DNA from: a virus
DNA length: 55,718 bases
Virus record (IMG/VR): IMGVR_UViG_3300009495_000018
Span: 1 to 55,718 of that record
Strand: one strand, 5' to 3'
Shown: positions 1-55,718 of the stretch, in pieces
Layout: every line of letters starts with the position of its first letter
How positions within the stretch are numbered: position 1 is the stretch's first letter
Translations under genes and position numbers: made by a program
The notes under the pieces: model-generated
What the model saw: only the letters and a program-made list of their open reading frames with translations
Told to the model about the DNA's origin: nothing
Databases searched by the model: none

Positions 1-2
1 AC

Positions 3-44
3 GAAGTCACTCAGGTTTGCAACCAGTGTGAGCCTATTGTTTAA
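3..44 (+). CDS. Possible 3' end of an upstream gene (partial)
   Basis: An open frame enters from the left edge and ends at a TAA at 42-44, just before a late-promoter-like box. It encodes EVTQVCNQCEPIV, whose CxxC would suit a zinc-binding tail. Thirteen codons are too few to identify a product. The other two plus frames also stop within about 55 bases, so this reading is only a suggestion. Confidence 0.2.
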   Translation, partial: EVTQVCNQCEPIV

Positions 45-61
45 TAAATATTGATTAAATA
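45..61 (+). promoter_or_regulatory. T4-type late promoter boxes (two overlapping TAAATA)
   Basis: TAAATA occurs at 45-50 and again at 56-61, upstream of the plus-strand gene starting at 90. The second box leaves a 28-base leader. The same hexamer precedes most structural genes here. The AT-rich context lowers the certainty for this pair. Confidence 0.4.
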
Positions 62-89
62 CTTGCATAAGTATATTTATCGAGATGAC

Positions 90-461
90 ATGTTAACTAA
101 AGATATTCAAGAAAAATTTCCATTCGTAAGCGTAGTTAGTTATGGCGGCGCCGAGTATGTCGGCATCGTTTGCAATCAGGATCAATACATTACTACTATG
201 ATTGTTTATGAAGGCTTACATTCGGAAAAACATAAAGAACAATTATTAGAACTAGGCGAGATATGGTGGTGGGAATCTAATCGAATGATACCTATTAATA
301 TCTTTTTAAGAAATGAGATTACAGATTTAAAGTATGCTATGATGACAATGAACTCTAAAGATGTAAGAGTAGTTATTGGTCCTACTGTAAACTTAAACAA
401 CCTAACACTAAAACGAGTAAAACGAAAATCAGTACAGCTGATACGCAAAGACAAAAACTAA
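90..461 (+). CDS. Conserved phage protein of unknown function
   Basis: This 123-residue protein begins MLTKDIQEKFPFVSVVSYGG and contains the block GEIWWWESNRMIPINIFLR and a basic C-terminus rich in KR. It resembles short conserved proteins I remember from T4-like cyanophages, none with a known role. The ATG at 90 is preferred, with GAG five bases upstream. An in-frame TTG at 51 would add 13 residues but lies directly on the TAAATA box. It is convergent with the next gene, and the two stop codons overlap by four bases. There are no membrane segments or cysteine motifs. Function unknown. Confidence 0.7.
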   Translation: MLTKDIQEKFPFVSVVSYGGAEYVGIVCNQDQYITTMIVYEGLHSEKHKEQLLELGEIWWWESNRMIPINIFLRNEITDLKYAMMTMNSKDVRVVIGPTVNLNNLTLKRVKRKSVQLIRKDKN

Positions 462-1159
462 CTGAACTTTTTCTTTTCTCGATACTCATCTCTATAAGCA
501 CTAGTATTCTTAACAAACTCAAGCGTTGTTTTAAAGTGCGCATTCCAGTCAACGTGTTTCATATTCATCTTCCATTCTTCACGCTTAAAAGGAATTGCTT
601 GTACTAGCGGATAGCCTTTGGGTATTTCTAGCATCTCGCCAACAGGCCAATCTTTAATTTGTACAGGGCAGTTAACGCTGTTATAGTATGTGTCTGTTTC
701 TACAATAGCTGATAGAGCTTCTAATTTAGAGTTGTCTCTGTGAAATGGTTGTGTATATAACATACTCCAGCCGGGCGGTGTTTTAAATATCCAAGGAAAA
801 TCAAACTTTAAAACTGTATTATCTTTATACGGGGTTTTAGCATACTGTGTCTGTGAATGCCTTGATACAAAGAATTCGCCATACTGGCATTTGAACTGTA
901 AGTTATTATCTGTGTCGGTGTATATTAGCATATCAACCGGCGCTGGCATAATGTATCCGGAAGTTATTGCATCTGTTACCGGCATGCACTTTTTAATTGT
1001 TCTATTGCTGTCTTCATCTAATGGCATAGTATCTTTATGCCAATCAGGAACAGAGTTCCTAGCAAGTTTAGGAATACTAATATGCTGCCAAGCATCGAAC
1101 ATACGATCACTGTACTTACTGCTCCAGTTAGTAATAATTAAGTCTACTTCAAGATCCAT
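458..1159 (-). CDS. Conserved phage protein of unknown function
   Basis: This protein of about 233 residues has conserved-looking blocks SGYIMPAPVDMLIY, FPWIFKTPPGWSMLYTQPFHR and IPKGYPLVQAIPFKREEWK. I associate this pattern with a phage and bacterial family of unknown function. It is the last gene of the uvsW-kdsAB operon and overlaps the end of the Pol III-like gene by 11 bases. The ATG at 1159 is chosen. An upstream in-frame GTG at 1177 would add six residues (MSSWQI) and increase the overlap. No signal peptide, membrane segment or known catalytic motif is apparent. Confidence 0.7.
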   Translation of the reverse strand: MDLEVDLIITNWSSKYSDRMFDAWQHISIPKLARNSVPDWHKDTMPLDEDSNRTIKKCMPVTDAITSGYIMPAPVDMLIYTDTDNNLQFKCQYGEFFVSRHSQTQYAKTPYKDNTVLKFDFPWIFKTPPGWSMLYTQPFHRDNSKLEALSAIVETDTYYNSVNCPVQIKDWPVGEMLEIPKGYPLVQAIPFKREEWKMNMKHVDWNAHFKTTLEFVKNTSAYRDEYREKKKFS

Positions 1160-1715
1160 TATCTGCCAACTGCTCACATATTAAATTCATGTGTACAACA
1201 CATGCCATTGCATAAGATACTGCGTGTGCCTTCTTAAAATAATAGCCTTCTTCAGGCTTTTTCCAAACCTCTTGAAAAATCAAATTCCAATTGCTTCCAC
1301 TCAGGTGCCTCTTCGCTGGTCGAATGATTGCTAGTGTCGCTGCTAATTGTTCCACCGAAGTAGGCTTCAATTGCTGCAACAGTGCGCCGTGCCCGTTGAG
1401 ATGAAAGACTTTGTCGCTGAAGTCTGTGTGTTCCAGTAGTTGCCATATTGGTTCCCTTTCCATTAGTTGTGTTAAGTGTGCTTCATCCCTAACGTCTTTG
1501 TATATGCTCACGTTAAGGAAGTCTAGTTTAAAGTAACCACGTTCGTCTGCGGCCTTGTAGTCAATAGTAGATATTTCATTAAACGGATTGTGCGGAATCT
1601 CTGTTACATAAACACCAGTGTTATGTTTTTTGCCAGTATCTAGCTTTGCAACTCGATGCTTGATCTTGTTTAAAACAATGTCTCTGTCTGCAAAGTCAAT
1701 ATCAATATCAGGCAT
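1149..1715 (-). CDS. Minimal DNA polymerase III alpha (C-family) palm-like protein
   Basis: This 188-residue protein resembles the catalytic palm of bacterial Pol III alpha (DnaE/PolC family) without the PHP, thumb, fingers, beta-binding and OB domains of the enzyme of over 1,100 residues. It starts PDIDIDF (compare PDFDxDF), giving likely catalytic Asp5 and Asp7. The block around GYFKLDFLNVS supplies the third carboxylate, Asp65, as in KFDFLGLRT of Pol III alpha. Later blocks LAATLAIIRPAKR and YYFKKAHAVSYAMACV match the family's RPGP and NKSHAxAYA regions. It sits in an early-type operon with replication-associated genes. Whether it polymerises, binds a partner or inhibits the host polymerase is unknown. 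Confidence 0.7.
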   Translation of the reverse strand: MPDIDIDFADRDIVLNKIKHRVAKLDTGKKHNTGVYVTEIPHNPFNEISTIDYKAADERGYFKLDFLNVSIYKDVRDEAHLTQLMEREPIWQLLEHTDFSDKVFHLNGHGALLQQLKPTSVEQLAATLAIIRPAKRHLSGSNWNLIFQEVWKKPEEGYYFKKAHAVSYAMACVVHMNLICEQLADNGS

Positions 1716-1716
1716 A

Positions 1717-1944
1717 TTAACCTCCGCCTTGGAATTTGTCTGTAGTAGTAAACCAAACCTTTTGATTGTGTATCTTACCTAGTAAAGTATATATTTGTTT
1801 TACTTCTTTGTCAATCTTAATTTTGCTGTTTTCTTTTACAACAGTTTCTCGACGTGCTAATAATCTACGCATACGATATTGCATAGACTCTTCTACTAGA
1901 GCAAGTTCTTCTACATTAAAATCAAAGTTAGTATTAGGTTTCAT
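1717..1944 (-). CDS. Small protein of unknown function
   Basis: A 75-residue, highly charged protein (MKPNTNFDFNVEELALVEESMQYRMRRLLARRE...) with a predicted helical middle and a C-terminus ending FQGGG. It is packed between the zinc-finger gene, whose stop touches its start (1944), and the Pol III-like gene, with a one-base gap to the latter. This packing supports it as a real, translationally coupled gene. I do not recognise a family. Confidence 0.6.
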   Translation of the reverse strand: MKPNTNFDFNVEELALVEESMQYRMRRLLARRETVVKENSKIKIDKEVKQIYTLLGKIHNQKVWFTTTDKFQGGG

Positions 1945-2633
1945 TAGAGTCCCGCTTCCTTAGCAACGTCTTTTACAAGTTGTACGTCTAGAGGCAATCT
2001 TTTAAATCGCATAGCCCAGTGTTGAGGATTAATAACTTGATAGACTAATTTCAATTGTTCGTCGTTGAATTGTGCTAACATTGCTTTGCCGCTAGCACAA
2101 TTAAGAACAATCCACGGACTAATTTTTCCGTCGCGTATATGTTGGACTGCTCTATTATGACTAACATAATTAAAGTAATGATTGTATACACTATCGTTTT
2201 CTTTTGCCCATTCTACCATAGTAACAATACTACGTTCTAGTGCAGTCGTTGCATCTTCTTTAAGAATCAATTCTAACGCATACTTTTCATAAAGCTCATC
2301 GCGGCACCAGTGATCTAATTTGACTCCGCTCTTAATAACGTAATCAATATACTTTTCTGGATATAACGGCTTAACATTACTAATGAAACTGCCAAACTTA
2401 ACAAATGCATTATAGTATGGTGACTTGCAAAACTCTTCGTATGTTTTTTCTTTCTTTGCTCCTGCACTTAGTTTATAGAAACGCTGAAATGCATAGAACC
2501 CGTGCCGTACACGCTTTTCATCCTTTTGCAATGCTCTACGTTTCTTTTCGCAAAGATGCACTGCAAGAGTTGACTCTTTAACGTAGCTGCCGCCACAGTA
2601 TTCACATACATATGGCTTAGGGCTTGAAGTCAA
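1944..2633 (-). CDS. Zinc-finger-containing conserved phage protein
   Basis: About 229 residues. Near the N-terminus PYVCEYCGGSYVKESTLAVHLCEKKRR has CxxC, a His and a further Cys, as in a C2H2/C2HC-type finger. The remainder is helical with blocks such as KSPYYNAFVKFGSFI and PLYPEKYIDYVIKSGVKLDHWC. I recall similar proteins of unknown function in marine T4-like phages. No in-frame ATG lies close to the end of the preceding gene. The TTG at 2633, with GAG about seven bases upstream, fits the 17-base overlap best. An ATG at 2687 would extend it into the neighbouring frame by 70 bases. A nucleic-acid-binding role is an inference from the finger only. Confidence 0.65.
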   Translation of the reverse strand: MTSSPKPYVCEYCGGSYVKESTLAVHLCEKKRRALQKDEKRVRHGFYAFQRFYKLSAGAKKEKTYEEFCKSPYYNAFVKFGSFISNVKPLYPEKYIDYVIKSGVKLDHWCRDELYEKYALELILKEDATTALERSIVTMVEWAKENDSVYNHYFNYVSHNRAVQHIRDGKISPWIVLNCASGKAMLAQFNDEQLKLVYQVINPQHWAMRFKRLPLDVQLVKDVAKEAGL

Positions 2634-3069
2634 TGTCGTGCTCTTGCGCAAGTTGTTTGAGTTCTTTGTTTGTAGATATTCTAGCAAGTAATTCTACCTC
2701 GTCGTTCTTTAAGTGTGGATAAATTTGTTCTAGTAACTTTATTGCTTTGTTGTTGCTACCGGTTTTCTTTTTCAAACCAATCCATGGATGGTATTCTATC
2801 TTACCAGTATTGCCGCTCATGCACAACAGTTGCCACATTAGTTTTTGTTCTTTACTAACTGACATATAATTTTTATTGTAGTACTCGTTAGTCTTAAAGA
2901 TGGCAAGTTCTTGCTTTTCTCTACTGCCGCTAACTCCTGACACATATCTATTGAGTAGCCAGAAGCTAACCTGCTTGCGCTGATCGACGTCTAGCTCATC
3001 CCAAACATCTTTTGCACCCATATCGATTGCGGCTAGTACATCTTTTATTGGGAGTTTTTCTGCTGCCAT
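2617..3069 (-). CDS. Conserved phage protein, possibly clamp-loader small subunit (gp62-like)
   Basis: A 150-residue, largely helical protein: an N-terminal IKDVLAAIDMG, a middle VSFWLLNRYVSG followed by KTNEYYNKNY, then a Trp-rich block LMWQLLCMSGN, and a C-terminal ELKQLAQEHDID. The N-terminal layout (DVL..ID, then a hydrophobic NRY segment) recalls the small gp62 clamp-loader subunits of marine T4-like phages. The gp44 partner is not in this window and the match is weak. It overlaps kdsB by 25 bases upstream and the zinc-finger gene downstream. Confidence 0.6.
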   Translation of the reverse strand: MAAEKLPIKDVLAAIDMGAKDVWDELDVDQRKQVSFWLLNRYVSGVSGSREKQELAIFKTNEYYNKNYMSVSKEQKLMWQLLCMSGNTGKIEYHPWIGLKKKTGSNNKAIKLLEQIYPHLKNDEVELLARISTNKELKQLAQEHDIDFKP

Positions 3070-3728
3070 GTTTCTACATCCTCGGGTGTGTTTATCTCTA
3101 CTCCTTTATAGTATACAGGATTAATCCCGATCTGCCAAGAGTTTTTTAACCATCTGAGCTGTTCTAATTGCTCAATTCTTTCTTCTTCTGGTACCGGCAA
3201 TGTAGGATACATTTCTAATGCGTTGCGTCTGTAACCATATACGCCTAAGTGCCAACTGCCGTATCCTGTAATGCCTCTGCCAAACCAAAGTGCATGTTCA
3301 CTTGCGTGTATACACTTTACAGTATTAGGATCGTCTTGCATCATCTTTGGCATAGTTGCGTATACTGTTGACACATTGTAATAATCTAACAGTGTGTGAC
3401 ACTTGTTAATCACTTCAGCTGTTACATCGGGCATGTCGCCTTGTACATTAATAAACTTATTATATTTTTTAAAGAAATCATTTTGTATCGCGCCTGCGCA
3501 TCGTTCTGTGCCGTTAGCATAATCTACTTCTTCGATCCAACAGTTATGTGCGCCAAATAATTCAAAGATGCGCATGTCATCAGTTAGTACATAGGTGTCA
3601 AGTCCTGTCTTGCGGCAGCGTTCATATACTCTGCGTATCATAGGAATATTATCTAATGATATCAATGGCTTGCCTGGAAGGCGGGTGCTGCCGTACCTAG
3701 CAGGAATTAGTATTGCTGTCTTGTTCAT
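3045..3728 (-). CDS. kdsB: 3-deoxy-manno-octulosonate cytidylyltransferase (CMP-Kdo synthetase)
   Basis: KdsB activates Kdo with CTP to give CMP-Kdo, the donor for LPS inner core and Kdo-containing capsules. The 227-residue protein carries the signature IPARYGSTRLPGKPL (8-22), TDDMRIFE, NGTERCAGA, the metal-binding NVQGDMP (Asp98), HLGVYGYRR and the C-terminal EINTPEDVE. The length is near the usual 245-250. It overlaps kdsA by four bases, so the two Kdo steps are translationally coupled. The product is presumably cytosolic and feeds the glycosyltransferases encoded at 9-14 kb or the host's own transferases. Confidence 0.93.
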   Translation of the reverse strand: MNKTAILIPARYGSTRLPGKPLISLDNIPMIRRVYERCRKTGLDTYVLTDDMRIFELFGAHNCWIEEVDYANGTERCAGAIQNDFFKKYNKFINVQGDMPDVTAEVINKCHTLLDYYNVSTVYATMPKMMQDDPNTVKCIHASEHALWFGRGITGYGSWHLGVYGYRRNALEMYPTLPVPEEERIEQLEQLRWLKNSWQIGINPVYYKGVEINTPEDVETWQQKNSQ

Positions 3729-4501
3729 TTTAAAACTCTCCTAATAGCAACAATGTCTTCTACTACTTTTTCAAAGTCTTCTAGTCGCAACATATTAGGT
3801 CCGTCACTAGGTGCTAGATCAGGGTTAGCATGGACTTCCATAAAGAAGGAGTCGATCCCAAGAGCAGCCCCAGCGCGAGCGAGCCCAGGCACATAATCAC
3901 GATTGCCGCCACTACTATCACCCTTGCCTCCAGGTTTCTGTACTGCGTGAGTAGCATCCAGCACGATAGGAGCATCATAAGTATCAAGCATATACTGTAA
4001 GCCAGTGAAATCCACGACAAGTGTATTATATCCAAAACTAGTTCCCCTTTCTGTTATCCATACTTCTTTAGCACCTTCTGTTTTGCTTAGTATACCTTTG
4101 ACGTCCCAAGGTGCAAGGAACTGTCCTTTTTTGATATTTACAATCTTATCTGTAGCACACGCCGCTGTAATCAAATCTGTTTGCCTGCACAAGAACGCAG
4201 GAATTTGGTAAACATCAACTGCATCTTTAAATTCTCTTTCAATGCGATTTACTTGCACATAGTCGTGTACGTCAGTAAGTGTCTTTACACCTAGTGTTAC
4301 CTTTAGTGCTAAAAAGTCTGTGAGTGTAGCATCCATACCCATACCACGCACACCGTTTGCGCTTGTACGATTGGCTTTGTCATAACTGGCTTTAAAATAA
4401 TATTCAATGCCATACTTGTCGCACACACGCTTACATTCTTTAGCAATCTCTGCACTCTGTGCTAACGATTCGTGTTGGCACGGTCCTGCTATGATTCTCA
4501 T
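3725..4501 (-). CDS. kdsA: 3-deoxy-8-phosphooctulonate synthase (Kdo-8-P synthase), metal-dependent type
   Basis: KdsA condenses phosphoenolpyruvate with arabinose-5-phosphate to give Kdo-8-phosphate. Family blocks are clear: GPCQHES at the N-terminus, FKASYDKANRTSANGVRGMG, TDVHDYVQV, IPAFLCRQTDL, VNIKKGQFLAPWD, VLDATHAVQKPGG and MEVHANPDLAPSDGPNML. Cys8 stands where metal-dependent KdsA enzymes have their metal-ligand Cys and E. coli-type enzymes have Asn, which suggests the metallo class. At 258 residues it is slightly short (usual about 280), mainly at the N-terminus. It overlaps kdsB and the upstream small gene by four bases each. No KdsC phosphatase or KdsD isomerase is seen here, so the host would have to supply them. 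Confidence 0.93.
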   Translation of the reverse strand: MRIIAGPCQHESLAQSAEIAKECKRVCDKYGIEYYFKASYDKANRTSANGVRGMGMDATLTDFLALKVTLGVKTLTDVHDYVQVNRIEREFKDAVDVYQIPAFLCRQTDLITAACATDKIVNIKKGQFLAPWDVKGILSKTEGAKEVWITERGTSFGYNTLVVDFTGLQYMLDTYDAPIVLDATHAVQKPGGKGDSSGGNRDYVPGLARAGAALGIDSFFMEVHANPDLAPSDGPNMLRLEDFEKVVEDIVAIRRVLK

Positions 4502-4755
4502 TTGTCGTCCTTCACTGTGTAATACATTGTAACTACTTGATCCAAGAGCTTTTTTATTGTAGGATACTCTTCTGACAATCTACACAAGTCTTGCCAGTCA
4601 CTGTAGTTGAGCATGTCACCTTGTGCCCTTGCTACTCCTGCAGGATCGCCGCCTATGATCCAACGCGGTATCTCAGGCTTGTCGCGATAATGAGCGTAGA
4701 CAACACCGTCGCTACGCTCATATATCAATGCCTCTCCTGGAAGAAGATCAGCCAT
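4498..4755 (-). CDS. Small protein of unknown function
   Basis: An 85-residue protein beginning MADLLPGEALIYERSDGVVYAHYRDKPEIPRWIIGG. The ATG at 4755 gives an eight-base overlap with the DUF805 gene upstream; an ATG at 4788 would overlap more. The stop overlaps kdsA by four bases, so it is embedded in the operon. The sequence suggests a small beta-rich N-terminal part followed by a helix (DLCRLSEEYPTIKKLLDQV). I do not recognise it. Confidence 0.6.
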   Translation of the reverse strand: MADLLPGEALIYERSDGVVYAHYRDKPEIPRWIIGGDPAGVARAQGDMLNYSDWQDLCRLSEEYPTIKKLLDQVVTMYYTVKDDK

Positions 4756-5050
4756 CTTGCTCTGCGCTGCTAAGGCAACCAAATACAATAGTAGCCACTG
4801 TACCTACATAAGGAACAAGTACTGCTAATAGCCACCAAGTGTTGAGTCCTGCATCACGTATGCGTTTTACAGTAACAGCAAGTACTGCCCAAAATGCACC
4901 AACAAGGATAATTAATGCAGCAAGTGCGCCCACTGCTCCAGCACCTTCTAGCATTGCCATAGCAACAATCAGTACTAGAATTGAGACAATATGCACTGCC
5001 CAAAACTCTTGACGCTTTGCTACGCCGTTAAAATTAAAATATTCTTTCAT
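4748..5050 (-). CDS. DUF805-family integral membrane protein
   Basis: A 100-residue protein starting MKEYFNFNGVAKRQEFW, the typical N-terminal signature of DUF805 proteins (F.G.a.R.efW). Three hydrophobic segments follow (about 19-34, 40-62 and 73-92), with the family's internal VKRIRDAGLNTWW loop between the second and third. The family has no established biochemical function. It lies between a cupin and kdsA in the same operon, with four-base and eight-base overlaps. Inner-membrane location is expected. Confidence 0.85.
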   Translation of the reverse strand: MKEYFNFNGVAKRQEFWAVHIVSILVLIVAMAMLEGAGAVGALAALIILVGAFWAVLAVTVKRIRDAGLNTWWLLAVLVPYVGTVATIVFGCLSSAEQDG

Positions 5051-5412
5051 TTCTTTTTACTTTCTACTTCTGTGCCGCTTGTACGACGAACAATGTCATC
5101 GTGATTAAATTCCGCCCAGTATAGTTCAAAAGCGACACCGTCTTCTAAACCTTCAAACTGATGGATCTTGCCGGGCTTTACTTGTGTAAAGTCACCTGCT
5201 TCAAGAATAGTCTCGTCAACTAGTCCTTGATCATCTTGCCAAACTCGAACAATCATCTTGCCCGATTCAACAAAAAATCCATTCCATTTAAATTCGTGTT
5301 CGTGTTCTGAACATTTATATCCTGCTTTATATTCAATACGATGAAACTCTAGTACACCGTTAGCGTGGATCAGTTCAGTTGAACCCCAAATTTTTCCTGC
5401 CTTAATTCCCAT
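5047..5412 (-). CDS. Cupin-domain protein
   Basis: A 121-residue single-domain cupin. The first motif region is GYKCSEHEHEFKWNGFFVESGKM (His-x-His pair at the metal site) and the second is LEAGDFTQVKPGKIHQFEG, with its His in the conserved place. Small cupins of this kind include sugar-nucleotide and sugar-phosphate modifying proteins and binding proteins. Its place between a methyltransferase and kdsAB suggests glycan metabolism, but the substrate cannot be read from sequence. It overlaps the genes on both sides. Confidence 0.75.
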   Translation of the reverse strand: MGIKAGKIWGSTELIHANGVLEFHRIEYKAGYKCSEHEHEFKWNGFFVESGKMIVRVWQDDQGLVDETILEAGDFTQVKPGKIHQFEGLEDGVAFELYWAEFNHDDIVRRTSGTEVESKKK

Positions 5413-5977
5413 TGCTACTCTTTTCTAATACTACGATAAACTTGTTGTTTGGATGGTCTTGTCCAGTCTTCTTATTAGTCCAAGTACCTAGTTTATACTT
5501 TTCGTCTACAATCTTTGCATTAATATTTTTTAGTAGTAGAGGGCGCCACCAGTCTGGCTCTTCTTGAATTAAGTGTGCGTTGCGGCCATCAGGTAAACTT
5601 TTCTTTGCAGGACAAGTTGCAATCAGCAAGTACGCTACTCGAGTAAAGTGTTTATCTATGTGTTGTAACACAGCATCGATATACTCGGGCTCGATATGTT
5701 CTAGTACATCAGTACTAATAAGCATCTCTGCAGGACCTGGCGGCTCAGCAGCGTACTCGGCATTGCCCGGATCATAACCAACACAACTATTTGGAATCAT
5801 GTCGTTGAGTGTGTTAACTAGTCCGCCTTTGCCGCAGCCGTAGTCTAAAAAGGTCTCCGGATTATACTTTTCAATCCATTGTTGAATGTCGCCTAGTCCG
5901 GTTCGGCTGCCGAATGATTGTTTCTTTTCGTGCAACTGTTTAAGTTGATTTGTATAGTCTTTGCTGTATAATGTCAT
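5402..5977 (-). CDS. Class I SAM-dependent methyltransferase
   Basis: A 191-residue Rossmann-fold methyltransferase. Motif I is LDYGCGKGG (44-52), an acidic residue follows at the end of beta-2 (VGYDPG), and motif IV is the STDVLEHIEPEY block, which is common in small-molecule and sugar methyltransferases. The C-terminal half contains CPAKKSLPDGRNAHL and WWRPLL, seen in phage-encoded relatives. It overlaps the cupin gene by 11 bases and the upstream gene by four. The substrate is unknown; the neighbouring kdsAB and cupin suggest a sugar. Confidence 0.8.
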   Translation of the reverse strand: MTLYSKDYTNQLKQLHEKKQSFGSRTGLGDIQQWIEKYNPETFLDYGCGKGGLVNTLNDMIPNSCVGYDPGNAEYAAEPPGPAEMLISTDVLEHIEPEYIDAVLQHIDKHFTRVAYLLIATCPAKKSLPDGRNAHLIQEEPDWWRPLLLKNINAKIVDEKYKLGTWTNKKTGQDHPNNKFIVVLEKSSNGN

Positions 5978-6480
5978 AGTAAGTTTCCAAAATCTATTAG
6001 CTCGCTGGATCTACTAACGTCTTTGCAGAAGAATGCACACATTGGATTACTGCCTTCTTCTAGCGGAACAGCTAGCATTTGATTATTTTTCATTTTAGGA
6101 AAGAACCATTTCACATCATTGTAAAAGTTTGTTACTTCAAGACTTCCCCACTGAGCTACGAATGATGTATGTGGATTAAAGAGGAATACATCAAAGCCTC
6201 TGTCTGCTACACTTGTTAGTGGAATAACTTCTAAGTCGGTGCCACTTTCTTGACAACCAACAACTATGTTCCAATCAATTGGCATTGTTATTTCTGTTCC
6301 GCCTATGTTTAGCACAATGGCCGGGCTATTAAACGATTCCAAAAATATTAATGGTATCCAGTAAAAGTCTGATTCTGCAGGTACATTGTTATCTAAAACA
6401 GCAAACCGTATGTCATCGTTAATTTTATCTGGAAGATTGTTTAAATTGTATGTTGTGTTTTCTAATGTTAATATTTGCAT
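5974..6480 (-). CDS. Conserved T4-like phage protein of unknown function
   Basis: A 168-residue protein with conserved-looking blocks WIPLIFLESFNSPAIVLNIGG, MPIDWNIVVG, LEVIPLTSVADRGFDVFLFNP and DVKWFFPKMKNNQMLAVPL. I recall very similar proteins beside uvsW in marine T4-like phages, none characterised. It abuts uvsW (stop at 6481) and overlaps the methyltransferase by four bases. It is predicted soluble and beta-rich; no catalytic motif is seen. Confidence 0.7.
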   Translation of the reverse strand: MQILTLENTTYNLNNLPDKINDDIRFAVLDNNVPAESDFYWIPLIFLESFNSPAIVLNIGGTEITMPIDWNIVVGCQESGTDLEVIPLTSVADRGFDVFLFNPHTSFVAQWGSLEVTNFYNDVKWFFPKMKNNQMLAVPLEEGSNPMCAFFCKDVSRSSELIDFGNLL

Positions 6481-7944
6481 TTAGTTCCAATCTACCTTTT
6501 CAATTGTAAAGGGATATTCTGCTTCTTTGTAAAATTTCTTACGCTGAGTTAGATGTCGCTTCGCAAACTTACACGTTGATGTAAGATCCCATATTTGCAC
6601 GAAGTCTTTGTCTTTTGCTATTCTTACGCCTCGGCCAATACTTTGAATTACCCTTACAAATGATTTGCCAGGCTCCAAAAGCACCAAGTTAAAAATACGA
6701 GGTATATTAAGTCCCACCGCAGCGACCCCGTAGGTTGCGATAATGACTTCATTAGTTCCTTCGCGAATTGTATCATACGTTTCCTTCCTGTCTTTAACTT
6801 TGACAGCACCGCTAATAAACGTGCTGTTAGGTATTAGTTCAGCAAGCATTTGTCCTGCGCTGATTCTATCTACGAGTATAAGTGTGTTGCCTGATTCTTT
6901 TACGTTGTTTAATAGTTTGCCTAAGTATTCAATCCTGTCAGTATTAGTTACAAGATATTTTAATTCTTCTTGATAGCCGGCGTGTGATACAGTATCAATT
7001 AATTGTACAATATTAACATGACACTGTGATAGCACACCTTTGTCTTGTAATTCCTTAGCACTAATCTGTCCAATAACAGGACCCAAGCTAGCATGAATAC
7101 TTTCAAATTCAAACTTCTCTTTGGGCACTGTGCCAGTTAGTCCCCAACGAATGGGTGCATTACGTAGGTTGCGAGTGAGCAGGTTCTTAAGAACTTCTGC
7201 TTTGGCTTGGTGTACTTCGTCAACAATAATAGTGCTTACACCTTCTAGGAACTCTGCAAGTGATAACACTGCTGAACCGTCCTTGTGCTTCTTGTCTAGA
7301 ATGTTTAAACTCTGCCAAGTGCATATTGTGTGAGTCTTACCTAAGTTCTTTCTGTCGCCGAAGTACACCCCTACATCGAGCCCACAGTTAATATAGTCTT
7401 CTTCTGTTTGTTCAACAAGTGATTTGTTAGGAACAATAACAAGACTACGACCGTAGGGTTCAGTTATGTGTGACAGCGTTGCTGTTGTAATTGTCTTACC
7501 TGCACCAGTAGCAATCTGTTGCAAGCTCTGTGGGTTTTGTAGAAAGTTATTAATTGCTTCTACTTGATAGTCACGTAGAATGATTTCTGTACCTGCTACA
7601 GGATGACCGTCTGGCCAACAAACACCTTGGTCTGCCCAGTAACGTTCTGTAACTGGAGTAAAGTTAAATTGTATTGGATGGCGTCTGTCTTCAATGTCAA
7701 CAATTTGTACTCGATTCTTTGCAAGTACTTGCTGTACTACATCAAGGTGATTAACATATCCGCTGCCGCCAATACCAAAGAAAGCAACTTTACCATCCCA
7801 GCGTCCTAGTTTATACTGCGGCATATGCTTTGCATACGGCACTTCAAACTTAAGAGCATTAGCAAGTTGTCGACGAACATCTACTTCTAGACCTTCAATC
7901 TTAATGTTTACTTCATCTTCAATAATTAGTTTGCAGGTACTCAT
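6481..7944 (-). CDS. uvsW: UvsW-like DNA/RNA helicase
   Basis: A 487-residue superfamily 2 helicase matching T4 UvsW, which unwinds branched DNA and R-loops and supports the switch to recombination-dependent replication. After an N-terminal domain (RRQLANALKFEVP...YKLGRWDGKV) come the Q-like motif LRDYQVEA, Walker A ATGAGKT (145-151), motif Ia IVPNKSLVEQ, Walker B DEVH (242-245), motif III LTGTV, and motifs V and VI (ATYGVAAVGLNIPR and QSIGRGVR). The length is close to T4's 503. It overlaps the next upstream gene by four bases and is the second gene after the sigma70 promoter at 9153-9181. Confidence 0.92.
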   Translation of the reverse strand: MSTCKLIIEDEVNIKIEGLEVDVRRQLANALKFEVPYAKHMPQYKLGRWDGKVAFFGIGGSGYVNHLDVVQQVLAKNRVQIVDIEDRRHPIQFNFTPVTERYWADQGVCWPDGHPVAGTEIILRDYQVEAINNFLQNPQSLQQIATGAGKTITTATLSHITEPYGRSLVIVPNKSLVEQTEEDYINCGLDVGVYFGDRKNLGKTHTICTWQSLNILDKKHKDGSAVLSLAEFLEGVSTIIVDEVHQAKAEVLKNLLTRNLRNAPIRWGLTGTVPKEKFEFESIHASLGPVIGQISAKELQDKGVLSQCHVNIVQLIDTVSHAGYQEELKYLVTNTDRIEYLGKLLNNVKESGNTLILVDRISAGQMLAELIPNSTFISGAVKVKDRKETYDTIREGTNEVIIATYGVAAVGLNIPRIFNLVLLEPGKSFVRVIQSIGRGVRIAKDKDFVQIWDLTSTCKFAKRHLTQRKKFYKEAEYPFTIEKVDWN

Positions 7945-9125
7945 TTAGTAATAGTGTCCATATTTCTCATAGCCAAAGGCTTGGTTGCATAAAATATTCT
8001 TAAATCGCTAATGTGTTCTAACCATAATTGTTTAATTCCATATGTCCTAATACTAGTAGACAAATTAAGTAAACACTGAGGGTCATAATTCTTTAGTACC
8101 GGTTTAGGAACTTTACTAGCATTAATATACACTATTTTAGTAGTGTTGTCAACCCAATTGTTTAATTTGTTATCTTTAACCCACTGGTTAAAGTTTCGTT
8201 CTGTTTGCGTTTCGTTAGAAAGACGAAACATCACCGACTGTTTATTGTTAGGTACATATCTTGAAAAGCTATTGTAATATTCATACAAGTGAATTAAATT
8301 AGTCTCGTCTGCTACAACTAATACAGGATATCTGCCTAGCGTTTCGATAGAGTCAACAAGTTCGTCTATACTATAGTCATCTGGAATATAAACTGATGAC
8401 GTCTTTCTATATGCTATTTTTTCTTCTAAAGTGTCAAGAGTAGATTCTACATCACAGTGTACAATGCCATATTGATTTCTGCGATCAACATACTTTAAAA
8501 CATTTGAATCAATAGGACCGCAATCAGTTGTAACATTTTTTATTGCGTCTGGATGCACATTCTTTAATACATACTGATTGTCTTCTTTGTATATTCCAGG
8601 AACGTGTTCTTCGTATACAAAACTACTAACTTGGTCAAATAACTCTTGAAACTCATTTGAAAATTCAAACTTGTCTAAAGTTTTTCCTATAAGCAACACG
8701 TTTCCTTCTGATAGTTCAAACTTCCATTTATTTTCATTATTGGTAATTTGGCCGTCAGCATCGTCACGAAGTTTTTGTATTTTAGAAATAAGTTTCTTGT
8801 TAAAGGGAAATTGTGCAACAATAAGTTTGTTATCTATATAAATGCGCTGTGTTCGGTCAACTTCTCTAAAAGGATTTCTTAAAATTTTACGTTCTAATAC
8901 GTTTGTCAAATCAATACCTTGAGCTTCGAACTGTGTAGTATATTTCTCTAACTTTTGTGCTAACATGTCATACTGTCTATCAGTCAGCGCAACACCTTTG
9001 AATACTTGCCTAGCAACACTGGTTAGAATATTGTAGTCAGAGCTTTCTAGTTCAAATTTATAGTTTTCTATTTTATTTAAACCAGTTAGAAGTTCTAAAC
9101 AATCTTCTACAGTAACGTTTAACAT
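7941..9125 (-). CDS. Conserved phage protein of unknown function, first gene of the uvsW operon
   Basis: A 394-residue protein with an N-terminal helical block (NILTSVARQVFKGVALTDRQ), a middle section RIYIDNKLIVAQFPFNKKL...KWKFELSEGNVLLI, and a Rossmann-like C-terminal half (RYPVLVVADETNLIHLYEYY, TKIVYINASKVPKP). The middle part faintly resembles the HARP-type N-terminal domains of annealing helicases, which would suit a partner of UvsW; this is only an impression. The start is fixed by AAAGGAG eight bases before the ATG, and the gene directly follows a consensus sigma70 promoter. It shares a four-base overlap with uvsW. Confidence 0.65.
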   Translation of the reverse strand: MLNVTVEDCLELLTGLNKIENYKFELESSDYNILTSVARQVFKGVALTDRQYDMLAQKLEKYTTQFEAQGIDLTNVLERKILRNPFREVDRTQRIYIDNKLIVAQFPFNKKLISKIQKLRDDADGQITNNENKWKFELSEGNVLLIGKTLDKFEFSNEFQELFDQVSSFVYEEHVPGIYKEDNQYVLKNVHPDAIKNVTTDCGPIDSNVLKYVDRRNQYGIVHCDVESTLDTLEEKIAYRKTSSVYIPDDYSIDELVDSIETLGRYPVLVVADETNLIHLYEYYNSFSRYVPNNKQSVMFRLSNETQTERNFNQWVKDNKLNNWVDNTTKIVYINASKVPKPVLKNYDPQCLLNLSTSIRTYGIKQLWLEHISDLRIFYATKPLAMRNMDTITK

Positions 9126-9152
9126 CCATAATGCTCCTTTAGTAATATTACT

Positions 9153-9181
9153 ATTATATACTAAAACAGTTTAGATGTCAA
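9153..9181 (-). promoter_or_regulatory. Consensus sigma70 promoter for the uvsW-kdsAB operon
   Basis: Read on the minus strand, TTGACA (9176-9181) is followed after exactly 17 bases by TATAAT (9153-9158), a perfect match to both boxes and spacing. The ATG at 9125 follows, with AAAGGAG between. It overlaps the 3' end of the downstream-located glycosyltransferase gene (stop at 9161). It indicates early transcription by host RNA polymerase. Confidence 0.85.
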
Positions 9182-10000
9182 GCGTTTTAAAGGTATTCCT
9201 TGAGAAATTTCTTCAACAGTCCATTCAGTGTGTGCGTAGTCATTAAGCCATTGCTGTCTGTCTACTACTGGAGGATTGTCTATGTTGGCAAGTGTCTTTA
9301 TAGATACGTCATACGCCAACGAGCTGGGCCCTACAAACGCTGGAACGCCGTTGAGTACACTGTGTATACCTGGATTGCTACTCCAGCTTACAGTAGCGTG
9401 TACACGGTCAAACTGCATGTCAAAGTCATCGTACGAGCCGTCTATCTTTATAGGATTTTGTCTGTAAACATTTTTTAGTCCTAGTTCTATAATATGTGGT
9501 AGCTGACATCGCGGATGCGGTCTAAATATTATCGGACGATCAGTATGCTTGCGGATTTCTCTGTAAGTTTGCATAAACCAATCGCTCATACTTGGCATGC
9601 CTTGCCACTGTAAACTCTTATCGTGTTGTCCACATATAAGAATATATTCACTGTCTGTTTGCCAAGGTTTTAAAACAAGTCCAAGAAGATTAGCACGGTT
9701 ACTGCTATTCCCCACGGGACCAAAATAAGCATCTCTATTAATTCCATTGAGTCCTACCTTCCAAGTTGTGCCACGTTGTATGCCGCCTACTTCGAGAACT
9801 ATAGTAGGCTTTTTGTTGCACCAGATAGTTTTGTTTCTAGCCATGCGGCCGTGGAAAAGCACACTCCAAATAACATCAATGTCGGCAGTGTTATCATTGT
9901 AACTAACAGTATGCCCAGCATCCATAATACTATTTGCAAAAGCATCAAACACCGGTCTGCTATTAAGTGCGCCATAATTTGTCCATAAACTAAATTTCAT
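9161..10000 (-). CDS. GT-B-type glycosyltransferase, capsule (KpsC/KpsS-like) family
   Basis: A 279-residue protein, first of three related ones in this island. The C-terminal half carries the pattern of capsule polysaccharide synthesis proteins: DRPIIFRPHPR (154-164), then VSWSSNPGIHSVLNGVPAFVG (the SSNPG loop at about 207-211 and the GVPAFV strand), followed by an aromatic residue where the nucleotide-sugar site lies. Known members are beta-Kdo transferases, so CMP-Kdo made by the kdsAB products encoded here is an attractive donor; this is inference. The N-terminal half is more divergent. It is read from a late-type promoter shared with the divergent gene at 10040. Confidence 0.65.
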   Translation of the reverse strand: MKFSLWTNYGALNSRPVFDAFANSIMDAGHTVSYNDNTADIDVIWSVLFHGRMARNKTIWCNKKPTIVLEVGGIQRGTTWKVGLNGINRDAYFGPVGNSSNRANLLGLVLKPWQTDSEYILICGQHDKSLQWQGMPSMSDWFMQTYREIRKHTDRPIIFRPHPRCQLPHIIELGLKNVYRQNPIKIDGSYDDFDMQFDRVHATVSWSSNPGIHSVLNGVPAFVGPSSLAYDVSIKTLANIDNPPVVDRQQWLNDYAHTEWTVEEISQGIPLKRLTSKLF

Positions 10001-10029
10001 TTGTTAAATACCTATACTATATTTAACAA
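10001..10029. promoter_or_regulatory. Divergent late promoter pair in a perfect inverted repeat
   Basis: TTGTTAAATA (10001-10010) and TATTTAACAA (10020-10029) are exact inverted copies around a nine-base centre. TAAATA on the plus strand (10005-10010) serves the gene at 10040. Its mirror on the minus strand (10020-10025) serves the gene starting at 10000. The 39-base intergenic region therefore drives both genes with T4-late-type boxes. Confidence 0.6.
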
Positions 10030-10039
10030 AGGATTTAAC

Positions 10040-10876
10040 ATGCCAGCAATAACTGTGGTTACAACTTTTCACCCAGCAGGATTAACAAAATACGGACAAA
10101 GATTTTTAGACAGTTTTGCAGCAAGGGTAGACAAGCGTATTAAGTTGTTGGTATATGCAGAAGATTGTAAACCTAATAACCCTGATCCAGATCGCATTGA
10201 AATCATTGACGCAAAACAAGCGTTACCTAAACTAAATGCATTTAAAGAAAAGTGGGGCAATGTTCCTAAAGCTAATGGCGATGTTAGTAATGAACCACAG
10301 CGTCACACACGTCGCGATTGGATGAAAGAATTCAAGTGGGATGCTGTTAGATTTGCTAATAAAACATACGCAGTATATGACGCTTGTACACGCTCTAAGG
10401 GTTGGTGTGTATGGATGGATGCAGATACGTTTGTACACAGTGATTGGAGTTACGAACAGTTTAGTGAGCTGTTACCTGACAATGCTTACATTACATATGT
10501 AGGCAGAGGCAAAGGATCACAGACTTGGCCTGAGTGCGGCTTCTATGGTATGAACTTAAATCATCCTGTGTGCCACAGCTTCTTAGAAGACTTTGAACGT
10601 ATGTACGAAGATGCAGAGAACGGTATCTTTACACTCGACGAATGGCACGACAGTTATGTGTTTGGCGAGCTACTAAAGAAGTATAAAGAATTTCCATCAC
10701 ATGACTATAGTGCAGACATGTATCTTAGAGAAGCAAAGTCGGGCGGTGGCGGACATCCTTTGATTAACGGACCGTTAGGAAAATGGATTGACCATATGAA
10801 AGGCGGACGTAAAGACAAAGGCAAGTCTGATAAGAAAGATATTATGGTTACTAGAACAGAGGATTACTGGAAATGA
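10040..10876 (+). CDS. GT-A-fold glycosyltransferase
   Basis: A 278-residue protein with a GT-A-like N-terminus (MPAITVVTTFHPAGL) and the metal-binding DxD in WCVWMDADTFVHSD (Asp127 and Asp129), followed by WPECGFYGMNLNH and LDEWHDSYVFG, typical of acceptor-side loops. The ATG at 10040 is preferred because AAAGGA lies seven bases upstream and the late promoter box ends at 10010. The in-frame TTG at 10001 falls on the promoter. The Lys/Gly-rich segment near the C-terminus (about 255-267) is disordered-looking. It overlaps the FkbM methyltransferase gene by four bases, suggesting that the two modify the same glycan. Confidence 0.75.
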   Translation: MPAITVVTTFHPAGLTKYGQRFLDSFAARVDKRIKLLVYAEDCKPNNPDPDRIEIIDAKQALPKLNAFKEKWGNVPKANGDVSNEPQRHTRRDWMKEFKWDAVRFANKTYAVYDACTRSKGWCVWMDADTFVHSDWSYEQFSELLPDNAYITYVGRGKGSQTWPECGFYGMNLNHPVCHSFLEDFERMYEDAENGIFTLDEWHDSYVFGELLKKYKEFPSHDYSADMYLREAKSGGGGHPLINGPLGKWIDHMKGGRKDKGKSDKKDIMVTRTEDYWK

Positions 10877-11517
10877 TAGAACACTTAGGAATATTTCTCC
10901 CTGATGTAGAAACTCATTTTCAACGTATGCTAGACAAAAGTCTTAAAAAAGATAACTGTGTACGCTATCAACATCGTGTAAGAGACCACGCAATTAGCTT
11001 ATTAGAATCTAAACGACTTGCTCTAGACATAGGTGCTAATGTAGGTTTATGGACTATGGATCTTGTAAAAGATTTTGATCATGTACATTCGTTTGAACCT
11101 GTAAATGACTTTCAAGATTGCTTGTTTAAAAATACGAAGCATGACAATTATACACTACACCCTGTTGCACTAGGCGAAGTTGAAAGTGAAATTGATATGA
11201 TTATTACTCCTGATAATACTGGACATAGTCACGTTAATCCTAACAGTTTCGGTAAGGGCAAAACTCCTATGCGTACTCTTGATAGTTTTGTATTTAACGA
11301 AGTTGATTTAATTAAAGTTGATTGCGAAGGATATGAAGTTCCGATCCTTAATGGAGCAAAAGAAACTATACTACGTAATCGTCCTATGATGATTGTTGAA
11401 CAACAAAATCACGAATATCAGGAAGATAGAGAAACGCTTCCTGCTGTACAACTATTAGAAAGTTGGGGCATGAAGCGTGTCATTAACTTTAACAAAGATT
11501 GGATACTTACTTGGTAG
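10873..11517 (+). CDS. FkbM-family SAM-dependent methyltransferase
   Basis: A 214-residue FkbM-type O-methyltransferase: motif I LDIGANVGLWT (51-61), acidic loop VHSFEPVNDF (71-80), and the diagnostic LIKVDCEGYEVPILNGA (about 146-162), followed by RPMMIVEQ. Such enzymes commonly methylate sugars in surface glycans. It is coupled to the upstream glycosyltransferase and converges on the next minus-strand gene with an 11-base overlap. The substrate is unknown. Confidence 0.85.
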   Translation: MIEHLGIFLPDVETHFQRMLDKSLKKDNCVRYQHRVRDHAISLLESKRLALDIGANVGLWTMDLVKDFDHVHSFEPVNDFQDCLFKNTKHDNYTLHPVALGEVESEIDMIITPDNTGHSHVNPNSFGKGKTPMRTLDSFVFNEVDLIKVDCEGYEVPILNGAKETILRNRPMMIVEQQNHEYQEDRETLPAVQLLESWGMKRVINFNKDWILTW

Positions 11518-12436
11518 CCCAGCGCCGCATCCATTTCCAACACTCACCGTTTTTTAAGTCTTCTTGATTCCAGTGACACATTGCTAGTTTCTTAATCCAT
11601 TCTTCTCTGTCAAATTCTTCTGGATTTGTTAACCTACTTAAACTAGTATGTGCTACTGCAAATGCTTGGCTCTGTTCAGGCAACGGGTCTGTAACAAACA
11701 CAGGAATACCTTCAATAGCTGCTGCAACACCAGGGCTACTGTTATATGTGATAACTGCTGCTGCTTGTCCTAGATCGTCCATTAGTGTCTTACTTCTACT
11801 TAAAATGATGCCAGATTTAATTAATCGTTTGTAGTGCATTCTCCAATTGCCGTCGCCAGGATGAAAACGTAGCATTACAGGTCTGTCAGAATATTTTTTA
11901 ATTTCTGGCAATATTTCTAATACCCAGTCTACAACACTCTTGCCTCCCATGCTCCACCCGCCATCACGTTGCGCACATATAACTATGAACTTACCTTTGT
12001 TGCCTCGATAAGGCTGCAAAGAAAATCCAATATCTTTGCTGAGTTTTTCCCAGCGCATTGGATCATAACTATCATTGCAGTATTCGCCAGTAGTAGGAAA
12101 AACTCCGTCATAACTATAGCGCAAGTATCGATTAGTATTGCCTGAATCTTTATATAAAAACAAATTACTATCAACTACAATCGTACGCTTGTTTCTTTTT
12201 TCTTGATGGTCTAAAACTGCTCGGCGAAGTCTTAGGTGAGGGCTACCTTCAGATCGTTCGTGTACATAGCCTTGTATAACTGCTACATCGCACTCTATTG
12301 GATTATTGTCCCAGCATACTACTCCGCGGTCTCCTTCGTGAATGTTAACGCCTTTTACAAAGTTGTTAATAATTTCGGGCTTCTCTGGATTTCTGTTGTT
12401 TGCAGGGATACCTCTCATATAACTTGCTACTAACAT
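11507..12436 (-). CDS. GT-B-type glycosyltransferase, capsule (KpsC/KpsS-like) family
   Basis: A 309-residue relative of the protein encoded at 9161-10000. It has DRPVMLRFHPG (184-194) and AAVITYNSSPGVAAAIEGIPVFVTDP (226-251), the paired motifs of the capsule-synthesis GT-B group, plus KFIVICAQRDGG in the position of the conserved strand-loop after the linker. It follows another paralogue with a seven-base overlap and is last in the 14680-11507 operon. A Kdo transferase role is plausible but unproven; donor and acceptor cannot be read from the sequence. Confidence 0.65.
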   Translation of the reverse strand: MLVASYMRGIPANNRNPEKPEIINNFVKGVNIHEGDRGVVCWDNNPIECDVAVIQGYVHERSEGSPHLRLRRAVLDHQEKRNKRTIVVDSNLFLYKDSGNTNRYLRYSYDGVFPTTGEYCNDSYDPMRWEKLSKDIGFSLQPYRGNKGKFIVICAQRDGGWSMGGKSVVDWVLEILPEIKKYSDRPVMLRFHPGDGNWRMHYKRLIKSGIILSRSKTLMDDLGQAAAVITYNSSPGVAAAIEGIPVFVTDPLPEQSQAFAVAHTSLSRLTNPEEFDREEWIKKLAMCHWNQEDLKNGECWKWMRRWATK

Positions 12437-13227
12437 AGATTATACTTCTCCTGTATCTTGTATGCACGGCCACTGTTTAATTCAGAAGTATTATACTGAC
12501 AGTAAGCTAACCAGTGTATCCATTTAGCAACCTGCTCACGTGGAGGGTAATATGGATTTTCAATTTGTGTAAAGTCGTTCGAACATACAGAATGTGCAGC
12601 GTTTGGAGCATTAGCAAATGCAGGTACGCCAAAGGAAACTGCTTCAGTTGCAGCAATACTATTGTATGTAACTACTGCAAATATCTTATCTTGTATCATT
12701 TGATTAAAGATGCTGCTATCGCCTACACGCTCTCTGCGAGGCGGCTTATCTCTAATAATAATTGGCCTATCGGAGTGCTGTTTTATTTTAACAATAGTAT
12801 CATTAAGCCATTCGTCTCTAGTAATGCCGTAATACTTGCAGGGTTTTTCACTAGGAGTAACAATTAGTATAGCATGTCCTCCTTTACGCCAACCTGGAAA
12901 ATATATCGGCCATTCGTTAGTATGCTGTACTAGTGCTTTGTATCTGTCATCAGGAACTTCTATTGGAGTTAAGTGTTGTACATTATTTTTAACAACTCTG
13001 TGAAAATCTTTACGCTTGCCTAAATTTCCTAAGTATCCAGTGTCTATATAATAATAATCACGACCTTCTTCGTTACAGCGGGCCATTATTTTTCGTTTAG
13101 TCATTCCTCGTATTGCAACGGGAATAGACTTATCAATAAGGTGTAACTGCTCTAAGTGTCCGTATGTACCGTTAGTACCGGTCCTCCACAGTTCTAGTAT
13201 AGAATCTGTATGGTCAAAGATTATCAT
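12430..13227 (-). CDS. Divergent GT-B-type glycosyltransferase, capsule-like paralogue
   Basis: The third paralogue, 265 residues. The SDRPIIIR strand is kept (152-159), but the RPHP site has changed to RDKPPRRE. The later motif is FAVVTYNSIAATEAVSFGVPAFA (about 183-205), with SIA instead of SSPG. These changes in the donor-site region suggest a different donor or reduced activity. It overlaps the genes on both sides by four to seven bases. Assigned by resemblance to its two neighbours. Confidence 0.6.
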   Translation of the reverse strand: MIIFDHTDSILELWRTGTNGTYGHLEQLHLIDKSIPVAIRGMTKRKIMARCNEEGRDYYYIDTGYLGNLGKRKDFHRVVKNNVQHLTPIEVPDDRYKALVQHTNEWPIYFPGWRKGGHAILIVTPSEKPCKYYGITRDEWLNDTIVKIKQHSDRPIIIRDKPPRRERVGDSSIFNQMIQDKIFAVVTYNSIAATEAVSFGVPAFANAPNAAHSVCSNDFTQIENPYYPPREQVAKWIHWLAYCQYNTSELNSGRAYKIQEKYNLC

Positions 13228-13904
13228 TTCATCATCTCAAAAAGTTCAGTTTTCCAATCTTGATTATATTCGCACTCGCGATAGTTTTCAAACCACGGGC
13301 CGCCTTCTGTGTAATGTAATAATTTTGGAGTGCCGTCCTCTGGCTCTTTATAGTGTCCTACTAACCAATTCCATTCGTGTGATATCTCGCCAATCAACTC
13401 GTCACTTTCTAACCAACTAAATCTATGAAAGTATGCTCCGTTAAGTTCTTTTTCATTTACTAAGTCTATGTTAAGTCTTTTGTTAGCAGGATGTCCACAG
13501 TTAATAAGCATCACACTAGACCAATTTTTACGTGGATAAACTGTTTGTTTTTGTCCATCCATCTTAATACCTTCTTTAGGTGAATAGTCATGTTGTACAC
13601 ACATTACTGCCTTTGTATCATCTGCTTGTGCAAATAACTCTGCAATGTCTGTTCTAAGCAACATATCGCAGTCCATAAACACTGCCCAACCATTAAAGTT
13701 AGCAAGTTCCGGAACTAAAAATCGAGTAAACGTAAACTCAGTGCTGGCTAGTTTATCTACAGGGCGATTATACCACCCTGCACTTCTGAGCTCTGATTGT
13801 TTAAGCGGAATGACATTTGCCAGAGGGCTGTGCCGTTCAATGCTGTGTTTGCACACTTGATATGCAATGTCTTCTCTAGGGTCGTAACCTACAAATACTT
13901 TCAT
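13224..13904 (-). CDS. GT-A glycosyltransferase (GT8-like)
   Basis: A 226-residue protein starting MKVFVGYDPREDIAYQVCKHSI, typical of GT8-like enzymes, with FTFTRFLVPELANFNGWAVFMDCDMLLRTD containing the DxD (Asp78 and Asp80). Later blocks NWSSVMLINCGHP, ESDELIGEISHEWNWLVGHY and KLLHYTEGGPWFENY match the family's acceptor and metal-binding His regions. It overlaps the neighbouring genes by four bases on each side. Sugar and acceptor are unknown. Confidence 0.82.
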   Translation of the reverse strand: MKVFVGYDPREDIAYQVCKHSIERHSPLANVIPLKQSELRSAGWYNRPVDKLASTEFTFTRFLVPELANFNGWAVFMDCDMLLRTDIAELFAQADDTKAVMCVQHDYSPKEGIKMDGQKQTVYPRKNWSSVMLINCGHPANKRLNIDLVNEKELNGAYFHRFSWLESDELIGEISHEWNWLVGHYKEPEDGTPKLLHYTEGGPWFENYRECEYNQDWKTELFEMMK

Positions 13905-14680
13905 TTATCTCTTCTTTCAATATCTTCTTCAATACATTCACTACCTCGTTGTATTTCAAGGATGTGTGCATTCTCTGTTCCTGGGTTTGATGCTTTGTGC
14001 CAAACTTTAACACCTATATCATAAGGGCGTTCGTGTGCTTGTAAATGAACAGCATTTTTTAAGTTGTTCCACTCTGTTTCCATTTTAACAGTGCCTTCTA
14101 AAACTGTCCATTGCTCCGAACGTTTAAGGTGTCGTTGGTCACTTAAACTTTTGCCAGGATATATTACAAGTTCCTTTACTTTGTAACCTTGCTCAGGCTT
14201 GTGATCTAACACACGCCAGTAACCCCAGTCACGTTCGGTCTTTTGTGTTTTCCACTCGTCTAGTATCCAACTCGAACTATTGGCCTTATTACTGCCGCCG
14301 ACCTTCCATTTAAATTCAACAGAAGGGTGTTCACCATATACTTTGTATTCAGGAGTGTTAGTGTTTATCCTGTCGCCACCATTAGCAAATACAACAGTCC
14401 AGCTACTGCCTTTTGTTTGTAGTACTTGCATAATAGCGTTACATGCACTATCATCATTGTCGTTAAAAGCTATTACTTCATCAACGCATGCAAGTTCTTT
14501 AATAATTGCTGCACGTTCTTCTAAGGGCATGAAAGGCCTACCTTTCTTACGGGTAAGCCAATCATCTGAATTTAGTCCAACAACTAAGTGATCGCCTAGT
14601 TCTTTTGCTGCTTTAAAGTAAGCAATATGCCCACTGTGTAGCGGATCAAAGCCGCCTGTTACTAATACTACTCTGCTCAT
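13901..14680 (-). CDS. Nucleotidyltransferase-cupin fusion (HldE/TagD-like plus AlgA-type cupin)
   Basis: A 259-residue two-domain protein. Residues 1-140 form a cytidylyltransferase-like domain: VVLVTGGFDPLHSGH (His15 and His18 of the HxGH motif), GLNSDDWLTRKKG, PLEERAAII and FANGGDR, as in HldE and other sugar-phosphate nucleotidyltransferases. Residues about 152-256 are a cupin resembling the C-terminal phosphomannose isomerase part of AlgA/ManC: WGYWRVLD, VKELVIYPGKSLSDQRHLKRSEQWTVLEG and KVWHKASNPG...LEIQRG. The pairing suggests synthesis of an activated sugar by one polypeptide. It heads the glycosyltransferase operon and lies behind a late-type box only five bases before its ATG. Confidence 0.8.
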   Translation of the reverse strand: MSRVVLVTGGFDPLHSGHIAYFKAAKELGDHLVVGLNSDDWLTRKKGRPFMPLEERAAIIKELACVDEVIAFNDNDDSACNAIMQVLQTKGSSWTVVFANGGDRINTNTPEYKVYGEHPSVEFKWKVGGSNKANSSSWILDEWKTQKTERDWGYWRVLDHKPEQGYKVKELVIYPGKSLSDQRHLKRSEQWTVLEGTVKMETEWNNLKNAVHLQAHERPYDIGVKVWHKASNPGTENAHILEIQRGSECIEEDIERRDK

Positions 14681-14685
14681 GTAGA

Positions 14686-14691
14686 TATTTA
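14686..14691 (-). promoter_or_regulatory. T4-type late promoter box before the glycan operon
   Basis: TAAATA on the minus strand, in the context TGTAAATATC, ends five bases before the ATG at 14680. There is no room for a separate Shine-Dalgarno sequence between them. Confidence 0.5.
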
Positions 14692-14727
14692 CACAATAAG
14701 ATTAGCCCAGTATGTTAGAACTGATAA

Positions 14728-14943
14728 TTATTTGCGAAGCATTAGATAGTATATGCCAGTTAGTCCTACCACAGTTAATACAGCACTTATGAGCGAACCA
14801 GTAAGGTACCATATAAGAGGTATAGCACCTGCTAACATATACCCAACAATGTCAAGAGGCTCTGGCGGCGGATTATCGTGTCCGCAGGCTCTGCATCTTA
14901 AATAACCTTTGTTGAGTGATGTACCACACTTTACACAATTCAT
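14728..14943 (-). CDS. Zinc-ribbon membrane protein
   Basis: A 71-residue protein with an N-terminal zinc ribbon (Cys3, Cys6, Cys17, Cys20 in MNCVKCGTSLNKGYLRCRACG), a Pro-rich linker (PPPEPL) and two hydrophobic helices (about 32-47 and 50-68). This ribbon-plus-membrane layout is common in small bacterial and phage proteins of unknown role. It overlaps uvsY by four bases at the end of the gp32-uvsX operon. Confidence 0.7.
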   Translation of the reverse strand: MNCVKCGTSLNKGYLRCRACGHDNPPPEPLDIVGYMLAGAIPLIWYLTGSLISAVLTVVGLTGIYYLMLRK

Positions 14944-15395
14944 ATCGAAGCGTCTTCCATACCTGCTACTCTTAGCTTAACAACGTTTGTAATTTGCCAT
15001 TGCTTTTGATCAAGTGCTTTAAGAACACCTAACCATTTGTTGCGCATAAGAGCAAACTCGTTGATAATCTTTTCATAGTCAACAACGTCTGCCTCACCGT
15101 CAACGTATTTTTCAACGTCACGGCTTGACAGAGCTCGTTGATAGTTTTCGAGATATTTCTTAAAGTACGAGCTACGCAACCTACGTAGCTCGATGTTCAA
15201 GTAGTTTAGGATTGCTTCAATCTCTTGAAGCTGATTGAAACGATGTTCAACAATGCCCGGCATTTCAGCAGCAGCACGTTCCACATTGCCCTTTAGCTTT
15301 ACTTCAACACGAGCACTAATTAGCTCATCTTCAAAGAACTGTACAGCCGCAGGAATCTTAGATATATCACGCGATACTTCTGAATACCAACCCAT
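14940..15395 (-). CDS. uvsY: UvsY-like recombination mediator
   Basis: A 151-residue helical protein resembling the UvsY proteins of marine T4-like phages. UvsY loads UvsX onto gp32-covered single-stranded DNA. Supporting features are the charged helical N-terminal half, the block ENYQRALSSRDVEKYVDGEADVVDYE, the motif FALMRNKWLGVLKALDQKQWQI and the C-terminal VVKLRVAGMEDASI. T4 UvsY is 137 residues. Linkage to uvsX and gp32 strengthens the call. Confidence 0.75.
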   Translation of the reverse strand: MGWYSEVSRDISKIPAAVQFFEDELISARVEVKLKGNVERAAAEMPGIVEHRFNQLQEIEAILNYLNIELRRLRSSYFKKYLENYQRALSSRDVEKYVDGEADVVDYEKIINEFALMRNKWLGVLKALDQKQWQITNVVKLRVAGMEDASI

Positions 15396-15397
15396 GT

Positions 15398-15637
15398 TTA
15401 ATCATCCCATTCGTCTATATCAGCATCATCTTTAAGTTCGTCTTCCATATCTAGATAATAATGAATTGCATTATCTAAACTCTGACTGTTACCTAAGCAT
15501 GCTGTTAATACTTCGTCATGTGTACCAGAGTCAACAAGATGATCAATAAACTTTTCTGCGATAATGTCAATCTGTTTCTTGTCAAGATATGGTTTAAACA
15601 GATTCCATATCTCTACGATCTGCTCTTCGTTGTTCAT
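15398..15637 (-). CDS. Small acidic protein next to uvsX
   Basis: A 79-residue, strongly acidic protein (ends DELKDDADIDEWDD) made mostly of helices (IVEIWNLFKPYLDKKQIDIIAEKFIDHLVD). I recall similar small acidic genes beside uvsX in cyanophages, with no function assigned. It sits between uvsX and uvsY with gaps of two to three bases, so it is probably co-translated with the recombination genes. Confidence 0.65.
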   Translation of the reverse strand: MNNEEQIVEIWNLFKPYLDKKQIDIIAEKFIDHLVDSGTHDEVLTACLGNSQSLDNAIHYYLDMEDELKDDADIDEWDD

Positions 15638-15640
15638 AGG

Positions 15641-16726
15641 TTACTCCTCGTATGTTTCTTCAATTAAGTCTGCATCAACTACTTCTGCATCGTCGGTATT
15701 TACCACAGGTGCAATTTTTTCGTTGTATTCCGACATAATCAAATCGAGTTTACCTTCTTGCATCCAAGCCTTGCGATATTCAAGAACTTCTTCGCCTGCT
15801 AAGTTTACATACTTGAGTCGATTGCCTTGCTTTGTCAACAAGCCTTTCTTCTCAAACAATTCAACTAGACCTGAGTAAGGATTCATACCAGTCTCGTAAG
15901 GAATCTTAACCTGCACACCTTCAAACGGTTTTGCATAGCGAGTCTTCATTACTTTACAACCAGCACGGATACCCATAACTTCTGAGATCTTGTTGCCGTC
16001 TTCGTCTTCTTTCAACTTCATCTTCTTCATTGCAACAACAATACTTGATGCATAGATAAAGCCCGAGCCACCACTGATTTTGTCATCTGGGTCAAACATA
16101 TCTTGCGATGCGTATGTGTGGTTAGTACATACTAGTCCAACATTCAATGAGCCAATCATATTAACTGTGTTACGAACAAGTGAAGTCAACGCCTTAGGCT
16201 TACGACCCATATCACCTTTCATATCACCCTTGTTAAACTGATCAACATCAGTAGGTGTTAGCAACATACCCAATGAGTCAATTACAAACAACACTTTAGG
16301 ACGGTCTTCTTCCGCCATTGATTTGTAGTCTGTAATAAAAGTTGAGATAGTTTTTGCTACATCGTCAATCATTGACATATTAAGTTTAAGAAGTTTTTCT
16401 TCACTTGTGTCAACTTCTAGAGCCTGTAGCCAGCTCTCATCAAGTGCGTTCTCCGAGTCAATTAGTACTACAAAGATTCCTTGATCCTGTGCGTGTTTTA
16501 CAATGTTACCTGAACAGAAATAACTCTTACCTGCTCCTGATTCACCTGCAAACACAGTTACCTTACCCAGCGGAACACCCTTGTGAAAGTCTCCTGAGAT
16601 AAGATAGTTTAGCGCATATGATCCTGTTGAAATCCAATCAGTAGGATCGTTAAATCCAGCACTCATGCCTGAGATACTTTTAGTCAAGTCCTTACGGAAC
16701 TTACTAACATCGAATGATTTAGCCAT
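15641..16726 (-). CDS. uvsX: UvsX RecA-like recombinase
   Basis: A 361-residue RecA-family strand-exchange protein. Walker A GESGAGKS is at 61-68, Walker B is KVLFVIDSLGML (Asp150), and the DNA-binding loop region follows with TNHTYASQDMF. The C-terminus is acidic (DAEVVDADLIEETYEE), as in T4 UvsX (391 residues). The start is supported by AGGAG nine bases upstream. It is separated from gp32 by a terminator hairpin, so its level probably depends on read-through. Confidence 0.93.
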   Translation of the reverse strand: MAKSFDVSKFRKDLTKSISGMSAGFNDPTDWISTGSYALNYLISGDFHKGVPLGKVTVFAGESGAGKSYFCSGNIVKHAQDQGIFVVLIDSENALDESWLQALEVDTSEEKLLKLNMSMIDDVAKTISTFITDYKSMAEEDRPKVLFVIDSLGMLLTPTDVDQFNKGDMKGDMGRKPKALTSLVRNTVNMIGSLNVGLVCTNHTYASQDMFDPDDKISGGSGFIYASSIVVAMKKMKLKEDEDGNKISEVMGIRAGCKVMKTRYAKPFEGVQVKIPYETGMNPYSGLVELFEKKGLLTKQGNRLKYVNLAGEEVLEYRKAWMQEGKLDLIMSEYNEKIAPVVNTDDAEVVDADLIEETYEE

Positions 16727-16760
16727 TTGTTTCTCCTAATAAGCTGAAAAGTAGAGCAAC

Positions 16761-16798
16761 TAAAAAGGGTTGCTTTTTAAAGATGCAACCCTTTTAGC
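16761..16798 (-). terminator. Rho-independent terminator between gp32 and uvsX
   Basis: An 11-base-pair stem (AAAAGGGTTGC and its complement at 16763-16773 and 16785-16795) encloses an 11-base loop. On the minus strand it is followed by a T-rich run, and it lies just downstream of the gp32 stop. Partial termination here would make gp32 mRNA more abundant than uvsX mRNA. Confidence 0.75.
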
Positions 16799-16806
16799 TT
16801 GCTGTA

Positions 16807-17838
16807 TTAACCTTGCTGACGTGCGCGAATCATTGCAAGAATGTCACTTGCGCCGCCGCCACCTGCTGCTGGTGCTGCTTCTTGCGGAGTAGTATCAAAT
16901 GGTACTGACTCTTCAACTGCCGGTGCTGCTGGTGCTGCTTGTGGAGCAGGTGTTGCTGCTACTGGTGCTGCTTGTGGAGCAGGAGCACTTTGACTTGTAG
17001 CAGTTGCCTGTGGGCTTGCTGCCTTAGTCGGGTCACCTGTACGTGCTTGCATACCTGCTGGTCGGAAGTACTGTGACCAACGATCTGGATCGTATGCTTC
17101 ACCATCTACTGATGCTTCAAACATCTCGTGCAACACTTTAACTTCAACTTCAGTAGGCTTCTTAGGAAGGAAGTCTGACATATTAAACAATCCGTGTGTA
17201 TTGATTGCATTCATTTCTGCATCACTAAGTGGACGTTCACGACGTGCCCAGTTCGATGTACCATAGTCTGCATATCCGCCTTTAGATGTTTTGTTAAGAC
17301 GGAAGTCTACACCAGCAGTATAATCTGTTGGCAATTCTTCCATATCTGGGTCAAGCAAAGACTGCTTAATAATCTGGAAGATTTGTGGACCAATAATAAA
17401 TCTACGAATTGGGTTTTCTGGTGTTGTATCTTCTGACAACGGGTTGTCAGTTACAAACCCTTGCATGATATACGAACGCTTTTTCCAGTACTTACGACCC
17501 ATATCTTCTAGTGAAGGGTCTTTGAACCAACCGCGTACTTCTGCAAGAATTGGACATGACTCTCCGTACATCTCCATACAAGGAACTTGTACTTGTACTG
17601 GACGTGAATCAGTTTGACCTTTAACACCTGCGAAAGGTAGTTTAATCATCAATCGTTCTGCCCAGAAAAAGTCATTGGATGTGTTACCATCTGGAAGGAA
17701 ACGTAGAATTGCACTCTCGCCTTCTTTGATATTCCAAAATGGGTAAATTGCGTTATCGCCACCGCCTGATGTACGATTGCCGTTTGAGCCAGCTTCTTGT
17801 TCTTTGAGCTTTGCTCGGATTTCTGCTAATGATGCCAT
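16807..17838 (-). CDS. 32: gp32-like single-stranded DNA-binding protein
   Basis: A 343-residue protein matching the gp32 family of T4-like marine phages: N-terminal basic cooperativity region, the core starting YPFWNIKEGESAILRFLPDG, then FFWAERLMIKLPF, QVPCMEMYGESCPILAEVR and SYIMQGFVTD, an Ala/Pro/Gln-rich linker (about 265-325), and a C-terminus DILAMIRARQ. Only two cysteines occur in the core, so the Cys3His zinc site of T4 gp32 is not preserved in that form. AGGAGG lies nine bases before the ATG. A consensus sigma70 promoter precedes it, suiting abundant early expression. Confidence 0.9.
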   Translation of the reverse strand: MASLAEIRAKLKEQEAGSNGNRTSGGGDNAIYPFWNIKEGESAILRFLPDGNTSNDFFWAERLMIKLPFAGVKGQTDSRPVQVQVPCMEMYGESCPILAEVRGWFKDPSLEDMGRKYWKKRSYIMQGFVTDNPLSEDTTPENPIRRFIIGPQIFQIIKQSLLDPDMEELPTDYTAGVDFRLNKTSKGGYADYGTSNWARRERPLSDAEMNAINTHGLFNMSDFLPKKPTEVEVKVLHEMFEASVDGEAYDPDRWSQYFRPAGMQARTGDPTKAASPQATATSQSAPAPQAAPVAATPAPQAAPAAPAVEESVPFDTTPQEAAPAAGGGGASDILAMIRARQQG

Positions 17839-17918
17839 AGTTAATGCCTCCTATAAATGCCTATGTGCTGCGTAGCTACATTGCTACTAAGTGCCTATTT
17901 GTTTGTAGCACAGTTATT

Positions 17919-17947
17919 ATTATATACTGGTCTACAACGATTGTCAA
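17919..17947 (-). promoter_or_regulatory. Consensus sigma70 promoter for the gp32-uvsX-uvsY operon
   Basis: On the minus strand TTGACA (17942-17947) and TATAAT (17919-17924) are separated by exactly 17 bases. An 80-base leader with AGGAGG leads to the gp32 ATG. This promoter occupies most of the longest gene-free stretch in the window. Confidence 0.88.
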
Positions 17948-17993
17948 GTCTTTTTTAAAGAAAAAGAAATAAAACTTATAGTACGCTAGCCAA

Positions 17994-19862
17994 TTACAAA
18001 CCGGCTAGTGCTCTAATTCTATCAAACTCTTCAGTACTGTCGTCTGCAACATATTCTTCGCATGTTTGACGTACACGCTCAATAAACTGTTTTGCAGGGC
18101 CTACATACTTGTCACCGTAGTCCTTTTCAACGCTAGTTAGTACTGCTGTTTCACCTTTTGGAAACTCACCTGTTTCGCGATCAAAGTAGCTTAGGATGAA
18201 CTCACCTAATGGAGTCTTTTGCTCTTTTGCTTCTTCTTTGTCTAGTGACATTGATCCGTCTTTGCCTACAGTAACTTCAGTTTCTTTTGGTTCTGAAGAA
18301 CTTGTCATGTCGCCAAAATCTAACTTGGCTAGCAACTGTGGGTTTTTAGCTTTGATATATTTGTGTACTAATGGACGTACACACATATCTGAATCTTTCG
18401 CTCCAACTTTTTTAAACATATCAGTTAGCATCGGATCGTCAATAAGTCCGCTTAGACTTTCGATTGCATTCATGCCATCTATGCCTGCTGGAAAATGATC
18501 TCCTACTAGTGATTGTAATTTTTTAATTGCTTGAGCTTGCTCGCCTTCGTCACTACTAAACACCGAATTACTTTCAATAACATCGTACTTCTTTGTTACT
18601 GCACCAATTGATGATTCTAGTTCTGCTTCATATGCTTTAAATCCGCCTGGCGGTAGTCCTCGTGTTCCGCCACTTTTCATACTGCCCATAAAGTAACCAA
18701 TTTCTAATTTTTGGCCAGGCTGTAGTGATGTTGGATCACTAATACCATTTAATTCCATAATGTCTTCAACACCAGCTTTGACATCACCGTCGTAGTTAGA
18801 ATCAGCGAATCTCTTTGCAATTGAAAAGATAGTATCGCCTCTACGTACTACGTATGACTCTGCCGGCTGTTCGCCTTCAGTTTGAAAATCTTCTGGATTA
18901 ATATCTTGTGTTTCACTAACAAGATTGTAGATATAAGGAAATACATCTTGTAATTCTTCTTGGAATGATTTGATAGTAAGTGCTTCAACCCAGCTTGCTT
19001 TTACTTCTTCTGGAACTTCTGATAGTTCGCGAGTTTCAAAATTCTCTACTACATCTTTGTAATATGATTCGCGCTGCAATTGCATTACTTCTTTTTTAAT
19101 TTTTTCTATACGCTCGTTAACACGATCAGAAACAGGACCCATTGCTTCTGCCATAACACCCGAACGTCCCATATAAGTTTTAAACTTACGTAGCTTGCCT
19201 AGCTCTTGGCTCATTTCAATTACATGTGTACCAAATGAATCATGTGGCTTACCGCCATTTGCAATATGACGACCTAATGCTCTTGCACCATTCAAATGCT
19301 TAACAGGATATTTAAAGCGTTCGCCTTCTGAACTTTCAATAAAGATGCTTTCAATATGCATTGAACGTCCGCCTGCGATTTCTGTATTAATAGGTTTACT
19401 ATGTGTAACCATTAACTTTGCGCCACCTAAATCTTGATAGCTTTTACGGGCAGAGCCGTATAATTTTGATTCACTCATTTGGGTCTCTCCGGAGTTTTGT
19501 GCTAGAAACTGATAATCTCTTTTATCTAAATTAGACTTTGTGATATCTCTCGGTTCAAAATTAAGTCTACGTTTCTTACTAAATGTTCTAAGTTCTTTAA
19601 GGAAGCTGTACCAATCTCGTTTTACTTCATCGGATTCTTCACTTACAAATTCTGTGCTATAATAAACTACAAGTCCAGTTTCAGTTAAACTTATGCTAAC
19701 TTGTCCTAGGGCTTCTGTTTGTGATTTATATTCAAAATCAATAAAACGTGCCAACTGAGGATCACTAGTCACTTTTCCATTTTCGTCGCCCATAGTTACA
19801 CTTTGGTAACGGCTACGTATTTTATTAAATAGGTCTTCTGCTATTAAGTTTAAGTTTATCAT
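17994..19862 (-). CDS. Conserved late protein with LysM domain
   Basis: A 622-residue protein beginning MINLNLIAEDLFNKIRSRYQ. The first 280 residues contain blocks (RDITKSNLDKRDYQFLA, GERFKYPVKHLNGARALGRH, MGRSGVMAEA) that I recall from a conserved T4-like marine phage family of unknown function. A LysM domain follows at about 336-390 (YVVRRGDTIFSIAKRF...LQPGQKLEIG), suggesting peptidoglycan contact. The ATG at 19862 is chosen because a TAAATA box overlapping the gp17 stop lies seven bases upstream. A start at 19922 would sit inside gp17. Probably a virion or assembly protein. Confidence 0.75.
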   Translation of the reverse strand: MINLNLIAEDLFNKIRSRYQSVTMGDENGKVTSDPQLARFIDFEYKSQTEALGQVSISLTETGLVVYYSTEFVSEESDEVKRDWYSFLKELRTFSKKRRLNFEPRDITKSNLDKRDYQFLAQNSGETQMSESKLYGSARKSYQDLGGAKLMVTHSKPINTEIAGGRSMHIESIFIESSEGERFKYPVKHLNGARALGRHIANGGKPHDSFGTHVIEMSQELGKLRKFKTYMGRSGVMAEAMGPVSDRVNERIEKIKKEVMQLQRESYYKDVVENFETRELSEVPEEVKASWVEALTIKSFQEELQDVFPYIYNLVSETQDINPEDFQTEGEQPAESYVVRRGDTIFSIAKRFADSNYDGDVKAGVEDIMELNGISDPTSLQPGQKLEIGYFMGSMKSGGTRGLPPGGFKAYEAELESSIGAVTKKYDVIESNSVFSSDEGEQAQAIKKLQSLVGDHFPAGIDGMNAIESLSGLIDDPMLTDMFKKVGAKDSDMCVRPLVHKYIKAKNPQLLAKLDFGDMTSSSEPKETEVTVGKDGSMSLDKEEAKEQKTPLGEFILSYFDRETGEFPKGETAVLTSVEKDYGDKYVGPAKQFIERVRQTCEEYVADDSTEEFDRIRALAGL

Positions 19863-19869
19863 AGTAAAG

Positions 19870-19875
19870 TATTTA
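19870..19875 (-). promoter_or_regulatory. T4-type late promoter box before the LysM gene
   Basis: TAAATA on the minus strand (context GGATAAATAC) shares its TAA with the gp17 stop codon and ends seven bases before the ATG at 19862. Confidence 0.55.
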
Positions 19876-21456
19876 TCCAAAACTGCTACTGATGAAGATC
19901 GGCATTGGTGCTTCGTAATCATCGTCTTGCTCTGCTTGTGTGAAAGTATTATATATTCTAGGATCCCAGTCTTTTAATACTGCCATCATTCTTAGTGCTA
20001 ATAGTGTAGCACTTATCAAGTCGTCTGTCATTCCTGACTTTGCTTGGAAACTACTGCCTGTGGCAATGTATCCTTTTAGTTCTGACAGTAGAGGTTTAGA
20101 CTTGATTGTCATCTTGCCCCCTTCTACCATTGTTTTTAATCTGCTACACGCTGTAATCTTAGTGCCGTGTGTAGTGTTAAATCCTTTGCGGAACTTTCTT
20201 ACATGTCCTTTGCGCATTGGCTCACTTACAAACAGCCCTGGAATATTTTCTTCGCCGAAGTCGTTGATGACAATCAAACATGCTTCTCCGATACCGTTGT
20301 TTTCAACACTCCAATATATGTTATTAGCATTACCAGTTTCTTGTGCAATGTACTTACAAATATCTGCAAGTACACGTATTTGCCCTGGTATTGCAGTTTG
20401 GTTGTGTTGCCACTCTGCTACTTGTATATAAGTAGGCAATTCAAACACTTGTATAGCTGCGTTGTCTCCACCTGTACCCATACTAGGATCAAGTGCTACT
20501 GCATATGTGTATTGACTTGTAGGCTTTTTATACCAACGTGTTTGCCCCATATTAAGTATAGGAGCTGCGCCTTCTAATCCAGCAAGTGTAAGACTGTTAA
20601 TAAGTGTTTCATCAAATACTAGGAATTCGCAACCGTATTCACGACGGAACTTCTCTTCGCCGATACGACCAATTTCATCTTGCTTCCATTTTTCATCACG
20701 ATCTGGGTGTTCGTTCCAGTGTGCAATAAAGCTATGAAATCCGTTAGTGCCTAGCTCTTGTTCATTACCATGTTCATCAAATTTGTTCTCTGCTTGTTTC
20801 CAAATAGTTGCAAAGGTATCTTCATCTGAGTTCGGTGTGCTTGTAATAATAGCTCTACCACCAGTTGCTAGTGTAGGAGATATTGAAGTCCAGAACTCTT
20901 CAGCAATGTTTGGTTGCACAAATGCAAACTCGTCACAGTATAGTAGCGAGATTGACATACCACGTCCTGTGTTGCCTGTTGTTGTTTGCGACACAATACG
21001 TGATCCGTTTTCAAATTCAATGCTGCCCTTGTTATACGATGTAACACCTGCTCTAATATGGTCTGGACAAGTTTCGTATACATAACGTATGCGTGACATA
21101 ATTTCTTGCGCACCTGTGTATTTGTGTGCAGCAATAAGGCACGTTTGATCCGGAGTAAACATTGCGTACCAAGCTAGGTAAATTGCTGCACACGTTGTTT
21201 TTCCTGTTTGCCTAGGCATCATGTTAATATTAAAGCGATAGCTGTGATAGCTGTGCATTAATCGTAACTGATATTCATACGGATCAAATAATAGTTTGCC
21301 CTTTGTAGGATGCTGAATAAATGCAAACTTACGTGCAAAGTATAGATAGCCCGTGTCGGGGTCCATACAGGCAAGTAAGTCTGCAACTTGTTCTTCTGTA
21401 TATGTTTCTTTTCTATTCGCCTTCTTAATTAAGACGCCGTCTAATGATGCTGCCAT
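19873..21456 (-). CDS. 17: gp17-like terminase large subunit
   Basis: A 527-residue DNA-packaging motor with ATPase and nuclease domains. Walker A is MPRQTGKTT (80-88), Walker B with the catalytic Glu is LLYCDEF (Asp175, Glu176), and motif III is ITSTPNS. The RNase H-like nuclease has Asp323 (ALDPSMG), Glu385 (SVENNGIG) and Asp478/Asp479 (GMTDDLISA). T4 gp17 is 610 residues. The gene starts behind a terminator and a late promoter box only five bases from its ATG. gp16 lies nearby upstream. Confidence 0.96.
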   Translation of the reverse strand: MAASLDGVLIKKANRKETYTEEQVADLLACMDPDTGYLYFARKFAFIQHPTKGKLLFDPYEYQLRLMHSYHSYRFNINMMPRQTGKTTCAAIYLAWYAMFTPDQTCLIAAHKYTGAQEIMSRIRYVYETCPDHIRAGVTSYNKGSIEFENGSRIVSQTTTGNTGRGMSISLLYCDEFAFVQPNIAEEFWTSISPTLATGGRAIITSTPNSDEDTFATIWKQAENKFDEHGNEQELGTNGFHSFIAHWNEHPDRDEKWKQDEIGRIGEEKFRREYGCEFLVFDETLINSLTLAGLEGAAPILNMGQTRWYKKPTSQYTYAVALDPSMGTGGDNAAIQVFELPTYIQVAEWQHNQTAIPGQIRVLADICKYIAQETGNANNIYWSVENNGIGEACLIVINDFGEENIPGLFVSEPMRKGHVRKFRKGFNTTHGTKITACSRLKTMVEGGKMTIKSKPLLSELKGYIATGSSFQAKSGMTDDLISATLLALRMMAVLKDWDPRIYNTFTQAEQDDDYEAPMPIFISSSFG

Positions 21457-21461
21457 AATGT

Positions 21462-21467
21462 TATTTA
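21462..21467 (-). promoter_or_regulatory. T4-type late promoter box before gp17
   Basis: TAAATA on the minus strand (context GAGTAAATAAC) ends five bases before the gp17 ATG at 21456 and directly follows the terminator T-run. Confidence 0.6.
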
Positions 21468-21470
21468 CTC

Positions 21471-21498
21471 AAAAAAATAGCACCCGAAGGTGCTATTT
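21471..21498 (-). terminator. Rho-independent terminator upstream of gp17
   Basis: On the minus strand AAATAGCACC and GGTGCTATTT form a perfect stem closed by a TTCG tetraloop and followed by a run of T. It ends transcripts of the gene at 22180-21527 and isolates the gp17 promoter. Confidence 0.9.
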
Positions 21499-21526
21499 GG
21501 CCGTTCTCTCTATCGGTAGAACGTTC

Positions 21527-22180
21527 TTATTTCTTTTGGAACTGTGGAGGTACTTTACCTTTTTCAGGCTTGCTACCTTCTTCTTTATCTTTAGCTGCTT
21601 TAGCCATTGGCTCTTCTTTGTCGCCGTCGCCATCAATGTCTGCAAAGTCTGGCTTGTCGCCTTTCTTTTCAGCAAGTGCTGCCATTAGCTGCTCTGCAAT
21701 AGATTTAATTTCTTCTGCCATTGGATTATCTGCGCCATTTGTAGGTGCATAGGACTTCTTAGTTTTATGCAGATCATCACCCGATGCTAGTAAGTCGTCT
21801 GTACTGTGATATTCTTCTTCAGGCTCATTAGCATAGTCTTCTTCAACATCGCCTGACTCAATACTGTCAAGTGACATCATTCTGCGTTTCATCATTTCAC
21901 GATCATCGTGCTCTGGTGCAGGTAGTGCTAGTACTTCTGGCTCACCGCCGCATGGAGTAGGCATTTCATCGCCGTCTGGCTCCATGTGTGGAAGCTCACT
22001 AGTAGTACCATCATTATGCACTATGCCGCCTAATTGCATTACACGCATTAGTTCGCCAATTTCTGCTGCTGTTTCTGCATTAGCATTAATGCTTAAACTT
22101 GCTTCTGTGATAATGGAAGTACTTTTTGTATTTCCTTCAATTCGATCCATATGTTGAATCATGTCTTTAATAGTAGTCAT
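21527..22180 (-). CDS. Acidic protein of unknown function
   Basis: A 217-residue acidic protein with a helical N-terminus (DMIQHMDRIEGN, ETAAEIGELMRVMQL), a long low-complexity acidic middle and a C-terminal KPDFADIDGDGDKEEPMAKAAKDKEEG segment. The last has a DxDxDG pattern often seen at the ends of T4-like marine phage proteins and might bind calcium. It touches the upstream gene at 22180. Position among packaging genes suggests a head-assembly or scaffold-like role, which is inference. Confidence 0.65.
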   Translation of the reverse strand: MTTIKDMIQHMDRIEGNTKSTSIITEASLSINANAETAAEIGELMRVMQLGGIVHNDGTTSELPHMEPDGDEMPTPCGGEPEVLALPAPEHDDREMMKRRMMSLDSIESGDVEEDYANEPEEEYHSTDDLLASGDDLHKTKKSYAPTNGADNPMAEEIKSIAEQLMAALAEKKGDKPDFADIDGDGDKEEPMAKAAKDKEEGSKPEKGKVPPQFQKK

Positions 22181-22698
22181 TATTCTGCCTCCGGTGCTTT
22201 TTGCACACTGTCAATCGGATCGTGCTTGTTTTCTTTACGTGCTACTTCAAGTTCTTTAAGTAGATCCATTACTTGGTTATTAGGTGCCATTTTTTGATTT
22301 TCTGTTTCAACTGCATAGTCAGTATTAAGTACTGATTCGTACTCTTTATCTTCTTTAGTTTCCTGATAATCTTCTTGTGGCTCGTTTGGGTTACGTACAA
22401 TAAGGTGAGAGTAAGGAATTTTACAAGTGTCTCTAAGATATTCTTGAAGTTGATGTGATGTAGTCGGGTATTCTAATTCAACGTTCCAACTGTGTACTTC
22501 ACAGTTTTTTAATTGCGGAAAGTCTAATGGACGCTCAACAATAGGTGTTGTTTTGCCACTGGACATGTTTAGTACATTAAATTTCTTTAATGCAGTTTCT
22601 AAACGATCTTCACATGCTTCTGGAAGATCTCCTGCTACTCTAATTCTAAATTCATAAGTCTTTTTTGACTCTGTAAGAAAATCTGTAAATTTTTTCAT
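22180..22698 (-). CDS. Conserved T4-like phage protein of unknown function
   Basis: A 172-residue protein starting MKKFTDFLTESKKTYEFRIRVAGDLPE, with LKKFNVLNMSSGKTTPI, RPLDFPQLKNCEVHSWNVELEYPTT and IPYSHLIVRNP. I recall this pattern beside packaging genes in marine T4-like phages, without known function. The ATG at 22698 is preferred over an in-frame TTG at 22713, with GGGA upstream and a late promoter box at 22724-22729. The first half looks like a small alpha/beta fold; the C-terminus is charged. Confidence 0.7.
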   Translation of the reverse strand: MKKFTDFLTESKKTYEFRIRVAGDLPEACEDRLETALKKFNVLNMSSGKTTPIVERPLDFPQLKNCEVHSWNVELEYPTTSHQLQEYLRDTCKIPYSHLIVRNPNEPQEDYQETKEDKEYESVLNTDYAVETENQKMAPNNQVMDLLKELEVARKENKHDPIDSVQKAPEAE

Positions 22699-22722
22699 TG
22701 TATTCGTTCCCAAACTATAATA

Positions 22723-23205
22723 CTATTTATCAATGTTGCGTAGTTTATCAAGTAAACTATTTCGATCTGTAATTACTTTACCTTCACCAACAAATGTATC
22801 ATCATCATCGGAATTGTTATCCTGATCCATTTTTTGTTTTTTAAGCTGTAGTTCTATCATTTTAAGTTTTTTATCTAACTTAGCAGTCTTAGCATCTAAG
22901 CTAGTTTTAAGCAAGCCGCCTGCCACTTCAAATATTCTGCCACTGTATCTGCTTTCAACATTCATACCTAAGTTCATTAAGTCTTCGTATGTTTGCATTG
23001 CTTTATCGGCAATCGTATCTAATTCTGTATCTGCTTTAGTTCCAAGGCCTGATACCTTAGGCAATGCAGCAGCAATTTTATCAAACTCTGCCATTGCATC
23101 AAATGTTTCTTCGACGTCAGATTTAACTACTGGAGTTGAAGGAACTTCGGTAGTAATATCTTTATTCTCAGGTAAATTTAATAATTCTTCTAATTTTTTT
23201 GTCAT
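22723..23205 (-). CDS. 16: gp16-like terminase small subunit
   Basis: A 160-residue, mostly coiled protein consistent with T4 gp16 (164 residues), which regulates gp17 and recognises DNA for packaging. The central region TELDTIADKAMQTYEDLMNLGMNVESRYSGRIFEVAGGLLKTSLDAKTAKLDKKLKMIELQLKK follows the two-helix pattern of the family. An acidic run NNSDDDD follows. It is near gp17 and behind a late promoter box at 23232-23237. Confidence 0.72.
   Translation of the reverse strand: MTKKLEELLNLPENKDITTEVPSTPVVKSDVEETFDAMAEFDKIAAALPKVSGLGTKADTELDTIADKAMQTYEDLMNLGMNVESRYSGRIFEVAGGLLKTSLDAKTAKLDKKLKMIELQLKKQKMDQDNNSDDDDTFVGEGKVITDRNSLLDKLRNIDK
22724..22729 (-). promoter_or_regulatory. T4-type late promoter box
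   Basis: TAAATA on the minus strand (context GATAAATAG) overlaps the gp16 stop and lies 25 bases before the ATG at 22698. Confidence 0.5.
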
Positions 23206-23231
23206 GACCTTTTACCATTATATGCTACTAT

Positions 23232-23237
23232 TATTTA
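23232..23237 (-). promoter_or_regulatory. T4-type late promoter box before gp16
   Basis: TAAATA on the minus strand (context AGATAAATAATA) at the gp4 stop, 26 bases before the gp16 ATG at 23205. Confidence 0.55.
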
Positions 23238-23672
23238 TCTTCTTTTGCCGTTATGGAAAATATCATTCTCTGTTATTACACGAAAGTAAATGCTTTTTTG
23301 TTTGCACCAAGCTCTAGCAGCTTCCCACTTTGCCATATTAACAATGTAGTGTGCTTGATTTGCTTTTGATTTTCCTAGCTTACTTCTGTCAGCTTGGTTT
23401 TCAGGTTTAACTTCAATTAGTTCAACTCTATTCTTGCCAGTCTTATCTGTATACACAATAAAAAAATCAGGCACATATACTGTATACTTGCCTGTTAGAG
23501 GATTGCGATAGGGTATTTTTATTGCTTCACTTGCCCATTGCGATACGTTAGTGTTTTCATCACAAAACTTCATCATTGCCCATTCCCAACTACTGCGATA
23601 AGTTGGAGTTCTGTTACCTGCGTATTTTTCAGGATTTTTGAGCTCGAACTTTCCTTGGGCAAATCTAGGCAT
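23235..23672 (-). CDS. 4: gp4-like head completion protein
   Basis: A 145-residue protein matching T4 gp4 head completion proteins: GKFELKNPEKYAGNRTPTYRSSWEWAMMKFCD at the N-terminus, then WASEAIKIPYRNPLTGKYTVYVPDFFI and LIEVKPE. The pattern Glu30, Asp69, Glu87-x-Lys89 is that of a PD-(D/E)xK nuclease, consistent with a role in trimming or sealing DNA at the filled head. The length agrees with T4 (about 150). Its start touches the stop of the gene upstream. Confidence 0.88.
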   Translation of the reverse strand: MPRFAQGKFELKNPEKYAGNRTPTYRSSWEWAMMKFCDENTNVSQWASEAIKIPYRNPLTGKYTVYVPDFFIVYTDKTGKNRVELIEVKPENQADRSKLGKSKANQAHYIVNMAKWEAARAWCKQKSIYFRVITENDIFHNGKRR

Positions 23673-24043
23673 TAGAGTAATATATTTCTGGTATCTAAAC
23701 TTTTAATTTGATTTTTACTTTTAGATCCAACTACACTTGTTATTGGTCTATTAAGGTTTACTACCTGAGCTACTACTCCACTAATCTGCACAGAATCTAA
23801 ACCTGTTAATGTATCCAATACTTCGAATACAGGAACATTTTCGTTCTTTGATTGTTGTAAAATAGCAGTAGCGACACTAATAGCAGCAGTAGTATCAAAT
23901 CCTCTTTTAGTAAAAAACGACACAACTGCATCTATTTCGTTAGCAGGATAAGATATTTCTGTTGTATAGTATTTGTTAAAGAATGTTTTCGTTTCTCTAT
24001 TAGTAGTCGACGGTTCTAAATTTGTAGTTATTTTTTCACTCAT
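23672..24043 (-). CDS. Conserved structural-region protein of unknown function
   Basis: A 123-residue protein with FFNKYYTTEISYPANEIDAVVSFFTKRGFDTTAAISVATAILQQ and VPVFEVLDTLTGLDSVQISGVVAQVVNLNR, a pattern I recall from conserved marine T4-like phage proteins between tail and head completion genes. No function is known to me. It overlaps the tube-like gene by four bases and touches gp4, so it is part of a late structural operon. Confidence 0.68.
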   Translation of the reverse strand: MSEKITTNLEPSTTNRETKTFFNKYYTTEISYPANEIDAVVSFFTKRGFDTTAAISVATAILQQSKNENVPVFEVLDTLTGLDSVQISGVVAQVVNLNRPITSVVGSKSKNQIKSLDTRNILL

Positions 24044-25368
24044 CTTGCTCTCAACTCATTTTCAATGTTTTCTACTGCAAGTGTTCTGTACTCTTGCTTT
24101 CTAGATTCGCTTAATGCATCGTACGATGACTTAATAGTGTTTATGTCACTGTCGCCGTTATTGGTGATATATTCGGATTTGTACACGGTTGACAATGTGA
24201 AGTCGTCTAACTTTTTAACACTTGCTGTTATTTGTCTAGTAGACTCTGATATGTTATTTCCAACAGTAGCACTAGAGTTTGCATTGATATTAGTATTTAA
24301 ACTAGCAACTGTTGCAGATGATACTTTAGGTGTTGGGAATGAAGTATCAGTTAGACCAGAAACACTAACATTGGATTGCAAGCCAGAAGTTAATATGTTT
24401 AATCCTTCGCCCACAACACCGGAACTATTAAGCTGCTTAAAGTTGTTAGCAGTATTAATACCTGTAGTAATTGCTTCTACAACTCCGCCCACTGTACTAA
24501 TTTGTCCACTGCCGACTAAATCAAAAATGTTTGCAACTCCGTCTATAACGCCACCTGGGCCAAATAGTGTAGCACTACCGCCTCCGGCAGGTGTAATTGG
24601 GCTTGGCATTTTGTCGTAATGTCTGTCAGCAAATCCTGCAGGAGTATCTGGTTTTACTTGTCCTGGATTATGGTACAACACTGTTTCGTATGCAATGCTC
24701 ATAGAGCTTTCAGCTGTGCCGCTTTCGCCTGCTGACACTGTGTCGTGTGTCCAACTGTTTATTACTGGATTTACTAAGGTATATGTAAAGTGCCTGTGTC
24801 TAGACAGTTGGCTTATTTGTATGCTTGTAAAGAATCGTTTTTTACTGCCAGCAGTATTGTAATCTAAACCATATGCATTGTTATTACTTACATATGGATT
24901 TAACCCAAAGGCACTGTTGTTTCCTTGTGGATTACCTGCGGAGTCTTCACTAAAGCCAACGCCTGTATAATTGCCGTCTGCAATCATGTACTTGTAATAT
25001 GCTTTCCACATATCAGTAGTAGTGTTGTTATTATCATCATGAAACACAATACTTACAGGTTCATAATTAATCTTTGTAGTAACAATTCTTTTTCGATTAT
25101 ACTGATTAACTGTGCTAGTATCAAGACCAAATCTTGGCATTTCTGCACTCTTAACTAACATGTTAAGTTCTAATTTATCAAACCTAACATTAGGTACAGC
25201 TGGGTTAATATTAAAGACAACATGATAGACAAACTTGTTTTTCGGTGCTAGGCGAAAATTATCATCAGTAAATAATCTTGCAGCATGCTGAAAGTCGCCT
25301 AAATTACCCTTAGGGTTTAAGACGCCGTTTGTTAAGTTATCTAAAAATCCGTTTAGTTTATTTGCCAT
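24040..25368 (-). CDS. Tail tube-related baseplate protein (gp48/gp54-like)
   Basis: A 442-residue protein. Residues about 35-235 look like a gp19-type tube fold: FVYHVVFNINPAVPNVRFDKLELNMLVKSAEMPRFGLDTSTVNQYNRKRIVTTKINYEPVSIVFHDD. A Gly/Ser/Thr-rich C-terminal half follows. T4 has two such baseplate proteins that start tube assembly, gp48 and gp54; which one this is cannot be told from sequence alone. It lies directly downstream of gp19 but has its own late box five bases before the ATG. Confidence 0.6.
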   Translation of the reverse strand: MANKLNGFLDNLTNGVLNPKGNLGDFQHAARLFTDDNFRLAPKNKFVYHVVFNINPAVPNVRFDKLELNMLVKSAEMPRFGLDTSTVNQYNRKRIVTTKINYEPVSIVFHDDNNNTTTDMWKAYYKYMIADGNYTGVGFSEDSAGNPQGNNSAFGLNPYVSNNNAYGLDYNTAGSKKRFFTSIQISQLSRHRHFTYTLVNPVINSWTHDTVSAGESGTAESSMSIAYETVLYHNPGQVKPDTPAGFADRHYDKMPSPITPAGGGSATLFGPGGVIDGVANIFDLVGSGQISTVGGVVEAITTGINTANNFKQLNSSGVVGEGLNILTSGLQSNVSVSGLTDTSFPTPKVSSATVASLNTNINANSSATVGNNISESTRQITASVKKLDDFTLSTVYKSEYITNNGDSDINTIKSSYDALSESRKQEYRTLAVENIENELRAR

Positions 25369-25373
25369 ATAAA

Positions 25374-25379
25374 TATTTA
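25374..25379 (-). promoter_or_regulatory. T4-type late promoter box
   Basis: TAAATA on the minus strand (context GGATAAATATTTAT) ends five bases before the ATG at 25368. Confidence 0.55.
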
Positions 25380-25405
25380 TCCTTTAAATTATATGTGCAT
25401 ATAAT

Positions 25406-25433
25406 AGAAAAGAGGGACCACATGATCCCTCTT
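25406..25433 (-). terminator. Rho-independent terminator after gp19
   Basis: AAGAGGGA (25410-25417) pairs with TCCCTCTT (25426-25433) around an eight-base loop. On the minus strand it is followed by TTCTATT. It lies 27 bases past the gp19 stop and before the next late promoter. Confidence 0.6.
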
Positions 25434-25459
25434 AACATTACCTCAACTCTTTTTTTAGC

Positions 25460-26086
25460 TTAGGAACCGCCGCCAGTTACTAACGAGCCTGTTGAACGAC
25501 CAACGTTTGTACCAATGCCAGTACCTTGCGGTGACTGAATTGCGTTGTCGTATCTAACTGCTAGTGTAATAGATACTGGTTCGTTTGCACTATAAGATAA
25601 CTGATTGTAGTTTGCATTTTCTACATAGCACCCGTATAGTTCAAAGGTTTCTAACACTGTTGGAGTATTAGCGCCATTGCCGCCATCAAGGATCTCAATA
25701 CGTGTTGTAAATTTGTAATCGATACCTGATGCTGCACTTGATTGTTCGTAAAAGTCGAATTGTTTCTGTAATTGTTCACCAACGAGTTTTTGTACATTAT
25801 TGTTTACATCTTCACGTAAGTTAATAGTGATAGGTTCCCAACTATGCTTACCTGCTAGGTAAACACGTGAGTTGTAAACATCTAGTGTCATTTGTTCAAA
25901 GCCTACAGTAGGTCGTGTTACGTCCACTACCTGTTTTGTAAGTTCTGTTGTAGGTGTGCTAACTCCAAAGTTTTCTAAAGTAAGGCGGAAGCGATACTGT
26001 AGTTTTGGCATTAGCAATCCCTGGTTGCTAGCAGAGTCACTGCTAGCAAGAGGAACTGTAAATTTAGAAAGAGTTGATATAGCCAT
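25460..26086 (-). CDS. 19: gp19-like tail tube protein
   Basis: A 208-residue tail tube monomer: LQYRFRLTLENFGV, TKQVVDVTRPTVGFEQMTLDVYNSRVYLAGKHSWEPITINLREDV, and the C-terminal FELYGCYVENANYNQLSYSANEPVSITLAVRYDNAIQ, all typical of T4-like gp19. T4 gp19 is 163 residues; the extra length is mostly a Gly/Ser-rich C-terminal tail. CAGGAGC precedes the ATG and a late box lies at 26112-26117. It directly follows the sheath gene, as in T4. Confidence 0.93.
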   Translation of the reverse strand: MAISTLSKFTVPLASSDSASNQGLLMPKLQYRFRLTLENFGVSTPTTELTKQVVDVTRPTVGFEQMTLDVYNSRVYLAGKHSWEPITINLREDVNNNVQKLVGEQLQKQFDFYEQSSAASGIDYKFTTRIEILDGGNGANTPTVLETFELYGCYVENANYNQLSYSANEPVSITLAVRYDNAIQSPQGTGIGTNVGRSTGSLVTGGGS

Positions 26087-26111
26087 TATTTGCTCCTGTT
26101 TATCTTATTAG

Positions 26112-26117
26112 TATTTA
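26112..26117 (-). promoter_or_regulatory. T4-type late promoter box before gp19
   Basis: TAAATA on the minus strand (context AGATAAATACTAA) lies 25 bases before the gp19 ATG, with a normal leader and Shine-Dalgarno sequence. Confidence 0.65.
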
Positions 26118-26119
26118 TC

Positions 26120-29100
26120 TTATCCAAGACTTGCAATCTCACCGGTGTTTTTCAAACGTAGTGGAATGTAGATAAATTCAACTGCTTTGACTGGTTCAAT
26201 AGCAATGTCTACATAAAGTTGATTACGGTCAATTCTGCTTGGAGTGTTATTAGACTCGTCACATACAACTAAGAAGTCATATAGCGCACGTTGTCCAACT
26301 AGCTCAAGCATTAAGCTCTCAACTTGTTGTTTGATTTCATCGCGTGTAATCTTATCGTTCGGTTCAAAGATATAAGGTTTAGCAAGAGCATTTAATTGTC
26401 TACGTAAGTACACAACTAGTCTTGATACGTTAATTCTATCCAATGCACTAGCACCTCTTGCACGAGTTTTTTGACCCATTGCAATAACACCACTGCCTGT
26501 AATAAATGTAATTGGGTTAACATTTACGTTATATAGAACGTTACGTTGACCTTCATTTAATGCAACTGTTTTAAATTCGCCTTCTGCACTTACATATCCA
26601 ACTGCACTTGCATTAGATACTCCGCCTCGTCTTGTTCCTGCTGGTGCAAACCAGGGGAAGCTAACTTGGTCACTTAGTGCAATAGTGCGCATCATCATGT
26701 GTGACGCTGGAACAACAATGTTGTTTCCTGCATTATCACTTGTAAAGCCACATGGGTAATAAATGCCTAAGTATTCATCTGAAGTAACTAGACCTTCGTC
26801 ATTGTCTTCAAATGCACCTGCAACATTCAAGCCCCAGTTGTTAAGTTCTGTGCCGCTTGAGTTTAATCTAAACGGTGTATCACCTAACACAAATGCTGTC
26901 AATCCGCGATCAACGTTTAGTGTTACCATTTCGCCGATTAGTTCCGGATAACCTGGGCAAGCCATTAAGTTAAAGTTTAGACCTTCTTCGTCACGTATAC
27001 GCTCGTTACTGTTAACTAGAGCCTGTAGCTCACGTACAACAACCTTGCGCTGCGCTTTGCGACCAAATGCGCCTGTACCATCTTCGTTGTTTGTAGAAAC
27101 TGTTACCCAACGATGTGGATAGTAGTTGCTCATTGATGCGTCAGCATCTGAACCACGTTGGTTTTCTTCAATCAACGGAACATAGTTACGAATAAATTTC
27201 TTAACGTTAAAACCACTTCTACGTGTATTCCATAGCAACATACCACGTGGGTAAAGTGCTGGATCCGGAGCATCGTGATCTAAGTAGTTGCTAGTTAGTA
27301 ATTCATCAATAGTTGCTGATGCAAGACCATCTGGTGTTCCACCTGTTGTTCCCCAACGTGCATCTGCAAACAAGATACCATCTTCACTTGTTTGATCAGT
27401 ACCGTCAAGCAACTCCCAAGTACCTGCTAAGTTATAGCGATACATTAGCGGATAATTTTCTAAATCTGCTGTACTAACCCATAGGTCGCCGTATTTTAGT
27501 GCAGACGTTCCGTCTTGTCTTCTGTACGGTTGCGTAGCACTAACAATAACTCCTGAGAAGTCAGTAAATTGATTTTTATAGCCAACCCAGTTTGTGCCGT
27601 CGTGTACCATAACATCAATTTCATCAACAATGCTATTATACCATAGTGCGCCATCTGCTGTTAAGCTAGTTGGATTATCAGCACTTGATTTTGGTGCTAG
27701 GAATTTCCATCCACTTGCTACAAAGTTATGTACTGTGTCGCCACCTGGTGCGCCGTATAAGTTTGCAGTTCCGATTCCTGAACTTACATATGCACTAAAG
27801 CCTGCTGCTGCAAATGGTAGATTAGCACCATCGCCAATACGGAAGTCACCGCCTGCTGCGTGTGTAATAACTACTCTGTTTTGACTATCAATAGTTGCAG
27901 TTACATAAACTAAGCCAATACCATTGATTGCTGCTGCAAAGCGCTCAGCGTTAGTAGTTGCGTCAGTTGAGCCAACAAAGCTACCGTTCTTTGTAGATAA
28001 CATTTTGCTGTTTGGCATAGTTTCACTAATTACAAAATCATACGCTGTACCATTTGTAAATGTTGTTCCTGCAATAGGAGCCGATGCAATGCTTACTGCA
28101 CCTAAAACTTCTCTACGGAAGATTTTAAATGTTGCTAGTGAAGGAGTTGTATCTGCGCCAAATGTTTCGCCTGCGTTAGACTGAACATATAGTGTACCTA
28201 CACCAATGTTTGCTCCGCCTGCTGCTCTATCTAGGTTGTAAATTGCTTCTTGGTTATTTGCATAAACTGGTGCGCCTTGGTCATCCCAAAGTTTTGTTTC
28301 GCCGTTCCATGCTTTAACACGCCATTTAGCACCACCGTTTGGATCAGTTGTTTTAACCCAAACACTACCACTTGGACGATTAAACGTATCAATTGTTTTA
28401 AATTCTGGAACAGTTGTGTGTGCAGAAAGTTGTAGTCTTGGTGGGTAATAAGTACCTGTTGCAACACCAATTGGACTATCGGATGCTTGTGCAGCTACAA
28501 GTGTACCACCTAGTGTGATTGCATTTGAGTTGTCTGCTTCAGTGCCTGCGCCGTCAATTGAATTGCTTGCATAAATTTCTAATTTACCGTTTACAATAGC
28601 AGCTGACATAACGCTCGATTTGCCTGCTGTAGTAAGTTCGGAATTAATAGATGACACTAAGGAAGTAAGATCCTGTGCTCCTGTGCCGCCAACTGTTGCT
28701 GTAATAGACAAGTTAGTAGCATTAATTGTTAAAGTGTCGCCACCTTGAATTGTTGGAGTTGATTTTGTGCCTGCTATAGTTGGCCATGCCATAGCCCATG
28801 CATTTGAACCTACTTCAACCCAAGTACCGTTGTTTGTTTTTGCTTTGTACCATAAGCGTTTGATTGGTGCTGTAGTAGCTGCTGTTACTGCATAGTCGCC
28901 AACTTTACCTACACTCTGTACTGGAGCAGTTCCGTCTAGCTGTGATTCATTTGTAATAACAATTGGAGATACAGTTTTGAACTTTTGTCCGCCTGCTACT
29001 GCTGATGCGTTATTCCATTCAAACACACCAAAACTAGTTGCTGACGTATCAAACCAATATGTTCCATCTTCTGGATCAGCTGCTGGCTCTTCTGACGTAG

Positions 29101-29461
29101 CAGTTAACTCTGTTAGGTTAACATCTGCACGTACTACGTATGCTCTGTTAGCTACACCTAAAAAGCTGTATGCTGCTTGTAGACCATATTCGTTTTGCTC
29201 GCCGCCGTGTACTGCTGCGCCGCTTGCATCTGTGTAAAATGTAGGGTCACCAAAAGTTTCTGCAAGTTCTCTTTGACTAGTAATAGTATATACTTCGCCT
29301 GCGTTTGCTTTCAATGTTCCTGCTGCAATTCCTGTACTGGAACTGTTTGTTTTGTCTTGTCCAGACGCAACAATAATAAGTGGGGTAGTACCTGGTTCAG
29401 CTGGTGTGTAAAAACTTTCGTCTATTACACTGACCTGTACTCCTGGTGATTCTAAAGCCAT
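26120..29461 (-). CDS. 18: gp18-like tail sheath protein (enlarged)
   Basis: A 1113-residue contractile sheath protein. It starts MALESPGVQVSVIDESFYTPAEPGTTPLIIVASGQ, typical of gp18. The conserved C-terminal core includes QRKVVRELQALVNSNERIRDEEGLNFNLMACPGYPELIGEM, RTIALSDQVSFPWFAPAGTRRGGV and the polymerisation region KITRDEIKQQVESLMLELVGQRALYDFLVVCDESNNTPSRIDRNQLYVDIAIEPVKAVEFIYIPLRL. T4 gp18 is 659 residues. The extra 450 residues lie in the middle (about 120-720) and contain repeated DGTYWFDT/GALWYNS-like segments, probably surface domains. AGGAG lies eight bases before the ATG. Confidence 0.95.
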   Translation of the reverse strand: MALESPGVQVSVIDESFYTPAEPGTTPLIIVASGQDKTNSSSTGIAAGTLKANAGEVYTITSQRELAETFGDPTFYTDASGAAVHGGEQNEYGLQAAYSFLGVANRAYVVRADVNLTELTATSEEPAADPEDGTYWFDTSATSFGVFEWNNASAVAGGQKFKTVSPIVITNESQLDGTAPVQSVGKVGDYAVTAATTAPIKRLWYKAKTNNGTWVEVGSNAWAMAWPTIAGTKSTPTIQGGDTLTINATNLSITATVGGTGAQDLTSLVSSINSELTTAGKSSVMSAAIVNGKLEIYASNSIDGAGTEADNSNAITLGGTLVAAQASDSPIGVATGTYYPPRLQLSAHTTVPEFKTIDTFNRPSGSVWVKTTDPNGGAKWRVKAWNGETKLWDDQGAPVYANNQEAIYNLDRAAGGANIGVGTLYVQSNAGETFGADTTPSLATFKIFRREVLGAVSIASAPIAGTTFTNGTAYDFVISETMPNSKMLSTKNGSFVGSTDATTNAERFAAAINGIGLVYVTATIDSQNRVVITHAAGGDFRIGDGANLPFAAAGFSAYVSSGIGTANLYGAPGGDTVHNFVASGWKFLAPKSSADNPTSLTADGALWYNSIVDEIDVMVHDGTNWVGYKNQFTDFSGVIVSATQPYRRQDGTSALKYGDLWVSTADLENYPLMYRYNLAGTWELLDGTDQTSEDGILFADARWGTTGGTPDGLASATIDELLTSNYLDHDAPDPALYPRGMLLWNTRRSGFNVKKFIRNYVPLIEENQRGSDADASMSNYYPHRWVTVSTNNEDGTGAFGRKAQRKVVVRELQALVNSNERIRDEEGLNFNLMACPGYPELIGEMVTLNVDRGLTAFVLGDTPFRLNSSGTELNNWGLNVAGAFEDNDEGLVTSDEYLGIYYPCGFTSDNAGNNIVVPASHMMMRTIALSDQVSFPWFAPAGTRRGGVSNASAVGYVSAEGEFKTVALNEGQRNVLYNVNVNPITFITGSGVIAMGQKTRARGASALDRINVSRLVVYLRRQLNALAKPYIFEPNDKITRDEIKQQVESLMLELVGQRALYDFLVVCDESNNTPSRIDRNQLYVDIAIEPVKAVEFIYIPLRLKNTGEIASLG

Positions 29462-29496
29462 TTTATATTCTCCTGTGAGCGTTTATTACTTTATAT

Positions 29497-29502
29497 TATT
29501 TA
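29497..29502 (-). promoter_or_regulatory. T4-type late promoter box before gp18
   Basis: TAAATA on the minus strand (context GCTAAATAATAT), 35 bases before the gp18 ATG with AGGAG in the leader. Confidence 0.65.
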
Positions 29503-29561
29503 GCATAATGATTGTAAATTACCCTAGTAAACCACCTAAAAAAGGGACCGAAAAGGGCAGC

Positions 29562-29567
29562 TAAATA
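29562..29567 (+). promoter_or_regulatory. T4-type late promoter box before the HNH gene
   Basis: TAAATA in GCTAAATACAATATG ends four bases before the ATG at 29572. It is divergent from the gp18 late box 60 bases away. Confidence 0.5.
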
Positions 29568-29571
29568 CAAT

Positions 29572-29910
29572 ATGAGACCGATTTGTAAAATTTGCAATAA
29601 AAAACCAGCTGCAATTAACTATCGCAAGGCTGGAAGAGTATATTTTAGATCTAAGTGCGAAAGTTGTGCTAGATACGGAGTGCCTCAGGGTGTACCATTA
29701 TGGGAAAGATCAGGTTATCAGAAAAAAGAGCAGTGTGAAAAATGCGGATATAAAAGTAAACATCAAGAACAATTCGATGTATATCACATAGACGGTCGAC
29801 TTGATAATTGTCGACCTACTAACTTAAAAACTATATGTGCAAACTGTCAGAGGATTCTTCAGAAAGAAGGGGTCCAATGGAAGCAAGGCGATCTAGTCCC
29901 TGATTTTTAA
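29572..29910 (+). CDS. HNH endonuclease
   Basis: A 112-residue protein with two zinc-binding CxxC pairs around an HNH core. Cys5/Cys8 and Cys29/Cys32 form a first ribbon. The second is Cys55/Cys58 and Cys89/Cys92, enclosing FDVYHIDGRLDNCRPTNLKTICANCQR with His72 and Asn84. This layout matches small phage HNH nucleases, either free-standing homing-type or packaging-associated. It is the only plus-strand gene in a 23-kb block of minus-strand genes, and its last 80 bases run antisense to the kinase-like gene. That isolated position supports insertion as a mobile gene. Confidence 0.85.
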   Translation: MRPICKICNKKPAAINYRKAGRVYFRSKCESCARYGVPQGVPLWERSGYQKKEQCEKCGYKSKHQEQFDVYHIDGRLDNCRPTNLKTICANCQRILQKEGVQWKQGDLVPDF

Positions 29911-30400
29911 ATATAGTACGCACTAGTATTCCTACGTTCTTTTCTAATCTTTCTAGAGATCCATTATTGTCAATAGTATAGTTGCACATCCATTGTTCAA
30001 TACTCATACTACTAGGATCTTCTTTAGGCAAGTGATCACAGCGATCTACCCAAATAGCATAATCAAAAATTTGTTCATTTTGCATTGCAAAGAATTCGCG
30101 ACGATTACGCAATCCGCAATAGATATTATGTTCTTTAAATAGGTTACGGCCTAGTCGCGCTAGATCATCTTTGCAGTAATCATGAATCATGTTGTACCAT
30201 TCAGTACGATGATTGTGTCGGTCTGCATAACATGCTTCTTCGTCTGCATATCCGTACTTGTCTTTTAGTTCGTTAAAAATAAACAGCTCACTACAAAACT
30301 TTGAACTTGATTCAAAATTGTAACCATATGCTTGTAGCATTTCACATACAGTATCTTTGCCGTGGCGACCGTGTCCTACAACTAGTAACTTAGGTAACAT
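29831..30400 (-). CDS. P-loop (deoxy)nucleoside monophosphate kinase-like protein
   Basis: A 189-residue protein starting MLPKLLVVGHGRHGKDTVCEML, with the P-loop GHGRHGKDT (9-17) of the dNMP kinase/dephospho-CoA kinase-like group. A lid-like RNRREFF and a DYAIWVDRCDHLPKED segment (the R/D pair after the beta strand) follow. T4 gp1 is the functional analogue but the resemblance is limited. It has its own sigma70 promoter, unlike its late neighbours, which fits a nucleotide-metabolism gene expressed early. AAGGAG lies ten bases before the ATG. Its 3' end overlaps the HNH gene on the opposite strand. Confidence 0.7.
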   Translation of the reverse strand: MLPKLLVVGHGRHGKDTVCEMLQAYGYNFESSSKFCSELFIFNELKDKYGYADEEACYADRHNHRTEWYNMIHDYCKDDLARLGRNLFKEHNIYCGLRNRREFFAMQNEQIFDYAIWVDRCDHLPKEDPSSMSIEQWMCNYTIDNNGSLERLEKNVGILVRTIFKNQGLDRLASIGPLLSEESSDSLHI

Positions 30401-30429
30401 ATAATATCATCTCCTTAACGAATATGTAT

Positions 30430-30457
30430 ATTATAGCATCTTATAGTTGCTTGTCAA
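30430..30457 (-). promoter_or_regulatory. Consensus sigma70 promoter for the kinase-like gene
   Basis: On the minus strand TTGACA (30452-30457) and TATAAT (30430-30435) are 16 bases apart. The -35 box overlaps the 3' codons of the small gene at 30441-30632. The start codon at 30400 follows. Confidence 0.82.
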
Positions 30458-30632
30458 GAACTTTTTGATAGGCTTCTTCAAAACCTTCTTCGTGGAATGA
30501 TGCTTCGTGGTTGCCCCAAAGTCTTTTAAAATAACCATCGTAACAAGCATACACTGTTTCTTCGGTTATGTTAAGATGCCCCTTTACCATCCAAAAAAGC
30601 CTATAAGCGTCTTTATGAATGGGCTTACTCAT
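30441..30632 (-). CDS. Small protein of unknown function
   Basis: A 63-residue protein MSKPIHKDAYRLFWMVKGHLNITEETVYACYDGYFKRLWGNHEASFHEEGFEEAYQKVLDKQL, here read as a helical, aromatic-rich single domain. It touches the gp13 stop (30632), suggesting coupling. I do not recognise it. It could be a small structural accessory or an early gene fragment. Confidence 0.5.
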   Translation of the reverse strand: MSKPIHKDAYRLFWMVKGHLNITEETVYACYDGYFKRLWGNHEASFHEEGFEEAYQKVLDKQL

Positions 30633-31396
30633 TATCCTATAATAAATCCGTAGCCAGTGCCGCCTGCGATGTTCATTTTAACTTCTTCTTCAAGTTTTTC
30701 CATCTCTGCTTGAGCTTCATTCTTTAGTGCATCGCCATTAAGTGTTGATCCACCTTGTGGTCCTGCGATAGTAGCAAATTTACTACGTGCTTCGCCTAAC
30801 ATCATTTTACATGCTGCTACAGTATAGTCTTTAATCCATTGTCCCGAATACGTATCAGTCATTATTACAATATCAGGCTTGTAGTTATAGGTGTATAATA
30901 GGACTTCTTCTATATCCGATCTTGGACGTTGTAGTATTGTTAGCTGCTTTGAACTACTGTTAAATTTAAACTCAATAAAACTACCAAACATTCTGCCTAC
31001 AAGTTCTTGATATCCTGAAAACAATTCGTATGTTAATAGGCCGCCGATTGAACTAGAACTCATTAAGTATGTATTAGTGTATGCCAAGTTAAACGGATCG
31101 AAAGAACTTCCGCCATTGCTGCCACTTGATCTAGATCCAATACTACGTCTGTATATTTTACGTACTTCAATAACTTCGTTAGGTAGAGTATAAGTATTTT
31201 GATCTTCTATCAATGTTAAAAAACTATAGCTTTCTTCAACAGAGTGATCTGATCGTTGTCTAAACCTAGTAAGAGCTTTACTAAGTGCAATTTCATAATG
31301 TCTTGGATCAAGTTCGACATCGACCATGCCGCCGCCTAACATAGCGTCTACATAATCAAATATTTTACTTTTTTCTTCTGTTAAATTATTAGCCAT
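30632..31396 (-). CDS. 13: gp13-like neck protein
   Basis: A 254-residue neck protein. The N-terminal KIFDYVDAMLGGGMVDVELDPRHYEIALSKALTRFRQRSDHSVEESYSFLTL, the middle NTYTLPNEVIEVRKIYRRSIG, the block YELFSGYQELVGRMFGSFIEFKF and the C-terminal MLGEARSKFATIAGPQGGSTLNGDALKNEAQAEMEKLEEEVK all match gp13 of marine T4-like phages. gp13 with gp14 caps the filled head and joins it to the tail. AAGGA precedes the ATG. Confidence 0.92.
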   Translation of the reverse strand: MANNLTEEKSKIFDYVDAMLGGGMVDVELDPRHYEIALSKALTRFRQRSDHSVEESYSFLTLIEDQNTYTLPNEVIEVRKIYRRSIGSRSSGSNGGSSFDPFNLAYTNTYLMSSSSIGGLLTYELFSGYQELVGRMFGSFIEFKFNSSSKQLTILQRPRSDIEEVLLYTYNYKPDIVIMTDTYSGQWIKDYTVAACKMMLGEARSKFATIAGPQGGSTLNGDALKNEAQAEMEKLEEEVKMNIAGGTGYGFIIG

Positions 31397-31406
31397 TAAT
31401 TAGTCC

Positions 31407-32924
31407 TTATACCGCGTAAGTTGCTTGTGTAATATCTACGTGGATTGTTGCCATTAAGTTTGTTCTGCCAGTAGTAACACCATTTTCAATTACAGGTATC
31501 GCTTTTAGAACACGCTGTTCCATTCCGTTTAGCGCACTTGCACCATTAGCATCTGTCATTGCATTGTCGTCTACTACTATTAAGTATTTACTCGAAGGCG
31601 AAATATGCGGATGTGTTGCATTTTCAGGAGTAGCAGCATAACCTGCGCCGACTTCTATATAACCAACACATAAGGTCCAGTGCCCTACTGACGATTCAAA
31701 GTCGTCGACGCCGCCTACGTAATATTGTTCGTTAAACGGTCCTGTTGTTTGAACTGCTCCCCAGTCGTAAAACTTAACTGGTAAACTCTTACACATACTT
31801 GTGCCACCGACTGTTTCAGGGGGCAGTTTGTTAGCAGGAGTTGTTTTTTCAGTAATGTTCCAGTGTTTCCAACATACAAAGAATGGACGGTTATTAGCAA
31901 TGTCGTCACGAACAATTTGAAAGTTAACATCAAAGTTTTCGTTCAGCGTTGCAGCGTAACCTTCGTTAGCTAGTGGATCTGGAAAAGTGTCCTGTGTGTT
32001 GTAACTAACTGAGGTTGCAGTAGCGTTTAGGGCACCTTGGCCGATTTGTGAATTAAATGCGCGATAACCAAACAAGAAGTTATTAATAGTTGTTCCTACA
32101 GTTATTCCGCCTGCAAATGGATCAGCATCTGCTGCCCCAGTTGCATTAGTTCCGAAGTACCATCCAAAGTCAGTAACAGCACCCGCTGCTTGGGTTGCTC
32201 GTGTTACAGTGTTAGCAGGTCTGTTTCCGTCGTATTGATGATCATGCCATTGCGGATCGCCTTGTACATATATTCCACTACTAGGGAAATCTGCTCCATC
32301 ACCGAAGTTAGTTTGGAAGCCGTATCTGTTTTCAATAAAGCCTAAATGGTTTGCTGCGGCAGTTGGAGCACTCCATCCGTACACAGACTCTTGTGCAATT
32401 AATGGATCATAATTGAAAGGATTGTCCCACATTGCTGGTTGAAAGTCGCACGTTACTAGCTGCACGTTTTTAGTTGCTAGTTCTGCTTCTGTCGGACGTA
32501 GTCTTCTAAAATCTAAAGATGCAGCACTTGTGCTACTATCCCATTTACTTGATATGCCGTTATACACAAATACTGTTTCTAGATTATCATCTGAAAGTAG
32601 TAGTGTTTTAGGATCTCCAAGAAACTGATTAACATATGTTGCATCAGGTATTTGTGCTGTAGTTCTAAAATCTATAGGATGCTGTGCTCTAATGCTTACA
32701 GCATTTTGAGTGTGTCCATATCCCTTTACAATAACTCTTATTACATCGCCATCTGCTGGAGTAGTCGGAAAGTTGATTGCAAATCCTGGTCTGTAATCTG
32801 CTAACCCATCCGAAGCAACTCTACTTAGAGCCTCTACAATGACTGTGTCGCCTGCCCCAGCGTTGTAGCCTTCTTCAACTACTTTTGGTTTGGCCGCTTC
32901 GTTTCTTATTTCTGCTAAAAACAT
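31407..32924 (-). CDS. Fibre or appendage protein with a degenerate C39-like peptidase domain
   Basis: A 505-residue late protein. Residues 1-130 have a fibre-like pattern (TPADGDVIRVIVKGYGHTQNAVSI, TLLLSDDNLETVFVYNG). Residues about 178-455 resemble a C39/papain-like fold: YGWSAPTAAANHLGFIE (182-198), in the place of the family's WCxPTAxAN with Ser185 where Cys is expected, then NNRPFFVCWKHWN, GHWTLCVGY (414-422) with the His, and YLIVVDDN (447-454) with Asp. A folded but probably inactive peptidase domain used for binding is the likely reading. GGAG lies before the ATG. It is placed between gp13 and the large fibre gene. Confidence 0.6.
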   Translation of the reverse strand: MFLAEIRNEAAKPKVVEEGYNAGAGDTVIVEALSRVASDGLADYRPGFAINFPTTPADGDVIRVIVKGYGHTQNAVSIRAQHPIDFRTTAQIPDATYVNQFLGDPKTLLLSDDNLETVFVYNGISSKWDSSTSAASLDFRRLRPTEAELATKNVQLVTCDFQPAMWDNPFNYDPLIAQESVYGWSAPTAAANHLGFIENRYGFQTNFGDGADFPSSGIYVQGDPQWHDHQYDGNRPANTVTRATQAAGAVTDFGWYFGTNATGAADADPFAGGITVGTTINNFLFGYRAFNSQIGQGALNATATSVSYNTQDTFPDPLANEGYAATLNENFDVNFQIVRDDIANNRPFFVCWKHWNITEKTTPANKLPPETVGGTSMCKSLPVKFYDWGAVQTTGPFNEQYYVGGVDDFESSVGHWTLCVGYIEVGAGYAATPENATHPHISPSSKYLIVVDDNAMTDANGASALNGMEQRVLKAIPVIENGVTTGRTNLMATIHVDITQATYAV

Positions 32925-32925
32925 A

Positions 32926-35900
32926 TTAGTTCTCCGTTAGTATCCAACCTTGCTCTGCATTGTAATAAACTAATCCAAACGCAGAACGATCAGTTTGGAT
33001 AATTAAATCGTCTGCTCTACCCTGGATATTATGTCCATTTCTTGCAATAGTAATGTTAAACTGGCTAGCTGTGCCAAATCCGTCTATTACTCTTATTTCG
33101 TCACCTAGTTCTGCAACAGTAGGAAGCGTAATAGTTACTCCGCCTGTTACACTAGTATCTACAATATAATGACTGCCTGCTTCAGCAGTTACATTAGTTA
33201 TTAGTTCAGTCCAACCTCTAGATAGTTTTCCTGTTTTTAATACGCCAGTTGTTACATTAGCGTTATTTACATCACCTACTACAGTGCCATCAATATCGTT
33301 AATAATTTGTGTACTGTCTAGTGCAAATACACTACCTGTAATGTCGCCTCTAATGTCATTAGAAACAATAGTACCTGCATATATATTTCCGTATCTAAAA
33401 TCTGCACTACCGATATCTCCGTCTAAGTCAAATTCTGGTAGAATATTAACTCCAGTCATTGTCTGCACAGAATCACGAATAGTTACACTGCCTGCTAAAT
33501 CAGTGTTGCCGTCGACATAAAATACGCTGCTAGCACCAATAGTAAGTCTAATTCCATCTGTTACTGTAGCTGGAGTAATGTATACATCTGAACCTTGTTT
33601 TAATATACTAATATCGTCGTTGTTAATAGTACCTTTGATTTCACCAGTTAGACCGTCTACCATTACACTCGAATCGTCTGCAAATACAGAACCTTTCAAG
33701 TCACCTGCTAGTGTAGCAAATGTATTCCCGTTAGTCCATTGTGTACCGTCCCATTGTAGTACATCGCCAGTTGCTGGTGCTCCTAATTGTACACCGCTTA
33801 GATCGTCAATAGTTTTATTTCCAAACTCGGTGTCAAAACGTGCTGCTGTAAAGTAGTAGTTTGAAATGCCTTCTGCTAAATCATCTGAAGTTTTTAAACT
33901 AAAGCTATCGTCAAATCGTTGCTCAGTCCAGTATAAGTTAGTTGTGCCTTCTTCAATATCACTCGATAGTAAGTTAGTTAAACGATAATCAAAATCTTGA
34001 TTGAAGTAACTAGTTTGGTAATATCTATTTGAACTACCTTCTGCTAAACTGTCAGTTGATATTGCTAACAAGTTTTCAGTAAAGTTAGCATCACCTCTTG
34101 CTTCAGTAAAGTATAGATTATTATCACCTTCTGGAACTCCATCAGTGTTTAGTCCGCCGCCTACTCTAACAAGTTGATTCCATGTTCCGCTAACAGCACT
34201 ATAAACTTCGCCAGTTGCTTGTACTGTTGCAATCATACCTGCATATGTGGTTGCATCTGGTAAGTCAACTAGTGTTGCATAGTAACTTCTAATTTTGTTA
34301 GTTGCACTAGTCAACTCAATAGTTGCACTTGGGCTTGTAATACTTCCGTTTAAGTTACCTTCAAACGTTGCTGCTACAAACGTGTCTGCACCGACTGACC
34401 ATTTATCAACGGCTTCGTCCCAAACAAGTTGTTTAACACCTTCATCGCCGCGCCTTACTTCGATACCTGCATTTATTGTAGGAGCACCAGTTGTAACATT
34501 TGAGTTAAGAGTTACAATGTTGTCTTCAACTAGTAATTGTGTTGTGTCAATAGTTGTTGTTGTGCCTTGTACTGTTAAATTGCCAGTAAGTGTTAAGTTA
34601 AGGAATGTCGGACTTGCATTAGTTGCAATATCTTGACCCAGTGCAATAACACCAGTTGTATTATTATATGTTACGCCTGTGCCGCCACTTAGTGCTGCTC
34701 TTGCTCTTGCATCTGTAAAGTACTTGTTAGTTGCACCAGCGCCCGATTCTGATATTTGATCAGTAATTGTAGGAATAGCAGGTTTGTTTACAAAGTTGTC
34801 CCAATCAAGGAAGTAGCTAGGGAGCTGACCGTTTAGGTTTTGTACTTCGCCGAACTCGTTAATAATAACATCATCAAATTCAGTTTTAATTATTGCACTA
34901 TTTAAGCCACCAAGGATAATAGTACCTTGCAAGTCAGACTCTAATGTTCCTGTTGAAGTAAATGTTCCATTAACTGTTAAATTATTAAACGTTGATGTGT
35001 TTGTACTTGTAACATCTCCACTTAGTGTACCATTAACGCTACCGTTTAAACTACCAGTAAAGAAGCCTTCAAAGCTCAAGTTTTGGCTTGGACTTGTCGG
35101 ATCTACTTTAACTGTCATAGGCAATGTACTATAGAATGTTAATCCGCCCTGTTCAATGCGCGAAGCACCTAGTGTTGCTAATGGGCGACCTAAAATGTAC
35201 CCGCCTGTGCCAAAGCTAAGGATTGAACTATTAGCAATATTAATTGTTGTGCCAGTTGATCCGCCTAGGTTGTCTGTACGTACACTATCGTTGACTACAT
35301 CGCCTGTGATTAAATTAGATACTGCATCAACAAGTACTGTTGAGTCATCACCAAACACACTACCTTTGACATCACTGCCCCATATTGCTGAAGAAATATC
35401 TGTAAACTCAACTGCTGTTGCATCTGCATTTACAGCAAGAACTTTGTTATTAAAGCCTAAGAAGCTACTTGGAGTATCTGTTAATCCTAAGAATGTACTT
35501 GAGCCGCCTGTGCCGCCGCCAGTAGTTGCAATTGATAGTGTATTGGAAACATCGTCATATGTTAATGCAATTCCGTCACCAGCTTGTAATAATGCAGCTA
35601 CGCGGTCATCAACACGCTCATCTGTGTACCATTGATTAAGTGAGCCTTCTGATATATCATCAGTTGACTTAGTACTAAACATTACATTCCAGTCTGCTTG
35701 TGTAAACACATCAAGTACATTAATTGTACCCGACATTCCCGGATAGTACTGTGAATTATAGTACAGTGTATCAGGTGCATTCATTGGTACTGTAAATGTA
35801 ATAGTACCTGTTTCTGATCCGTTGCCAGTAACGCCATCATTATATGCATTTGCAGTCCCCGTAGAATTTACAGTTTTAATGAACAATGGACTACCAGTTG

Positions 35901-37599
35901 CATCCATTGAGAATGTGTATGTTTGTCCTCTTGATAGATATATTTCTGGATCTAATGCTGCTGTTGTGCCGCCACCATTGAATACGTAGTTATTTGTTCC
36001 ATCAGCTGTTACTGCAAAGTTAATAACTCCGTCTACACTTGCTACATCTCCTGGTATAAAGTTTGAACCATCCCATACCAGTGCTTGTCCGTTAGTAGGT
36101 GCTGCTGTAGTTGTATCTACGTCTGCTAATGCATCAATACTTGATGTGCTTAAATCACTAGCAACACTTCCAGGTACAAAGTTAGATCCGTCCCATACAA
36201 GTGCTTGTCCGTTAGTAGGTGCTGCTGTAGTTGTATCTACGTCTGCTAATGCATCAATACTTGTAGCACTAATATCAGCTGCAACACTGCCCGGAACAAA
36301 ATCGTTTCCATCCCATACAAGTGCTTGGCCATTAGTAGGTGCTGCTGTTGTGATATCTACATCACTAAGTGCGCCTACACTAAAAGAGCCTATACCTGTA
36401 ATATAACCGGTACTATTAGTAAAGCTAATAACACCAGTAACCTGATTAAAGTCAATATCTCCAGTGCCGCTAATATCTGTTAGTGCAATGCCTACGCCGC
36501 CGTCTGATGTTAAGTCAGCTGCTGGTGCCCATACAGCTCCGTCCCATTTTAATACTTGACCTGTTGTAGGCGCAACAGCACTTACATCTGCTAAGTCACC
36601 TACGTTTGTAGGAATGGTAGGAGCACCTGTTAAGTCTGCATATGCGCCACTTGTTGCTACAGTTGCTAATGTTGGTGTACCTGTTAAGTCTGCATATGCT
36701 CCACTTGTTGCTACAGTTGCTAAACTTGCTGTTGTTGCATATGTTGATAAATCAGGAGGTGTTAAAGTAAACAGTCCTAGTGTATTATTATATGTTAGTG
36801 TACCAGTGCCGCTGGCAGCAACAGTATTAGCTGATAAGTCAGTTAATGCAATACCGCCTGCACTATCGTCAGTTCCTACTATCCAAGCAGTTCCGCTATA
36901 CTTTAATACACTACCTGATACTGCACCAGCTGTATCTACATCTGATAAGTCGTTAATGCTTGCTGTTGAAATGTCTGTAGACGATACTGTTCCCGGTACA
37001 AAGTTAGATCCGTCCCACACAAGTGCTTCACCATTGTTAGGAGCAGTTGTAGTTGTATCTACATCACTTAATGCGTTAATGCTAGTTGACCCAATATCCG
37101 CTGCAACACTTCCAGGTACCCAAGCAGCGCCATTCCACACAAGTGCTTGCCCACTGCTAGGATTGGCTACACTTACGTTTGTTAAATCACCTAATGCTTG
37201 TGCTACTGCTGCTGGAGTAGTTGCTGTCCACACAGCGCCGTCGTATGATAGTACTTGGCCTGTTGTTGCAGAACCTACACTTGTATCAGTTAATGCTGAA
37301 AGCGAAGTAACTAATGCCGGAACGTTTGCAAAATTGTCATAATCTAAATAAAAGCTAGGAGGTTGGCCGCCTAATGTAGCAGCGTCAGTACTTGATGATG
37401 TTGCACTGCCCCATTGAATGGATCCGTCAATACCTACAATAAGAACTTGACCTTGTAGGCCGTCTTGCCATTGCGGAAATCCGCCTACCTTACCGTATAA
37501 TTCTGTAAAATTTAAATTTGTTTTTGTTAGCGCAGAACGTAATGTATCGCCATCACCTGCGTCCGGGCTGCTGCCAACGTTAATAATTTCTTGAGTCAT
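32926..37599 (-). CDS. Large repetitive tail fibre-like protein
   Basis: A 1557-residue protein. The N-terminus NVGSSPDAGDGDTLRSALTKTNLNFTELYGKVG is typical of marine T4-like fibre proteins. Residues about 100-500 contain many copies of a 40-residue unit of the type LSDVDTTTAAPTNGQALVWDGSNFVPG, interrupted by an 18-residue LATVATSGAYADLTGTPT repeat. Further on are KSTDDISEGSLNQWYTDERVDDRV-like units (about 670-700, 950-980, 1190-1270) and KGSVFADDSS motifs. The C-terminus (VTAEAGSHYIVDTSVTGGVTITLPT...YYNAEQGWILTEN) is a beta-rich domain. It is expressed from the late box at 37634-37639. Trimeric fibre or whisker is inferred. Confidence 0.8.
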   Translation of the reverse strand: MTQEIINVGSSPDAGDGDTLRSALTKTNLNFTELYGKVGGFPQWQDGLQGQVLIVGIDGSIQWGSATSSSTDAATLGGQPPSFYLDYDNFANVPALVTSLSALTDTSVGSATTGQVLSYDGAVWTATTPAAVAQALGDLTNVSVANPSSGQALVWNGAAWVPGSVAADIGSTSINALSDVDTTTTAPNNGEALVWDGSNFVPGTVSSTDISTASINDLSDVDTAGAVSGSVLKYSGTAWIVGTDDSAGGIALTDLSANTVAASGTGTLTYNNTLGLFTLTPPDLSTYATTASLATVATSGAYADLTGTPTLATVATSGAYADLTGAPTIPTNVGDLADVSAVAPTTGQVLKWDGAVWAPAADLTSDGGVGIALTDISGTGDIDFNQVTGVISFTNSTGYITGIGSFSVGALSDVDITTAAPTNGQALVWDGNDFVPGSVAADISATSIDALADVDTTTAAPTNGQALVWDGSNFVPGSVASDLSTSSIDALADVDTTTAAPTNGQALVWDGSNFIPGDVASVDGVINFAVTADGTNNYVFNGGGTTAALDPEIYLSRGQTYTFSMDATGSPLFIKTVNSTGTANAYNDGVTGNGSETGTITFTVPMNAPDTLYYNSQYYPGMSGTINVLDVFTQADWNVMFSTKSTDDISEGSLNQWYTDERVDDRVAALLQAGDGIALTYDDVSNTLSIATTGGGTGGSSTFLGLTDTPSSFLGFNNKVLAVNADATAVEFTDISSAIWGSDVKGSVFGDDSTVLVDAVSNLITGDVVNDSVRTDNLGGSTGTTINIANSSILSFGTGGYILGRPLATLGASRIEQGGLTFYSTLPMTVKVDPTSPSQNLSFEGFFTGSLNGSVNGTLSGDVTSTNTSTFNNLTVNGTFTSTGTLESDLQGTIILGGLNSAIIKTEFDDVIINEFGEVQNLNGQLPSYFLDWDNFVNKPAIPTITDQISESGAGATNKYFTDARARAALSGGTGVTYNNTTGVIALGQDIATNASPTFLNLTLTGNLTVQGTTTTIDTTQLLVEDNIVTLNSNVTTGAPTINAGIEVRRGDEGVKQLVWDEAVDKWSVGADTFVAATFEGNLNGSITSPSATIELTSATNKIRSYYATLVDLPDATTYAGMIATVQATGEVYSAVSGTWNQLVRVGGGLNTDGVPEGDNNLYFTEARGDANFTENLLAISTDSLAEGSSNRYYQTSYFNQDFDYRLTNLLSSDIEEGTTNLYWTEQRFDDSFSLKTSDDLAEGISNYYFTAARFDTEFGNKTIDDLSGVQLGAPATGDVLQWDGTQWTNGNTFATLAGDLKGSVFADDSSVMVDGLTGEIKGTINNDDISILKQGSDVYITPATVTDGIRLTIGASSVFYVDGNTDLAGSVTIRDSVQTMTGVNILPEFDLDGDIGSADFRYGNIYAGTIVSNDIRGDITGSVFALDSTQIINDIDGTVVGDVNNANVTTGVLKTGKLSRGWTELITNVTAEAGSHYIVDTSVTGGVTITLPTVAELGDEIRVIDGFGTASQFNITIARNGHNIQGRADDLIIQTDRSAFGLVYYNAEQGWILTEN
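36071..36360 (-). repeat. 120-bp direct repeats in the fibre gene
   Basis: Segments beginning at 36071, 36191 and 36311 share a block of about 50-72 bases at an exact 120-bp period (40 codons). The first two copies are almost identical over 72 bases. They encode the NGQALVWDGSNFVPG unit, whose more diverged copies continue upstream to about 37300. Confidence 0.85.
36625..36726 (-). repeat. 54-bp tandem repeat in the fibre gene
   Basis: Two nearly identical 54-base units (starting at 36625 and 36679) encode two copies of the 18-residue LATVATSGAYADLTGTPT. They are in frame within the fibre gene and suited to slippage or recombination. Confidence 0.8.
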
Positions 37600-37633
37600 A
37601 GTATCCTATTTCCTAGCATTGCATTTGTTAAAG

Positions 37634-37639
37634 TATTTA
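37634..37639 (-). promoter_or_regulatory. T4-type late promoter box before the fibre gene
   Basis: TAAATA on the minus strand (context AGATAAATACTTT), 34 bases before the ATG at 37599. Confidence 0.6.
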
Positions 37640-37659
37640 TCTTATGAGCAGGAATCTAA

Positions 37660-37665
37660 TAAATA
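37660..37665 (+). promoter_or_regulatory. T4-type late promoter box before gp14
   Basis: TAAATA (context CTAATAAATACTT) ends eight bases before the ATG at 37674. It is divergent from the fibre promoter 21 bases away and defines the 74-base divergent region. Confidence 0.6.
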
Positions 37666-37673
37666 CTTGTACT

Positions 37674-39041
37674 ATGCCCAGACTCAGTTTATATAAACCA
37701 GAAAAAGGTCGAGACTATAAATTTTTAGATCGACAGATATACGAAATGTTCCAAATTGGTGGGACAGATGTTCTAGTACACAAATACATTGGTACAGACG
37801 ACGGCACCACTGTGAAAGACGAGCGACAAATTCAAGATCTGTTGTTTTTAGAAAATAGAGATAGAAAGTACGACCAGGATATTTACTCCTTAAGAGGAAT
37901 ATATAATGTCCAAGATATCGACTTTGATCTAAGTCAGTTTGGATTGTTTTTACAAAACGATACAGTGTTTATGACTATTCATATTAACAGTAGCGTTGAT
38001 TCTTTAGGCAGAAAAATTATGCCTGGAGACGTAATTGAATTGCCACATTTAAAAGATGAATATGCTGCTAACGACTATGAAGTAGCACTTAAACGCTTTT
38101 ATGTTGTAGAAGATGTTAACCGTGCAGCTGAAGGATTTTCGCCCACGTGGTATCCGCACTTGTACCGTGTTAAACTAAAACAAATTGTCGATAGTCAAGA
38201 ATTTAAAGAAATACTTGATCTTCCAATGAATGAAGATGCACCTGATCAAGGATCATTGCGTGACTTGTTATCAACATATGATGCAGAAATGCAAATTAAT
38301 AATGCTAACTTATTAGAAGCTGAAAAAGATGCTCCTAAATCAGGATATGACATTACTAACTTTTATACGTTGTCAACTGAAAACGGAACTGTTGATTTAG
38401 CCACAGTTGATGATAGTTCATTAAATGCAGGAAGTTTAGCTACAGTAGATGCATTAAGAAACACTCCTAGAAAAGACGGATACAGTGGTTACTTACTGGG
38501 CTCTACAGAAGCACCTGATGGTGCACCGTTTGGTAGTGGTATTACATTTCCACTAGAAGTAGCCGAAGGCGATTATTTCTTACGTGTAGACTTTATGCCA
38601 AATAGACTTTTTAGATATGACGGCGAACGTTGGGTTAAGATGCGTGATAATATGAGAATGAACTTAACAAGCGACGATGCAAGACAAACACAAAAAACAT
38701 CGTTTATTAACAATAACGAATATACATATATTGACCAAATAGCAACCGACTTAGTATCACTTGCTAAAGGCGACACTGTAGTACTAACTGATGTAGAATC
38801 ACAAGTTGCTAATCCTAGATTTATTATGCTTAAAATAAATGGATACAAGGTAGAATTTGATTCTAACGAACATCCTAATATGTACGATACTCATACTAGA
38901 AACAATATTCCGAATCTAGTAAAACTTAACTTGCCTATTGAAATTATTGATGCAGGCTTATGGGAAGTTATCTTCTATAATGACAGAGTCAAACAGCGTC
39001 AAAGTTTATCAGAAGCTTTGAGAGCAAGGAGCGATAATTAA
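37674..39041 (+). CDS. 14: gp14-like neck protein
   Basis: A 455-residue protein. Its start MPRLSLYKPEKGRDYKFLDRQIYEMFQIGGTDVLVHKYIG, the block DLLFLENRDRKYDQDIYSLRGIYNVQDIDFDLSQFGLFLQNDTVFMTIHI, and FYVVEDVNRAAEGFSPTWYPHLYRVKLKQIVD follow the gp14 pattern (location in the head-tail neck, dimer with gp13). T4 gp14 is 256 residues; a long C-terminal extension containing EVAEGDYFLRVDFMPNRLFRYDGERWVKM is extra. The ATG at 37674 follows a late box; an in-frame ATG at 37644 overlaps the promoter. Adjacency to gp15 supports the call. Confidence 0.72.
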   Translation: MPRLSLYKPEKGRDYKFLDRQIYEMFQIGGTDVLVHKYIGTDDGTTVKDERQIQDLLFLENRDRKYDQDIYSLRGIYNVQDIDFDLSQFGLFLQNDTVFMTIHINSSVDSLGRKIMPGDVIELPHLKDEYAANDYEVALKRFYVVEDVNRAAEGFSPTWYPHLYRVKLKQIVDSQEFKEILDLPMNEDAPDQGSLRDLLSTYDAEMQINNANLLEAEKDAPKSGYDITNFYTLSTENGTVDLATVDDSSLNAGSLATVDALRNTPRKDGYSGYLLGSTEAPDGAPFGSGITFPLEVAEGDYFLRVDFMPNRLFRYDGERWVKMRDNMRMNLTSDDARQTQKTSFINNNEYTYIDQIATDLVSLAKGDTVVLTDVESQVANPRFIMLKINGYKVEFDSNEHPNMYDTHTRNNIPNLVKLNLPIEIIDAGLWEVIFYNDRVKQRQSLSEALRARSDN

Positions 39042-40471
39042 TGCAGCACTTTTATGACGGCCAAGTAAGACGATATTTAAATCAAATGTTGCGTTTACTA
39101 AGCAACTTTACATACAAAGACGGATCAGGAAAAATTACTCCTGTGCCCGTAATGTATGGCGATATCACACGTCAGGTGTCAAGTATTATTCGTGATAATT
39201 CAGAAAATAAAATACCAAGCGCACCTCGCATAGGTATGTATGTTACAGCAATGGAGCAAGACAGGACTAGAACGTCTGATGCAACACTAGTTAGTAAAGT
39301 AAACATTAGAGAACGTGCTTTTGACGAAGTAAACCAGCGTTACACTACACAGCAAGGCAACTCGTATACAGTTGAACGCTTAATGCCAAGTCCGTACACT
39401 CTAACAGTAAGTGCTGATATTTGGTCAACGAACACTGATCAAAAATTACAAATTATAGAACAAATTTTAACGCTATTCAATCCAAGTTTAGAAATACAAA
39501 CTACAGATAACTTTATTGATTGGACTAGTTTAAGTGTTGTAAACTTAGAAGGAATTACATGGAGCTCTCGTTCAATACCACAAGGTACTGAAACAGAAAT
39601 TGATGTGTCAACATTATCGTTTAGTACTCCGATTTATATTAGTCCTCCAGTAAAAGTAAAACAACTAGGTGTTATTACAGCTATTGCAATGAGCATTGGC
39701 GACGAAGACAGAGGCACAATTGAAACTGGTATTAACATACCGGGTGATTCAATTCTCTTCCCAGGTTGGGATCAAACTGTACCTGATGCATTTAGTGCTA
39801 ATCTAGATACCGCAGCAGCAAGTTGGCATTCGCTTGTGTTTGGTAACACAATCAAACTTGTTAAACCGATGGGTCTTAGTAATGCTTCTGAACTTGAGAA
39901 ATCAACCCCTAGTGGTGCTCAAGGTAACTGGCAAGGTGTATTAGATGCATTGCCAGGAACATATAGAGCAGGACTATCTAAGGTATTTTTACGTAGAGAC
40001 GATTCAAAAACTCCAATTGTTGGTTACTTAACTTTGAATCCACTAGACGAGACACAACTTACTGTTAATTGGGATATTGACACTCAGCCAACAAATAGTA
40101 CTTTAGTAGGACCATTAAGATCAGATGGAAATATTAATGCAGTAGTTGATCCTGTGAGAAATCCTCCGGCAATCGTTCCAGGTGTTAGATTCTTACTTAC
40201 AGCTGATATCGGAAGCGAAAGCAACGTTGACGGGCCGGACTTTTGGAAGAACACAAATGGTGTCGACTTTGTTGCTGGAGCAAACGACATTATCGAATGG
40301 GACGGAACTTCTTGGACTATTATATTCGACGCAAGTGAGTACACGGGTGACCCGGTATATGTAACAAACATTAATCCAAACAGCGGCCTACAATTTAAAT
40401 GGGACGGCGAGCAATGGATTAAGGCGTGGGAAGGTTTATATAAGCCAGGACACTGGCAAGTCATCCTCTAA
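39041..40471 (+). CDS. 15: gp15-like tail sheath stabiliser / tail completion protein
   Basis: A 476-residue protein. The N-terminal 220 residues match gp15: MQHFYDGQVRRYLNQMLRLLSNFTYKDGSGKITPVPVMYGD (compare YFYNSSFRRYATLMGDLFSNI), then RLMPSPYTLTVSADIWSTNTDQKLQIIEQILTLFNPSLEIQ. T4 gp15 has 272 residues; about 220 extra C-terminal residues include repeated DGTSWTIIF and DGEQWIKAW units like those of fibre proteins. gp15 joins the tail terminator ring to the neck. The start overlaps the gp14 stop (TAATG). Confidence 0.85.
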   Translation: MQHFYDGQVRRYLNQMLRLLSNFTYKDGSGKITPVPVMYGDITRQVSSIIRDNSENKIPSAPRIGMYVTAMEQDRTRTSDATLVSKVNIRERAFDEVNQRYTTQQGNSYTVERLMPSPYTLTVSADIWSTNTDQKLQIIEQILTLFNPSLEIQTTDNFIDWTSLSVVNLEGITWSSRSIPQGTETEIDVSTLSFSTPIYISPPVKVKQLGVITAIAMSIGDEDRGTIETGINIPGDSILFPGWDQTVPDAFSANLDTAAASWHSLVFGNTIKLVKPMGLSNASELEKSTPSGAQGNWQGVLDALPGTYRAGLSKVFLRRDDSKTPIVGYLTLNPLDETQLTVNWDIDTQPTNSTLVGPLRSDGNINAVVDPVRNPPAIVPGVRFLLTADIGSESNVDGPDFWKNTNGVDFVAGANDIIEWDGTSWTIIFDASEYTGDPVYVTNINPNSGLQFKWDGEQWIKAWEGLYKPGHWQVIL

Positions 40472-40487
40472 AACTACTATATATTAT

Positions 40488-40940
40488 ATGTCCGAGAAAA
40501 TAATTTGTAGTGGAGCTCTGATTTGTTCCCTTAAAACTAAACGTGTATTACTATTACAACGAACTCATGTTAAACAGCCTGAGCACTGGGGACTAGTAGG
40601 CGGCAAAAATGAATATGGCGAAACTCCTTGGGAAGGTCTACAACGAGAGATAACCGAAGAATTAGGCAAACTTCCTTCTTTTGCTAAAGTTATCCCATTA
40701 GAGCTATTTGTATCAAATGATGAAAAGTTTAATTTTCATACATATCTATGTTTTGTAAATGACGAATTTATTCCGTTGTTAAATGACGAACACTCAGGTT
40801 ACTGTTGGGTTACATTTGGAAATTGGCCAAAACCCTTACATCAGGGGTTGCGAAATACATTAAACAATGCTACAATAAAGACTAAAGTCATGACGGCAGT
40901 TGACGTTTTGCAATACATAGAGGATCACAATGATACTTAA
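40488..40940 (+). CDS. NUDIX hydrolase
   Basis: A 150-residue protein. The Nudix box GX5EX7REUXEEXGU is present as G39...E45...REITEELG (53-60), except that the residue after the last Gly is Lys61 rather than hydrophobic. The fold starts with GALICSLKTKRVLLLQRTHVKQPEHWGLVGGK. Substrates of this family are nucleoside diphosphate derivatives; the exact one cannot be read. It is the first gene after gp15 and overlaps the oxygenase-like gene by 11 bases, so it belongs to the radical SAM gene set by position. Confidence 0.88.
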   Translation: MSEKIICSGALICSLKTKRVLLLQRTHVKQPEHWGLVGGKNEYGETPWEGLQREITEELGKLPSFAKVIPLELFVSNDEKFNFHTYLCFVNDEFIPLLNDEHSGYCWVTFGNWPKPLHQGLRNTLNNATIKTKVMTAVDVLQYIEDHNDT

Positions 40941-41460
40941 TGAACTTTGGCCTACTACACTTGCACAGTTTACGTGGGATGATCAAATTGCGTTAGGCAA
41001 TGTAGTTAACGATATTATCATGAAGTTTCCTGATGGTATAAGTGATCACGAGCGTCCTGATATTGACGAGTATTCAGAATTAAAATTAGCACACGAGTTT
41101 ATTGACAATTCTATTAAATCTTATTTAGAATCAGACTTTCCAAAACAGAAATCATTTTCTTTTAGCTGGTGGGTACATGTTTATAGACAAGGTGCAACAC
41201 ATCATATACACAACCACTTAGGAAGTCAGTTTACTGGAATACTTTATCTTGCAACTCCTCCTGTAGGCGGAGAACTAGTATTACACGATCCTAGAGGTAA
41301 TGCTAATAGAGGTTACAACAGTAACTTAAATCATATATTTGAACCTGTTGTATTAAAGCCTCAGGCTGGTGATTTGTTTATATTTCCTAGCTTTGTTTGG
41401 CACAATGTCGAGACTGTAAAAGACATGCGAATTTGCATGCCGTTTGACGTGTGGTGTTGA
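40930..41460 (+). CDS. 2OG-Fe(II) oxygenase-like protein
   Basis: A 176-residue jelly-roll protein of the small 2OG-Fe(II) oxygenase type. Blocks seen are FSWWVHVYRQGATHHIHNHLGSQFTGILYL (a His-rich first ligand region, 91-96), GGELVLHDPRG, and KPQAGDLFIFPSFVWHNVETVKDMRICMPFDV, giving a distal His158 and Arg167, which would bind 2-oxoglutarate. The His-x-Asp pair is not in the classic spacing. It is flanked by the NUDIX and cupin genes with overlaps. Hydroxylation of a peptide or small metabolite is conceivable. Confidence 0.68.
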   Translation: MILNELWPTTLAQFTWDDQIALGNVVNDIIMKFPDGISDHERPDIDEYSELKLAHEFIDNSIKSYLESDFPKQKSFSFSWWVHVYRQGATHHIHNHLGSQFTGILYLATPPVGGELVLHDPRGNANRGYNSNLNHIFEPVVLKPQAGDLFIFPSFVWHNVETVKDMRICMPFDVWC

Positions 41461-41461
41461 T

Positions 41462-41920
41462 ATGATTCCTAAAGTTAAAATGTCAATGTTAGAGTTTTAT
41501 GATATACTCCGCAGTGACTTAGCATATAATAGAGTAATGACTAGCTACATTGACAGTGAAGGCTTACAACATTATATAACCGAAAATGATTATATTTCAT
41601 ATCTCGGAGTAGTAGATAATCTTTTGCTGCGTGATGATATAACAATTAAATTAGAAAAGTATGAACAGATTTGTAATTTTAATAATGGTACTTGTCATGT
41701 GTTCTACGCAAAGCCTAATTCTCCATCATTCGGTATTCACACCGATCCTGTAGACTTAGTATTGCAAGTTACTCATGGAAGTAAAACATTAGAAATAAAC
41801 GGTACAGAGATAACAGCACACAGTGGACATTGCTTGTTTGTGCCTGCAGAAACACCGCACCGTGCTTTAAATAAAGACAATAGCATTATGCTATCTTGGG
41901 GATTAGATGACCGTACATAA
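41462..41920 (+). CDS. JmjC-like cupin protein
   Basis: A 152-residue protein. FGIHTDPVDLVLQVTHGSKTLEI gives His93-x-Asp95, and ITAHSGHCLFVPAETPHRALN gives a distal His133, the facial triad of Fe(II)/2OG cupins such as ribosomal oxygenases. The N-terminal half is unmatched. The ATG at 41462 follows the previous stop; an ATG at 41444 would overlap. Its stop overlaps the first radical SAM gene by 14 bases. Two possible hydroxylases precede three radical SAM genes, suggesting that they act on a common product. Confidence 0.65.
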   Translation: MIPKVKMSMLEFYDILRSDLAYNRVMTSYIDSEGLQHYITENDYISYLGVVDNLLLRDDITIKLEKYEQICNFNNGTCHVFYAKPNSPSFGIHTDPVDLVLQVTHGSKTLEINGTEITAHSGHCLFVPAETPHRALNKDNSIMLSWGLDDRT

Positions 41921-42935
41921 CGCCACACAGTATATGTCTTATATTAAAACAACTGAGACTTGTAATTTAAACTGTTCTCATTGTTTTACTAATGGCATCA
42001 ACGGACGTAAGATTTATTTTGATCCCCGTGCTACAGCAGATTTTTTTAATAGACTGTATGCTAAAATGCCCAATAGCGGAATAGCTTTCGAGTTCCACGG
42101 CGGTGAACCTATGCTTGCACCCGTAGAAGATATGAAACTGTTTCACAAACTGACTTATGATGTTTGGGGTGACAGAGCTTACTACGGCATGACCACTAAC
42201 TTAACATATAAACTTACAGACGAGAAACTTGATCTAATATACGGAATACTACACAAACGTTTAGGTACAAGTTACGATCCGTTTATACGTTGGGCTAATG
42301 CTAAACAGCAAAAACTATGGGAAGATAATGTGCGTCAACTAACAGCAGATGGAGTAGACATCAAGTGTTTTGTTAGTTTAAGTAAAGATATGATACAAGA
42401 AAATCCTGCAGATGTTATCGAATATTTGATCGACTTAGGTATACAAGAAGTTGACTTTGAAAGATTAACTTCAGACGGCAATGCTGTGCGCAATCCTAAG
42501 ATATTTCCTACTAATATAGAAATACAAGATTGGTACTTACAGTTGCACAAGGAAACACAAGCAAGAAATCTTAGAGATAAAATATACAACTCTACAATTG
42601 AAAGTGTATATATGAAGTTTGAGGATGGCATTACTCGTGCAAGTACATTCTGTAGAGACTGTGAACAAAAACTGTTTACTATAAATGCAGACGGTCGCAT
42701 TGCAGGTTGTCCCAATAGTGCGCCAACTGCACACTATGCACACATTTCTGATGACATAGATCATGTATTATTTCATCCAAGTCGAATGTGTAATATTGCA
42801 ACTGAAATGAATAGAAATTCTAAATGTTATGAATGTCCTGTGCAGTTTTACTGCGGTGGCGATTGTTACAAACTTGCATGGGAAGGCGATATATGTCCTG
42901 CTCCTAAAACACTAATGTTGGAGTTAGCGCCGTAA
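41907..42935 (+). CDS. Radical SAM/SPASM protein (canonical)
   Basis: A 342-residue protein with the cluster motif TCNLNCSHC (Cys19, Cys23, Cys26) and a canonical GGEP (65-68) after the second strand. The C-terminal SPASM domain is complete: the first half is CEQKLFTINADGRIAGC, and the second is CX2CX5CX3C (Cys307, 310, 316, 320) followed by Cys330. This pattern matches anSME-like peptide maturases that hold two auxiliary 4Fe-4S clusters. It overlaps the next radical SAM gene at one base (42935) and follows the cupin gene. Confidence 0.9.
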   Translation: MTVHNATQYMSYIKTTETCNLNCSHCFTNGINGRKIYFDPRATADFFNRLYAKMPNSGIAFEFHGGEPMLAPVEDMKLFHKLTYDVWGDRAYYGMTTNLTYKLTDEKLDLIYGILHKRLGTSYDPFIRWANAKQQKLWEDNVRQLTADGVDIKCFVSLSKDMIQENPADVIEYLIDLGIQEVDFERLTSDGNAVRNPKIFPTNIEIQDWYLQLHKETQARNLRDKIYNSTIESVYMKFEDGITRASTFCRDCEQKLFTINADGRIAGCPNSAPTAHYAHISDDIDHVLFHPSRMCNIATEMNRNSKCYECPVQFYCGGDCYKLAWEGDICPAPKTLMLELAP

Positions 42936-43969
42936 TGGATCTTATTATTAAACCCACTGAAGCATGTAACTTCAAATGTACATTTTGTTCTTCGACTAAG
43001 ATCGATCCTAATAATGCAGGACAATTAGATCACGATTATATCTTTAGATTTTTAGATAGATATCCCGACACTAATACAATTATTGTTAACGGTGGTGATC
43101 CACTCATGATGTCTCCAGAATATTATTGGAAAATAATAGAATATCTCGATACACACGATATGCCGGCAACTATTAGCTTTACTAGCAACTTATGGCCGTT
43201 TTACGTTAAACCCGAAAAGTGGATAGATTTATTCAATCACCCACGTATGGGAATCTCGACTAGTTTTCAATACGGTGCTGGTAGACTTAAAGGTGACTTT
43301 TCAATATTTACAGAAGAAGACTTCTGGAAAGTATCAGATAAAATGTTAGAACTTTGTGGTTATCGTCCTGAGTTTATTGCTGTTATTGACGACATGAACG
43401 AGCATACTATTATTAAAACAGTAGAGCTTGCTAAAAAGATGAATGTAGTTTGCAAAGTAAACTATGCAATGGCAAGCGGCGAGCAGGGCTATACATATCG
43501 TCTTAGTAAAATATATAAAGCATACATTGATATTTACAACGCTGGACTAATGGACTGGGAATACAATACACAACAAATGGTTCGTAGGCTACAAAGTGAT
43601 ACAACTACTTGTCCTCAAAACAGACATTGTGACGAAGGCATACGTGCGTTCAATCCAGGCGGCGACTATTATAGTTGCGGTAGTTTAGGTGACGACAAAG
43701 ATTATCCTATCGACTTTGAATATGAAATGTCAGGAGGATTTAGTACACCGTTGCAAGATGCGCCAGAACTAATTTCAATGAAGCAGGCATGCCTAACGTG
43801 TCCTATGTTTAGAATATGTAACGGCTGTCGTAAAACTGTTAGAGATCACAAGCGTGAAGGTCAAGTAGAAGAACATTGTTTTGAAATGAAACAACTTGCT
43901 CCAACTATTTTAAAGTTGAATAATCAAGACCCTGATAGCGTTACTCCTTATGTGAGGGAATATGACTGA
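42935..43969 (+). CDS. Radical SAM/SPASM protein
   Basis: A 344-residue protein with ACNFKCTFC (Cys11, Cys15, Cys18) close to the N-terminus, the GGDP variant of the GGEP motif (IIVNGGDPLM), and a SPASM-type C-terminus: CDEGIRAFNPGGDYYSC, then CLTCPMFRICNGC (CX2CX5CX2C) and a final Cys in EEHCFEMK. It is closely coupled with both neighbours (one- and eight-base overlaps). It has no N-terminal recognition domain. Substrate unknown. Confidence 0.88.
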   Translation: MDLIIKPTEACNFKCTFCSSTKIDPNNAGQLDHDYIFRFLDRYPDTNTIIVNGGDPLMMSPEYYWKIIEYLDTHDMPATISFTSNLWPFYVKPEKWIDLFNHPRMGISTSFQYGAGRLKGDFSIFTEEDFWKVSDKMLELCGYRPEFIAVIDDMNEHTIIKTVELAKKMNVVCKVNYAMASGEQGYTYRLSKIYKAYIDIYNAGLMDWEYNTQQMVRRLQSDTTTCPQNRHCDEGIRAFNPGGDYYSCGSLGDDKDYPIDFEYEMSGGFSTPLQDAPELISMKQACLTCPMFRICNGCRKTVRDHKREGQVEEHCFEMKQLAPTILKLNNQDPDSVTPYVREYD

Positions 43970-44879
43970 ATTTACTGTTAGTATCAATCCTACATATTTT
44001 TGTAACTTTCGCTGCGACTTTTGTTATCTTACTACAGCCCAACTAGGTAATAAAAAGCGTATTACTCCGGAAGATCTAGACAAGCGTCTTAGTGAAGTGT
44101 CTGTACCGATTACACACGTAGATTTATACGGTGGCGAAATAGGTATGCTAGATAAAGAATATTTTTATAGTTTGAAAACTGTTATTAGAAAATATTTTAG
44201 TGGTAGAATTAACATCAATACTAATTTAAGTGCAAGGCCTGATTTCTTTTTAGATGATGATGTGCATATTAGTGTAAGCTATGACTTCGAAGCTCGAGAA
44301 CAAAGTGATAAAGTATTACAGAATATGATGCTTTTTCCTAAGGATATTAGTGTACTAGTTTTAGCAAGTCCTAAGGTATTAGCTACTAATGTAGACTTAA
44401 TGATTAATACATTTAATATGATGCAAAATGTTAAGTGTGTAGAAATAAAACCTTACTCAACTAATCAAGCAAATGCACACCCTGTTACACATAGAGATTT
44501 TGAACAACATGTGCAGCAATGGATAGAATCTCCTGTATTAAAGCAGTTTGATTTTGTTAACGTAGATGATTTAGAAGATGTATTAGAAGGCAATCGTAAT
44601 GCATTTAGTAACGATCATGTATACATTACGCCTGATGCTAAATTCGGTGTGCTTGAATTTGACAAGAACGATAATGAGTTTTTTGAAGAATATAATACGT
44701 TTGACGAATACTTGTTGTGGGCTTCAAAAGAGTCTACAGAAAACGTCAGTGAAATATGTCATAATTGTAAATACTACGGTAAATGCTTAACTGAACATTA
44801 TCGATATGTTAAAGACTTAAACAACGGCTGTAATGGATATAAGGGACTAATAGACTGGTATGCTGAACTGGAAGACTAG
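43962..44879 (+). CDS. Radical SAM protein with short C-terminal Cys motif
   Basis: A 305-residue protein with FCNFRCDFC (Cys14, Cys18, Cys21), the variant HVDLYGGEIGML for GGEP, and a C-terminal four-Cys set CHNCKYYGKC plus Cys290 (Cys266, 269, 275, 290). This end resembles that of the five minus-strand paralogues more than a full SPASM. It overlaps the unknown gene downstream by 20 bases. Confidence 0.85.
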   Translation: MTEFTVSINPTYFCNFRCDFCYLTTAQLGNKKRITPEDLDKRLSEVSVPITHVDLYGGEIGMLDKEYFYSLKTVIRKYFSGRININTNLSARPDFFLDDDVHISVSYDFEAREQSDKVLQNMMLFPKDISVLVLASPKVLATNVDLMINTFNMMQNVKCVEIKPYSTNQANAHPVTHRDFEQHVQQWIESPVLKQFDFVNVDDLEDVLEGNRNAFSNDHVYITPDAKFGVLEFDKNDNEFFEEYNTFDEYLLWASKESTENVSEICHNCKYYGKCLTEHYRYVKDLNNGCNGYKGLIDWYAELED

Positions 44880-45279
44880 ATTACAACTATTTAATAGTAC
44901 TGCAACAGAATTTACTGACGACTTAAACAAAGTCGACATTCGTACAGAAGAAGACAGTGTTATTTGGGCAGTGAAACATTTCTACGAACGTGTAGACGAA
45001 TGGGTGTATCCTGCTAAAAGTTATTTCGTAGCAATCTGTTATGCTTATTGGATAAGTTTAGATTTTAAATACGATTTCTACGAGCTACTAGATGATAAAG
45101 ATTTATTAGCCGGCAATGATCCGTACTTTAAACCCTATAGCGAAGATAAAGAAACTTACAATGCTATTCTCGACCATATAAGCCTTCCTGATCCTTCATC
45201 TCAGACGGGAATGGTGCCCGACGTAAGGTCTTATTATGAGGAAGAGATGATGTTTGATCAGTATCCCCTACATAATTAA
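44860..45279 (+). CDS. Unknown protein, last gene of the plus-strand set
   Basis: A 139-residue acidic, aromatic-rich helical protein (SVIWAVKHFYERVDEWVYPAKSYFVAICYAYWISLDFKYDFYELLDD). No family recognised. It overlaps the third radical SAM gene by 20 bases, supporting co-expression, and its last 116 bases overlap the 3' end of the minus-strand radical SAM gene in antisense. It could be a small partner protein of the radical SAM enzymes. Confidence 0.6.
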   Translation: MLNWKTRLQLFNSTATEFTDDLNKVDIRTEEDSVIWAVKHFYERVDEWVYPAKSYFVAICYAYWISLDFKYDFYELLDDKDLLAGNDPYFKPYSEDKETYNAILDHISLPDPSSQTGMVPDVRSYYEEEMMFDQYPLHN

Positions 45280-46372
45280 AGAACTCTTTTATAGGACAAA
45301 TGCCAGGTGGTAAATCCCTAGCACGATTCTTCCAGTCCCATTGCGTATAACAACGGAAGCCGCAACGATCAAAATATTGACAACTTAAACAACCAACTTC
45401 GTCCATGTATGCTTGCATGAGGTTAGTGTTGTCTTTTCTAATATATGCGTGTTGAAAATCATTGCGTGTATAACGATGCCAACGGCAATTTGCAGTTGTG
45501 TTATCCGGAAAAATAGTTAACTTGTTTAAGCTCATACAATGCATTTGATTAACATCATTTTCTATAAGTTCTTTATACGGATTTACTTCTGGATAATTAT
45601 CAGCAATGTATTTCATAAACTTTAAGTAAAGCGAATCAGCTGGTACTAAATGGTCGTATCCCGGATCTGGAATAAAATCATCAAAGAACAAATCAAAGTT
45701 TTCATATAGATAATTGAAATAATCATCTCCTGCAAACAATGCATTGATACTGTCTGTTGTTGCTACTAAATTGATAGTAGAAATATAATCTTTAAAACGT
45801 TCGATATTTTTAGTGTATTGTCCGCCTGTAGGACGTCCACTTAGATCATAACTAGCAATCAGTTTACTTGGTATGTCTACTGCATTTAGATCGTCTAGCA
45901 GTTTGCGTACATCTTCGTGATACTTAAACAAAAAGTTACTAACCCAAACTACTTGTATAACGTGTCCGTACCTATCTGTTATTTTTTTAATTTCTACCAT
46001 TAAATCAAAAAACATAGGATACAATGTATCTTTTGCACGGTCTTGAAACAGCTCTCCACCTACCATATTAAACTGCATAGCATGTACTTTGCCCTGCATC
46101 TTTTTACAGTGTGCTTCTACCAGAGGAAGTTTCATTAGCATTTCTTCATATGTCATGCCTACTTCGCTTTCTTTATCATGGAAGCAAAAGTCGCAATTAA
46201 TAGGACAGTTTTCAAAAAGTGTTATTTCAATTTCGCCAATAAGAGGACGCTTACGCTCTAATATTGCGTGTGTTACTGCATTTGCTTCTTGCTGTGCCTT
46301 TGTGTCCAACAAGTGATCATCAGTAATGTTATCCGGCATTAATGCTTTTAGTATTTCTGTTCCGCAGCTCAT
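45164..46372 (-). CDS. Radical SAM/SPASM protein, last gene of the minus-strand set
   Basis: A 402-residue protein with ENCPINCDFCFHD (Cys56, Cys60, Cys63), FNMVGGELFQD for GGEP, and a SPASM-like C-terminus: CMSLNKLTIFPDNTTANC, CLSCQYFDRCGFRC (CX2CX5CX3C) and a final Cys in PPGICPIKEF. It lacks the GPTD motif and has a 45-residue N-terminal extension. It overlaps the next radical SAM gene by four bases. It converges on the plus-strand gene with a 116-base overlap, so its last 38 residues are coded opposite that gene. Confidence 0.88.
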   Translation of the reverse strand: MSCGTEILKALMPDNITDDHLLDTKAQQEANAVTHAILERKRPLIGEIEITLFENCPINCDFCFHDKESEVGMTYEEMLMKLPLVEAHCKKMQGKVHAMQFNMVGGELFQDRAKDTLYPMFFDLMVEIKKITDRYGHVIQVVWVSNFLFKYHEDVRKLLDDLNAVDIPSKLIASYDLSGRPTGGQYTKNIERFKDYISTINLVATTDSINALFAGDDYFNYLYENFDLFFDDFIPDPGYDHLVPADSLYLKFMKYIADNYPEVNPYKELIENDVNQMHCMSLNKLTIFPDNTTANCRWHRYTRNDFQHAYIRKDNTNLMQAYMDEVGCLSCQYFDRCGFRCYTQWDWKNRARDLPPGICPIKEFFNYVGDTDQTSSLPHNKTLRRAPFPSEMKDQEGLYGRE

Positions 46373-47496
46373 TTATTATATCCTATATTGTCGTATAATG
46401 CCATTATGTTTTTATTTATTAGACACTGGTTATGCTTAACTACATCTGTGATTAGCGTTGGTATTAATCTAGAGCTACAATTTTCTACATACTTACATCC
46501 GTTGCATACTAAGTTAGGAATGTTAGCATATTGTGTTAATTGCAATTCGTGCCTTTTATCAAAAATACTGTTTAATATATTTTCGCCTATCGGTACTTCG
46601 AAACTAGGATGATATATAGGAGAATTTTCATATAAAAACGGAACTATATATAACTGGTCATTATTAACTGTAACAATTACTTCATTAAAGTTTTTATGAC
46701 TAGTATCGCTCTGTTGCCATATAAAGTTTTGTGTAAAACGCTTTTCATCTATGCTAGCAACCTTTCCTATACTTTCATTCCATCCTTGTATCATACCTAA
46801 CATTTTATCAGGCCTATTTGTCATGGCACGTACTAAACTAGGCCCCCATTCAACAACAGTATTCCACTTGTTTCTAACAGTTTCAATTTTGTCTAATACA
46901 TCGTCGTCAATGTCTTGAGTTATATTACACAGCAGGCTTACTTCATATTCTACAGAACTATTTTCCATAGCTTCTAGGCGTTCACTTATTAAATCGTGTA
47001 CATGTGGATTATCTAACATATGCAAGTCTACTGCAATTTGTACATCAAACGGACGATCCTTTAGATAGCTATTTTCAATATAAGTAATAATTTCTTTTAC
47101 TCGATCATTTCCTATAAAAAAGTCTATTGAACAGTTATGCTGTAGTCCGCCGTCTTCGGGTAATGCGTTTACTATCTTTTTAAATCTAGGATCTTCTAAG
47201 ACTTGTATTATATTTCCGCTGGAGAAGAAATCAGTAGGTCCTACAATAATATCATCTAATACATATTGATCAGTTAACTCGTCAACAAGTTGTGCAGCAT
47301 AGTCTAGCCCTAATCCCTGTCCAAAGTTTTTTCGTCTTTTAACAAAACAGCCCGAACAGTTGTAAGCACAACCTTCTAATATTTCAAGCATTAACTGAAT
47401 TTTTATCTTGTTTTGATCAGCAGGATCTATAAACCCCTCTGGTGAAAGAGATTGTTTATTATTTTGCAGATAAGTTTGCCAATCATTTTTTAACAT
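46369..47496 (-). CDS. Radical SAM protein of the CFVxRR/GPTD group (fifth paralogue)
   Basis: A 375-residue member of five tandem paralogues. Its cluster motif is GCAYNCSGCFVKRR (Cys43, Cys47, Cys50). At the second-strand position it has IIVGPTDFF (GPTD 86-89) instead of GGEP. A middle block is VPFLYENSPIYHPSFEV. The end has CX2CX5CX17C (Cys331, 334, 340, 358). The group has a short auxiliary Cys motif rather than a full SPASM. It overlaps the preceding paralogue by seven bases. The substrate is suggested by operon context to be the proteins at 53704-54461. Confidence 0.88.
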   Translation of the reverse strand: MLKNDWQTYLQNNKQSLSPEGFIDPADQNKIKIQLMLEILEGCAYNCSGCFVKRRKNFGQGLGLDYAAQLVDELTDQYVLDDIIVGPTDFFSSGNIIQVLEDPRFKKIVNALPEDGGLQHNCSIDFFIGNDRVKEIITYIENSYLKDRPFDVQIAVDLHMLDNPHVHDLISERLEAMENSSVEYEVSLLCNITQDIDDDVLDKIETVRNKWNTVVEWGPSLVRAMTNRPDKMLGMIQGWNESIGKVASIDEKRFTQNFIWQQSDTSHKNFNEVIVTVNNDQLYIVPFLYENSPIYHPSFEVPIGENILNSIFDKRHELQLTQYANIPNLVCNGCKYVENCSSRLIPTLITDVVKHNQCLINKNIMALYDNIGYNK

Positions 47497-48584
47497 GTTA
47501 ACGGCCTATATTCATTTAATACTTCTCTAGGATACACACACTCCGTAAAGTCAAAATGCTCCATATAACTTAATACGTGTTTTTTCAAACATATTTCACG
47601 ACGATTGCATGTTTCACAATGCAGCGTTTTAGGGGAATACGCAAGCTGATCTATATACAAGTCTGTTTTTAAGCTAGTCCAACTTTTAATATCTGTTGGA
47701 TCTTTTACTCTAAACTTTTCGTCACGTATAAGTGCAACTTCATAAACAAACGGAGTTGAATAAAATTCTCCTGCACTATATGTATAATTTAATTCAAGTG
47801 CGCCACCTTGATTTTTGTCAGCTATTGTCATGGCTAGGTATTCTTGATTTTCTTTAGTGAACGTGTCTTCTATTATATCAACCCACGCCCTAATAATATC
47901 GTTGTGTATTTTTCCTTTACCATAACGCTGATAACTAGGAATAGGCTCTACAATAGTGTCGTACTCTTCTTTTATTACACGACATATTTCTGCTAGATTT
48001 CCAAACTCAGCAAAGTCTTGATCCATATTAAAAATTATAGTAAAGTTTAAGGGATCAGTAAATCTATTTAAAACATCATGTATACGTGCTAAGTGATTCT
48101 TTCTATATTCTGGATCAAGTGCTCGTTTAACATCAATAACTACTTGAAAGTCATATAAGAAACCTTCACATTTAGGTATAGCGTTGAAGCCATCTATTAT
48201 AGGATTGATATGAGTATCATCGTTAAGCAGTGTACTAATCATTCCGACAGTGGTGCAGTTACTTACTACTTCTTTAAAACTATCAAATTTTAAAACGTCC
48301 TGTATATTTAAATTACCAAAGACATCAGTAGGACCAAGTATTATGCTGCTAAATCGAATGTTATTTTGATTAAACATTTTTTGTGCAGCTAGTACTTTGG
48401 AAAACTGATCATTAGATGCTTGCTGTCTTCTGCGATTAACAAAGCATCCTTCACAAGCATGTATGCACCCGTCAAGGACGTCAACTGTCATGTTTACTTT
48501 TATATCATGTGCATCACCTACACTGATATTATAGTCTTTATGACCCATTGTTGCTTCCCAATAATTATCCTTTACGATTGACAT
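47490..48584 (-). CDS. Radical SAM protein of the CFVxRR/GPTD group (fourth paralogue)
   Basis: A 364-residue paralogue. Cluster motif GCIHACEGCFVNRRR (Cys40, Cys44, Cys47); IILGPTDVFGNLN (GPTD 84-87) in place of GGEP; block YSTPFVYEVALIRDEKFRV; C-terminal CETCNRREIC plus Cys349 (Cys323, 326, 332, 349). An additional final Cys364 ends the protein. It overlaps the third paralogue by 20 bases. Divergence among the five is strong outside these motifs, so they may act on different residues. Confidence 0.88.
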   Translation of the reverse strand: MSIVKDNYWEATMGHKDYNISVGDAHDIKVNMTVDVLDGCIHACEGCFVNRRRQQASNDQFSKVLAAQKMFNQNNIRFSSIILGPTDVFGNLNIQDVLKFDSFKEVVSNCTTVGMISTLLNDDTHINPIIDGFNAIPKCEGFLYDFQVVIDVKRALDPEYRKNHLARIHDVLNRFTDPLNFTIIFNMDQDFAEFGNLAEICRVIKEEYDTIVEPIPSYQRYGKGKIHNDIIRAWVDIIEDTFTKENQEYLAMTIADKNQGGALELNYTYSAGEFYSTPFVYEVALIRDEKFRVKDPTDIKSWTSLKTDLYIDQLAYSPKTLHCETCNRREICLKKHVLSYMEHFDFTECVYPREVLNEYRPLTC

Positions 48585-49746
48585 GATACACCTTTTTTAT
48601 TTCATCTAATCTTTCATCGCCGTCTTTAGTTATTAAGAATTTTTTACGATATCCTTGCTTATCACCCTCAACAGTATATCCTGTCCAGTCATACATTTCA
48701 GCAGCACTTTTATTATAGTTATGTATATTTTTTAACATATTTTGCTTAGGCGCTATACACTCTTTAGTACCCAAGTAGTCACGTAATAAAATAATTTTTC
48801 TATTGTAGCAACTAAAAAATAAATCACAGTTTTCGCACACTGTTCCTTTAGCTCGATCTACTTGTGACACAGTAAGATCATATGCTTCGTCTAGATTGTT
48901 TACTGCAAACATATTATCATACAATGCCATATTTTCATAAAGGAACGGACTTAGATACCACTGTCCTCCTTTAAAATTTAATACGGTATAATTATGCCCA
49001 GCATGTGTGTGATCTACCATAATATTATTTAAATGAGTATCTTCTGGTAATGCTTCAAAAAATTCATTGAATTGATTTAGTGTAGGTAGTATGATACTTG
49101 CTTTATGACTGCGACTTACACTTGGAATAAAGTCAATTGTTGTATCAAATTGCTTCACTACAAAATCATGTATTTGCTCGTAGTCTAGGTCATAGTTTCT
49201 AATATTAACAATAAACGTATATGTACATTCATGTTTTAAATGCTGGTCGACATATGCAATACAGCGTTTTAATTGCTGTATATAAAGTATATCTTTATAT
49301 CGCATAGGATCAGTTGCTATGCCAATTTCTATTTCAGTGTCAGTATTCACATTGTCATGTAAAAACGTAATCCAACGATCTAAATGTGTTAGATCCTTTT
49401 CTAAAAATGTAGTAGTAAAAGCAAGTATAGGAGAGTTTTCATTTATCATTGCTAACAAATCAGTATTGCTCATTACTTCATAAAAGTTTTCACTAGATAA
49501 ACAGTCAGTTGGGCCTATGAGTATTTCGTCAACTAAAACACCTACATCTGTAATTCGTTTTACAAAGTTTCGGCAATCTTTTAAATGATCAACTTCAGGT
49601 GCATTTCCTCTACGATGTACAAAACACCCAGGGCAAGCGTGTACACACCCGTCTAACACATCAAGCTGTATTTTTACTGCACTTACTGGCTTAGTTTGCG
49701 TTTCTGTAGTAAGCTCATAATACAAGTTATTTTTAATGACCGGCAT
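48565..49746 (-). CDS. Radical SAM protein of the CFVxRR/GPTD group (third paralogue)
   Basis: A 393-residue paralogue. Cluster motif GCVHACPGCFVHRRG (Cys34, Cys38, Cys41); ILIGPTDCLSSEN (GPTD 78-81); block YLSPFLYENMALYDNMFAV; C-terminal CENCDLFFSC plus Cys330 (Cys304, 307, 313, 330). It has a charged C-terminal extension of about 60 residues after the Cys motif, not seen in its neighbours, which may serve protein contacts. It overlaps the second paralogue by 14 bases. Confidence 0.88.
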   Translation of the reverse strand: MPVIKNNLYYELTTETQTKPVSAVKIQLDVLDGCVHACPGCFVHRRGNAPEVDHLKDCRNFVKRITDVGVLVDEILIGPTDCLSSENFYEVMSNTDLLAMINENSPILAFTTTFLEKDLTHLDRWITFLHDNVNTDTEIEIGIATDPMRYKDILYIQQLKRCIAYVDQHLKHECTYTFIVNIRNYDLDYEQIHDFVVKQFDTTIDFIPSVSRSHKASIILPTLNQFNEFFEALPEDTHLNNIMVDHTHAGHNYTVLNFKGGQWYLSPFLYENMALYDNMFAVNNLDEAYDLTVSQVDRAKGTVCENCDLFFSCYNRKIILLRDYLGTKECIAPKQNMLKNIHNYNKSAAEMYDWTGYTVEGDKQGYRKKFLITKDGDERLDEIKKVYHVNRKG

Positions 49747-50761
49747 TTGTATACTCCTTTACTGTAACACACTCTGTTAAATTTCTCGACTTCATATAGA
49801 ACAATACATTGCGCTCTGCACAGCTCATTAAGTATTCGCAACTTTCACATTCTTTAGTAGATGCTGCATATGATAAATTTTCAGCTAAAAAGTTTTTAGT
49901 ATTAAGATTGTCTACTTTAAATTCTTGTGTACGCTGCAATATTCCGTCAAACACAAATGGATTCATATACAAGCTGCCGTTGTAAAAACTATAATTGGTA
50001 CATCCGTGACTATTAAAGTTTGCATCAAACATCGTGTATAACTGTTTGTATTCGGGTCTTATATCTTGTTTACGTAGCTCGTCTAAAAACATCGGAAGTA
50101 ATTTACTAACTTTACCTCGACTATTTCTGTCTGTTAAGAAACCTGGCAATATAACTACTGGAGCATTGAAGTCTTCTTTAATCATATCACATAAATCATT
50201 ATAGCTCACACGATCAAATATACCCGGGTAATAGTTTACTCTAAACTGTACACTACCTTGTTTAAAAAGTTCTAGTTTGCGACACATGTCTTCAATATCG
50301 CCTTGTAAATATCTAGTAATATCAAGTACTATTTTAAAATCTATATCAGGCGTACGATCCAATCCTTCGTAAAGACTCCAAATCTTAGTGTGTTTGGCAA
50401 GTACAGTGTCGTAGTCCTGTAGTAGTGTTGAGTTAAAACTTAGTGCTGCAATACTGTATAAACGTTTCATACTAGGATGGTCCATTAAGTCCCAAAAGTT
50501 TTCTGCATCAAATATATCAGTAGGACCTATTACAACATCATCAGGTGTATATGCACTAGATTCCAATATATCGCATAGTGTTGTAAGATGATCAGCATTA
50601 GTAAGATTTTTTCTAGGAATGAAACACCCTGGACACTTTTGACTGCATCCATGTAATATATCAGCATGAACTTCTGTCCTAAGAAAGTTATTATCCTTAG
50701 GGCTTATGCCTTCTATATAATTGTTAAATCCTGTAGGAGTTGAGTTTAGGTTAACGAGCAT
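49733..50761 (-). CDS. Radical SAM protein of the CFVxRR/GPTD group (second paralogue)
   Basis: A 342-residue paralogue. Cluster motif GCSQKCPGCFIPRK (Cys39, Cys43, Cys46); VVIGPTDIFDAEN (GPTD 79-82); block YMNPFVFDGILQRTQEFKV; C-terminal CESCEYLMSC plus Cys331 (Cys305, 308, 314, 331). The shortest of the five. It overlaps the first paralogue by 11 bases. The methionine start lies inside the end of the upstream gene, so translation is probably coupled. Confidence 0.88.
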   Translation of the reverse strand: MLVNLNSTPTGFNNYIEGISPKDNNFLRTEVHADILHGCSQKCPGCFIPRKNLTNADHLTTLCDILESSAYTPDDVVIGPTDIFDAENFWDLMDHPSMKRLYSIAALSFNSTLLQDYDTVLAKHTKIWSLYEGLDRTPDIDFKIVLDITRYLQGDIEDMCRKLELFKQGSVQFRVNYYPGIFDRVSYNDLCDMIKEDFNAPVVILPGFLTDRNSRGKVSKLLPMFLDELRKQDIRPEYKQLYTMFDANFNSHGCTNYSFYNGSLYMNPFVFDGILQRTQEFKVDNLNTKNFLAENLSYAASTKECESCEYLMSCAERNVLFYMKSRNLTECVTVKEYTNAGH

Positions 50762-51932
50762 TGACGATTTTTAAAGCATCGTCGTTCCACTGTTCGTTAC
50801 TAGTAACAAACGGATTATACAGTTCTAATACTTCTAGCGGCATTAAACATTCGTGCATGTTCATTGCATCTTGTGCTTGGAATATTAGTCTGTTTGCACA
50901 TGCTACTGCATATTTGCAATCTGCACAATCCTTAACTTTAGACGACTTAGCTAACCCTTGTGCTATTAAGTGATCCCTCTTGACTAGAATTTCTTCAAAA
51001 CTTAGTCCTGTTACTTCTAAATCCCTATGCTGTGTAAAGAATGCTTGTTCGTGTAACATTACATTTAAAAATACACGTGGCGTCTCTAATCCAGGAACAA
51101 CAGTTAACCCTATGAAGTTCATGGAGTTACAATATAAGTTAGCCATACTCATTGTAACGTCTTTAAAATTGTCTTGATCTACTACTTCTTTTAGGAAGTT
51201 ATTCCATGCTACTAAGTTCTTACGCTGGTGCAATACACTCGGTGCTCTAGAGAACGCTGGGTTCATTTCTAGAATAGTTTCATATTCATCAAGAATCTTA
51301 TATAGCAGTTTATTATAGTTTTCTTTAGTTAGATGTTTTTGCATAACATTACTTGCTTGTAATGTCCAACTCCAGTCAATTTTCTTGGGAGTTTCGGATT
51401 TAAAGAATTCTAATTTTGATTTAATATCTTTAAAGTATTCTTCGTCATTTAGTATACGATCAACATCGCCAACTGGCATAATAAACTCAATGATCATTTC
51501 GTCTCTATACTTAGAAGGATCATCAAGTATTGCAAATACTTCTCGCAACCTTTCCATGCTCACGCCGTCTATCTTACTAGGTGTAGCAATACGTGCATTA
51601 GTGTGTTCGCGCATTATATCTTGTATAATAGTATTATTAAGAATGCTATCAGTATTTGACGCAGAGAATAAATCTGTCGGACCTACAACAAACTCACGTA
51701 AGTTTAAACCTGTACGCTTTACACCATCTGCAAGTTCTTTTGCAGTTGTTAGCATTTGATTCATTGTAGTAACGTCTTGATTCTTGTTAACAAAACATCC
51801 TAAACAACCATATTCGCAGCCAGTAAGGCCTTCAAAGTTAATTAATACGTCAAACTTCTGGGCGTGTGAAGGAGGTAGACTTTCTGGCCCACTATACTTC
51901 ATCTGTTTACAATATGATTGTTGCATTGTCAT
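50751..51932 (-). CDS. Radical SAM protein of the CFVxRR/GPTD group (first paralogue)
   Basis: A 393-residue paralogue. Cluster motif GCEYGCLGCFVNKN (Cys39, Cys43, Cys46); FVVGPTDLFSASN (GPTD 84-87); C-terminal CADCKYAVAC plus Cys362 (Cys336, 339, 345, 362). The PF.YE block is changed (FLNVMLHEQAFFTQHRDLEV). It is the most divergent of the five and the first transcribed, starting at the stop of the unknown 235-residue gene. Confidence 0.87.
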   Translation of the reverse strand: MTMQQSYCKQMKYSGPESLPPSHAQKFDVLINFEGLTGCEYGCLGCFVNKNQDVTTMNQMLTTAKELADGVKRTGLNLREFVVGPTDLFSASNTDSILNNTIIQDIMREHTNARIATPSKIDGVSMERLREVFAILDDPSKYRDEMIIEFIMPVGDVDRILNDEEYFKDIKSKLEFFKSETPKKIDWSWTLQASNVMQKHLTKENYNKLLYKILDEYETILEMNPAFSRAPSVLHQRKNLVAWNNFLKEVVDQDNFKDVTMSMANLYCNSMNFIGLTVVPGLETPRVFLNVMLHEQAFFTQHRDLEVTGLSFEEILVKRDHLIAQGLAKSSKVKDCADCKYAVACANRLIFQAQDAMNMHECLMPLEVLELYNPFVTSNEQWNDDALKIVNAR

Positions 51933-52639
51933 TATGCTGATTCCTCGTCAAATAATTCTAACATACTAGTTGCAACACCATATTTTAGTAATGTATTATA
52001 TAGGTCTGCTCCTTGATACTTACTAACATCATTAAACACTCTAACATTTAATTTATTAGTAGGCCACGGACCAAATTTATTACCTAACAAATACAACAAG
52101 TCCAACGAGTATGTTGCAATATATACAATATTTAGTCCAATTTGAGTTTCTTCATCTGCACGTTCAATCTCTTCTGGTATAAATTCTTTGTACTTGTCGG
52201 CATATTTGCCAGCTTGATCTAAACAAAACAGTGTAACATGTTTTAGTTTATCTAACAAGTCGTCAAATAATTCGCCATTCTTTTCTAAATATGAATCAAT
52301 GTCAGCATCAGACATTATAGTATTTAATGCTTGGTCAACTTGATTATATTCCTGTCCTAGTTTACGTTTAGCAATTAACGTAATGTATCTAGAAAGTAAC
52401 GGACAATCAACCATAAAATTAGAAATTATATATTCATTTATTAATTCATCGTCAATGCCTTCAAACTGTACTTTAAAGTTAGTGTTAGCAATATATACGA
52501 GTATATGTTTTACTGACAGTACTTCCTTACTTTTAAAATAATCAACCTTGAGAACGTAATCTTCCGAGCTTGTTTTTATTTTATATATTTCTGCTAAATC
52601 TGTTGGACTTAGTGGCAGTGTGTAATTTTCTTGTGTCAT
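51932..52639 (-). CDS. Unknown protein in the radical SAM operon
   Basis: A 235-residue acidic, helical protein (YTLPLSPTDLAEIYKIKTSSEDYVLKVDYFKSKEVLSVKHILVYI...). No Cys motif, signal peptide or membrane helix is visible; Phe/Tyr/Leu-rich helices suggest a compact soluble fold. It lies two bases after the 353-residue gene and touches the first radical SAM gene. It could be a scaffold or leader-binding protein, but nothing in the sequence shows this. Confidence 0.65.
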   Translation of the reverse strand: MTQENYTLPLSPTDLAEIYKIKTSSEDYVLKVDYFKSKEVLSVKHILVYIANTNFKVQFEGIDDELINEYIISNFMVDCPLLSRYITLIAKRKLGQEYNQVDQALNTIMSDADIDSYLEKNGELFDDLLDKLKHVTLFCLDQAGKYADKYKEFIPEEIERADEETQIGLNIVYIATYSLDLLYLLGNKFGPWPTNKLNVRVFNDVSKYQGADLYNTLLKYGVATSMLELFDEESA

Positions 52640-52641
52640 TT

Positions 52642-53703
52642 TTACTCCGGTACAAGTGGTAATATTTTAAACAGCAAATAAGGAATACGACTTTTACGTT
52701 TATAGAAAAACTCTACCTCGCTCCATGCACTTCTTAGTGCTTCGTTATTTGCAAAATTAAATCCGCCCTCTGCAATTTGTATGACAATTGGAATAGTTCT
52801 AGCAAACTCTTTATATACTTCTTCGTATTCCCATTCGTCATGCCCGTCAATTAATGTCATTAATTCTTTATTAGAACCTACATCGTTCCAAAAGTCACGT
52901 AATCTGTATAGTGCTTGCATGCGATTCGTATTTTGAAATACATCTTTCACAAACTCAGCTCTATTCCATTCTGTATTTCCGTTATTATTAAACCAATCAA
53001 TAATATTGTTAATAACACTTACATAACCAATTTTAGATTGTAACATACTAATAACTTCATGAATCATTTTATCACTATGTACTGTAAACTTTTCTCTTAA
53101 AAATGCAGTTGTTGTTACATTAATTTCTGCATAGGTTTCATTTTCATTGTACTTGTCATTAATAAAGAAAAGAATATCGTAACCCCAGTGCTTACTGGTT
53201 GCATTAGGAATATCATAGAATACGTTTTCTGCAAATACTTCCTCTACTGCTGCATTGATATCGCCTTCATTGTAATCGCCCATTGTCGAGTATGTTACAT
53301 CTCTAGTAGTTGCTAATACAATAAATTCCTTAACAACTTGTTTAACATCTTTGTTAGTTGTTGTTTTTAATAGCGAAGCTGTATACTTTGCATACATCTT
53401 CAAAAACTCATGCGCTGATTCAAATAATAAAAATTCCTTAGTATTGTTATTGAGATATTCCCAAGAATCAATATCGCTATAATTAGCAAATGTTATCATA
53501 TCTTCAGCGTTTGCTAATGGATAATCATTACTTAACGACGATGCATAACTTTCTTGCACTGCACTATGTCCATCTGGCATTATTATGCTAATACGTCTTG
53601 ATTGAACTCCGCTCCACGGACTTTCTGATAATGCCGAAAGCATTGCAGTAGATCGTCCTAAGTATTTTTTATTACTGATATAGTAAAAACTTTCGCCTAT
53701 CAT
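52642..53703 (-). CDS. Unknown protein next to the putative precursors
   Basis: A 353-residue protein beginning MIGESFYYISNKKYLGRSTAMLSALSESPWSG. Its first 55 residues are Ser/Tyr-rich; the rest is helical with Trp/Asp-rich blocks (WEYLNNNTKEFLLFESAHEFLKMYAKY). No known domain is recognised. It starts directly at the stop of the second Cys-tail protein (no gap), whose last codons contain GGGAGAAG as a Shine-Dalgarno sequence. Tight coupling suggests a role with those proteins. Confidence 0.65.
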   Translation of the reverse strand: MIGESFYYISNKKYLGRSTAMLSALSESPWSGVQSRRISIIMPDGHSAVQESYASSLSNDYPLANAEDMITFANYSDIDSWEYLNNNTKEFLLFESAHEFLKMYAKYTASLLKTTTNKDVKQVVKEFIVLATTRDVTYSTMGDYNEGDINAAVEEVFAENVFYDIPNATSKHWGYDILFFINDKYNENETYAEINVTTTAFLREKFTVHSDKMIHEVISMLQSKIGYVSVINNIIDWFNNNGNTEWNRAEFVKDVFQNTNRMQALYRLRDFWNDVGSNKELMTLIDGHDEWEYEEVYKEFARTIPIVIQIAEGGFNFANNEALRSAWSEVEFFYKRKSRIPYLLFKILPLVPE

Positions 53704-54087
53704 TTATCTTCTCCCTCTGCTGCCGTGGCAGCTATAATGGCAACTTGAATGGCATATTCTAAAGTCGAAATACGAATTTGTAATTCTTCCTTCTATGCCA
53801 TTTACTGTTCTGCTGATTGCATTTGAAGCAAATGTTTGTATATCACCTGCTCTTATTAATAAATTGTCACCTACACCATTTGGAATATCTGTATTAGCAA
53901 AGGCACCTTGCCCGGCATTTACGTATTCATAACGTCTATTACCATATGCAGTTCCTTGGCCACTACCATTATATCGCGCATAATATACTGTAGCTGCTAC
54001 GTTAATAGTTTTATCAAATGTGCGTATTCTTGTATATGCATTACCATAGTACCGAGCTTCTAATTGTGCATGACTTAATCCTGCCAT
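53704..54087 (-). CDS. Cys/His-tail protein 2, putative radical SAM substrate
   Basis: A 127-residue protein. The body is beta-like and Gly/Tyr/Asn-rich (RIRTFDKTINVAATVYYARYNGSGQGTAYGNRRYEYVNAGQ), then a helix (LLIRAGDIQTFASNAISRTVNGIEGRI). The last 16 residues are CHSSCHYSCHGSRGRR with Cys112, Cys116 and Cys120, i.e. three CHxS units and a basic tail. These are its only cysteines. It is homologous to the protein encoded just upstream, sharing FDKTIN, GTAYGNRRYEYVNA and the tail. It could be a RiPP-like precursor or a metal-binding virion tip protein. Its start shares one base with the previous stop (TAATG). Confidence 0.8.
   Translation of the reverse strand: MAGLSHAQLEARYYGNAYTRIRTFDKTINVAATVYYARYNGSGQGTAYGNRRYEYVNAGQGAFANTDIPNGVGDNLLIRAGDIQTFASNAISRTVNGIEGRITNSYFDFRICHSSCHYSCHGSRGRR
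53915..53955 (-). repeat. 41-bp identical repeat shared by the two Cys/His-tail genes (copy 1)
   Basis: This 41-base stretch is identical to 54286-54326 and encodes GTAYGNRRYEYVNA in both genes. The identity at DNA level indicates recent duplication or gene conversion, or strong constraint, within otherwise diverged sequences. Confidence 0.85.
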
Positions 54088-54461
54088 TATCTTCTCCCTC
54101 TTGATCCGTGGCAGCTATAATGACAACTTGCGTGACATATTCTCCAATCAAAGTAACTATTGCTAATACGACCTTCAATTAAATCGCAAGTTCGTTGTAT
54201 TGCATCAAGTGCTTGATCAATTAATTGGGTTGCATCTACTTGTGTAGTATTTGGATAAACATTTCCGTTGTAATCACTGTTAGGTGCATTTACGTATTCA
54301 TAACGTCTATTACCATATGCAGTTCCAGCACGGCCACCGTCCACGTTTCCTGTAACATACACTGTAGCAGCAAAGTTAATAGTTTTGTCAAATCCTCGTA
54401 ACTGAGCCCCGGCATTTCCGGTAAAGTAATCTCTTGCCGAGGCTCTTGTCATGTTTCCCAT
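54087..54461 (-). CDS. Cys/His-tail protein 1, putative radical SAM substrate
   Basis: A 124-residue protein homologous to the next gene. Body: QLRGFDKTINFAATVYVTGNVDGGRAGTAYGNRRYEYVNAP, then helix TQLIDQALDAIQRTCDLIEGRI. The tail CHASCHYSCHGSRGRR has Cys109, Cys113 and Cys117. One extra Cys lies at about 91 (RTCDLIEG). Conservation of the body together with the tail suggests a folded structural module rather than a free leader peptide. It lies three bases after the fibre gene stop and before two unknown genes and six radical SAM genes on the same strand. Confidence 0.8.
   Translation of the reverse strand: MGNMTRASARDYFTGNAGAQLRGFDKTINFAATVYVTGNVDGGRAGTAYGNRRYEYVNAPNSDYNGNVYPNTTQVDATQLIDQALDAIQRTCDLIEGRISNSYFDWRICHASCHYSCHGSRGRR
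54286..54326 (-). repeat. 41-bp identical repeat shared by the two Cys/His-tail genes (copy 2)
   Basis: Identical to 53915-53955; encodes the same GTAYGNRRYEYVNA segment. Confidence 0.85.
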
Positions 54462-54464
54462 AAA

Positions 54465-55718
54465 TTATACCTTCACTTCAACTACATCTGTACCATCTTC
54501 TAATGCAGTACCAATTAATAAAGTGTATTCTGCTATAGTACTTAGTTCGTCTACAGCACGACCTTTACCGTCTTGATCTGCAATGATATACTGGCCTTTC
54601 TTAGCTGAACCATTAATCATAACTGGTACACGACCTTTAAGTGCAACGAACGGCCACATCGGATCATCTCTGTTATCGTCTGTTTGGTTCATCATCAAGC
54701 CCGGCTGTGTTGAAACAACGCCTGCTAGTTTCATGCCTGGTTTGAACAATGTAACTTCAGCATCGCCACCAATAGCAAGTACAGTACCGTGTGCGTAAAC
54801 TTCGTCAGCTAAGTATTTCTCTGCCAAGTCAGCCCAGTTAGCACTTGCAGCAGTACCTTGGTAAACACCACTGTTATCAACGTATGAAACATCTGTTCCA
54901 TCACGTCTAAACTGTACAACACGATCGGAGTTAGCACCTGATGCAATGTAGAATCTGTTAGCGTGATATTCAATCTTACCAACGTCATTACCTGGGTTGC
55001 CTGTCCAGCTTTCGTTACCGTTTTCGTAGAATCTCCAACCAGGTGAAACACCGTCGTTGTTGTAGCTACGTAGTGCCCAGTTGCCATCTTCGTTTAGGAA
55101 GCCTTGTGATGCATCATCTGCATATAATCTACCATAGATAGTGTTTGCACTGTTAGCAAGAGAAACTTCACAACTTCCGCTGTTAGCTGAACGCATGTGG
55201 ATTCTGTTAGTTGCTTGTGGATAAATGTGCCATCCAGCATAGTTGCCACCTTCCCAGTAAATACCTGAATTGCTTTCAATGCGTACCCAGTTATCAACAT
55301 ATAGCTCGCCTGCAATGTTTGCACCATTGGAACGTGTTTGAACTTTCCAACTACCATTATGCATCATTTCAGTTTGTGCGTTGTGTACACCGTAGAACAA
55401 CCATTCGTTATCTACATCGTTGAAGATACCAGTTGCAGTGCCACCGTCATGCATGAATACTGCACGACCGTCAATGCTAAAGCCTTCCCAGTTACCAAAT
55501 CCACTACCGCTAATCTGAATCGAACCGTAGTTACCTGTTGGTTCTCTTAGGTAACGTGTAGTTTGATTACCTACTGAGATGAACTGCTTAACTGTTAAAC
55601 GACCATCTGTTGTAAGTGCCATAGCACCATCAGCAACACCATCACTTTCATGACGCCATTTAAAGCCACGATCACTATCGTTATTCATTGTGAATGTCAT
55701 AGCATAGTCGTTTAGCCA
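54465..55718 (-). CDS. Tail fibre protein, C-terminal part (5' end outside window)
   Basis: The frame is open from the right edge: the codons before the Met at 55700 read WLNDYA, so the gene starts outside and at least 417 residues are visible. The sequence (DYAMTFTMNNDSDRGFKWRHES..GAMALTTDGRLTV) resembles marine T4-like fibre proteins. The C-terminal 130 residues, ADLAEKYLADEVYAHGTVLAIGGDAEVTLFKPGMKLAGVVST and ALKGRVPVMINGSAKKGQYIIAD, look like the terminal domain common to such fibres and related to peptidase G2-type autoprocessing domains; cleavage is not shown. It is followed three bases later by the Cys/His-tail gene. Confidence 0.85.
   Translation of the reverse strand, partial: WLNDYAMTFTMNNDSDRGFKWRHESDGVADGAMALTTDGRLTVKQFISVGNQTTRYLREPTGNYGSIQISGSGFGNWEGFSIDGRAVFMHDGGTATGIFNDVDNEWLFYGVHNAQTEMMHNGSWKVQTRSNGANIAGELYVDNWVRIESNSGIYWEGGNYAGWHIYPQATNRIHMRSANSGSCEVSLANSANTIYGRLYADDASQGFLNEDGNWALRSYNNDGVSPGWRFYENGNESWTGNPGNDVGKIEYHANRFYIASGANSDRVVQFRRDGTDVSYVDNSGVYQGTAASANWADLAEKYLADEVYAHGTVLAIGGDAEVTLFKPGMKLAGVVSTQPGLMMNQTDDNRDDPMWPFVALKGRVPVMINGSAKKGQYIIADQDGKGRAVDELSTIAEYTLLIGTALEDGTDVVEVKV

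Follow-up and report, generated by a model that had tools for sequence, protein, structure and literature searches.

What does a virus do with nine radical SAM enzymes, and on what do they act? Known cases of radical SAM maturation concern secreted peptides and some enzymes. The window analyzed here, a stretch of viral DNA of 55,718 nucleotides, carries such a cluster between tail genes. Its set of radical SAM enzymes and oxygenases, which recurs beside a conserved 16-residue Cys-His-Ser tag, points to an undescribed system that would chemically finish a virus tail protein at its tip.

Gene content of the window

As the first-pass annotation had reported, nine ORFs of 305-402 aa, each with an N-terminal CxxxCxxC motif, form two convergent sets packed with short overlaps, three on the plus strand (41907-44879) and six on the minus strand (45164-51932). 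Two paralogous proteins of 124 and 127 aa (55% identical), ending CHxSCHYSCHGSRGRR, do adjoin a tail fibre gene. Both are encoded on the minus strand and are our proposed substrates: CHxS protein a (54087..54461, 124 aa) ends CHASCHYSCHGSRGRR, with tag codons at 54090-54137, and CHxS protein b (53704..54087, 127 aa) ends CHSSCHYSCHGSRGRR, with tag codons at 53707-53754. The C-terminus of protein a matches PHROG 35144, a family of unknown function.

The plus-strand enzymes are A (41907..42935, CNLNCSHC), B (42935..43969, CNFKCTFC) and C (43962..44879, CNFRCDFC). Only two of the nine proteins, B at 34.1 bits and C at 32.6 bits, pass the Pfam Radical_SAM cut-off of 29.5 bits. Enzyme A passes the SPASM-domain cut-off (28.7 bits against 27), and the SPASM cysteine pattern is complete in 159 of 159 scored A relatives, 156 of which have CxxxCxxC. 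B is 56-60% identical in jumbo phages. On the minus strand, E (45164..46372, CPINCDFC) matches PHROG 1802 (E 2.7e-24), as does C, and the auxiliary-cluster motif CX2CX5CX3C is found in 115 of 116 E relatives. The five D paralogues, also on the minus strand, are copy 1 (50751..51932, CEYGCLGC), copy 2 (49733..50761, CSQKCPGC), copy 3 (48565..49746, CVHACPGC, with relatives in FLC6, FLC8, SURPRISE13 and DT01), copy 4 (47490..48584, CIHACEGC) and copy 5 (46369..47496, CAYNCSGC); their assignment rests on the motif, on their homology to one another and on homology to DT01 genes labelled radical SAM by their depositors. The full SPASM pattern is missing or variable in the B, C, D and E families, and these enzymes could have another target.

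Two putative oxygenases are encoded on the plus strand: a 2OG-Fe(II) oxygenase (PF13759; 40930..41460; 65 bits against a cut-off of 27) and a JmjC-like cupin (41444..41920; JmjC_2, 23.3 bits against 22) with an HxD...H triad present in six homologues. Both recur with the system, and cupin, A and CHxS gene are contiguous in five jumbo phages. The usual set comprises A with its full SPASM pattern, B, C, E, the cupin and p235, together with a variable number of D paralogues, from zero to about five per system and five in the window. The partner p235 (51932..52639, minus strand), elsewhere often directly behind the tail gene, has relatives in 159 of 268 loci and none among solved structures. The conserved p139 (44860..45279, plus strand) occurs in 78 of 268 loci, including the five phage isolates and Bdellovibrionota, and gave two solved-structure matches only, both at chance level. 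Relatives of p353 (52642..53703, minus strand) occur in 41 loci of the two-tail subtype; p353 had no Pfam match and aligned weakly with p372 (48 columns, probability 22). A Nudix protein (40488..40940, plus strand, 60.9 bits), present in 12 loci only, is probably a neighbour outside the system. Peptidase_S74 proteins were rejected as a constant neighbour, being found as three ORFs only.

Linkage of the CHxS tail to radical SAM enzymes

A DNA-pattern scan of viral contigs found at least 101 loci where a protein ends exactly with the motif. Among the matches listed, a related radical SAM gene lay nearby in 98 of these 101, and on the same contig in the other three. Stretches in which the motif is not C-terminal served as controls (18 of 119 viral stretches among the matches listed, and 31 of 44 genome stretches); radical SAM genes accompanied none of the 18 and none of the 31, compared with 11 of the 13 genome loci that do encode the tail. 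Chance recurrence of the motif was rejected, because chance hits in these scans lack both a radical SAM gene and a common end. In about 100 other viral loci listed, the same enzymes again accompany the 16-residue C-terminus, which is more than chance would give.

The association also holds in the opposite direction. A search that started from enzyme A gave 80 loci, 55 of which encode the tail; ORF maps were examined for all of the other 25 and, read against related clusters, they suggest that the contig stops before the tail would be reached. Tail, A, B, C and E occur together in 49 loci, a count that misses some loci, FLC6 and Phosso included, because the simple ORF finder drops overlapping ORFs. 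Merging by shared 150-mers reduced the viral tail loci from at least 101 to 83, the 80 A loci to 39 groups, all 172 tail loci to 103 groups, and the 49 full-set loci to 41. Widespread tail proteins without radical SAM genes, which the first-pass annotation had named as grounds for abandoning its idea, were looked for and did not turn up; one exception among the genome loci is L160, a 5.4 kb contig that encodes the tail and has no A in its MAG. Judged from these gene neighbourhoods, the tail and the enzymes belong together as one conserved system. Of the features that define a RiPP, a precursor gene linked to modifying enzymes and a conserved core segment, here the 16-residue C-terminus, were both found.

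The tag is placed exactly at the stop codon, and its synonymous codons vary. The last residue is Arg in 150 of 150 tail proteins, although a final Arg was no requirement of the search; Cys stands at every fourth residue in all 150, a spacing that was itself part of the search. The number of CHxS repeats is three in all tails found but one.

Proposed maturation of a virion protein

The C-terminal part of a tail fibre (54465..55718, minus strand, PHROG tail fibre) lies directly upstream of the CHxS genes and runs off the window; in locus L001, the corresponding part is contained in an open frame that spans at least 3331 aa. The association with fibres that the first-pass annotation drew from this one neighbourhood is borne out more widely: 71 of 107 loci have a fibre relative upstream of the tail gene, and the remaining 36, DT01 and SURPRISE13 among these, have none there. 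The fibre encoded in the window is probably the structure to which the CHxS proteins belong. For Atu_ph07, the published virion-protein cluster spans CDS 170-215 (PMC6102473), and the CHxS gene is gp170, its first CDS; gp198 (portal) and gp215 (major head protein) confirm the numbering. This position suggests, although it does not prove, that the Atu_ph07 CHxS protein is in the particle. The system is present in many bacterial viruses, at least five isolated jumbo phages among them, and in a few predatory bacteria, with seven Bdellovibrionota genomes carrying it. Among ten flanking or neighbouring Bdellovibrionota proteins scanned, no tail gene was recognisable, and therefore the virion cannot be the sole setting.

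The most likely target for modification by the enzymes is the CHxS tail of a virion protein associated with the fibre. The tail is very probably their substrate, and the location of the CHxS protein in the virion is likely; that the whole constitutes a RiPP-like system, encoded by the phage, for the maturation of a virion protein we consider fairly likely. In the CHxS protein, an N-terminal folded domain, probably associated with fibre or baseplate, would be followed by an exposed 16-residue core, CHxSCHxSCHxSRGRR, at the extreme C-terminus. On this core, A (with its SPASM domain), B, C and E, plus zero to about five D enzymes, would act, with p235 and perhaps also p139 and p372/p353 presenting the substrate. 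The chemistry and the role of the tip are conjecture: the radical SAM enzymes would most likely introduce crosslinks at Cys, His and Ser or oxidize these residues, hydroxylation of His, Arg or neighbouring residues would probably fall to the JmjC-like cupin and the 2OG oxygenase, and the finished tip may serve in host contact or penetration. More tentatively, and with less than an even chance in our estimate, a widespread class of phages might carry a radical-crosslinked, hydroxylated C-terminal peptide on a virion protein associated with the tail fibre; this RiPP would remain on the particle as a host-contact or penetration tip, and predatory Bdellovibrionota would use the same tagged proteins and enzymes on their own surface.

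The last 16 residues might instead be cleaved off after processing, giving a true RiPP that acts as a small effector against the host, competing phages or prey, with the N-terminal domain as a large leader. RiPP loci usually place a short, uniform core next to its enzymes, and the N-terminal parts are much more variable than the tag, falling into 12 BLAST groups (the long-type comparison covered all but 4 of the 69 long-type tail proteins). We nevertheless think release unlikely: the tail genes adjoin fibre genes, the scanned proteins included no recognisable peptidase or exporter, and the N-terminal domain is predicted to be folded, its last strand leading into a low-confidence tail, with a predicted fold that is kept in BLAST-unrelated members, beyond the needs of a leader. 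The L127 model matches the predicted structures of two proteins, one of 178 aa and one from Atu_ph07 with 296 aa, the length of gp170, so that our view of the N-terminal parts as a dozen unrelated domains was softened. This fold has no match among solved structures. The window's own CHxS protein gave a poor model (mean pLDDT 67.8), on which no conclusion is based.

Metal-binding tips are known from PAAR or fibre-tip domains, and three Cys and three His at fixed spacing could hold Fe or Zn in an unmodified tip, the radical SAM enzymes having another target. This seems very unlikely to us, as Pfam scans gave no PAAR match and the two-way linkage to four radical SAM genes would be left unexplained. 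It is more improbable still that the target of the enzymes is a small molecule, cofactor or nucleotide and that the CHxS protein is just a linked neighbour. The D proteins are weakly NrdG-like and C is weakly QueE-like, and metabolic boosting has been proposed for the radical SAM genes of Campylobacter phages CP220 and CPt10 (PMC2853527); against this stand the two-way linkage, the exact C-terminal conservation across phages and Bdellovibrionota, and the curated models nearest to A, which are mostly peptide or protein maturases.

If the maturation of a virion protein is confirmed, the coupling of four or more radical SAM enzymes to a single virus-linked protein whose C-terminal tag is invariant would represent a new use of radical SAM chemistry, in virus structure. 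A block of unannotated jumbo-phage genes would gain a function, and phages and predatory bacteria would be linked by one molecular device. The system offers enzymology a defined 16-residue substrate, and the proposal can be tested directly in the isolated phages that carry the system, at least five in number.

Relation to known systems

A literature search found no title describing such a system, a weak negative because most subscription journals and bioRxiv lay outside its scope and only the best 15-20 matches of long lists were covered. In the His-Xaa-Ser system (HxsA, HxsB, HxsC, HxsD), a protein with H-x-S repeats near its C-terminus is paired with radical SAM enzymes, and the CHxS system resembles it in both respects. 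It differs in a repeat of four that includes Cys, in a fixed number of three copies with the end tag SRGRR, and in having four or more radical SAM enzymes plus oxygenases. PMC9062424 cites Haft and Basu for the His-Xaa-Ser system. The likeness, to which the first-pass annotation had appealed, does not extend to family membership: among the eight of nine radical SAM proteins scanned (all but 49733-50761), the best scores were 33.5 bits for A on HxsB (cut-off 370) and 22.8 bits for B on HxsC (cut-off 267.9), and neither of the window tails nor any of eight others matched the HxsA-type repeat model at E 0.1.

CXXX-repeat proteins share a Cys at every fourth residue with the CHxS tag, which in addition fixes His and Ser and ends the protein; membership was rejected, with A scoring 29.9 bits on the TIGR04115 maturase against a cut-off of 350. 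The best curated matches of A, which like it have a SPASM domain, are PapB-type ranthipeptide maturases (42.9 bits, cut-off 340) and anSME (TIGR03942, 42.1 bits, cut-off 349.45), both far below threshold; anSME is also among its best solved relatives. The sulfatase motif is C-x-P-S-R, with the same spacing as C-H-x-S-R of the tag. In contrast to these maturases, the CHxS system has no sulfatase and has several radical SAM enzymes for one presumed substrate. One of ten scanned tails, that of L127, weakly matched the FibroRumin Cys-rich RiPP model at its C-terminus (TIGR04135, 13.7 bits, E 0.048, cut-off 45).

Nine radical SAM genes in one phage segment had been called exceptional; the count stands, but the epithet needs correcting, given that CP220 and CPt10 carry 11 and 12 radical SAM proteins (PMC2853527). 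The seven records that A or B matched in tblastn include no Campylobacter phage. Five of the CP220/CPt10 genes lie in one cluster, as in our locus a phage cluster of radical SAM genes, and in the same source their neighbour is a putative glycine amidinotransferase (PMC2853527).

The CHxS tag and its linkage to radical SAM enzymes

The first-pass annotation reported nine radical SAM (rSAM) genes and two proteins ending in a CHxS tail, and all of these are present in the window, a viral sequence, in two opposing sets. The plus-strand set starts at 40488 with a Nudix protein, followed in order by a 2OG oxygenase, a cupin, three rSAM genes (families A, B and C) and the small protein p139. The minus-strand set comprises a tail fibre, the two CHxS proteins, the partner proteins p353 and p235, five paralogues of rSAM D, and rSAM E. 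The 3' ends of the p139 and rSAM E genes overlap by 116 bases (45164-45279). Profile matches in the tail region of the window identify a tail tube, tail sheath, head-tail adaptor, baseplate wedge/fibre connector and tail sheath stabiliser. With 1113 aa, the sheath ORF (26120-29461) is long relative to the common sheath family that it also matches, whose profile has 496 positions.

We scanned viral contigs with a degenerate DNA pattern in which the C-H spacing and two later Arg-type codons were the sole fixed elements. At least 119 stretches matched; in 101 of these the tag makes up exactly the last 16 residues of the frame. These 101 loci form 83 groups once overlaps are merged. Among the matches listed, an rSAM gene of families A-E lies near the tag in 98 of the 101, compared with none of the 18 other stretches; for the remaining three, rSAM A was found on the same contig. 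In genome contigs, 13 of 44 pattern-matched stretches encode the tail, with an rSAM gene in 11 of the 13 versus none of the other 31. Of the two tail-encoding genome stretches lacking an rSAM gene, L142 looks like a chance repeat, and L160 lies on a 5.4-kb contig, with no rSAM A found in its MAG. The co-occurrence of motif and enzymes, offered as a check in the annotation, is thus borne out, and the CHxS tail is linked to rSAM enzymes.

The reverse search used an rSAM A alignment against viral DNA. A relative is encoded in 361 stretches, and the best 80 were retained (39 groups after merging overlaps). The tail is encoded in 45 of these 80 loci, and searching whole contigs for the remaining 35 located it in 9 more. 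The tail of L257 is a variant, CHYSCFTSSCHFSRGRR, and ORF maps of the last 25 loci without a tail show the cluster cut by the contig end.

Conservation of the tag, CHxSCHxSCHxSRGRR, was counted over 150 unique proteins. Positions left free by the search are close to invariant: the final Arg is present in all 150, Ser4 in 140, Gly14 in 139 and Ser12 in 137, and position 8 is Ser in 120 and Asn in 26; the genome scan alone placed a weak requirement on Ser4 and Ser8. Tags carry three CHxS repeats, with four in one protein. Among 141 DNA sequences there are 70 different tags, with both Cys codons and both His codons used at each place, which places the conservation at the protein level. In a model of the L127 CHxS protein (65 sequences, mean pLDDT 86.8), a folded domain ends in strand 167-175, beyond which the tail is modelled with low confidence. 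Three BFVD proteins of 504-660 aa from one phage, Myoviridae sp. ctijX18 (A0A8S5USJ7, A0A8S5USJ8 and A0A8S5USV2), have the same predicted fold.

PHROG 35144, which has no assigned function, matches the tag; apart from it, Pfam, NCBIfam and PHROG scans returned no family describing the tag, and a literature search of partial coverage found no description of the system. We classify it as a candidate new form of rSAM peptide maturation, outside the Hxs and CXXX systems.

Enzymes and partner genes

In the DNA fetched, 49 loci combine the tail with rSAM A, B, C and E. Three of these have extra copies of rSAM A, and 34 have no rSAM D, which reaches its maximum of five copies in the window. The full SPASM cysteine pattern is present in all 159 rSAM A relatives scored. 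A CX2CX5C motif lies close to the C-terminus in B (98/98), C (84/85) and D (171/176), and CX2CX5CX3C is found in 115 of 116 rSAM E proteins. The best curated models for rSAM A are PapB, anSME, DarE, DynA, DarW and HxsB, every score being far under cut-off. L134:3321-5030 and L265:1572-3311 encode radical SAM proteins of about 570 aa that are B12-binding-like, with a B12 match under the Pfam cut-off; 23 of 172 tail loci contain a member of this family.

Partner genes were counted over these 172 tail loci (103 groups), many of them short. Relatives of p235 occur in 146, of the cupin in 96, of p372 in 94, of rSAM D in 58, of the oxygenase in 53 and of p139 in 52; in Atu_ph07 the p139 relative lies on the opposite strand, about 5 kb off. 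Among 158 tails with enough downstream DNA, 80 have p235 starting at most 60 bases behind them; for 61 it lies farther off, and for 17 it was not found.

Six homologues of the cupin retain HxD...H, and the cupin matches JmjC_2 just above cut-off. Members of JmjC_2 with known function hydroxylate His or Arg, an activity that would suit a tag rich in both. In L257, a protein with glycosyltransferase 25 and PLOD glycosyltransferase domains (7084-9012) adjoins a 2OG oxygenase, which suggests that virion proteins are hydroxylated and glycosylated. ORFs of 641-646 aa, alike in size and place, occur in L204, L206, L235, L241, L245 and L255.

Probable virion location and a proposed maturation

A relative of the window fibre lies upstream in 71 of 107 tail loci with 3.5 kb of upstream DNA and is absent in 36. 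For Atu_ph07, mass spectrometry is reported to have identified 131 proteins in the virion, the majority of them encoded in three clusters, CDS 170-215 among them (PMC6102473). The CHxS protein is gp170 and the major head protein gp215. A cluster built from detected proteins should start with one, so gp170, which opens CDS 170-215, was probably detected. We infer that the CHxS protein is likely to be located in the virion.

That its tail is the enzymes' substrate is strongly indicated and highly probable. In the maturation we propose, the N-terminal domain would tether the protein to the tail or fibre, the rSAM and other enzymes, perhaps helped by p235, would process the C-terminal core, and the finished tip would be displayed. 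Chemistry and role of the modification are conjectural. The spacing C-H-x-S-R is that of the sulfatase motif, making conversion of the third Cys to formylglycine a candidate; thioether or C-C crosslinks are alternatives.

Carriers in jumbo phages and Bdellovibrionota

Cupin, rSAM A and CHxS genes adjoin in the jumbo phages SURPRISE13, FLC6, DT01, Atu_ph07 and Phosso, and FLC8 has matches by tblastn. The SURPRISE13 paper places a cupin, three rSAM proteins and two oxygenases under accessory or unknown-function proteins (PMC11898562). The 151-kb viral contig IMGVR_UViG_3300025138_000014 carries CHxS clusters at two separate sites (L101 and L120); the two differ in type, and each has its own rSAM A.

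The tag was found in 6 of 191 Bdellovibrionota genomes searched, adjoined by rSAM relatives in all six, and L166 (Bdellovibrionaceae) is a seventh carrier. These contigs look chromosomal, since acyl-CoA dehydrogenase, peroxidase and AMP-binding enzymes are among the flanking proteins. In an unrooted tree of 42 rSAM A proteins, one change accounts for the Bdellovibrionota rows (support 91); two viral contigs, L018 and L070, are placed among these rows, and the window is placed among viral ones. Near the cluster in two Bdellovibrionota loci are proteins with a Peptidase_S74 chaperone domain (L264:17655-18692 and L266:9628-10920), possibly surface fibres; a prepilin methylation motif occurs in the L266 protein as well, and that of L264 is prepilin-like by eye.
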